Below are positions 1 through 30,422 of a stretch of DNA of 30,422 nucleotides, piece after piece (position 1 is the stretch's first letter; every line of letters begins with the position of its first letter). This DNA is from a virus. The stretch spans positions 1 through 30,422 of IMG/VR virus record IMGVR_UViG_3300020190_002514, one strand, 5' to 3'. The notes beneath the pieces were generated by a model. That model saw nothing but the letters and a program-made list of their open reading frames with translations. It was not told the DNA's origin and ran no database searches. A program made the translations under genes and the position numbers.

Positions 1-1017
1 TCATTAACTGCAGGCACTGTGGATTATTTCACTTTTAGGCGTAAACAACGCGGACTGTTCATGCTTGATAGAGTCACGTTGTCTGATGATTATGTATGGG
101 TTATCAAGAATGGAACTCTGTTGAGTCATAGCATAGATTGGAGATTGCTTGATGATAGACAGACTTTAGAAGTTAAAAATGTAAATGACACTGACACAAT
201 CAGTATCATAGGTTTTAGTCCTAACACCACTGCAGAACAATATGGGTTCATGCAATTTAAAGACATGCTGAATAGAACAATATATAAAAGATTGAATAAA
301 AATAAACAAACTTTTATATTAAATGATGTTGGACAATTCGATGTCAGCATTACAGTTGATAATGCTAGCATCTTAGACGAACCAAATCCGGAGGGTAATC
401 TTCCAGGCGTAATTTATGTCAACGGCGAGCGTATAGAATATTTTGGTAAATCAGATAATACTATCAATCGTTTACGTAGAGGAACGCTGGGCACAGGAGT
501 TCCTACAATACATGCTTCGGGCACTAAAGTATTAAATATTGGTATCAGTGAAACTATACCTTATAAGGATGAGTACATTACCGAAACCTTTGTAGCGGTT
601 GATAGCAGTAATGTATTTTATTTAAACTATGATCCATTAGTGACTGTGGGTACGGTGGATGATGGTAGTACCACATACACCGAATGGTTTAGGAATACGA
701 TACCCGATAATTTTGGACAATGCGACGAAATAGAAGTATTTGTTGCAGGTAGGAGATTAAAGAAAAAACCGTATCTTTTACATAATAATGTCCTGCATCC
801 AGAAAGCCCCGAAGGTGATGCTCAGTACGAAGCTGAATTTAGCGTGACTAGCCATGCAAATGCAGTTAGATTGACAAGTCCGCCACCGGACGATACTAAA
901 ATAGTTGTAGTGAAAAAGATAGGTAAAGTGTGGAATGATCCTAATACTAGCTTAGTTGATAGTGATAACAATATCACTAATTTTATAAAGGCAGTGCCCG
1001 GTATTTGGCCACTATAA
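1..1017 (+). CDS. Virion structural (tail-associated) protein, 5'-truncated by window edge
   Basis: The frame is open from base 1, so the true start lies upstream; a GTG at 19 is only an internal possibility. About 338 residues are visible, ending at TAA 1015-1017. The protein is soluble-looking, rich in beta-type Thr/Val/Ile/Asp segments, with no membrane segment or catalytic motif. A stretch near residues 140-180 (VNGERIEYFGK, then RLRRGTLGTG and HASGTKV) resembles a repeated beta module that I recall from tail-region proteins of marine T4-like phages. It is followed directly by another structural gene and three fibre genes, so a role in tail or fibre attachment is inferred. The exact component is not recognised. 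Confidence 0.6.
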   Translation, partial: SLTAGTVDYFTFRRKQRGLFMLDRVTLSDDYVWVIKNGTLLSHSIDWRLLDDRQTLEVKNVNDTDTISIIGFSPNTTAEQYGFMQFKDMLNRTIYKRLNKNKQTFILNDVGQFDVSITVDNASILDEPNPEGNLPGVIYVNGERIEYFGKSDNTINRLRRGTLGTGVPTIHASGTKVLNIGISETIPYKDEYITETFVAVDSSNVFYLNYDPLVTVGTVDDGSTTYTEWFRNTIPDNFGQCDEIEVFVAGRRLKKKPYLLHNNVLHPESPEGDAQYEAEFSVTSHANAVRLTSPPPDDTKIVVVKKIGKVWNDPNTSLVDSDNNITNFIKAVPGIWPL

Positions 1018-1020
1018 ATA
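1013..1020 (+). promoter_or_regulatory. T4-type late promoter box TATAAATA
   Basis: Exact match to the T4 late promoter octamer TATAAATA, 21 bases before the ATG at 1041. It overlaps the TAA stop (1015-1017) of the preceding gene. In T4 this element is read by host RNA polymerase carrying the phage sigma gp55; no such factor is in the window. The position upstream of a virion gene supports function, but the box is AT-rich and could arise by chance. Confidence 0.6.
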
Positions 1021-1040
1021 TACTAATATGAGAGTACAAC

Positions 1041-1652
1041 ATGTTTAACAGAGATTTTTACGGCTACAGCATAGAAGGACATATCAAAATTTGGTATCCT
1101 GAATCCGGTGAAATAGCCATTAATAAACGGAATGCAATTCATTATGAAAATATGAGCATTGCTATGGCCGAAAGTCTATCTAATTCAGGACAAGGATTTA
1201 TCTACACTATGGCATTCGGTAATGGGGGTACATCCGTGGATCCTACGGGGATAATTACATACCTTACTCCAAACAGCGTGGGCACTAATGCTGCGCTGTA
1301 TAATCAAACCTACAGTAAAGTTGTGGATGATCGCGCTGTGGTTAATGTGGATCCAACGAGAAATAAAATAGAAACAAGACATGTCACAGGTACAAATTAT
1401 ACTGATGTCTTTGTCACTTGTTTGTTAGATTACGGTGAACCTAATGGCCAGGATGCCTTAGATACTGCCAACGATACCAACGGAACATTTGTTTTTGATG
1501 AATTAGGTTTGAAATCTTACAGTAGTTCAGGACAGAGCAAGTTACTGACTCATGTAATTTTCCACCCGGTGCAAAAAAGTTTGAATAGATTAATTCAAAT
1601 TGATTACACAGTTCGAATCCAGAGTCTTACTGGCTTTAATGAGGTAGTATAA
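1041..1652 (+). CDS. Putative virion structural protein (203 aa)
   Basis: A 203-residue protein beginning MFNRDFYGYSIEGHIKIWYP, with no signal peptide or membrane helix. Composition (Asn, Thr, Gly, aromatic residues) fits a beta-rich virion component. It follows a late promoter box and its TAA overlaps the ATG of the next gene (TAATG at 1650-1654), so it is probably co-translated with the fibre gene. I recall similar proteins beside the fibre genes of marine T4-like phages but cannot name a T4 equivalent. Function is inferred from position only. Confidence 0.55.
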   Translation: MFNRDFYGYSIEGHIKIWYPESGEIAINKRNAIHYENMSIAMAESLSNSGQGFIYTMAFGNGGTSVDPTGIITYLTPNSVGTNAALYNQTYSKVVDDRAVVNVDPTRNKIETRHVTGTNYTDVFVTCLLDYGEPNGQDALDTANDTNGTFVFDELGLKSYSSSGQSKLLTHVIFHPVQKSLNRLIQIDYTVRIQSLTGFNEVV

Positions 1653-3751
1653 TGAGTTATTCAATACAATATACCGAAGCTGGAAATGTGTCAAAACCTG
1701 ACATTGCTGTGGAGGACGGCACACTTAATCAACAATTATCAGTTTCTTTTATAGGTAAAAATTATGTAGGTTATGCGCAGATTATTGCGGAAAATTTCTT
1801 ACATCTTTTAGAAAATTTTGCCAAAAATTCTGCTCCAAATAATCCGGTTGAAGGACAATTGTGGTATGATAATTCTGCTGGTGTAAATCAACTTAAAGTC
1901 TATGATGGTACTACATGGGCTCCCGCCGGCAGTATTAAGAAATCAAATTCAGCGCCTGCTGTAGCAAATAGCAATCTAGGGGATCTTTGGGCAGACACAG
2001 ACAATCAACAATTATATTTGTTTACTGGAAGTAATTGGGTCCTAGTAGGTCCACAGTTCAGCAGTGGTTTGAGAACAGGCGCAGAAGTTGAAACAGTAGT
2101 AGACACTACGAATATAAGTCATAATGTTCTAAATCTTTTTGTCAGCGACGAAAAAGTTGCAATTATAAGCAAAGATGCATTTATTCCGAAGTCTACTATA
2201 GCAGGATTTACACAGATAAAGCAGGGTACAAATCTTTCTTCAAAGAACTTTAACAGTAATAGTGAAACAAATAAATTTTGGGGGGTAAGTGAAAAAGCAG
2301 ATGCGCTAGTAATTGGTGGAAATGCAGTACCTGCCACTAATTTTTTAAGAAGTGATACAGCAAGCACGACTAATTTCCAATTTAATGTAAGGAATGCTAG
2401 CGGATTAGCCATAGGTTCCAGTGGCGAATTAAGCATTACAATTGACAACAATATTCCAACTTTTAATAATAAAACAAATGGTAGTGCGTTTGATTTCAAA
2501 ACCGTGAGCGGTGGTACCACTTCAACAGTGTTAAGAATTGATTCTACAAGAGCAGTGGGTATTAATAATACAGCACCGTCTGAAGCATTGGATGTGTCTG
2601 GTAACATTAAAACTGATGGCAATCTCATTATCACTGCAACCACAGACAGTGCCAGTTTAGTAACAGGAAGTATTCGAACAGCCGGCGGTGCAGCTATTAC
2701 AAAAAATTTAAATGTAGGCGGCACTTTAAATGTAAGAAACACCAGCACTACTTTTAATATTATCCCAGATGCCGACGGAACCTATGATCTTGGCACAGAT
2801 CCTTCTGTAGTAGGTGGAAAAGCATGGCGAAGGATCTATGGTGACCAAATTCTTGCACAAGAATTTGTAGGAAATTTAACTGGAAGTGTGACCGGCAACG
2901 TTACTGGTTCTGCTAGTAAATTATCTAGCCCTACGGTATTTTCTTTAACTGGTGAAGTTAGTAGTAATGCAGTTAGTTTTGACGGGCAAAGTGGATCTGG
3001 CACAGCAGTTTTCAACACAACCATAAGCCTAGATTTTATTACTACGAAGACCGCGGTATTAGATAGTCAAGACAATGACGAATTTTTAATTAACAGACCC
3101 GGTATTGGGCTTAGAAAAACCACAAAAAATTCTGTATTCTCAAATGTGGCTTTGATGCCCATCGGCACAATTTTAGCCTACGGCGGATCTACACCACCTG
3201 CAGGATACTTGCTATGTGATGGTAGTGAAGTACGGGTCGGCGATTACCCAGAATTATTCGCAGTCGTTGGTTACAGTTTTAAACCCACTTCTTTGCTTAT
3301 TGGTAGTGCTACATTTGCGTTACCAGACTTACGGGGACGTTTTGCTCTAGGAAGAGATAATATGGACAATGGCACTACAGTGCCAGATATAGGAGATCCA
3401 ACCACATTAATAGATGCCGGCGGTGGCAACGCAGACAGAGTTACTGATGTTGCAGCAGATACACTGGGTTCAGGTTCAGGAGCCAGCGAAAGATCGCTTA
3501 CACTGTCAAATATTCCAGACCACGAACATGATTTGCGAGCTAATGCAGGCACCCAGTTTTTCGCATTTAGAAATTCTGCAACAGTTATACCTGACACAAA
3601 TTTTATTTCAGGCCAAGGGCCAACCGCAGCAGGCACAGGCCAATATCTACCTACCAGCGGAGGAATTGATACATCTGGAAGTTTAGGTGTAGCATTTAGC
3701 ATTATCAATCCTTACTTAACTGTAAATTACATAATCTACACTGGTGCATAA
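1652..3751 (+). CDS. Tail fibre/adhesin with C-terminal phage tail collar domain
   Basis: 699 residues. The N-terminal ~130 residues carry a module shared with the next two genes: IGKN..GY, ENFLHLLENFA, NPVEGQLWYD, LKVYDGT, then GDLWADTDNQQLY and a closing GP. The middle is a low-complexity, beta-rich shaft with an ALDVSGNIKTDGNL segment near residue 310, a style common in fibres. From about residue 502 there is a phage tail collar domain (PF07484 type): MPIGTILAYGG, PPAGYLLCDG and FALPDLRGRFALG. Collar domains sit at the tips of short or distal fibres. The start is fixed by TAATG coupling to the previous gene, with GAGG just upstream. Probable role: receptor contact. Confident as a fibre-type virion protein, not as to which fibre. 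Confidence 0.82.
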   Translation: MSYSIQYTEAGNVSKPDIAVEDGTLNQQLSVSFIGKNYVGYAQIIAENFLHLLENFAKNSAPNNPVEGQLWYDNSAGVNQLKVYDGTTWAPAGSIKKSNSAPAVANSNLGDLWADTDNQQLYLFTGSNWVLVGPQFSSGLRTGAEVETVVDTTNISHNVLNLFVSDEKVAIISKDAFIPKSTIAGFTQIKQGTNLSSKNFNSNSETNKFWGVSEKADALVIGGNAVPATNFLRSDTASTTNFQFNVRNASGLAIGSSGELSITIDNNIPTFNNKTNGSAFDFKTVSGGTTSTVLRIDSTRAVGINNTAPSEALDVSGNIKTDGNLIITATTDSASLVTGSIRTAGGAAITKNLNVGGTLNVRNTSTTFNIIPDADGTYDLGTDPSVVGGKAWRRIYGDQILAQEFVGNLTGSVTGNVTGSASKLSSPTVFSLTGEVSSNAVSFDGQSGSGTAVFNTTISLDFITTKTAVLDSQDNDEFLINRPGIGLRKTTKNSVFSNVALMPIGTILAYGGSTPPAGYLLCDGSEVRVGDYPELFAVVGYSFKPTSLLIGSATFALPDLRGRFALGRDNMDNGTTVPDIGDPTTLIDAGGGNADRVTDVAADTLGSGSGASERSLTLSNIPDHEHDLRANAGTQFFAFRNSATVIPDTNFISGQGPTAAGTGQYLPTSGGIDTSGSLGVAFSIINPYLTVNYIIYTGA

Positions 3752-3753
3752 AA

Positions 3754-5592
3754 ATGACGTATAACATAAACAAAACAGATGGTTCATTGCTAGCACAGGT
3801 AGCAGATGCTGCCATAGATCAAACTTCAACTGATATCACTCTTATAGGTAAGAATGTCAGTGGTTATGGAGAATACATTAATGAAAACTTTGTAAAAATT
3901 TTAGAAAATTTTGCCAGCTCTACACAACCAAATAATCCTATACCTGGACAAATTTGGTACGATGTTGCCAACAGTAGGTTAAAAGTTTATAATGGTACAA
4001 GTTTTGCGGTCGGAAGCGGCCCTATAGTATCTGGCACCCAACCAACATCATTTGTGCAAGGCGATTTCTGGATAGATAGTACTAACAATCAATTATATTT
4101 TTATGACGGCACTGATTTAACATTAGCCGGACCAATATACAAAAGTACGCAAGGTAAAAGTGGATTTGAAGTTGTTACCATAGTCGACAATGTCTTGATA
4201 GAACATGTTGCAGTAAAATTATTTGTTGGTGCTAGCCTATTAGGTATTTTCAGTAAAGACACCACATACACTCCGCTTAATCCTATTACTGGATACAGCG
4301 GTGCCATACGCAGAGGCTTTAACCCAGGAACGCTAACAGGACAAAAATTTTACATAACAGCCAGTTCCGCTGACAGTCTAGTGGCGCCTAGTGGCAGTTT
4401 AAAAACTGTTAGCAGTTTTATGCTTACTGAAGAAAATACCAGTACGGTGGGCACAGTGACAATTCAGAACAGCACGCCGTTAATTATTGGTGCTAATCAA
4501 AACAATGAAATTAGAACCAGTCTAACATTATTAGAAATTATCAGTAACAATACAGGTCAGGATTTTAAGATAAAAACTAAAACAGGCGTTGGCCTAGAAG
4601 ATGCTTTTACGATTAGAGCTACAGATCGGCGCGTGGGAATTTTTAAATCTAATCCTGTTGCAACTTTAGATGTTTCGGGCAGTGTTTTCATCAGCGGAGA
4701 TTTAACGGTAAAAGGCGCAACTACTACCATTGAAACTACAAATCTTACTATCGAAGATAGAGTCATAACACTGGCTAAATCTAGTGATAGTACAGCAAGC
4801 GAGGATTATGCAGATGGCGGCGGATTCATAGTTACCGGGTCTCCTACTGACCATTCGATGTTGTGGGAAAAGAACAATGGTGTGCATGGAGGCCAGTTTA
4901 ATATCTCTGATAATGTGAATTTGGCAGCAGGAAAAGAAATACGAATCAATGGTCTGTTGGTCCTTAGCAGTAACAGTTTAGGAGCAAGTATTACCAGTGC
5001 TCCTGGTATTACTAGTTTTGGTCCCCAGACACAAATTACTGTCGATGACATACAAATAGATGATAATAATATTAGAACACTATCTAGTAACAATGATCTA
5101 GTGCTCAGCCCTAGCGGAACAGGTAATATTGATGTTGATAGCAGCAAAATTATTAATCTTTCTACACCAACATCCGGCACCGATGCTACTAATAAAAACT
5201 ATGTAGATGCACAGATAAGAGGCAGGACTATTGCCTTAACCGTAGATTGTTCTGATTTTACCGTTGGAAATATTGATACAAAAGTTGGCATAGTATTAGA
5301 TTATCTGTTCCTAGCAGCCAACTATGATACTGGTACATATTGTAGAGTCTTGTGTCAGAGCACACAAGCACAGTTTACAGCTATTGATGTGGCCAGTCAG
5401 ATTACAAGAACTTTTGCGTCAGTATTAAGTTCAGACGGATCTACAATAGAAAATGTATTAGGAGATTTTGCAATAAATCCTGTGCCAACAGGAAGCGCAG
5501 TAATTACAGTTACAAGACAGTTTAAATTATATCAATTTAACGGATCAAACTGGACATTTAACAGTAACCTGGCATTACCGGCAGGTTTGTAA
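3754..5592 (+). CDS. Tail fibre-like protein, paralogue 2
   Basis: 612 residues, starting two bases after the previous stop. Residues ~20-130 repeat the shared module (LIGKNVSGYGEYINENF, ILENFA, NPIPGQIWYD, LKVYNGT, GDFWIDSTNNQLYFYDGT, LAGP). Near residue 310 comes ATLDVSGSVFISGDLTVKG followed by TTIETTNLTIEDRVITLA, a fibre-shaft segment I recall from marine T4-like phage structural proteins. Unlike its neighbour it has no collar domain; the C-terminal ~120 residues (FTVGNIDTKVGIVLDYLF onward) are beta-rich and unrecognised. It is probably a second adhesin or a partner subunit. No enzyme motif is visible. Confidence 0.75.
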   Translation: MTYNINKTDGSLLAQVADAAIDQTSTDITLIGKNVSGYGEYINENFVKILENFASSTQPNNPIPGQIWYDVANSRLKVYNGTSFAVGSGPIVSGTQPTSFVQGDFWIDSTNNQLYFYDGTDLTLAGPIYKSTQGKSGFEVVTIVDNVLIEHVAVKLFVGASLLGIFSKDTTYTPLNPITGYSGAIRRGFNPGTLTGQKFYITASSADSLVAPSGSLKTVSSFMLTEENTSTVGTVTIQNSTPLIIGANQNNEIRTSLTLLEIISNNTGQDFKIKTKTGVGLEDAFTIRATDRRVGIFKSNPVATLDVSGSVFISGDLTVKGATTTIETTNLTIEDRVITLAKSSDSTASEDYADGGGFIVTGSPTDHSMLWEKNNGVHGGQFNISDNVNLAAGKEIRINGLLVLSSNSLGASITSAPGITSFGPQTQITVDDIQIDDNNIRTLSSNNDLVLSPSGTGNIDVDSSKIINLSTPTSGTDATNKNYVDAQIRGRTIALTVDCSDFTVGNIDTKVGIVLDYLFLAANYDTGTYCRVLCQSTQAQFTAIDVASQITRTFASVLSSDGSTIENVLGDFAINPVPTGSAVITVTRQFKLYQFNGSNWTFNSNLALPAGL

Positions 5593-5604
5593 TATATGTT
5601 TATG

Positions 5605-5612
5605 TATAAATA
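5605..5612 (+). promoter_or_regulatory. T4-type late promoter box TATAAATA
   Basis: Exact TATAAATA followed by C, 19 bases before the ATG at 5632, in the only sizeable gap (39 bases) between the fibre genes. An AGGGG ribosome-binding site follows at 5621-5625. Of the window's candidate late promoters this is the best placed, because it lies outside coding sequence and directly precedes a virion gene. Confidence 0.72.
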
Positions 5613-5631
5613 CAAAATAAAGGGGTAAGTA

Positions 5632-7086
5632 ATGCCTTACAGTGTAGATAGATATCGCGGATCAGCATCATACGTCGTGGAAGACGGCACGATCGACAGC
5701 AGTTTAGATCTAAAATTAATTGGTAAAAATTATGCTGGCTATGGTGAAATTCAAAATGAAAATTTACTTCATCTTTTAGAAAATTTTTCGGGCGCGGATG
5801 CTCCTCCCAGACCCATTAGCGGACAACTGTGGTTTGACAGCGGAGCTAGCAAATTAAAGTTTTATGACGGAACAAAATATAGAACTACTGGCGGCGCAGA
5901 GGTTAGCACCAGCGCACCTTCTGGCCTTACACAGGGTGATTTTTGGTGGGACAGCGGCAATAAACAACTATATTCTTGGGACGGCTCTGCGTTTGTACTC
6001 ATTGGCCCGTTAGGGGTGGCCAGTGCTGGGACTACACAATTTAGGTCACGAAATTTATTAGACACCTTAGGTAGTAACCACGCTGTTATTGAAGCAATTG
6101 TTGACGGGGAAGTAATTTACATTATTTCAGCAGATGAATTCACACTTAATGTAAGTAATTCAATTACCGGGTTTAGTGTTATTAAAAAGGGTATTACGTT
6201 AATTTATTCGTCCAGCGGTGTTACATCTACTGATCATGTGTATTGGGGCACTGCTAGTAATTCCCTAAAATTAAATGGACTACAGTCCAGTGACTTTGTT
6301 TTATCATCAAGTGCCGCTTTTGCAGGCTTAGTTAGTTTTGCAGATGCTGGTTTTAGAGTAGGTAACGACAACGATTTAAGAGTTTTTATATCTGGCGGTG
6401 ATACACCAACTATTCAAAATCAAGTAGGAAATACAATAGTATTTCAAACTACGTCTGCTAGTGTCACACGCACTCCATTAAAATTAGTGGCAGAAGATAT
6501 ATTGCCTGGTGTAGATAGCTTCAGTGATCTAGGTTCGAGCAGTTTGAAATTTGCTACAGTTTTTGCAAATAGTTTTAACGGTACTGCTACACAGGCAGAT
6601 AGTTTAAGTGTATCTGGAACCTATCGAGCCGCTGCTGTAGCGGCAACAGCAAACACCATTGCCGCAAGAGATTCAAGTGGTAATTTGACTGCAACATTAT
6701 TTCAAGGCACTGCCACTGCCGCTAGATATGCTGACTTAGCAGAAAAATATTTAACAGATAGGGAATACGAACCAGGCACAGTAGTCACAGTGGGCGGGTC
6801 AGCTGAAGTACGTGCTACAGTATTTGGTGACCGCGCTATTGGTGTGGTTTCTACTAAACCTGCATACATGATGAATTCAGAATTAGAAGGTGGTACTTAT
6901 ATAGCCCTAAAGGGTCGTGTGCCTTGTAAGGTCACAGGATCAGTGCGTAAAGGCGATCGCTTAATTGGAACTGAAAATGGCACTGCAATTGCTGCTAGTT
7001 TCCATCAACATCCTGATGCATTCGCTATGGCATTAGAAGATAATCAAAATACTGACGTAAAAATGGTTGAAGTTATTATATTGTAA
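5632..7086 (+). CDS. Tail fibre-like protein, paralogue 3, with DLAEKY-type C-terminal domain
   Basis: 484 residues with its own late promoter and AGGGG ribosome-binding site. Residues ~15-130 are the third copy of the shared module (LIGKNYAGYGEIQNENLLHL, ISGQLWFD, LKFYDGT, GDFWWDSGNKQLYSWDG, LIGP). From about residue 366 a distinct domain begins with ADLAEKYLTDREYEPGTVV, then GVVSTKPAYMMN, GRVPCKV and GDRLIG. This block is familiar at the ends of marine phage fibres and broadly resembles the Peptidase_G2/self-cleaving chaperone class. Whether it cleaves itself cannot be told. A trimerisation or tip role is inferred. Confidence 0.75.
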   Translation: MPYSVDRYRGSASYVVEDGTIDSSLDLKLIGKNYAGYGEIQNENLLHLLENFSGADAPPRPISGQLWFDSGASKLKFYDGTKYRTTGGAEVSTSAPSGLTQGDFWWDSGNKQLYSWDGSAFVLIGPLGVASAGTTQFRSRNLLDTLGSNHAVIEAIVDGEVIYIISADEFTLNVSNSITGFSVIKKGITLIYSSSGVTSTDHVYWGTASNSLKLNGLQSSDFVLSSSAAFAGLVSFADAGFRVGNDNDLRVFISGGDTPTIQNQVGNTIVFQTTSASVTRTPLKLVAEDILPGVDSFSDLGSSSLKFATVFANSFNGTATQADSLSVSGTYRAAAVAATANTIAARDSSGNLTATLFQGTATAARYADLAEKYLTDREYEPGTVVTVGGSAEVRATVFGDRAIGVVSTKPAYMMNSELEGGTYIALKGRVPCKVTGSVRKGDRLIGTENGTAIAASFHQHPDAFAMALEDNQNTDVKMVEVIIL

Positions 7087-7095
7087 GGAATAAAA

Positions 7096-8058
7096 ATGCC
7101 ATCTGGAGTATTTCCGAAAGTTGCTGGAGAATTAATTTTTGCTGCTGACTACAATACTGTACAGAGTATTGTTGACAGTGTAATGGGTATAGGAACTTCC
7201 GATTCAGGTTATGGACAGGCTATTATTAGTACACCAATCAGTCCAGGTAGCACAGCACAAGTAATACAATGGCTTCGACTCAGGACTGACTTATTATTAG
7301 CTCGACAGCATCAAACTGGCAATGACGAAAGTGCCAATCTTGACGTGGCATCTTCGTCAAATCAGATTACTGCCACAGTGGCTAACCAATACTATAATTT
7401 TGCAACAGTTGTACAAGCAAATAGGCTGACTCTCGCCGCTTCTGGCAACAGTTCGACAGAAACATTAATAAATCAAACAAGAACGACTTCTTGGAATGGA
7501 ACAATTAATCATACTGTTACTGTTTCATTTCCTGGATATATCACTGGCTTAACAGTTCCTGCAGCGGATCATGCTAGAGCATTCTTTAATGCCGGCGGAC
7601 AGATATTAATAAGCGCATCGAGAACAGGCGGCACAGGCGGATCAAGCAAAAACATTGCTTGGACTACGATGTTAGGCGACGGCACCACCACACCAAGCGG
7701 ATTCGGCACTGTGAGTCTTAATTATACACAAACAAGCACTGTAGCAGGCACTGCTGCTAACGCAGGCACCACCTACAATATTGGATGGTTTGATCTGACT
7801 ACCAGTGACCAAACAGTTTTTACAAAGCCAGGACCCAGTGGAAATTATGCAGAAAATGATTATGAAATTTTTGCCAGACGGAATGCTGCTAGCACTGAAT
7901 TAATACTGACAATTCAATTTAGAGACGACGATGCTGGGGATCCTAATGTTGACGAAAACGTAGATGGTAATCTAAACAGTTTGATTAGAATAATTCGTCC
8001 TTCCGGATCAAACGTATCAGTACCAACACCTACTGCTACCGCCACAGGTTTATTGTAG
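7096..8058 (+). CDS. Putative virion-associated protein (320 aa)
   Basis: 320 residues beginning MPSGVFPKVAGELIFAADYN, with an AAGGA ribosome-binding site just upstream. The first ~90 residues look helical (RLRTDLLLARQHQ), while the rest is Thr/Ser/Gly-rich and beta-like, typical of extracellular virion proteins. No signal peptide, membrane helix or enzyme motif. It is the last gene before a terminator-like hairpin, so it closes the structural block. Probably an accessory fibre or baseplate-surface protein; I recall similar proteins in marine phages but no defined function. Confidence 0.55.
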   Translation: MPSGVFPKVAGELIFAADYNTVQSIVDSVMGIGTSDSGYGQAIISTPISPGSTAQVIQWLRLRTDLLLARQHQTGNDESANLDVASSSNQITATVANQYYNFATVVQANRLTLAASGNSSTETLINQTRTTSWNGTINHTVTVSFPGYITGLTVPAADHARAFFNAGGQILISASRTGGTGGSSKNIAWTTMLGDGTTTPSGFGTVSLNYTQTSTVAGTAANAGTTYNIGWFDLTTSDQTVFTKPGPSGNYAENDYEIFARRNAASTELILTIQFRDDDAGDPNVDENVDGNLNSLIRIIRPSGSNVSVPTPTATATGLL

Positions 8059-8078
8059 AAAATTTTACTCCCCGCATC

Positions 8079-8117
8079 AATCCTAGATAATTACTGTGTA
8101 AATATCTAGGATTTTTT
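8079..8117 (+). terminator. Intrinsic terminator-like hairpin that also holds the next gene's Shine-Dalgarno site
   Basis: Perfect 11-bp arms AATCCTAGATA (8079-8089) and TATCTAGGATT (8103-8113), a 13-base loop, then a run of Ts (8112-8117) ending at the ATG of the next gene (8118). This is the classic intrinsic terminator layout and it closes the structural block. The right arm contains TAGGAT, whose AGGA (8108-8111) lies six bases before that ATG, so the folded stem would also hide the ribosome-binding site. Confidence 0.7.
8097..8104 (+). promoter_or_regulatory. Possible late promoter box (TGTAAATA, one mismatch)
   Basis: TGTAAATA differs from the T4 late consensus TATAAATA at one base. 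It lies in the loop and right arm of the hairpin, 13 bases before the ATG at 8118. If used, transcription would start close to the start codon and give a nearly leaderless mRNA without the left arm. Weak evidence: single mismatch in AT-rich DNA. Confidence 0.3.
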
Positions 8118-8462
8118 ATGGACGAACGGTTAGAAAAAGCACTACAGACGGCTAATTTTTTAGCCAGTCTCAATCTAGTAAGGAAAAACACGCTAGAAGA
8201 ATATAAACAAGAATTAATCTTTTACCATAATGGCTGTAGTTTCATTGCGGATTTGCAGTTCATTTCACAAATATATTGCATTAAACAGAATCAACCTAGT
8301 GCGGTCATATTGGATATCAACAGCATACCATGTACAGTCAATGATCTAGAAAAGTTTTATCAGACCTGTTTTGATACCTACAATCGAGCATCGCAAGATT
8401 ATAATGAAAAATATCAAAGCTTAAAAAAGAAGCGTAATGTAAAAAATCTTGTTGATCTATGA
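8118..8462 (+). CDS. Conserved-looking small phage protein (114 aa), unknown function
   Basis: 114 residues, acidic then basic, largely helical, ending in a Lys-rich tail (YQSLKKKRNV). The core SAVILDINSIPCTVNDLEKF suggests a small alpha/beta fold. It starts right after the terminator-like hairpin and overlaps the following glycosyltransferase by ATGA (8459-8462), so it is probably expressed with the glycosyltransferase chain. No motif identifies a function. Coding status is supported by the ribosome-binding site, the coupling and a full-length frame. Confidence 0.6.
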   Translation: MDERLEKALQTANFLASLNLVRKNTLEEYKQELIFYHNGCSFIADLQFISQIYCIKQNQPSAVILDINSIPCTVNDLEKFYQTCFDTYNRASQDYNEKYQSLKKKRNVKNLVDL

Positions 8463-9292
8463 CCAAAGGTTTTTTAATTTTCGCTCAAAATAATCCAGAT
8501 ATTGACTACTGTAAACTGGCGGTATTTTGTGCAAAGAGGTTGAAATCATATATGGATTTGCCAGTTTCTATCGTAACTGATAGTGCCGAATGGTTACTTT
8601 CTAGCCAACCAGAAGCAGGGACGCTGTTTGATAAAATAATTACATGTTTCTCAAATACCACTCAGTCCAAAAAATTCCATGATGGATCCATGTTTTATAA
8701 AAAATTGCAATGGAAAAATTTATCTAGGGTCGAAGCATATGATTTAAGTCCTTACGATAAAACGATAGTAATTGACAGTGATTATATTGTAGCCAGTAAT
8801 TTTCTCGAAAAGTTATTTTCCAGTTCACACAATGTTATGTTATACAGGAAAAGTTATGATCTAGCTCAATGGCGGGATACAAGTTCTTTTGATTATATTA
8901 ATCAATCTATACCCTTTTATTGGGCCACAGTGTTATATTTTACCAAAAATGAAGAGTCAAAAATGTTGTTTACCTTAGTGAAAATAATAAGAGAAAATTG
9001 GCAATATTATCGTTTGTTATATCGCATAGATGCAAGTATGTATAGGAATGATTATGCATTTTCTTTAGCCGTGCACATGCTAAATGGACAGGTGGATTTG
9101 CCAAGTATAGGAGTGATTCCGGGATATAAGTTTTATGTTTTGGATAAGGATTTATTACTAGACATACAAGATTCCACAATGAAATTCTTAGTAGAGAAAG
9201 AGAAATACCACGGTGAATATATTTGCACTAGTATCAGCGACGTTGATGTTCATGTTATGAACAAGTATAGTCTTGCAAGGTTGATTACATGA
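8459..9292 (+). CDS. GT-A-like glycosyltransferase, type A copy 1
   Basis: 277 residues. It begins GFLIFAQNN, has a beta-strand/helix alternation, and carries the probable metal and nucleotide-sugar site IDSD (D106, D108) after YDKTIV, as in GT-A fold (GT8-like) enzymes. Starts by ATGA overlap with the previous gene and ends with ATGA into a paralogue (GFLITAQN, YDKTILLDAD). Its likely reaction is transfer of a sugar from a nucleotide sugar; acceptor unknown. Because it lies behind the fibre genes, sugar addition to virion proteins or to the host surface is a reasonable inference. No signal peptide, so cytoplasmic. Confidence 0.6.
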   Translation: MTKGFLIFAQNNPDIDYCKLAVFCAKRLKSYMDLPVSIVTDSAEWLLSSQPEAGTLFDKIITCFSNTTQSKKFHDGSMFYKKLQWKNLSRVEAYDLSPYDKTIVIDSDYIVASNFLEKLFSSSHNVMLYRKSYDLAQWRDTSSFDYINQSIPFYWATVLYFTKNEESKMLFTLVKIIRENWQYYRLLYRIDASMYRNDYAFSLAVHMLNGQVDLPSIGVIPGYKFYVLDKDLLLDIQDSTMKFLVEKEKYHGEYICTSISDVDVHVMNKYSLARLIT

Positions 9293-10107
9293 CAGATCGA
9301 GGATTCTTAATTACAGCACAAAATAGTTCAACAGTGGACTATGTAAGACAGGCATATTTCCTAGCAAGAAGTATTAGTAGTAGTCAGAGGACTTTTAACA
9401 AAGTGTCATTAATGACAAATGACAGTGTGCCTCAAGAATACCATTATGTATTTGACAGCATAGTTCCAATACCTTTTGGTGATCACGCAAAAAATAGTGA
9501 ATGGAAAGTTGAGAACAGATGGAAGGCCTATCACGCCAGCCCATATGATAAAACTATTTTGCTTGATGCTGATATGTTGATATTTTCAGATCTAGCAAAA
9601 CTGTGGCGGCATTTAGAAGATAAAACTATTTTCTTTACTAGTACAGTAAAAAATTTTAAGGGCCAACTGATCACAGATACTGTGTACAGAAAAACATTTA
9701 TAGAAAATGATCTACCTAATTTGTATTCTGGCCTGTGTTATTTTGAAAAACGTGAAAGAAGTCTAGAGTTTTGGAAATTGGTTGAATATATCACGTATAA
9801 TTGGGAACGTTTTTATTATGAATTTAGTCCTAAACAGATGCAAAAATTTTATAGTTTAGACGTCACGGTAAGTATTGCTGCTAAAATTTTGGACATAGAT
9901 AATATCACAGACGACAGTGGTATATGTTCTTTTACCCACATGAAGTCTCAAATTCAAAACACAATAGTAAACAATTTAGACTGGACGAAATGTTTCAAAC
10001 TCGAGATTTGTGATGAGGAAACCATATTAATTAATAATGTTAGGCAAACAGGAATATTGCACTATATTCAAAATAATTTTTTAGAAGAGTTTATTCATGC
10101 TTGCTGA
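9289..10107 (+). CDS. GT-A-like glycosyltransferase, type A copy 2
   Basis: 272 residues, paralogous to the preceding gene: both open with GFLI.AQN, share SPYDKTI followed by a DxD (here D93-A-D95), and have similar length and order of aromatic segments (YNWERFYYEF here, RENWQYYRLLYR there). The DxD predicts metal-dependent use of a nucleotide sugar. ATGA coupling upstream and an 11-base overlap downstream place it in one translational chain. Two adjacent diverged copies suggest duplication followed by a change of donor or acceptor. The substrate cannot be inferred. Confidence 0.62.
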   Translation: MTDRGFLITAQNSSTVDYVRQAYFLARSISSSQRTFNKVSLMTNDSVPQEYHYVFDSIVPIPFGDHAKNSEWKVENRWKAYHASPYDKTILLDADMLIFSDLAKLWRHLEDKTIFFTSTVKNFKGQLITDTVYRKTFIENDLPNLYSGLCYFEKRERSLEFWKLVEYITYNWERFYYEFSPKQMQKFYSLDVTVSIAAKILDIDNITDDSGICSFTHMKSQIQNTIVNNLDWTKCFKLEICDEETILINNVRQTGILHYIQNNFLEEFIHAC

Positions 10108-10711
10108 TAAAGATGACACAGTTTTAACACAGGAAGAGATAGACAAATATCTGGCATTGACTAATACAAAGGTCAAATATAAAGTTTATTATGACACAGC
10201 TCTTGGGCATATTCTGGCCATTACTAATGAAATAGATCAACGTTATACTTCATTTGTAGAATTTACAGAAATAGAAGTTGCAGATTTTTTATCCGGGCAG
10301 AAAGATTTTTCGAAATGTAAAATTATCTATGATAAATCTATGCAGCCTCAAATAGTTGAGCCACAATTATTTGCGGATATATTAGATCCTTTTATAAAAA
10401 TTAATCAAGGTAATACTAACAGTTCTATAGTAATTGAAAATTATACACAGGAATACAAATGGGGAATTAAGATTGATGAAAGTGAAAGAAAATCTATCAA
10501 AAAACATGAGATTAATACTAGGCTAGATTTCTACGTAACGATTAAAAATAATTCAAGTCTGTTAGTTAGGACATTGTCAGTAGACTTATTAAGTCTGGCC
10601 AACGAGCGGAGACTTTTTATTCCTTATAATGATAAACTAGAGGCAAAGGATAATTTTTTATCAATATACACTAACAAGTTTTTCCCCACATACAGTAGGA
10701 TTAAATTATGA
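10097..10711 (+). CDS. Unrecognised protein within the glycosyltransferase chain (204 aa)
   Basis: 204 residues beginning MLADKDDTVLTQEEIDKYL. No DxD, membrane helix or known motif. The N-terminal half has alternating strands (KVKYKVYYDTALGHILAIT) and the C-terminal half looks beta-rich (RLDFYVTIKNNSSLLVRTLSVDL), which could be a beta-sandwich. It overlaps the previous gene by 11 bases and the next by ATGA, so it is made together with four glycosyltransferases. It may be an accessory or acceptor protein; that is inference only. Confidence 0.55.
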   Translation: MLADKDDTVLTQEEIDKYLALTNTKVKYKVYYDTALGHILAITNEIDQRYTSFVEFTEIEVADFLSGQKDFSKCKIIYDKSMQPQIVEPQLFADILDPFIKINQGNTNSSIVIENYTQEYKWGIKIDESERKSIKKHEINTRLDFYVTIKNNSSLLVRTLSVDLLSLANERRLFIPYNDKLEAKDNFLSIYTNKFFPTYSRIKL

Positions 10712-11631
10712 CAAAATATAAAATAGTTGATTATGACATAATTTACCTAAGTTACGACGAACCAAATGCGGAAAAAAATTACGCAGATCTTTTACATAAA
10801 GTTCCATGGGCCAAACGTGTACATGGTGTAAAAGGCAGTGACAGCGCACACAAAGCCTGTGCTAATCTCAGCGAGACAGATAAGTTTATAACGGTTGACG
10901 GCGATAATATTATAAGAGAGGATTTTCTAAATCAAGAGTTAGATTTCGATGAACACAAAGATCTGTCAAAATGTGTTATTAGTTGGGCTGGATATAATAT
11001 CATTAATGGTTTGATGTATGGCAACGGCGGCTTAAAACTCTGGCCAAAAGAATATGTACTTAATATGAGGACCCATGAAAACGCACCCGCGGATGATCCT
11101 AATGCGCAAGTAGATTTTTGTTGGGATGCCGAATACATACAGATGAATGCGTGTTTTAGTGACGTCTACAATAATGCCACTCCTTATCAGGCGTGGAGAG
11201 CAGGTTTTAGAGAAGGTGTAAAGATGAGCCTCGAGCGTGGGGTAAAAGTATCACAAGATAGTTTTCACAGAGTGATTCATTGGAAAAATATGAATAGATT
11301 GCTAGTATGGATGAATGTTGGCGCCGATAGTAATAATGGAGTATGGGCAATTTTAGGCGCAAGGCATGGCTGTCACAAAACTAATTTTGATGACAACTGG
11401 GACTACCGACAAGTAAGAGATTTTGATCATTTAAACATGATTTGGGACGAACTGCAACATTCATGCAAAAATGAAGCACAGTGTAAAGAGAAAGCCGAAT
11501 ACTTTGGTAAGGACTTGCAAAATCGATTAGGAATACCTTTATCTGTTTTAGACGAAGATGCTAGTAGATTTTTCAAAAAAGTCCATACAGATAACACACG
11601 CTTAAACATCAAAATATTAGACAAGGAATGA
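10708..11631 (+). CDS. GT-A-like glycosyltransferase, type B copy 1
   Basis: 307 residues. Motifs: IIYLSYDEPNAEKNY at the start, a PWAKRVHGVKG segment, SAHKAC, then VDGDN with D64-G-D66 as the probable metal site, followed by YGNGGLKLWP and AGFREGVKM. This set recurs in the next gene and defines a second glycosyltransferase subtype that I recall from marine T4-like phages. Coupled by ATGA on both sides. Predicted to be a cytoplasmic, metal-dependent sugar transferase with unknown acceptor. The extended C-terminal 80 residues (RDFDHLNMIWDEL to the end) are longer than in its paralogue. Confidence 0.6.
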   Translation: MTKYKIVDYDIIYLSYDEPNAEKNYADLLHKVPWAKRVHGVKGSDSAHKACANLSETDKFITVDGDNIIREDFLNQELDFDEHKDLSKCVISWAGYNIINGLMYGNGGLKLWPKEYVLNMRTHENAPADDPNAQVDFCWDAEYIQMNACFSDVYNNATPYQAWRAGFREGVKMSLERGVKVSQDSFHRVIHWKNMNRLLVWMNVGADSNNGVWAILGARHGCHKTNFDDNWDYRQVRDFDHLNMIWDELQHSCKNEAQCKEKAEYFGKDLQNRLGIPLSVLDEDASRFFKKVHTDNTRLNIKILDKE

Positions 11632-12437
11632 ACAAAATTTTAGATAGTAACAATTCCGTTGATAAAAAAGAATTATTAAATAATTTTCCCAATGCTAAAA
11701 TGGTGGCTGATTTAATTTTTTCCGCTTCCTCTGTTCCTTATGATGTATTTTTCTTAAGTTACGGTGAGTTAATTGCAGAAGAAATGTATAAAAAATTACA
11801 AGAGCATTGTCCAAGAGTGAAAAGAATAAAAGATGTGCCAGGTATATATAATGCACATAAAGCCGCTGCCCTAGATAGTAACACGCCTTTTTTTTACGTA
11901 GTTGACGCTGATGTAGAAGTATTTGAATCATTTAATTTTGATCACATCGTTCAACCTTACGAATTTGATATGATTACTATATGGCACTGTAAGAATAGTG
12001 TTAATGATCTAGAATACGGCAACGGAGGAATAAAATTATTTCCAAGATTCCTCTTTGGTGTCGACCGTATTAATGCCGTAGATATCACAACTAGTCTTAG
12101 CAAAACATTGCGTGTGGTGCCAGAGTTATGCGGTATACATCATATTAATTTTACACCATTCAATACATGGCGTAGTGCGTTTAGAGAAGGGGTAAAATTA
12201 CAAATGGATGTAATTGATAACGGTAGTCAAGAATCTGAGGACAGGCTTCGTGTATGGACATCAAAGGGTGTAAGTAAAAAATATGGATCATATGCCATAC
12301 TAGGTGCCAAAGAAGGAAAAAAATATGCCTTACAGCATTTAAAGGACTCTAAGGCACTAATGGCAATTAATGATACGGGATTCTTATACGAAAAATTTCT
12401 GCAGTTTTTTCCTAACATCAAGCACTTAAAATTGTAG
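11628..12437 (+). CDS. GT-A-like glycosyltransferase, type B copy 2
   Basis: 269 residues, paralogue of the preceding gene with motifs in the same order: FFLSYGELIAEEMY, PRVKRIKDVPG, NAHKAA, VVDADVEVF (D93, D95), YGNGGIKLFP and SAFREGVKL. An AAGGA ribosome-binding site and ATGA overlap give its start. It is the last + strand gene: its 3' end overlaps the end of thyX on the other strand by 20 bp. The shorter C-terminus suggests a different partner or acceptor from copy 1. Confidence 0.6.
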   Translation: MNKILDSNNSVDKKELLNNFPNAKMVADLIFSASSVPYDVFFLSYGELIAEEMYKKLQEHCPRVKRIKDVPGIYNAHKAAALDSNTPFFYVVDADVEVFESFNFDHIVQPYEFDMITIWHCKNSVNDLEYGNGGIKLFPRFLFGVDRINAVDITTSLSKTLRVVPELCGIHHINFTPFNTWRSAFREGVKLQMDVIDNGSQESEDRLRVWTSKGVSKKYGSYAILGAKEGKKYALQHLKDSKALMAINDTGFLYEKFLQFFPNIKHLKL

Positions 12438-13086
12438 ACGCAAGTGGAAATACTTCACTAATAACTTTGGCACATTCTTTAGCTATCAGTTGATGTTCTT
12501 TTTGGGTACCATTGCCTGATCTTAGTTCTATAAAATGGATCCATGACCTAAGTGTGCCATTCATATAAAGTTTGCTTTCTGTTAGGCCTTCTGGCAGGAC
12601 AGCTCTGGCCTGTTCCTTAGCTATACCAACACTTATCGCCCATTGGTATGCTTCTTTACATTCTTGAATAACACGATTTTGCCTTTGTTCCCAAAATGTT
12701 TTTAATTGTAGATCGTCTGTTGACACACTATTTTGGCGATTTTTTAAATCTTGTAATCTTGCTTCACGAACAACAAACTGTAGGTCTTGAGTTGGATCAG
12801 CATAACGTTGACTGAACTCTTGAAAACTAAAACTGCGATGTCTCAGTATTTGTCTAGCAATATCTCTAGTCGTCACAATTTCTAAACAGGCATTTACCAT
12901 TTCTAGCGGAGACCAGTGTTGATTTTTAATCAAATACTTAATAAGTTTTTCGCTTGTTTCTGTGTTTAGTTGATTAGATGGATTACTTACTCTTGCGCAG
13001 TAGGCAACTAAGTCTTGCGCATTGTCTAAACCTACCTGTAAAAATTCAGCAGCGGGTTGGCTGTAACTAATTAATTTTACTTTCAT
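12418..13086 (-). CDS. thyX: FAD-dependent thymidylate synthase ThyX
   Basis: 222 residues, the usual ThyX length. The signature RHRX7S is intact at residues 82-92 (RHRSFSFQEFS), followed by QRY. The C-terminal half has the expected SKLYMNGTLRSWIHFIELR region, where ThyX binds dUMP. It makes dTMP from dUMP using methylenetetrahydrofolate with reduced FAD, supplying thymidine for phage DNA synthesis, and is common in marine T4-like phages. Its ATG overlaps the TGA of the upstream gene (ATGA, 13083-13086), so it is the distal gene of a - strand operon. Its 3' end overlaps the convergent glycosyltransferase gene. Confidence 0.95.
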   Translation of the reverse strand: MKVKLISYSQPAAEFLQVGLDNAQDLVAYCARVSNPSNQLNTETSEKLIKYLIKNQHWSPLEMVNACLEIVTTRDIARQILRHRSFSFQEFSQRYADPTQDLQFVVREARLQDLKNRQNSVSTDDLQLKTFWEQRQNRVIQECKEAYQWAISVGIAKEQARAVLPEGLTESKLYMNGTLRSWIHFIELRSGNGTQKEHQLIAKECAKVISEVFPLASTILSA

Positions 13087-13400
13087 AGGTGTCTTTTCTT
13101 TAAAAATTTGCCTGTGATTTTACTAATATCTTTTTTAATCCTATCGGTATCTAATTTAAAGTCAATCTGATCAATAGAATTTTGATAGCTAGAGAAAAAC
13201 TCCGCAAGTTCATTCTCTATCTTTGCTAGATTATCTTTTTTAATTTTTGAGTAGACAGGAATACGCCAAGACTTTCCGTCTTTAAAAGTTACAACTAAAC
13301 AGTCTAGATATTTAAGTGGAATTACCTTAAGATTAATTTCCCCAAAAACTTCTGGCCAATGTTTTATAACTTCTTTTGGCAGAGCTTTTTTCGATATCAC
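13083..13400 (-). CDS. Small hypothetical protein (105 aa) upstream of thyX
   Basis: 105 residues, basic and Lys-rich (KALPKEVIKHWPEVFGEINLKV), with a short beta segment (YLDCLVVTFKDGKSWRIPVY) and a helical C-terminus ending KFLKKRHL. No recognised motif. It is joined by ATGA overlaps to the gene before it and to thyX. A nucleic-acid-binding or small adaptor role would fit the charge, but nothing in the sequence demonstrates it. Confidence 0.6.
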   Translation of the reverse strand: MISKKALPKEVIKHWPEVFGEINLKVIPLKYLDCLVVTFKDGKSWRIPVYSKIKKDNLAKIENELAEFFSSYQNSIDQIDFKLDTDRIKKDISKITGKFLKKRHL

Positions 13401-13969
13401 TGGGCTTTAGTGTTTAGGTCAACGGCCATTTTCCTCAACTTGGCTGCTTCTTTGTAGAGCCTATCGGCTTCACTTCTATAGTGCCTAGCACGTTCTTCAA
13501 CGGTCATATTTTCCTCATTTTTTGGAGGACTGATATCATTGACTGTGGCCACTTCTTTTATTTCAACGTTCGGTGTTGTCTGCGGCTTCAGATGTAAATC
13601 ATCGATAGCAACCCCACGTTGTTCAGCGATTAATTGATTTAATTCATCTAAACTAATTTTATCTGTTAGTGTAGGAACCATCTCTACGTCGCTAGTCGGT
13701 ACTTTAACCATTTTACCCTGGGTGTGCAGTGCCGATAACATAATAGATCCGTCGGGAAAATTACTGCGGCTTAATACCTCGGCAAACTCATAACTTTCTT
13801 GCGCGGCACTTGATTCAACTAACTGTATCAGTGCATCATGGTAACTATCAGGTAAGTTTTCTGTAGGAATAATCACAGCATGATAAGCATCGCCAGGTAA
13901 TGTCCTGTATGCCACCAAACATTTTTTGCCATTTGCTTTTACTCGTCCAACGTGTTTGAGATCAACCAT
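13397..13969 (-). CDS. Conserved-looking phage protein with C-terminal coiled coil (190 aa)
   Basis: 190 residues. The N-terminal ~110 residues form a beta-rich domain (KHVGRVKANGKKCLVAYRTLPG; HAVIIPTENLPDSYHDALIQ), then a Pro/Asn linker, then a charged helix at ~150-190 (RARHYRSEADRLYKEAAKLR) predicted to be a coiled coil. I remember similar proteins in marine T4-like phages, without a known function. It overlaps both neighbours by a few bases, so it is co-expressed with thyX. Possibly an oligomeric scaffold or regulator, unproven. Confidence 0.6.
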   Translation of the reverse strand: MVDLKHVGRVKANGKKCLVAYRTLPGDAYHAVIIPTENLPDSYHDALIQLVESSAAQESYEFAEVLSRSNFPDGSIMLSALHTQGKMVKVPTSDVEMVPTLTDKISLDELNQLIAEQRGVAIDDLHLKPQTTPNVEIKEVATVNDISPPKNEENMTVEERARHYRSEADRLYKEAAKLRKMAVDLNTKAQ

Positions 13970-14189
13970 TTGTTTGCCCCTTTTGTGCTCCGTTTAAGAA
14001 AGTCACTAATTTGTTATAAGTTTGCCCAACTAGAACCATTTCGCTAGGTTTAAAAGCCCCTCGGGTGCTGGCAACGTCAATGATCATTTTCATGGCGTTA
14101 AGATCACTTAAATTTAGATCGGCCTCGGATGGAGGCGACGCGGCTGCCTGCGTACTTTCCACCGGGTCATTTTCTTTAGTATCGGACAT
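13962..14189 (-). CDS. Small acidic protein (75 aa)
   Basis: 75 residues: an acidic, Pro/Ser/Ala-rich N-terminus (ESTQAAASPPSEADLNL), probably disordered, then a compact helical part (LNAMKMIIDVASTRGAFKPSEMVLVGQTYNKLVTFL). A strong AAAGGAG ribosome-binding site six bases before the ATG supports the start and predicts good translation. It overlaps the next gene by eight bases. The layout resembles small phage proteins that bind a larger partner, but function is unknown. Confidence 0.6.
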   Translation of the reverse strand: MSDTKENDPVESTQAAASPPSEADLNLSDLNAMKMIIDVASTRGAFKPSEMVLVGQTYNKLVTFLNGAQKGQTNG

Positions 14190-14210
14190 ATTTTTCTCCT
14201 TTAATGTAAT

Positions 14211-14480
14211 TTATCTAAAAGAAATGTAAGGACAGGCAAGTTTGAAGAAGCTTAATTCCTTTTCAACTTCGAATCCAATTTTAACAACATATTCTATTGT
14301 GTTATTATATAGGTCTACCCCAGAGCCTAAAAAATAGCGCCCTTTTAAATTGGCATAAATCCAATCATTTAATTGTGTGCTGTTAGATGCGGATGCTTGA
14401 CTTGTGTAATAAAAGTGAACTGCCGGAACCTGCACTCGCCTAAGATTAAGTACATTAAGAGGATTTACTTTGACTTTCAT
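14211..14480 (-). CDS. Small hypothetical protein (89 aa)
   Basis: 89 residues starting MKVKVNPLNVLNLRRVQVP, mostly beta-like with a short helix (STQLNDWIYANLKGRYFLG) and a strand pair near the end (TIEYVVKIGFEVEKELSFF). No recognised motif, signal or membrane helix. The start overlaps the stop of the methyltransferase-like gene by ATGA, suggesting coupled translation. Function unknown; the regular length and coupling support a real gene. Confidence 0.55.
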   Translation of the reverse strand: MKVKVNPLNVLNLRRVQVPAVHFYYTSQASASNSTQLNDWIYANLKGRYFLGSGVDLYNNTIEYVVKIGFEVEKELSFFKLACPYISFR

Positions 14481-15052
14481 TTGTAACCAATTATCATAAA
14501 TCTTTTGTATGATTTATTTTTGCCTTTAAGTTCTAACTCCGAACACGTCAGCGTTTTTGCTAAAATAAATTTATCAGAAAACTGATCAAGAGTTTCGATC
14601 AAAACTGTTTCTTGGTCATCATGCCTAAGGTTAGTGCCCTGCAATAGCACTAAAGTGCCCGCAGTAATGTTTTTAAACCATTCCATTGAATGGAAATGCT
14701 CGGTGCTGGTATTGATTACACAATTGATTTTTTCGTGTTCAAAAATAAATTGATTGGCATCGGAAGGATAAGATCTAAATTCCCATGCGTTCATTTCCCA
14801 TGTATTGTTTAAGTGATTGGCAATATAGCATGCCGCCGAATCAAGGTCAATAGATCTACAATATGTAATGGCAATATTATTTCTAACCCTTAAAATAAAA
14901 TGTAAAAGAGAATACCAACCTCCTACGATTACCATCTGTAGACAGTTGATATTTTCTTTAAGACAAATTTTTTCTAATTCTTCAGCAGCCCATATTTTGC
15001 TTTCTATTTGGCCTGCAGAAAAGGCATCGACATCAACTTTTACTAAATTCAT
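14477..15052 (-). CDS. Putative Rossmann-fold (SAM methyltransferase-like) protein
   Basis: 191 residues from the ATG at 15052; the frame is open further upstream, but that part lies inside the VWA gene and gives an unlikely N-terminus. Visible elements fit a Rossmann-type methyltransferase: strand plus glycine turn VIVGGWYS near residues 42-48, an acidic second strand (SIDLDSAA), and a motif-IV-like strand INCVINTSTEHFHSMEWF followed by GTLVLLQGTN. I recall this NTS.EH...WF pattern from marine phages. The glycine loop is short compared with classical methyltransferases, so the substrate and even the activity are uncertain. Overlaps the VWA gene end by 20 bases. Confidence 0.5.
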   Translation of the reverse strand: MNLVKVDVDAFSAGQIESKIWAAEELEKICLKENINCLQMVIVGGWYSLLHFILRVRNNIAITYCRSIDLDSAACYIANHLNNTWEMNAWEFRSYPSDANQFIFEHEKINCVINTSTEHFHSMEWFKNITAGTLVLLQGTNLRHDDQETVLIETLDQFSDKFILAKTLTCSELELKGKNKSYKRFMIIGYK

Positions 15053-16226
15053 CGTAGTATGCAACAGTACCAAATGGTGGTACAATTGAATCATTGCCGT
15101 GTATGACAAATACAGTGTCGCAGTAGCTTTCATCACCCCAACTACCACAAGGATAACCATCGGTGAACATGATAAATTTCTTAGGGGTTATATCTTCTTT
15201 TTTCATGTAGTCCCAATTGGCATCAAAATCTGTGCCGCCGCCACCTGTGACTTTGTAGTCTAAAAGATCGGTGCCGCTGTGGGAATCAAAATCTTCTTCA
15301 TTATACACAGCAGTATCAAAACACCACAATTTAATTTTGAAATCCTTGAATTCTTCCATGATGTTTTTAATTTCACCAATGAAATCTTTAGCCTGCACAT
15401 CCGTAATAGAACCACTCATGTCCAATCCTACACAAACATCAATGGTATCTAAATAGTTCATTCCAGGAAGAATAGCATTGGTATGCCACCCTTTGCGACT
15501 TGGGCGTTGAAACGTATAGTCGTTTTTAATAGTGCTTTGAATTTGCTGGCGAATGATTTGCCGCCAATTCATTTTAGGCTCAGTCATATCGCGAATCATA
15601 CGCTCTACACCGGCAGGTATATTACCCGCGCCCGAGGCACTGGCCGCTTGCATTACGGCATCTTTGATCTCATCACGTATTTTCTTCAATTCATCTTTTG
15701 AATATTGTGGACGATTACCTTGACCTTTTTTATCACCGCCCCCGTCTTCCCAGTCAATATGTTCATCTAATAATTGCCCTAACAGAGAGAGCGCCTGCTC
15801 ATCCATGTCCTCGAAAATTTCATCATATATCTGCTCGGCACTTTTCCCATAGTGTTTTGGATCATGGAAGATTTTGATGTCGCTAGGAGTTTCACCAATC
15901 TTATCTCTGACCAACTGACCATTGACCGCATAGTCAACTGCGGCATTCCAAATTTGTCTATTACGACCTTCACAACGATTCATGTGATCAAATACATTGT
16001 GTAAAATTTCATGTGCGATCACAAACTCAACTTGTTTATGATTAAGTTTTTCAAAAAAATCACGGTTATAAAAAAGATTGCGCCCGTCTGTAGCCGCAGT
16101 TGGGCACCAATCAGATCCATCGGAAATACGTAGGCGAGTGGCCATATTTCCAAAGAAAGGATGACGAAGTAGTAGTCCAATTCTGGCTACAACGATTTTA
16201 TCTAGAACAGGATCTAATTCTGTCAT
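15033..16226 (-). CDS. Zinc-metallopeptidase-like plus VWA-like protein (DUF2201 type)
   Basis: 397 residues from the ATG at 16226, chosen because AGGAG lies six bases upstream; an in-frame TTG at 16241 has no such support. The N-terminal domain carries HEILH at residues 72-76, a zinc-site HExxH. A charged linker follows (~155-190), and the C-terminal half is a von Willebrand A-like domain with the MIDAS motif DMSGS (269-273), a GGGGTDF loop and FTDGYP. This order matches the DUF2201 metallopeptidase/VWA family, which usually partners a MoxR AAA+ ATPase, and that partner is the adjacent upstream gene. The pair probably remodels or chelates metal into a target complex; the phage role is unknown. 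It has its own promoter. Confidence 0.8.
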   Translation of the reverse strand: MTELDPVLDKIVVARIGLLLRHPFFGNMATRLRISDGSDWCPTAATDGRNLFYNRDFFEKLNHKQVEFVIAHEILHNVFDHMNRCEGRNRQIWNAAVDYAVNGQLVRDKIGETPSDIKIFHDPKHYGKSAEQIYDEIFEDMDEQALSLLGQLLDEHIDWEDGGGDKKGQGNRPQYSKDELKKIRDEIKDAVMQAASASGAGNIPAGVERMIRDMTEPKMNWRQIIRQQIQSTIKNDYTFQRPSRKGWHTNAILPGMNYLDTIDVCVGLDMSGSITDVQAKDFIGEIKNIMEEFKDFKIKLWCFDTAVYNEEDFDSHSGTDLLDYKVTGGGGTDFDANWDYMKKEDITPKKFIMFTDGYPCGSWGDESYCDTVFVIHGNDSIVPPFGTVAYYDEFSKS

Positions 16227-16249
16227 GATAGCTCCTAGCAAGTGTATAT

Positions 16250-16278
16250 AGTATAACAGGACCCCAGGGTCCTGTCAA
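16250..16278 (-). promoter_or_regulatory. Sigma70-type promoter for the VWA gene
   Basis: On the - strand: TTGACA (16278-16273), a 17-base spacer, then TATACT (16255-16250), with the AGGAG site and ATG (16226) following. This is a perfect -35, ideal spacing and a one-mismatch -10, in the 68-base gap between the ATPase and VWA genes. It predicts expression by host RNA polymerase early in infection and lets the VWA gene be expressed apart from the ATPase gene. Confidence 0.75.
16256..16275. repeat. Inverted repeat filling the promoter spacer (candidate operator)
   Basis: Nine-base perfect arms ACAGGACCC (16256-16264) and GGGTCCTGT (16267-16275) around a 2-base centre. It occupies the -35/-10 spacer of the VWA promoter and reaches into the -35. 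No T-run follows on the - strand, so it is a poor terminator for the ATPase gene. The position is that of an operator for a dimeric DNA-binding protein. Its high GC stands out from the surrounding AT-rich DNA. Confidence 0.6.
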
Positions 16279-16294
16279 ACGGTTTAGTATCAAA

Positions 16295-17386
16295 TTATCG
16301 CTTTTCAGTAGCTGCACTAATATACTTACCATACTTCGAATGGAAGTCATCGAAACATTTGATCTCGTCAGGATCCAGCGGTAATTGGTATTGGGTAAGA
16401 GCAAGTTTGGTACCCATAACAACCAATTCAGTTTCAAAGTTATTCATAATAAATTCAAAGAAATAATTGACCTGATCGTTCCAATCTTTAGCATTCTTGT
16501 CGCAGGCATCCTTCAGTTCATAGCACAGGCTGACAGTCAACGAATACATAGCACTGATTTCCTTGGTGTCCATCTTCTTTACTTTGCCTTTGAGGATATC
16601 AGTTGGATTAGGCAGTTTGCCAGCTACCTTTCTATGTGCCATAAATTTAATAGCCAAACCTTCACCAACACCTCCAGCAATAAGATCTGCCATCGTGCTT
16701 TCATCAGTGTCGTCATCATCTAATAGTTCACTTACAAAGGTCCACGAACGGGGAGTAGCAAAACTGCGACTAGCGCTTTTAGGATCAAAATCATTCAGAT
16801 CTTTTTTGCTAAACTGTAAGAAACCAGCCACGTCTTTATGTATACGATTGTTGGTAGCCCATTCAAACCAATCATCAAAATCTACTTTCATTTCCAAATG
16901 TAAGAAACGATTTGCCAAAGGAGCCGGCATGCGATATGTAACGCCTTTATCTGCTTCACGGTTACCTGCGGCGACGATGTGCACATTATCAGGCAACTTG
17001 TAAGTACCAACTCGACGATTCAAAACTAACTGATAGGCCGCTGCCTGCACCGCTGGCGCCGCAGAATTCATTTCATCCATGAAAAGAATAATTTTACTAT
17101 ATTGATCAGCCATGATAGCGTCGGGCAGTTCAATAGGCGGCGCCCAAACCATACGATTGCTGTTGCTGTCAAAATAAGGAATTCCTTTAATGTCAGTAGG
17201 TTCCCACAGACTCAAACGAATATCAATAACGTGGGCATTAATTTCTTTCCCAATTTGGTGGATAATTTCACTTTTGCCAATTCCAGGTGGACCCCACAGA
17301 AACAAAGGCCGATTGTGTTTAAAAGCCTTTTGGACTGCTCGCTTTGCAGCCTTGGGACCTACTGTACGATTAGCTACATCGGGCAT
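16295..17386 (-). CDS. MoxR-type AAA+ ATPase
   Basis: 363 residues from the ATG at 17386, chosen because AAAGGAG lies just upstream; the in-frame TTG at 17410 lacks support. Walker A GPPGIGKS is at residues 32-39, Walker B IILFMDE at ~99-105, a sensor-1-like HIVAAGN at ~136-142, and RMPAPLANRF follows as in MoxR proteins. The C-terminal lid is helical. MoxR ATPases use ATP to remodel complexes together with VWA-domain partners, here encoded immediately downstream. It has its own near-perfect sigma70 promoter. The CobS subunit of cobaltochelatase is related, but the WEPTDIKGIPYF segment and partner type fit MoxR better. Cytoplasmic. Confidence 0.88.
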   Translation of the reverse strand: MPDVANRTVGPKAAKRAVQKAFKHNRPLFLWGPPGIGKSEIIHQIGKEINAHVIDIRLSLWEPTDIKGIPYFDSNSNRMVWAPPIELPDAIMADQYSKIILFMDEMNSAAPAVQAAAYQLVLNRRVGTYKLPDNVHIVAAGNREADKGVTYRMPAPLANRFLHLEMKVDFDDWFEWATNNRIHKDVAGFLQFSKKDLNDFDPKSASRSFATPRSWTFVSELLDDDDTDESTMADLIAGGVGEGLAIKFMAHRKVAGKLPNPTDILKGKVKKMDTKEISAMYSLTVSLCYELKDACDKNAKDWNDQVNYFFEFIMNNFETELVVMGTKLALTQYQLPLDPDEIKCFDDFHSKYGKYISAATEKR

Positions 17387-17423
17387 GGTAAACTCCTTTG
17401 GTGAATTCAATGTTGATGTTGTT

Positions 17424-17452
17424 ATTATATGCAGGTAGCGTCACGATGTCAA
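17424..17452 (-). promoter_or_regulatory. Consensus sigma70 promoter for the MoxR gene
   Basis: On the - strand: TTGACA (17452-17447), exactly 17 bases, TATAAT (17429-17424). Both hexamers are perfect. The -35 overlaps the TGA stop (17451-17449) of the upstream gene; the predicted start of transcription is near 17417, about 30 bases before the ATG at 17386. The strongest promoter visible in the window by sequence, of the kind used for early phage genes. Confidence 0.85.
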
Positions 17453-17847
17453 CTGTTTTCTTCCTGGTTTTTCTGTTTTTTTAAGGCCTTTATTAGTCCA
17501 AATTTTCTAATGTCGTCTGCAAACAACAGCAGTTCAAAACTCTTTTTTTCAGAAAAAACGGTTAAACTTTGTGGCCCCAAGAAATAAGGACAATCCAAAA
17601 ATTTATCCAAAAAAATTATTAATTGCGGATTAAGTTCTATATTGTCTGTAAATGGGATTTCGTATGATTTCATATCAAGCGAGTCAATTAAAAATTCTAA
17701 TCCTTTATCGGTAAGTCTAAGTCCACCAGACTCCTTTGACCTGGTATTGTACCACCATGTGTGTTTGTGTAAATGTACATTGGCATCGTCAACACTTTTC
17801 CCCCATTCTCTAAGGAAAAATTTAGTGTACAATTCTTGTGTGATCAT
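17449..17847 (-). CDS. Hypothetical protein (132 aa)
   Basis: 132 residues, beginning MITQELYTKFFLREWGKSVD. The arrangement (helix; WWYNTRSKESGGLRLTDKGLEFLID; then mixed alpha/beta; basic tail IKALKKQKNQEE) recalls a small winged-helix-like domain, with the GLRLTDKGLEFL segment as a typical wing-proximal element. This is suggestive of DNA or RNA binding, not proof. Coupled by ATGA to the upstream gene. Its stop codon lies inside the -35 box of the MoxR promoter, so its 3' end is constrained by that promoter. Confidence 0.55.
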   Translation of the reverse strand: MITQELYTKFFLREWGKSVDDANVHLHKHTWWYNTRSKESGGLRLTDKGLEFLIDSLDMKSYEIPFTDNIELNPQLIIFLDKFLDCPYFLGPQSLTVFSEKKSFELLLFADDIRKFGLIKALKKQKNQEENS

Positions 17848-18128
17848 TTTAGCACTGTACCACTGGTAAGTACCATCACAACGAAATCATTACAGCCAAA
17901 TTGGTCATTTAATTTTTTCGCCAAATTAATAGCGTGTCCGGGATTACTGAAACTAACCTTTTTGTATTTAGGACCAGGGTAATTTACTAGACTATTAAAA
18001 TTTTTTAGATTAAAAGGCTTGCCCTTGTAAAACACAGCCCATATTGCTTCGGCATCTAGTATCTGTTCACATTTGTAATTTTTTTTACTAGTGAACTCAA
18101 GTAATATGCGTGGTTTTGGTCTACTCAT
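17844..18128 (-). CDS. Small hypothetical protein (94 aa)
   Basis: 94 residues, basic (Lys/Arg-rich), with SRPKPRILLEFTSKKNYKCEQ at the start and alternating strands and helices (AEAIWAVFYKGKPFNLK; GHAINLAKKLNDQFGCNDFVV). A GGAG ribosome-binding site precedes the ATG and a late-promoter-like GATAAATA lies just upstream. No recognised motif. Its stop overlaps the next start by ATGA. Function unknown. Confidence 0.55.
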   Translation of the reverse strand: MSRPKPRILLEFTSKKNYKCEQILDAEAIWAVFYKGKPFNLKNFNSLVNYPGPKYKKVSFSNPGHAINLAKKLNDQFGCNDFVVMVLTSGTVLK

Positions 18129-18149
18129 AAAAACTCCATTAACTACGCA

Positions 18150-18157
18150 TATTTATC
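18150..18157 (-). promoter_or_regulatory. Possible late promoter box (GATAAATA, one mismatch)
   Basis: On the - strand GATAAATA, one base off the T4 late consensus, in the 31-base gap before the gene starting at 18128; the box ends 21 bases before that ATG. Placement matches that of the two exact boxes on the + strand, but a one-mismatch octamer in AT-rich DNA is weak evidence. Confidence 0.3.
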
Positions 18158-18159
18158 AA

Positions 18160-18402
18160 TTAATTTGCCGAAAATCCCCCACCGTCAAATTGCACAGTTA
18201 CAGACTCGCCTTTGGTTTTTTGCAGATTTTTCAAAAGGGTGTCATAGTCTTGATTTACCTTGGCTAATATTTCTGCTAGGGTAAAAGCGACCTGTTTGGC
18301 AGTTTTAATATCGATCTTAATTTCTTTTTGTTGCCCTAATTCAGCTGCCTTAATCTGTTGAATTAAACTGACTAAAGGATAGGTGTTAATCTGGTTTGAC
18401 AT
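18160..18402 (-). CDS. Small helical protein (80 aa)
   Basis: 80 residues, mainly helical with heptad-like spacing (QIKAAELGQQKEIKIDIKTAKQ; VAFTLAEILAKVNQDYDTLL), ending in a short Gly-rich tail (VQFDGGGFSAN). A coiled-coil-like adaptor is plausible. It overlaps the previous gene by 17 bases. No motif gives a function; I recall similar small proteins in marine T4-like phages. Confidence 0.55.
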   Translation of the reverse strand: MSNQINTYPLVSLIQQIKAAELGQQKEIKIDIKTAKQVAFTLAEILAKVNQDYDTLLKNLQKTKGESVTVQFDGGGFSAN

Positions 18403-18862
18403 TACTTAATACCTGTTTAAGTTCAATTTCTGTTTTAAAAGGACCCTTGTACGGATAACGTTCAATAGTGATAAGTTTCGGACAAAAACTTCTGACCCAA
18501 CCTTTGTTAAATTGAATAGCATAGTGTCCTGCACAGTACAGACTTTTACTTTGAAAACTTTTAGTATAAAGAGGCAAACGTTTTTGAACGTCATACATGG
18601 CATTAAATGGTTTACAGGCCGCTGGATAGCCATGTACTTCTTTGTCAACGGTGTCTGACACGACGGTTTTAACAGATTGTTGGAAAAAATCTTTGCCAAA
18701 TGCTTTTACAAGATCATCCTTTTTGTTAAAACAGGCTTCGCCATCTTTACTGGACACAATAAATTTATTGTTTTCTTTTTTATGTAGTGTGGCAACACGT
18801 TCGCCGTCTTGTTCTATAATCCAAAACTTACCTTCTACAATAGGTTTTGCTGTGACCTTCAT
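18386..18862 (-). CDS. Hypothetical protein (158 aa) coupled to the 5' nuclease gene
   Basis: 158 residues from the ATG at 18862, chosen because that ATG overlaps the nuclease stop as ATGA; the longer in-frame version would run into the nuclease gene. The N-terminal half looks like a small beta domain (KFWIIEQDGERVATLHKKEN, then FIVSSKDGEACF), the rest is basic with aromatic residues (SLYCAGHYAIQFNKGWVRSF). I remember this family from marine T4-like phages, next to replication genes, without a known role. Coupling to the nuclease suggests a function in DNA metabolism. Confidence 0.6.
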   Translation of the reverse strand: MKVTAKPIVEGKFWIIEQDGERVATLHKKENNKFIVSSKDGEACFNKKDDLVKAFGKDFFQQSVKTVVSDTVDKEVHGYPAACKPFNAMYDVQKRLPLYTKSFQSKSLYCAGHYAIQFNKGWVRSFCPKLITIERYPYKGPFKTEIELKQVLSNVKPD

Positions 18863-19827
18863 TTGTACCTCGCTTGAAATGGTTCTGCATATAGTTGAAT
18901 ACTGTCTGCAATCTTTTGCAGGGCAAAAAGATTGCAAAATTTCAACAGTCTAATACCTACTTGATCTATATTTTTTGATTCGTTAGTGTTAGTTATAATG
19001 GTATCTTGTATAAGTTTTTTTACATCGTCAGGTTGCGCTGTCAAATCAATTAACGTAACATTTCGTTGATAGTCATCGATTACTCTATGTTCTTGGCCGT
19101 TATGATCTAACCAACGCTGTAGCATAAGATTATTCCACGCGAATCCTTTGTTACTACGGTCATCAAATGCTTCTTGTAATTTTGTTTTACGAACACCTGG
19201 ATAGGCCGAAAAGACATTGTCTGAAGTATCACCTCTAATACATTTTTCAAATAGTAACCATTCTGGATTAGGAATCGACTTTGGTTCCTTAGTTTTACTG
19301 TCTAAAACCAATTGGCCTTTCTTGTCAAAAATGCCTTCGATAGTAGTGACAGTATCCATTACACCGTTGTACTGTTTTACATTACTAGCAATAAGTTGAT
19401 GAAAATCACTGTCTGTACTGATAATTACGTGATCGGCATCTTTGTGGGATTGGATAAAACCTGCTATTAGATCGTCTGCTTCTAATTTGGGATTTTGTAA
19501 AACTGTGCAGTTTGTTTTGGTACTGATAAATTCTTTGAACTTATCAAAAGTTTCCCAGAACAGTTTGTCTTCTTCTTGCTCTTTAGCAGTCATGGCCGCA
19601 CGGGTTTCTTGCCTATTACGCTTATATGGCTCATAGTAATCTTTGCGCCATGATCTGCCTTCTAAACAGAACACCACATGACTGCCATTAAAGTCTTGCC
19701 AGGCTTTTTTAATACTGTTAAACATAATATGCATGGCCATGCCAATTTTAGTATCGGCGTCGCCTTTAATTACATGACGTGCTCGAAAGAATGTATTGGC
19801 AGTATCAACCAGTATGTACGTTGTCAT
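18859..19827 (-). CDS. rnh: 5'-3' exonuclease, T4 RNase H / FEN-like
   Basis: 322 residues, close to T4 RNase H. The FEN/PIN-type acidic residues are in place: D8 in ILVDTANTFF, the RNRQE/basic segment, LEADDLIAGF, ISTDSDFHQL, and GDTSDNVFSAYPG for the helix-hairpin-helix region. The enzyme removes RNA primers and 5' flaps during lagging-strand synthesis. Translation starts at the ATG at 19827 after a 83-base gap with only a weak ribosome-binding site. The downstream gene overlaps by ATGA. The bacterial DNA polymerase I 5' nuclease is related, but length and context favour the phage form. Confidence 0.88.
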   Translation of the reverse strand: MTTYILVDTANTFFRARHVIKGDADTKIGMAMHIMFNSIKKAWQDFNGSHVVFCLEGRSWRKDYYEPYKRNRQETRAAMTAKEQEEDKLFWETFDKFKEFISTKTNCTVLQNPKLEADDLIAGFIQSHKDADHVIISTDSDFHQLIASNVKQYNGVMDTVTTIEGIFDKKGQLVLDSKTKEPKSIPNPEWLLFEKCIRGDTSDNVFSAYPGVRKTKLQEAFDDRSNKGFAWNNLMLQRWLDHNGQEHRVIDDYQRNVTLIDLTAQPDDVKKLIQDTIITNTNESKNIDQVGIRLLKFCNLFALQKIADSIQLYAEPFQARYK

Positions 19828-19910
19828 TTTGTAATTGTTTCACTCTGTTTTAATAAAATTTCAAACCTAAGGGCTCTATAAGGGAGATTGTTTTTTTAAT
19901 CGCTGTATAA

Positions 19911-20471
19911 TCATACAAAATATTCCATATCTGCGGCAAACACAAAACGGTAATCATCTGAGTCAGTTATACCGGGTCTATGCCATAGTTTACTTGAATA
20001 AATGAACCAAGTCAAATTTTTTGGTTCCTGGAAAAAGTTAAGGTCGTGATCTGGCCAGTTAGGACAGAACTCAGTGCCCGCTAGTTTTGGATCGCTGACA
20101 TTGCTAGGAATACTCACATACCAAACACCGCTTAAAGTAGCAGTAGTGCCGTCGTTGTCGTTGATATGATGATGATGCCATAGTTTATTGCGATCTTCAG
20201 CATCTTTGGCAGAGGTCATGAGTACCCAGCTCATAATATTTTTAATGCGTACTTCTTTACCTAGGTAAAGAAAGCAACCAAATATAAAACTTTGGCGCAT
20301 CTTTAACCAAACTGGCTCTGGCCTTGCAAAAAGATTTTCTTGTGTTTGATATTTTGGACTGTTCTTAAAGTATCTACCTTCTGCAATTATTTGTTGCGTG
20401 ATAGTCTTTATGTCTAGATTTTCTTGCAGTGACAGTAAAGAAGAAAAATCATAGGCTTGAACTTGATTCAT
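19911..20471 (-). CDS. Putative 2OG-Fe(II) oxygenase (phage type)
   Basis: 186 residues. The core resembles the PF13759-type fold: a His cluster WHHHHIND (residues 98-105) leading to LSGVWYVSIPS, then FFQEP, and a distal WH (H164) with YRFVFAA (R175) as the expected iron and 2-oxoglutarate ligands. The proximal ligand pattern is HxN/HxD-like rather than a textbook HxD, so activity is likely but not certain. Such enzymes hydroxylate proteins, nucleic-acid bases or small molecules; several types occur in marine T4-like phages. ATGA coupling to the gene before it places it at the end of the QueE block. Substrate unknown. Confidence 0.6.
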   Translation of the reverse strand: MNQVQAYDFSSLLSLQENLDIKTITQQIIAEGRYFKNSPKYQTQENLFARPEPVWLKMRQSFIFGCFLYLGKEVRIKNIMSWVLMTSAKDAEDRNKLWHHHHINDNDGTTATLSGVWYVSIPSNVSDPKLAGTEFCPNWPDHDLNFFQEPKNLTWFIYSSKLWHRPGITDSDDYRFVFAADMEYFV

Positions 20472-20806
20472 TTTTTTGCATCATTAATATTTACAACATT
20501 AATGTATCCTGAATCTCTAGTTTCATCTAGACCTTCTTCTGAGAGGATGTTCTTACATAATTCCTTGAACCATTTATCAACGATTTCTTCATCGTTGTCT
20601 CCTTTGAAACCGTTAGATTTTAACAATGCAATAAAATGATCGTTCCAGTCTAATTCAAAAAAACCATTTCTTGGATTCTCAACATTGACCTTGGTATCAA
20701 TTACTCTAATCCACGGCTCACCTTTTCTTGATGCTTGTTCCTTGGCCGTTTCTGTTAGAGTATCTGCAGGCAGCTTGCCCAACAGTTTTTTAAAAAATTC
20801 TATCAT
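20468..20806 (-). CDS. Hypothetical protein (112 aa) in the QueE block
   Basis: 112 residues. The N-terminus MIEFFKKLLGKLPAD is an amphipathic helix; then a strand-rich stretch (PWIRVIDTKVNVENPRNGFFELDWND) and an acidic helical C-terminal half (DEEIVDKWFKELCKNILSEEG). No recognised motif. It starts directly after the preceding stop and is coupled by ATGA to the oxygenase-like gene. I remember similar proteins from marine T4-like phages. Function unknown. Confidence 0.6.
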   Translation of the reverse strand: MIEFFKKLLGKLPADTLTETAKEQASRKGEPWIRVIDTKVNVENPRNGFFELDWNDHFIALLKSNGFKGDNDEEIVDKWFKELCKNILSEEGLDETRDSGYINVVNINDAKK

Positions 20807-20992
20807 TTACCAACTCTCCAAATCTGTGTTATCTATTTTTACAGATGATTTTGAACCTAATTCTATAGTGACATTGGGTCCAATTCCATTTGTAGATTCT
20901 TCACGCCAGACAATATGATCAACATCATTGTTCGTATCAAAAATTTCTTTGACCTTTTCAAACTGACTCCGGGTAATTGTAATCTCTTTCAT
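20807..20992 (-). CDS. Small hypothetical protein (61 aa) coupled to queE
   Basis: 61 residues from the ATG at 20992, selected because it forms TAATG with the queE stop; an in-frame ATG at 21004 inside queE would add four residues. The protein is MKEITITRSQFEKVKEIFD, then an acidic region and a beta stretch (NVTIELGSKSSVKID). No known motif. Tight coupling suggests co-regulation with QueE, but a functional link is not shown. Confidence 0.55.
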   Translation of the reverse strand: MKEITITRSQFEKVKEIFDTNNDVDHIVWREESTNGIGPNVTIELGSKSSVKIDNTDLESW

Positions 20993-21840
20993 TATGTACC
21001 CCATGCGTTGTTCCAGATGTCAACTTGTAATCTAGGAGAATATTTATAACCTTTATCCATAGAAAGTTGGGCAACTTGCTTTGTATTGAAATGATATAGA
21101 CTGTCTACACCGCCAACGGGCATTAGGTAAACATTGCCAGCAAAACCTTCTTTTTGATATTGCTCAACTGCGCGATTTACTTCATCAACATCATGCTGAT
21201 TGCTGACAACAAATTTTAAATAGGCAGTGCCTAATTCGTTGTAACTGGCTACAACAATTGGTTGTATAGCTTCTGACCATGCTTCACCGCTGCAACTGAG
21301 TTTAGGACTGATACTAAATGTGACTTCAACATCACTTTGATGTTTAAGCCATTCTGCAAATTTAGGATCTAGATCTTGAGTGCCGTTAGTTTCAAAAGTA
21401 ACATTGACTAACCCGTTGCCTGCACACTCTTCAATGAGTTTTGGCCACGCACGTTGCCAGCCTAATAAAGGTTCGCCGCCTGTGATAACAAGATGGATGT
21501 CGTTGTTTCCTTGCCGCCATGTGCGATTAGGAATAAGATCTTCCATCTTAATTTTAATATCATCAAGCGTCATAAAATGGCTAAGATTTTTATAGGCAGG
21601 ATGCCACGACGCATAACTGTCGCAGCCGGTTCTAGCCAACGGCAGTTCTTCGTAGATTTTAAACTTAGAGATATCTTTAGCAATATCCTCGGGATCTGTG
21701 CTGCGTTGACCTAAAGGTAAACCAAACCCTCTACATTGAAAGTTACAACCAAAAGAGCGCAGGAACACGCTAGGCGTTCCTGCATACAGTCCTTCGCCTT
21801 GTATGCTGTAAAATATTTCTGCAATTTTAACCTTGTTCAT
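20992..21840 (-). CDS. queE: 7-carboxy-7-deazaguanine synthase QueE (radical SAM)
   Basis: 282 residues. The N-terminus IAEIFYSIQGEGLYAGTPSVFLR is the QueE hallmark. The 4Fe-4S ligands appear as C32 and C36 (GCNFQC) and C73 (TGCDSY), i.e. CX3CX36C, with a long loop instead of CX3CX2C. ITGGEPLL gives the SAM-binding GGEP; FETNGT and FSISPKLSCSGE follow as in the family. The enzyme converts 6-carboxy-tetrahydropterin to 7-carboxy-7-deazaguanine. It overlaps MazG by 14 bases upstream. FolE and a QueD-like gene nearby support a preQ0 route. Cyanophage-type QueE proteins, as I recall, share the expanded loop. Confidence 0.9.
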   Translation of the reverse strand: MNKVKIAEIFYSIQGEGLYAGTPSVFLRSFGCNFQCRGFGLPLGQRSTDPEDIAKDISKFKIYEELPLARTGCDSYASWHPAYKNLSHFMTLDDIKIKMEDLIPNRTWRQGNNDIHLVITGGEPLLGWQRAWPKLIEECAGNGLVNVTFETNGTQDLDPKFAEWLKHQSDVEVTFSISPKLSCSGEAWSEAIQPIVVASYNELGTAYLKFVVSNQHDVDEVNRAVEQYQKEGFAGNVYLMPVGGVDSLYHFNTKQVAQLSMDKGYKYSPRLQVDIWNNAWGT

Positions 21841-22111
21841 AAATGTTAGACCATTTTTTTAATTTGTCTTCTTTAAGTTTTTTTGCTTTTTGCAAGTCTT
21901 CTGTGGTAAACACACCTTGTTCAACAAGAAGATATATCATTAATATAACATCTCCGGCTTCTTGAGTCAACTGTTCTCGCTGAGTTACACTATCTTTGTA
22001 CGTATTATCAAGACCAAATCTTCGAACTTTACTTAAGGCAACAATCAATTCGCCGCATTCTTCTTGTAGAATGTCCATTATTTCCTGGGTCTTAGACACA
22101 GTTGCCTTCAT
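21827..22111 (-). CDS. MazG-like nucleotide pyrophosphohydrolase
   Basis: 94 residues, the size of single-domain MazG-like proteins. The all-helical metal site is visible as EECGEL (residues ~17-22) and EAGDVILMIY (~51-60), which match the ExxE...ExxD pattern. These enzymes split NTPs or dNTPs to monophosphates and pyrophosphate. Marine T4-like phages often carry one. Here it is coupled to the 74-residue gene before it (ATGA) and overlaps queE, so it may tune guanine nucleotide or modified-nucleotide pools; that link is inference. Confidence 0.85.
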   Translation of the reverse strand: MKATVSKTQEIMDILQEECGELIVALSKVRRFGLDNTYKDSVTQREQLTQEAGDVILMIYLLVEQGVFTTEDLQKAKKLKEDKLKKWSNIYEQG

Positions 22112-22332
22112 TGTAAAAATCCTGTGTTTATTTTTTTAACGGAATCTTTTCTATTATAGATAGTTTCGACCATGTGCCGATATTCGTCATCAGTCATTAA
22201 TGTTTTATAGAACGTAAGACCCTGTGCTATTAGAATACCGGCTATTTCAAATGGTAGATATCCTTCTTCTACCATTTGGTTATGAATCAACCAGTATTTT
22301 TGATATAGCTTGTCTAATTTGTCATCGTTCAT
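22108..22332 (-). CDS. Small helical phage protein (74 aa)
   Basis: 74 residues, mostly helical: DKLDKLYQKYWLIHNQMVEEGYLPFEIAGILIAQGLTFYKTL, then a DDEYRHMVETIY segment. The pattern EEGY.PFEIAGIL.AQGLTFYKT.. is one I remember from small conserved proteins of marine T4-like phages. Its stop overlaps the MazG start as ATGA. Function unknown; the sequence has no enzyme motif. Confidence 0.65.
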   Translation of the reverse strand: MNDDKLDKLYQKYWLIHNQMVEEGYLPFEIAGILIAQGLTFYKTLMTDDEYRHMVETIYNRKDSVKKINTGFLQ

Positions 22333-22389
22333 TGTTTTTATTTGTTAAATTTTTTGTTAGTCAGTATTTTACAATATTGTCCGTAGCAA

Positions 22390-22434
22390 CTATTTGTTTG
22401 AAGATGATCCGATATTCATTCCACAAGCAGCCAT
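22390..22434 (-). CDS. Possible 14-residue peptide coupled by TAATG
   Basis: The stop of the 72-residue gene overlaps an ATG (TAATG at 22436-22432), opening a 14-codon frame (MAACGMNIGSSSNK) that ends at TAG. Every neighbouring junction uses the same ATGA/TAATG coupling, which makes translation plausible. A 45-base frame has no statistical support of its own. I have a faint memory of similar Cys/Gly peptides in marine phages, not enough to name it. Confidence 0.3.
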   Translation of the reverse strand: MAACGMNIGSSSNK

Positions 22435-22652
22435 TATTTTTTCCTTGTGCGTTTAGATTTCTCTTCTGGTTTATTTTCTATACCCGCAATGGCTTCTCGG
22501 ACATCACGTTTAAGTGCATCCCAGTCAGTTAATAATTCTATCCTGCCGTCCTCATATTCGTACCTGGTGCTATGACTACCTACGGTGACTATCGGCCAAG
22601 TAGTAGGAAGTTTGTCAACATCGACCTTCTTTTTAGATTTAGGTGCTATCAT
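22434..22652 (-). CDS. Small basic/acidic protein (72 aa) downstream of guaC
   Basis: 72 residues with a Lys-rich start (MIAPKSKKKVDVDKL) and Lys/Arg-rich end (EEKSKRTRKK); the middle has strands (WPIVTVGSHSTRYEYEDGRIELL) then a helix (DWDALKRDVREAIAGI). Begins nine bases after the GMP reductase stop. I recall this kind of protein in marine T4-like phages. The charged ends suggest nucleic-acid or protein contact, otherwise unknown. Confidence 0.6.
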   Translation of the reverse strand: MIAPKSKKKVDVDKLPTTWPIVTVGSHSTRYEYEDGRIELLTDWDALKRDVREAIAGIENKPEEKSKRTRKK

Positions 22653-22661
22653 TATTTTGTC

Positions 22662-23768
22662 TCACTTTAAAAAAATATCATTTATCTGTCGATTTACACG
22701 GATAAAAGTAGTGCATTTACTTAGTTGTTTCAAAGTTGGTGCCCCAACATAGGTACAGCAGCTACGGAGACCACCTAACAAGTCTAATACAGTGAATTTT
22801 ACTGGACCTCTATAGGGAATAGTAACAGTACGACCTTCACTGCTACGATATTCTGCTACACCACCGTGATGCTTTTCCATGGCAGTGTCTGAGCTCATGC
22901 CATAAAACTCTACGAACTGTTCTTTGATAGCACAAAAATCATAGGTGTCTAAACCATCTCTGTTTTTACTACTGATAAACTGTTCGCCTTTGACATTAAA
23001 ATATTTGGTTATTACCTTGCCGCCGCCTTCATCATGACCGGCCAACATGCCGCCCAGCATTACAAAATCTGCACCAGCTCCGAAGGCTTTAGCGACATCC
23101 CCAGCACAAGTACAACCGCCGTCAGCAATAATGTGTCCACCAAGACCATGAGCAGCGTCCGCACATTCAATGATCGCTGAAAGTTGTGGATAGCCAACGC
23201 CAGTTTGAATACGAGTAGTACAAACGCTACCAGGGCCAATGCCCACTTTAACAATATCTGCTCCACGTAATATTAACTCCTGTGTCATGTCTGCGGTAAC
23301 GACATTGCCGGCAATAATTGTGCAATGTGGAAATGTTTCTCTTACCTTTTGAACGTAATCTCCAAAGCGTTCTTGATAACCATTTGCAACATCAATACAG
23401 ATAAAATGGATTTCTGGATAGGCATTTATTATTTGCTTTAGAGTAGAAAAATCTTTATCACTAGTACCAGTACTGACAGCAAAATATTTACCGCCTATTT
23501 CTTCTACAGTGGTGTCAAAGTATTCTATGGTAGTATTTTTAACTAGACAAGTAAACATCCTGTGTTCGTACAAAGCATGAGCCATGTCTAGTGTTCCAAC
23601 GCCGTCCATGTTAGAAGCCATGATAGGAATGCCAGACCATTCCGTTTTGCTGTGCCGAAATTTGTATGAACGATTTAAGTCTACTTCTTTACGGCTAGAA
23701 AGTGTACTGCGTTTTGGACGTATAAGGACATCTTTAAAATCTAATTTAACATCGTTTTCAATTCTCAT
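22662..23768 (-). CDS. guaC: GMP reductase GuaC
   Basis: 368 residues from the ATG at 23768, which overlaps the upstream stop as ATGA. The sequence follows bacterial GuaC closely: [45 protein letters not shown], the catalytic loop [11 protein letters not shown] with C183, IIADGGCT and [14 protein letters not shown]. GuaC reduces GMP to IMP with NADPH and releases ammonia; IMP dehydrogenase is excluded by the lack of CBS domains and by the N-terminus. It is about 20 residues longer than E. coli GuaC because of an insertion at ~251-287, before FYGMSS. It is coupled to a phosphoribosyltransferase and GTP cyclohydrolase I. Confidence 0.95.
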
Positions 23769-24307
23769 TGTTCCCACCATGCTTCGTACGGAAATTCAAT
23801 CCACACATCTTTTTCTGCTTTATTAACCTCCATGCCTGTGTATGCCATGTTAATTTTACACTTGCTGGCTAAGTTGTCTACCAACACAGCAAAACGCACA
23901 CTGTTATTCCATACATTTTGCCAAATCGGATCATTTGGTATACAGCCCGATGGCCAATCATCGATGATCCAGTTGAATGTGGCACCACTGTCATTTATAT
24001 CGTCGACTATGAGAATGTTTTTTCTTAGCGCCGGATTACTGCAACCCGGTAAGTCATCGACACGATGATAGCCAAATGCATCTTCAGCCATGGCCAAGTC
24101 GCTGACACATTCACCGCCGTCTCTAAGAGAGACTTGTAAAGGTTTCATTGGCACACCGAAGTAATGGCTGATCATTACTGCCGGCACTAGACCTCCCCTG
24201 TTGATACCAACAATATAGTCAGGTCTCCAACCACTATTGGCAATCAATCTACAAATTTTATGAACTAATTTTTGAAGTTCACTGTGTGTCAAAATCAATT
24301 TATTCAT
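23765..24307 (-). CDS. Purine phosphoribosyltransferase (Xan/Gua/Hyp type)
   Basis: 180 residues. The PRPP loop [14 protein letters not shown] (residues 97-110) is clear, and [24 protein letters not shown] is the usual PPi-binding loop. The end WIEFPYEAW resembles the WIxFPWE of xanthine-guanine phosphoribosyltransferases, which bind the base there. The predicted reaction is guanine, xanthine or hypoxanthine plus PRPP giving the nucleotide. Its start and stop overlap folE and guaC by ATGA, so the three are translated together. A pyrimidine or other phosphoribosyltransferase is possible; context favours guanine. Confidence 0.82.
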
Positions 24308-25050
24308 CTTGGTGCAAACTCCTGTTGCAGTTTAATGTTATCAAAAAATTCTTTCTTAGTACCTTGGTCATCCTTGAATGCACCTTTAAGCACGGTAGTC
24401 TGCGTCAAAGAACTATGCGCCATAATACCACGATTCTCACAGCATCCATGTGTTGCTTGGATATAAACACCTAGATCTTTGGCTCCTGTGGCCTTTTGTA
24501 TCTCTCTAGCAATTTCATTAGCGAGTTCTTCCTGGAGTGTTCCGCGACGGGAACACCACTGAGCGATCCGTGTGTATTTCGAAAGGCCAATGAGTCGTTC
24601 AGCAGCAATGATGCCAATATAAGCAACACCAGTCACAGGTTGGTGATGATGAGAGCACATACTACGAAGCTCGCTACGGACAACAAGCATGCCTTCGTAA
24701 CGATCATGTGAGTTGTTTGGAAATGATGTTGTATTTGGTGCAGGGTCATATCGTCCTGCCATTATTTCATTAAAATACATCTTAGCCAAGCGTCTGGCTG
24801 TGCCCTTTGAATTCGGATCGTTTTGTCTATCAATTAGAAGTCGATCAAGCACTAGTTCAAATGCATCAGTGGCCTCATCGATTAACTGATCTTTCATCCT
24901 TTTATCCAGAATGTATTCACTGATATTGTCTCCGGCCCAGAAACGTTTTTGATCACGTTTCATTTTACTGCGTATGATATCAGCAAGATAGGATTCTTTA
25001 ATATCGGCATCTCCGTCGGTGCCGTGTCGTTTTGTTTCTTTTTCTATCAA
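24304..25050 (-). CDS. folE: GTP cyclohydrolase I FolE
   Basis: 248 residues with a TTG start at 25050: the codon before it is a stop (TAA), no ATG occurs until residue 30, and GGAG lies eight bases upstream. The FolE zinc and active-site motifs are present: SMCSHHHQPVTG (C132, H135) and ATHGCCENRG (C203), plus AERLIGLSKYTRIAQWCSRR. FolE turns GTP into 7,8-dihydroneopterin triphosphate, the first step to folate and to 7-deazaguanines. The first ~45 residues are a charged extension longer than in many bacterial forms. First gene of the FolE-PRT-GuaC set, behind its own promoter. Confidence 0.95.
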   Translation of the reverse strand: MIEKETKRHGTDGDADIKESYLADIIRSKMKRDQKRFWAGDNISEYILDKRMKDQLIDEATDAFELVLDRLLIDRQNDPNSKGTARRLAKMYFNEIMAGRYDPAPNTTSFPNNSHDRYEGMLVVRSELRSMCSHHHQPVTGVAYIGIIAAERLIGLSKYTRIAQWCSRRGTLQEELANEIAREIQKATGAKDLGVYIQATHGCCENRGIMAHSSLTQTTVLKGAFKDDQGTKKEFFDNIKLQQEFAPR

Positions 25051-25084
25051 TTAATATTCTCCGAGTTTTTGTCGTGGATGACAT

Positions 25085-25113
25085 AGTATACTATATTATT
25101 TAGATTTATGCAA
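25085..25113 (-). promoter_or_regulatory. Sigma70-like promoter for the folE operon
   Basis: On the - strand: TTGCAT (25113-25108), 17 bases, TATACT (25090-25085), with the transcription start expected near 25078 and the TTG start codon at 25050. The -35 matches four of six bases, the -10 five of six. The -10 sits in the perfect 12-base palindrome ATAGTATACTAT (25084-25095), which also contains the end of the dehydrogenase stop codon (25096-25098) neighbour. Same -10 (TATACT) as the VWA promoter. Confidence 0.6.
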
Positions 25114-25896
25114 CCTATATAAAGTATTTTTCTTAATCGCTGTTTTTAAAATATTTAGATGTACGCCAAATTTTCGCGCATATTTTACAAATGCCGATGT
25201 ATCTTTTGGAAAACACATACCGCCAAAACCGTATTCGCCATCTGGACCAGGTACCTGCATATGGCTGCTGCCAATCCTTGGCTCTATAGCTAATGAGCTA
25301 GCCACATCTCTCCATTTGTAACCATGCGCTTGTGCTAGTTGTGCCATTTCATTCATAAAAATAACCTTTGTTGCTAGAAAAGAATTTATGGCATATTTTA
25401 CAAATGCTGCTTCGCCTATGCCTGTGTATTTTGCCTCCTGTATTGGTTGGACAGATTTTAATATTCTTTCTGCTTCTCGTTGATAGGCAAGCACAGAACC
25501 GCCTATTATAACACTTTTCTGACTGCAAAAATCTTTATTGGCATTGGCCGCTGTCAAGAATTCAGGAACATGTACCAGATTAGAATAGACTGTGTTAATC
25601 TTTTCATAAAACTCTGGTGGTGCAGTAGACTTAGAAATAATTACATTTTTAAAATCTTTTAGGAAATACAGGACATCACTTAAGATTTCTGTATCGCAAT
25701 CACCATTATCTTTGGTAGGACTAGGAACACATACAAACACAGCCTCGCACTGGCATAGATCAGCGTAAGTGCCTGTGGTCTTAGTAGAATCAATATCTAT
25801 ACAGATAACATCATGCCCTGCATCTTCATAGGCTATTTTAATTGCAGTTCCAACATGACCCAATCCTATTACACCAATTTTGGGCCATTCAAACAT
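25096..25896 (-). CDS. Single-domain UDP-glucose/GDP-mannose dehydrogenase-like enzyme
   Basis: 266 residues from the ATG at 25896, chosen for the TAATG overlap with the upstream stop. It has an N-terminal Rossmann domain (IGVIGLGHVG, GxGxxG at 11-16; acidic IDID), then the central family helix EAAFVKYAINSFLATKVIFMNE and the catalytic-Cys motif FGGMCFPKD (C228). Full enzymes are about 390-450 residues; this one ends soon after the catalytic domain and lacks the C-terminal sugar-nucleotide-binding domain. It may oxidise a sugar nucleotide as a dimer or use another substrate. Likely supplies sugar-acid donors to the phage glycosyltransferases, by inference. Confidence 0.78.
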   Translation of the reverse strand: MFEWPKIGVIGLGHVGTAIKIAYEDAGHDVICIDIDSTKTTGTYADLCQCEAVFVCVPSPTKDNGDCDTEILSDVLYFLKDFKNVIISKSTAPPEFYEKINTVYSNLVHVPEFLTAANANKDFCSQKSVIIGGSVLAYQREAERILKSVQPIQEAKYTGIGEAAFVKYAINSFLATKVIFMNEMAQLAQAHGYKWRDVASSLAIEPRIGSSHMQVPGPDGEYGFGGMCFPKDTSAFVKYARKFGVHLNILKTAIKKNTLYRLHKSK

Positions 25897-26081
25897 TAGA
25901 CATTGGGTTTGTTTTGCCGATATCGTTTTCTGCATTCTTCTTTTACGTCCTTAGGTATATCAGGGTGCCATTCGGCCATACCGCAATCATATATACGAAT
26001 TTTGGTATCTGGAATGGTTATGGTTGATAAAAGCAATAACCAACATACACTGGCCAACAGTGCCCCCAATAGGTATTTCAT
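25896..26081 (-). CDS. Small membrane or exported protein (61 aa)
   Basis: 61 residues with an N-terminal hydrophobic segment (YLLGALLASVCWLLLLSTI) after a Lys, which fits a membrane anchor or signal peptide, then a hydrophilic outside part with two Cys (YDCGMAEWHPDIP; EECRKRYRQNK). The two cysteines could form a disulfide in the periplasm. Coupled to the dehydrogenase by TAATG and overlapping the previous gene by four bases. I recall similar short proteins in marine T4-like phages; function unknown, possibly envelope-related. Confidence 0.65.
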   Translation of the reverse strand: MKYLLGALLASVCWLLLLSTITIPDTKIRIYDCGMAEWHPDIPKDVKEECRKRYRQNKPNV

Positions 26082-26335
26082 AGTTTTTCGCTTAACATAA
26101 TTCTACATAATTGTTGATCTTTTTCAGAATGGAAACGAAATTGCATATAGTCTTCAGAAGAATGATAGATGAATCTATTCCCAGGCAACCCGAAAACTTG
26201 CATTACCATAGCACAACTTTCATTCCACCAATCAATAGTCTGATAGTTCCATTCTATTCTTACTATATAATCAAACTTTTTTTCTATAATTGCCTTTTTC
26301 TGGTATGACGTGCCTAACTCCGCCTCTTGGATCAT
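26078..26335 (-). CDS. Small hypothetical protein overlapping the HIT gene (85 aa)
   Basis: 85 residues. The ATG at 26335 lies 65 bases inside the HIT gene, but AAGGAG stands six bases upstream of it and no other usable start occurs later, since the rest of the frame lacks ATG, GTG or TTG before residue ~43. The region after the overlap (FDYIVRIEWNYQTIDWWNESCAMVMQVFGLP and HSSEDYMQFRFHSEKDQQL) looks like a compact alpha/beta domain with many aromatic residues. Function unknown. The long overlap is unusual; a start at a rare codon near 26270 is the alternative. Confidence 0.55.
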   Translation of the reverse strand: MIQEAELGTSYQKKAIIEKKFDYIVRIEWNYQTIDWWNESCAMVMQVFGLPGNRFIYHSSEDYMQFRFHSEKDQQLCRIMLSEKL

Positions 26336-26645
26336 TCATATCTCCTTTTCGCCTTGGAATCATGTGAACATGTGGATACATTACGGTTTGCCCAGCAGCT
26401 TCGCCAACATTTTGCCCGATGTTAAAAGCATCCCACCGTTCTTTTTCAACGCCATCGTAGCCCCATTTGTATGCAGCCCTGTAGCAGGCCCACAGGTTGT
26501 CACTTTTCTCTTGGGTTGGCACAAATAACAAATGCCCTTCGGTAACCGGATAAGCATCTCTGAAGATCCAAAAGTCTTTTGATCTGAATTCGATTTCTTT
26601 CCACGGTGCTTTGTTTTCATCTAGTGCCTTTTCTAAATCAGTCAT
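26271..26645 (-). CDS. HIT-family hydrolase
   Basis: 124 residues, the typical size. The nucleotide-binding features are present: FWIFRDAYPVTEGHLLFVP near the N-terminus, FNIGQNVGEAAGQTV, and the HIT motif PHVHMIPRRKGD. In HxHxHxx the first His is replaced by Tyr (MYPHVHMIP), while the middle His, the nucleophile in the family, and the last are kept. HIT enzymes split dinucleotide or nucleotide-phosphate conjugates. It overlaps the previous gene by eight bases and holds the ribosome-binding site and start of the next gene within its HIT motif region. Activity probable, substrate unknown. Confidence 0.85.
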   Translation of the reverse strand: MTDLEKALDENKAPWKEIEFRSKDFWIFRDAYPVTEGHLLFVPTQEKSDNLWACYRAAYKWGYDGVEKERWDAFNIGQNVGEAAGQTVMYPHVHMIPRRKGDMNDPRGGVRHVIPEKGNYRKKV

Positions 26646-26817
26646 GGTGGTAAATTTTATTTTTTAATTGCTCAATTTCATCTTTGATCTTCAATTTTTG
26701 TTTTTTAAGATCTATAATTGCAGGATTAAATGGATCATGTTCAGTTAGTCTATTAACTTCTAAATGTAGTATTTTGTGGGTTTCTTCTAAAAACAATATT
26801 CTATTTTGATCCTTCAT
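26638..26817 (-). CDS. DUF465/YdcH-like small helical protein (59 aa)
   Basis: 59 residues, easily missed because of its size. It starts at 26817 after GGAGATACAA and ends at TGA 26640-26638. The pattern LEETHKILHLEVNRLTEH, then LKKQKLKIKDEIEQL, matches the two-helix hairpin of the DUF465/YdcH family (an LxxxHxxL helix and an LKKxKLxLKDEI helix). The family's role in bacteria is not settled. It overlaps the previous gene by 17 bases and the HIT gene by eight, consistent with coupled translation. Confidence 0.72.
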   Translation of the reverse strand: MKDQNRILFLEETHKILHLEVNRLTEHDPFNPAIIDLKKQKLKIKDEIEQLKNKIYHHD

Positions 26818-27178
26818 TTGTATCTCCTTTTATATTTTCCCACATCCTATAGCTAGATAATAATTTCATATATTCTGTATACTTTTTTTTAAGTTTTGGA
26901 TATTTCTTTTCTAATAATATGTCTCTTTCAGGAATCATTAACATATTTTCAATTGTGGTTAATCTTTTCTCTAAATCTCTGCCATTGATCAAAATACTGC
27001 CGTCAATTTTCAAAGTAGGAGTTTCGTTATCACCAGTAGTTGGATAGGATCTGTAGCCGGTAATATTCCTTAAGCTGTAGTTCGTTTGAGATCCAGTGTT
27101 CGTACAGTCACCCACACCTCGGGTCGCGATATAATAACTATTGCTGTACAGATGACTTGCGGTAGTCGAAGTAGTCAT
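26801..27178 (-). CDS. Conserved-looking phage protein with helical C-terminus (125 aa)
   Basis: 125 residues. The N-terminal ~50 residues are Ser/Thr/Tyr/Gly-rich and beta-like, reminiscent of virion tail proteins; the remainder is TLKIDGSILINGRDLEKRL followed by a long charged helix (IENMLMIPERDILLEKKYPKLKK). I remember the INGRDL...KYP.LKK..EY... pattern from marine T4-like phages, without a function. The ATG at 27178 lies 41 bases inside the cupin gene without a clear ribosome-binding site, so the start is uncertain. Confidence 0.6.
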   Translation of the reverse strand: MTTSTTASHLYSNSYYIATRGVGDCTNTGSQTNYSLRNITGYRSYPTTGDNETPTLKIDGSILINGRDLEKRLTTIENMLMIPERDILLEKKYPKLKKKYTEYMKLLSSYRMWENIKGDTNEGSK

Positions 27179-27629
27179 TGTGTTGCATCCATTTGTTATT
27201 TACAAGGAAACCCCATTCTCTTTTATGTGGGCCAGGCATGAATAAAGTCCAGGCAACGACACCATCTTGAAGTTCAATACGGTGATAACTATTTGCGGAA
27301 CAAATTCTAAAATGTCCAGGCCCGCGCCAATGTTTAGTTTCTCCAATTTTTTGTCCTAAAGAATCAAATATCGGAGTCCATTCCCAATAGCCACCTCTTA
27401 GGATTAGCGTAGCATAAGCCCATGGATGGTCATGCACATCATCTGGATCCGACTTAAGAAACTTGTGTATAAACACATTAAATGGAAACCATTTTCTGTC
27501 CATAAGAAACACATAATACCGTTCTAGATACGGTTCATAGTCTACACGGTCCATAATTATTCTTCTACGGCCGGTAGATTCCAGCCAGTTTGAAAGTTTA
27601 TTTTTTAGGAGTTGGATTATCATAATCAT
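27138..27629 (-). CDS. Cupin-fold protein (putative metal-binding)
   Basis: 163 residues from the ATG at 27629 (a second ATG at 27623 is equally possible). The signature DRVDYEPYLERYYVFLMDR leads into PDDVHDHPWAYATLILRGGYWE, where H66 and H68 are the first cupin metal ligands, and SANSYHRIEL gives the later His (H116). Strands and glycine turns fit a single cupin barrel. I recall this family in phages and bacteria as uncharacterised. It may bind Fe or Zn and act on a sugar or small molecule; nearby sugar genes are suggestive only. Overlaps both neighbours by 32-41 bases. Confidence 0.68.
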   Translation of the reverse strand: MIMIIQLLKNKLSNWLESTGRRRIIMDRVDYEPYLERYYVFLMDRKWFPFNVFIHKFLKSDPDDVHDHPWAYATLILRGGYWEWTPIFDSLGQKIGETKHWRGPGHFRICSANSYHRIELQDGVVAWTLFMPGPHKREWGFLVNNKWMQHNDYFDYRKSSVQQ

Positions 27630-28029
27630 CTTTTACCATTTCATAAAACACACGAAAATTGTCAAAGGCCACTTTTAATCCAGGATATTGTCCACACATA
27701 TTTTTAACTCGATCCCAGTCAGGAAAACTATCTTTCCATTCTTCTGGAAGATTATACGTAAAATGACTACTATCACTACCATTGGGACCCAATCCCGTCA
27801 GCGTAATAGTATCTGTTGCGGTATAAGTAGATATAGAAGGACCTGCCGCGTAACTGTTAAGATCTAAGGTTATACTTCCACAACCAGTACCAGAAGTAAT
27901 TGTAAGTAAATCTGATGAAACTCCAGTACCAGACGAGTGTATCATACAGTCTTTAAGTATATCGTCTACATTAATAGATTCAATTGTAAAAGTTGTTAAC
28001 GAGTCTTTGGGCTGAGAAGAATCGCTCAT
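27598..28029 (-). CDS. Conserved-looking phage protein (143 aa)
   Basis: 143 residues with a strong GGAGG site before the ATG at 28029, which lies 50 bases inside the glycosyltransferase gene. The N-terminal ~90 residues are beta-type and Thr/Ser/Gly-rich (SSGTGVSSDLLTITSGTG), like a virion surface domain. The C-terminal block WKDSFPDWDRVKNMCGQYPG and VAFDNFRVFYEMVKDDYDNP is a pattern I remember from marine T4-like phage proteins. The two halves may be a domain fusion. Function unknown. Confidence 0.62.
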   Translation of the reverse strand: MSDSSQPKDSLTTFTIESINVDDILKDCMIHSSGTGVSSDLLTITSGTGCGSITLDLNSYAAGPSISTYTATDTITLTGLGPNGSDSSHFTYNLPEEWKDSFPDWDRVKNMCGQYPGLKVAFDNFRVFYEMVKDDYDNPTPKK

Positions 28030-29080
28030 ATAATGCCTCCGTTTGCTTGTGTAGAGTAGACAATCTTGTTTTATAATTATCCATCTGTTGTGTGATCGCC
28101 TGGCATATATTGGATCGATTCATTTGATACGCATCAAAATTTTCAGTCCACTCACTAGGATATCTGAAGTCAGCAAAGTACATTTCTGTATAACTAAGCC
28201 TATCTGGCACGAAAGGAATAGCTTCTACAACAGCCCCTTCATAGCATGAGATACCTAATGTCTCTTGTAAATTGGCACTGAAGATCATTTTTGCCTCGCC
28301 TAACAAATTGTGATATTCATTTTTTGTCAGTTGCTGGTCCTGGCACACAACAAATTCGTATTGTGGTAGATGTTCTTTGAGATCACGAAAGATCTCTACT
28401 TGTTTCTCAGGGGCGATACGATGTGGAAATAAGATTAAGTCTCTTTTCTGCATGTTTTTATATGGAGTTAACACTGTGTCCATATATTCCATGGGCCATC
28501 CTGTACGGATAATTTTTTTAAACTTGCCGCTAAGTGCTTCTTCTAAGTCTTCTTCGAACCATGGATTTTCCCCACTTATGCCATTGTTTAATAGATTACT
28601 TACGAATATTTTAATATGAAAGTCTGTTGCGAAATAGTTATAGTCAATGGCATGAAAGAATGACTTTTCAGCATAACGCACCCAGGGAGCATCACCGATC
28701 AGGCGTCCCAAGAAATCAGCAGGGTCATAACTGCCTGCATGCCACAGTGCGTGAATCTTGACAGGAGTGCCAAGAAGTTCGCTCATGTATTTCAAATTTA
28801 TGATGCCAGGATGCCAAGCATCAGTAAACAAAAAATGATCGCCAGGCTTAACTGTTCCGGATGTAAATAGGCGACTAAATTCCTCAACTTGTCTAGACTT
28901 ATAGATATTAGTGCCGCCAAAATTGAGAAAGGCACCAGGAGTAGTGGCACGAGGAATATCTTCAGGACCAGAGATAACTTGAATTTCATGTCCTGCCCTT
29001 TTAAGAATTTTGGGAACATGTTCCTTCCATTGTGCTGTATAGCGTGTCTCTACTGCCTCTAAATCAACAACATAAATCAT
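27980..29080 (-). CDS. GT-B-fold glycosyltransferase (GT4-like)
   Basis: 366 residues. Two-domain GT-B layout: an N-terminal acceptor domain (IYVVDLEAVETRYTAQWKE, then HALWHAGSYDPAD) and a C-terminal donor domain with LILFPHRIAPEKQVEIF, VCQDQQLTKNEYHNLLGEA and NLQETLGISCYEGAVVEAI, the E...G...E pattern of GT4-type enzymes that bind the nucleotide sugar. No signal peptide. It could act on DNA bases, protein or glycan; no DNA-base hydroxymethylase is in the window, so a DNA role is not supported here. Starts by ATGA overlap with the upstream gene. Confidence 0.72.
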   Translation of the reverse strand: MIYVVDLEAVETRYTAQWKEHVPKILKRAGHEIQVISGPEDIPRATTPGAFLNFGGTNIYKSRQVEEFSRLFTSGTVKPGDHFLFTDAWHPGIINLKYMSELLGTPVKIHALWHAGSYDPADFLGRLIGDAPWVRYAEKSFFHAIDYNYFATDFHIKIFVSNLLNNGISGENPWFEEDLEEALSGKFKKIIRTGWPMEYMDTVLTPYKNMQKRDLILFPHRIAPEKQVEIFRDLKEHLPQYEFVVCQDQQLTKNEYHNLLGEAKMIFSANLQETLGISCYEGAVVEAIPFVPDRLSYTEMYFADFRYPSEWTENFDAYQMNRSNICQAITQQMDNYKTRLSTLHKQTEALYERFFSAQRLVNNFYN

Positions 29081-29337
29081 CGTTGAGCGTTTCTATCATT
29101 AGCGCCCCGGCGAGGCTGTTTTCTTGATTCGCGCTGTTTATTGTCATTATCCTTATAACCACGTTTTGATTTTTCAAACTCACGCCACACTGCACTGCGG
29201 TTATTGTTAAGATCTGCCTCATTAAATGGCAACAGGTTGAATCTACAAAAATCCAACAGTTTTTCCAACTCATCAAAAATTTTCACTACGTCTGGACGAG
29301 ATTTGAAGTAAGAAACATTCTTGTAGTTATTAGACAT
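29077..29337 (-). CDS. Conserved-looking basic phage protein (86 aa)
   Basis: 86 residues with AAGGA before the ATG. The N-terminal half (SNNYKNVSYFKSRPDVVKIFDELEKLLDFCRFNLLPF) is helical and matches a pattern I recall from small T4-like phage proteins. The C-terminal half is very basic (KSKRGYKDNDNKQRESRKQPRRG), probably disordered and able to bind nucleic acid. Its stop overlaps the glycosyltransferase start by ATGA. Function unknown. Confidence 0.62.
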   Translation of the reverse strand: MSNNYKNVSYFKSRPDVVKIFDELEKLLDFCRFNLLPFNEADLNNNRSAVWREFEKSKRGYKDNDNKQRESRKQPRRGANDRNAQR

Positions 29338-29348
29338 ATTAGTCCTTT

Positions 29349-29744
29349 TTAGTACTTGATAAATGAACCATTTTCTCCGTCTTCGGAGACCTCAATCCAG
29401 ACCTCACGGTCTGGATACTTTGTGTGAATTTCAGCGTATAAATCATCACTCATCATTTCACAACTTTTATAATCTAGCGACAATACACCTTGGTTGCTAG
29501 AATACAACTTTTCCAACCATCTTTTGAATTGTATAAATTCCACATCTCTGTCATTGTGGGTGACACTAAGCCATACCCTAAAATGAAAAATATGGCGATG
29601 GGGATTAGCCAAAAACGATACATCATATTCATCTCCTGTTGCTAATTTTGGATCAATTGCGGCCGCCGGAAACTTGTGTATACCTTCTTTGCGGAAGGTT
29701 ACCCATATCATTTTGTTAGGACGGATGTCTTGTTGAATTTTCAT
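29349..29744 (-). CDS. QueD/6-pyruvoyl-tetrahydropterin-synthase-like protein
   Basis: 131 residues, the usual size of the T-fold QueD/PTPS family. H23 (GIHKFPAA) and H49/H51 (PHRHIFHFRV) fit the three-His zinc site; DVEFIQFKRWLEKL corresponds to the GxxxDFxxLK strand-helix; SCEMMSDDLYAEI and VWIEVSEDGENG correspond to the PTxENLA helix and the terminal Glu strand. QueD makes 6-carboxy-tetrahydropterin from the FolE product, the QueE substrate. The catalytic Cys that usually precedes HGH is absent (LANPHRH), so chemistry may differ. I recall such proteins in marine phages. Assignment rests on pattern and context. Confidence 0.6.
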   Translation of the reverse strand: MKIQQDIRPNKMIWVTFRKEGIHKFPAAAIDPKLATGDEYDVSFLANPHRHIFHFRVWLSVTHNDRDVEFIQFKRWLEKLYSSNQGVLSLDYKSCEMMSDDLYAEIHTKYPDREVWIEVSEDGENGSFIKY

Positions 29745-29914
29745 AAAATATTTTTCTTTAAAGCAGTTTCACACCAAACTAGTTTTATATTCTGTTCTTC
29801 AAATTTTGTCTTGATTTTATCAAGGGTATTTAGACAATCTTGTTCAAATCTAAACTGATCTACAGCTATTATATGTCCTTGCATAAAAATATACAATATC
29901 CATTGAGTAATCAT
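29741..29914 (-). CDS. Small protein (57 aa) coupled to the QueD-like gene
   Basis: 57 residues; stop overlaps the QueD-like start as ATGA (29744-29741). The N-terminus ITQWILYIFMQGHIIAV is hydrophobic, possibly a membrane or signal segment, followed by a helical part with two Cys (EQDCLNTLDKIK; LVWCETALKK). Two cysteines after a hydrophobic segment suggest a disulfide in the periplasm, an inference. Coding status is supported by coupling on one side and near-contiguity with the previous gene on the other. Confidence 0.6.
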   Translation of the reverse strand: MITQWILYIFMQGHIIAVDQFRFEQDCLNTLDKIKTKFEEQNIKLVWCETALKKNIL

Positions 29915-29915
29915 A

Positions 29916-30047
29916 TTACTCTTTTTCTTCGTGTGTTTGTGGTACTAGGTTTTTATAAATTTCCCATAATTTCCAATCAATACTTTCTAGTAATTGGGTC
30001 TGTTTTACTAGTATTTCAATTAGGGAGTCTGCTTGGTCTTCAGTCAT
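29916..30047 (-). CDS. Small helical protein (43 aa)
   Basis: 43 residues, MTEDQADSLIEILVKQTQLL followed by DWKLWEIYKNLVPQ and an acidic end. GAGGA lies seven bases before the ATG at 30047, and the stop is one base from the next start. Predicted amphipathic helices; no known motif. Size alone would be weak evidence, but the ribosome-binding site and tight packing support it. Confidence 0.55.
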   Translation of the reverse strand: MTEDQADSLIEILVKQTQLLESIDWKLWEIYKNLVPQTHEEKE

Positions 30048-30084
30048 TATGCTTCCTCGTAGGTTTACAGTGTGTGGGGTATAG

Positions 30085-30291
30085 TCATTGTACTAAAGTC
30101 TCTGAAAGTTCTTTCAACTGCTGTTCATTCATGAAAAATTGATAAGTGGATCTTAGCAATTCTTCGCCTCTTTGATTTTTTTGCACGCCAATAATTTCTA
30201 GACAAAATAAATCATTGGGTGACAAACATCTCTTTTTGATCACGATAGTTTCAAATCCTGCCTCTGTACCTGATAATTTAGTTATGTTCAT
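30085..30291 (-). CDS. Small hypothetical protein (68 aa)
   Basis: 68 residues with alternating strands and helices (GFETIVIKKRCLSPNDLFCLEII; RSTYQFFMNEQQLKELSETL). No recognised motif. It begins 11 bases after the preceding stop and is followed by a 37-base gap. Weak ribosome-binding site. A small phage protein of unknown role. Confidence 0.5.
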   Translation of the reverse strand: MNITKLSGTEAGFETIVIKKRCLSPNDLFCLEIIGVQKNQRGEELLRSTYQFFMNEQQLKELSETLVQ

Positions 30292-30302
30292 AATTGAATC
30301 AC

Positions 30303-30422
30303 TTACTTTATTATAATGTCATTCTTATATTGCGACCAGTCTGTAAATTTTGATCTATCCATAAGTGCGTGTAGACTGTGGGACCACACACCTGGATTCG
30401 TTGCCTTGAAATCTCGATCATC
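30303..30422 (-). CDS. C-terminal end of a gene running off the right edge
   Basis: On the - strand a frame is open from the window edge (30422) and ends at TAA 30305-30303, giving 39 residues (TNPGVWSHSLHALMDRSKFT, then DWSQYKNDIIIK). The stop is 11 bases before the next start, as expected for this compact operon. Too little is visible to name it. Confidence 0.5.
   Translation of the reverse strand, partial: DDRDFKATNPGVWSHSLHALMDRSKFTDWSQYKNDIIIK

Follow-up and report, generated by a model that had tools for sequence, protein, structure and literature searches.

What does a phage gain from a MoxR-type AAA+ ATPase and a VWA partner protein, and does the complex on which such a pair would act belong to the host or to the phage itself? 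These questions arise from a stretch of DNA of 30,422 nucleotides (IMG/VR virus record IMGVR_UViG_3300020190_002514, here called the window), in which the two genes lie side by side on the minus strand. The source is a large T4-like phage: a T4-type gp23 capsid gene is present in five of eight long relatives, the longest contig being 278 kb, and the plus strand at the start of the window carries tail-fibre genes.

The gene pair and its relatives

The moxR gene runs from an ATG at 17386 to a stop at 16295, has AAAGGAG as its ribosome site and encodes a 363-aa member of the N4 gp24 family (phrog_1297). After 68 nt follows vwa (ATG at 16226, stop at 15033), which encodes a 397-aa protein of the N4 gp25 family (phrog_1314) that combines a DUF2201_N putative metallopeptidase with a DUF2201 VWA domain. 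The ATPase matched phrog_1297 over profile positions 8-354 of 356 (E 8e-104, 348 bits) and Pfam AAA_3 above its cut-off; its partner matched phrog_1314 over positions 11-392 of 394 (E 8e-110, 369 bits), PF13203 (E 1e-37, 130.5 bits; gathering score 23.2) and PF09967 (E 7e-15, 55.8 bits; gathering score 26.4). The open reading frames as listed begin at TTG codons farther upstream; the ATG starts with their ribosome sites are the better fit. PF13203 also occurs in Thermotoga maritima and Deinobacterium chartae. The label 'HNH endonuclease' attached to phrog_1314 and to RefSeq entries was rejected, as there was no HNH Pfam match and DUF2201 spans the protein.

An earlier note on this DNA had described an intact AAA+ ATPase followed by an HExxH and MIDAS protein, a description that was borne out. 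The Walker A and Walker B motifs (in this phage GPPGIGKS and LFMDE), the sensor 1 N and the PLANRF arginine are kept in the MoxR proteins of ten diverse phages. In the VWA protein, HEILH occupies residues 72-76 and DMSGS residues 269-273, with GGGGT and TD downstream completing the MIDAS, and all three MIDAS elements (DxSxS, GGT motif, TD) are complete in 10 of 10 diverse phages, from the window to N4. HExxH is kept in nine of the ten; the exception is Agrobacterium phage Atu_ph07, whose HQILH motif is devoid of the catalytic Glu, suggesting that peptidase activity may not be essential. Asp98, present in all ten, is by its position a possible third metal ligand. Proteolytic activity of the DUF2201 domain is putative according to Pfam, and hexameric, ATP-driven remodelling by the MoxR protein is likewise a prediction.

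The top PDB matches of the ATPase model in Foldseek were 2r44 (putative ATPase CHU_0153) and NorQ of NorQ-NorD complexes, and VIA-align returned CbbQ and NorQ among many AAA+ proteins. In the VWA protein model, the C-terminal half gave matches to VWA domains with Z about 9 across about 130 residues, and the N-terminal part had a weak match to the metallopeptidase selecase. The AAA+ core fold, with MoxR-class folds among the top matches, was thus recovered from models of modest confidence (pLDDT 69.5 and 63 for the two proteins), and for this reason the fold matches are taken as supportive only.

A tblastn search returned 762 phage records for the VWA protein and 794 for the ATPase, always at less than 60% identity; the homologues belong to Pseudomonas PA5oct-like phages, Sinorhizobium Phosso, Agrobacterium Atu_ph07, RaK2/121Q-like jumbo phages, Bacillus phage G and N4-like phages. 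The gene-neighbourhood survey suggested in the earlier note found moxR followed directly by vwa in 79/79 viral loci whose contigs carry the two. N4 gp24 and gp25, the classic example, are a core pair in the Schitoviridae (N4-like phages) and are among the shared proteins of this family, gp25 according to just one of three methods (PMC7650795). Iyer et al. 2021 described the jumbo-phage MoxR-vWA pair, naming ASV44729.1 and ASV44728.2, and proposed for it a role as a virion-assembly chaperone, with Acidianus two-tailed virus as the precedent (PMC7824862). These two accessions are the Atu_ph07 homologues found here. In view of the N4 proteins and the pair of Iyer et al., the MoxR/VWA pair was already known.

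The N4 pair resembles that of the window in both PHROG families, gene order, intact AAA+ and MIDAS motifs and, as far as can be predicted for the window, a pre-late expression class. It differs in sequence (about 33% and 28% identity) and in that N4 middle genes depend on the phage RNA polymerase II whereas this phage has sigma70-type promoters; orf132, orf94 and orf190 of the T4-like locus (described below) were absent from the part of N4 examined. The Atu_ph07 proteins are direct homologues (38.5% and 36.8%) with the same domain layout and shared neighbours, but have HQILH where this phage has HEILH. The nearest named relatives are the Pseudomonas jumbo phages PA5oct and MIJ3 (MoxR 50%, VWA 43%); in PA5oct, about 3 kb containing a homing endonuclease and three ORFs separate the two, in place of the short gap seen here. 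The bacterial NorQD, CbbQO and RavA-ViaA likewise combine an AAA+ fold with a VWA partner, but sequence identity to them is low and the DUF2201 metallopeptidase domain belongs to the phage partner.

Several other assignments were considered and rejected. For a CobS/CobT cobaltochelatase, phrog_249 gave only 26.7 bits, and neither Pfam nor NCBIfam yielded a CobT family. For the MoxR-vWA ternary conflict system (VMAP, iSTAND, FtsH, beta-propeller), bpMoxR PF20030 scored 18.6 bits against a cut-off of 27. The immediate neighbours scanned showed no family of the third core component. A scan with defence models gave weak generic AAA hits only. A cellular origin was discounted on a genome collection search that returned two loci, one of them flanked by phage-type genes on a contig of 335 kb, with search patterns strict enough that distant cellular DUF2201 pairs could escape.

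Promoters and the timing of expression

The earlier note had also placed a TTGACA-17-TATAAT-like promoter before each gene, and the comparison with relatives upholds this. The moxR promoter (TTGACA-17-TATAAT, 17424..17452, minus strand) matches the consensus at 12/12 positions, with 38 nt from its -10 to the ATG, and the vwa promoter (TTGACA-17-TATACT, 16250..16278, minus strand) at 11/12. The -35 of the moxR promoter overlaps the stop of the upstream ORF. The former is the sole 12/12 sigma70 site in the window, where 0.03 would be expected per shuffled window; the latter is one of four sites in the window that score at least 11 with a spacing of 16-18, where 1.4 would be expected. Because weaker promoter-like sites in the window total no more than chance, only the top sites are meaningful on their own, and conservation carries more weight. 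Of the upstream regions from 44 distinct relatives per gene, 86% for moxR and 68% for vwa scored at least 10, versus 8% and 5% of shuffles, the low-scoring vwa regions being those of clades with an N-terminally extended VWA protein, whose true upstream falls outside the sequence covered. Position is also kept in most relatives, the -35 beginning about 60-90 nt (moxR) or 52-62 nt (vwa) before the ATG. From their match to the consensus, both promoters are predicted to be strong.

The T4 late promoter TATAAATA was absent from the 110 nt upstream of moxR and vwa in all 44+44 relatives. It occurs three times in the window, always before other ORFs: at 1013 and 5605 on the plus strand, which carries the tail genes, before ORFs at 1041 and 5632, and at 21048 on the minus strand, before an ORF at 21004 that is directly followed by an ORF of a virion-structural family (20468-20806). 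This count equals chance, yet the placement looks non-random. A search for enrichment of the CTAAATA motif found none. Taken together, the sigma70 promoters, the lack of TATAAATA at the pair and the middle expression class of N4 gp24/gp25 make early or middle expression the likeliest. The earlier note had taken early expression as a sign that the pair acts on a host complex; the first half of this argument is supported by the early-type promoters and the missing late motif, and the second half, a host target or counter-defence step, is not. Assembly chaperones of T4, among them gp31 and gp40, are likewise made early, so that early expression does not decide between assembly and takeover.

Co-purification with virions and the target of the pair

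We tentatively propose, as the best explanation but at somewhat less than an even chance, that the gp24/gp25-type pair is an early-made chaperone that acts on a phage complex, most likely during virion assembly or maturation. The VWA protein would bind this target, probably phage-encoded, via its MIDAS and dock it on the ring of the MoxR protein, where ATP hydrolysis would drive remodelling, while the zincin-like metallopeptidase domain may clip or bind the target; early synthesis would have the machine ready beforehand. The PA5oct MoxR homologue EST35_0335 is marked ESI-MS/MS in the virion set of that phage, and the virion ATPase gp265c of phAPEC6 (49.52 kDa) was detected by 6 peptides with 19% coverage. 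In the near-identical phage 121Q, the MoxR homologue is gp563 (49.51 kDa), and six neighbouring proteins of phAPEC6 and 121Q likewise agree in mass, which fixes the identity of gp265c as the MoxR homologue. The orf190 homologue gp262c was also detected in phAPEC6 virions (1 peptide). The VWA partner (54.06 kDa in the phAPEC6/121Q comparison) is unmarked in the PA5oct and phAPEC6 virion sets. Because the phAPEC6 list also includes thymidylate synthase and a RecA-like protein, carry-over is possible. In the N4-like phage RPP1, neither a gp24 nor a gp25 homologue was among 13 virion proteins; in favour of assembly, four virion proteins are encoded near the homologues of the pair. Points that weigh against assembly are the early-type promoters, the missing VWA protein in the virion sets, the replication genes nearby and the HQILH motif of Atu_ph07.

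The earlier note preferred host takeover or counter-defence, in which a pair made early would dismantle or inactivate a host complex soon after infection. The conserved host-type promoters of both genes speak for such a function, and two relatives (161-kb and 142-kb contigs) have only 2-3 perfect TTGACA-17-TATAMT sites, which include the vwa or moxR promoters; bacterial MoxR-VWA pairs, moreover, are found in conflict systems (PMC7159879). But takeover genes are patchy, and this pair is a conserved core in N4-like phages and occurs in phages of very different hosts; its defence-model matches were of the weak generic kind, and the MoxR protein co-purifies with virions in PA5oct and phAPEC6. Takeover thus depends on the early-type promoters, no other positive evidence having been found, and we regard it as unlikely.

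A third possibility is that the pair remodels the replication or transcription complex of the phage, loading, activating or recycling one of its proteins during the early or middle phase. The surroundings of the pair bear on this. Upstream of moxR, on the same strand, lie orf132 (17449..17847, 132 aa), whose cluster is present in 51/54 loci and includes PA5oct, Phosso, Atu_ph07 and, by linkage with a weak match (E 8e-4), 121Q gp562, and orf94 (17844..18128, 94 aa), with 51-61% identity in PA5oct, Phosso and Atu_ph07. Downstream, again on the minus strand, are orf75 (13962..14189, 75 aa), with homologues in PA5oct and Atu_ph07 and, by linkage, 121Q, and orf190 (13397..13969, 190 aa), homologous to 121Q gp566. 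These four flanking ORFs recur around the pair in most of the 54 loci, and varying subsets of them are found in PA5oct, Phosso, Atu_ph07 or 121Q. The upstream cluster on the same strand also holds a 5'-3' exonuclease gene (18859..19827; PF02739, E 2e-20), whose homologues in Phosso and Atu_ph07 also lie close to the pair. Exonuclease or polymerase-I-like genes are nearby in this phage, Phosso, Atu_ph07 and SCTP-2, many replication or nucleotide genes lie beside the pair in N4, Presley, Phosso and Atu_ph07, and in Presley vwa is followed within 6 nt by a DNA helicase gene and then by DNA polymerase; the middle class of the N4 pair would also suit such a role. Against this, the neighbours vary between lineages, the pair is not known to be physically linked to such a protein, and in 121Q it adjoins a run of genes annotated as structural, a setting that also speaks for assembly. 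A replication or transcription target seems improbable as well.

We give still less credence to the combined proposal that an early machine unfolds or cleaves a specific host complex while separate, hairpin-insulated host-type promoters set the ratio of ATPase to adaptor independently. Metal-cofactor insertion or metalloenzyme activation, as by NorQD or a CobST pair, is very unlikely: the best fold matches of the ATPase do include CbbQ and NorQ of NorQ-NorD complexes, but fold similarity does not give function, no metalloenzyme partner is conserved next to the pair, and the ATPase scored 27 bits against the porphyrin-biosynthesis phage family versus 348 against its own.

The pair to which the chaperone proposal applies is core to an entire phage family and also occurs in many jumbo phages. 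An experimental role of gp24/gp25 was not found in the literature searched, and the CRISPRi-ART paper, consulted for essentiality, makes no mention of phage N4 or 121Q. Given the early-type promoters, the kept ATPase and MIDAS residues and the virion co-purification of MoxR, the choice between assembly and takeover is directly testable with N4 infecting laboratory E. coli.

A hairpin within the vwa promoter

An 8-bp hairpin, ACAGGACC(CTGG)GGTCCTGT (16256..16275, minus strand), occupies the vwa promoter spacer as well as the ACA of the -35. In the window's clade, these 17 bp plus ACA form a perfectly paired 8-bp inverted repeat around a loop of 4 bases. Pairing is 100% in eight orthologous sites, and three pairs are altered on both sides, a covariation whose support is modest because there are only eight sequences. 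A scan of IMG/VR with the pattern TTGACANNNNCNNNNGNNNNTGTTATAMT, which leaves four pairs free, gave at least 59 distinct sites; all four free pairs were complementary in 26 of the 59 listed, versus 1.3 expected by re-dealing. These 26 listed sites comprise 14 different stems, with TNCG loops in 18; 23 follow a same-strand stop by no more than 150 nt, and 24 precede an ATG by no more than 120 nt. Other clades have an ordinary hairpin immediately upstream of the -35 rather than one nested in the promoter.

In RB49, the phage in which PeSLs were described, the nested form is present at 6 of 10 exact TTGACA-17-TATAMT sites (four fully paired, two with one mismatch or wobble). The RB49 stem, AGGGGATC, has a 3-base loop; loops are of 4 bases in the window's clade and often UNCG in the wider set. 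PeSLs are composite promoter-terminator motifs according to the title of a cited paper. The PeSL cassettes of T4-like phages (RB49, phi1) join a strong sigma70 promoter to a stem-loop, which would be expected to end transcription, and such a cassette would also mediate gene shuffling. The same combination was found between the genes at the vwa promoter, which we file as PeSL-like, with a predicted terminator role. PeSL-type promoters, like MoxR/VWA pairs, are a known kind, and because the nested form recurs in IMG/VR and RB49, so is the nested hairpin. We suggest that moxR and vwa are separate transcription units, each started by a PeSL-type promoter element, and that the hairpin in the vwa promoter may also end the moxR transcript. 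A classical terminator was not called at the spacer hairpin by a terminator scan, its tail being only part T (a weak U-tract). Reading the palindrome as a DNA operator is less likely, since its arms change together between relatives, the four bases of its loop often belong to the stable UNCG class of RNA loops, and 23 of the 26 sites follow closely on a stop codon.

The hairpin-in-spacer arrangement can serve as a simple pattern in searches for composite promoter/terminator elements. Two relatives have the same promoter/hairpin element elsewhere as well, before a lipoprotein-like gene.

Motif, annotation and distribution of the VWA protein

In the VWA protein of Atu_ph07, an Agrobacterium jumbo phage (L004, 7956-9245), HQILH stands where the putative metallopeptidase motif HExxH is expected, and because of this replacement the protein may be without peptidase activity. 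The N4 gp25 family, to which the VWA protein belongs, carries the name 'HNH endonuclease' (in some entries homing endonuclease) in phrog_1314 and RefSeq phage records. The family is in fact a DUF2201 metallopeptidase plus VWA, and the label is a misannotation that is spreading. The MoxR/VWA pair is also carried by a 335-kb contig of a Neomarinimicrobiota assembly. On this contig the genes around the pair are of phage type and there is a tail-like gene, and the contig is probably a jumbo phage binned with the MAG.

Hairpins nested in promoter spacers

The spacer of the vwa promoter is itself a hairpin (16256-16275), whose 8-bp stem covaries and whose loop has four bases. This nested element is frequent among the IMG/VR matches listed, and is also found in the T4-like phage RB49. 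In two relatives, the same type of nested hairpin promoter, with ACACCACC-TTCG/TACG-GGTGGTGT, lies 5′ of a lipoprotein-like gene on the minus strand (L119, near 8513; L120, near 7528). L121 (near 4024, minus strand) has a nested-hairpin promoter with GACAAGTT-AAAA-AACTTGTC, immediately 3′ of which is what looks like a tRNA gene.

Other gene clusters and late-promoter candidates

A run of ORFs with a glycosyltransferase-like look follows the tail-fibre genes (8459-12437, plus strand); the two ORFs scanned had no family match. The minus-strand cluster at 20992-25050 encodes a radical-SAM-like protein, IMP dehydrogenase/GMP reductase, a phosphoribosyltransferase and GTP cyclohydrolase I, and may function in nucleotide or 7-deazaguanine metabolism. 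All three TATAAATA sites of the window (1013-1020 and 5605-5612, plus strand; 21041-21048, minus strand) lie a short distance 5′ of an ORF and fit T4-type late promoters.
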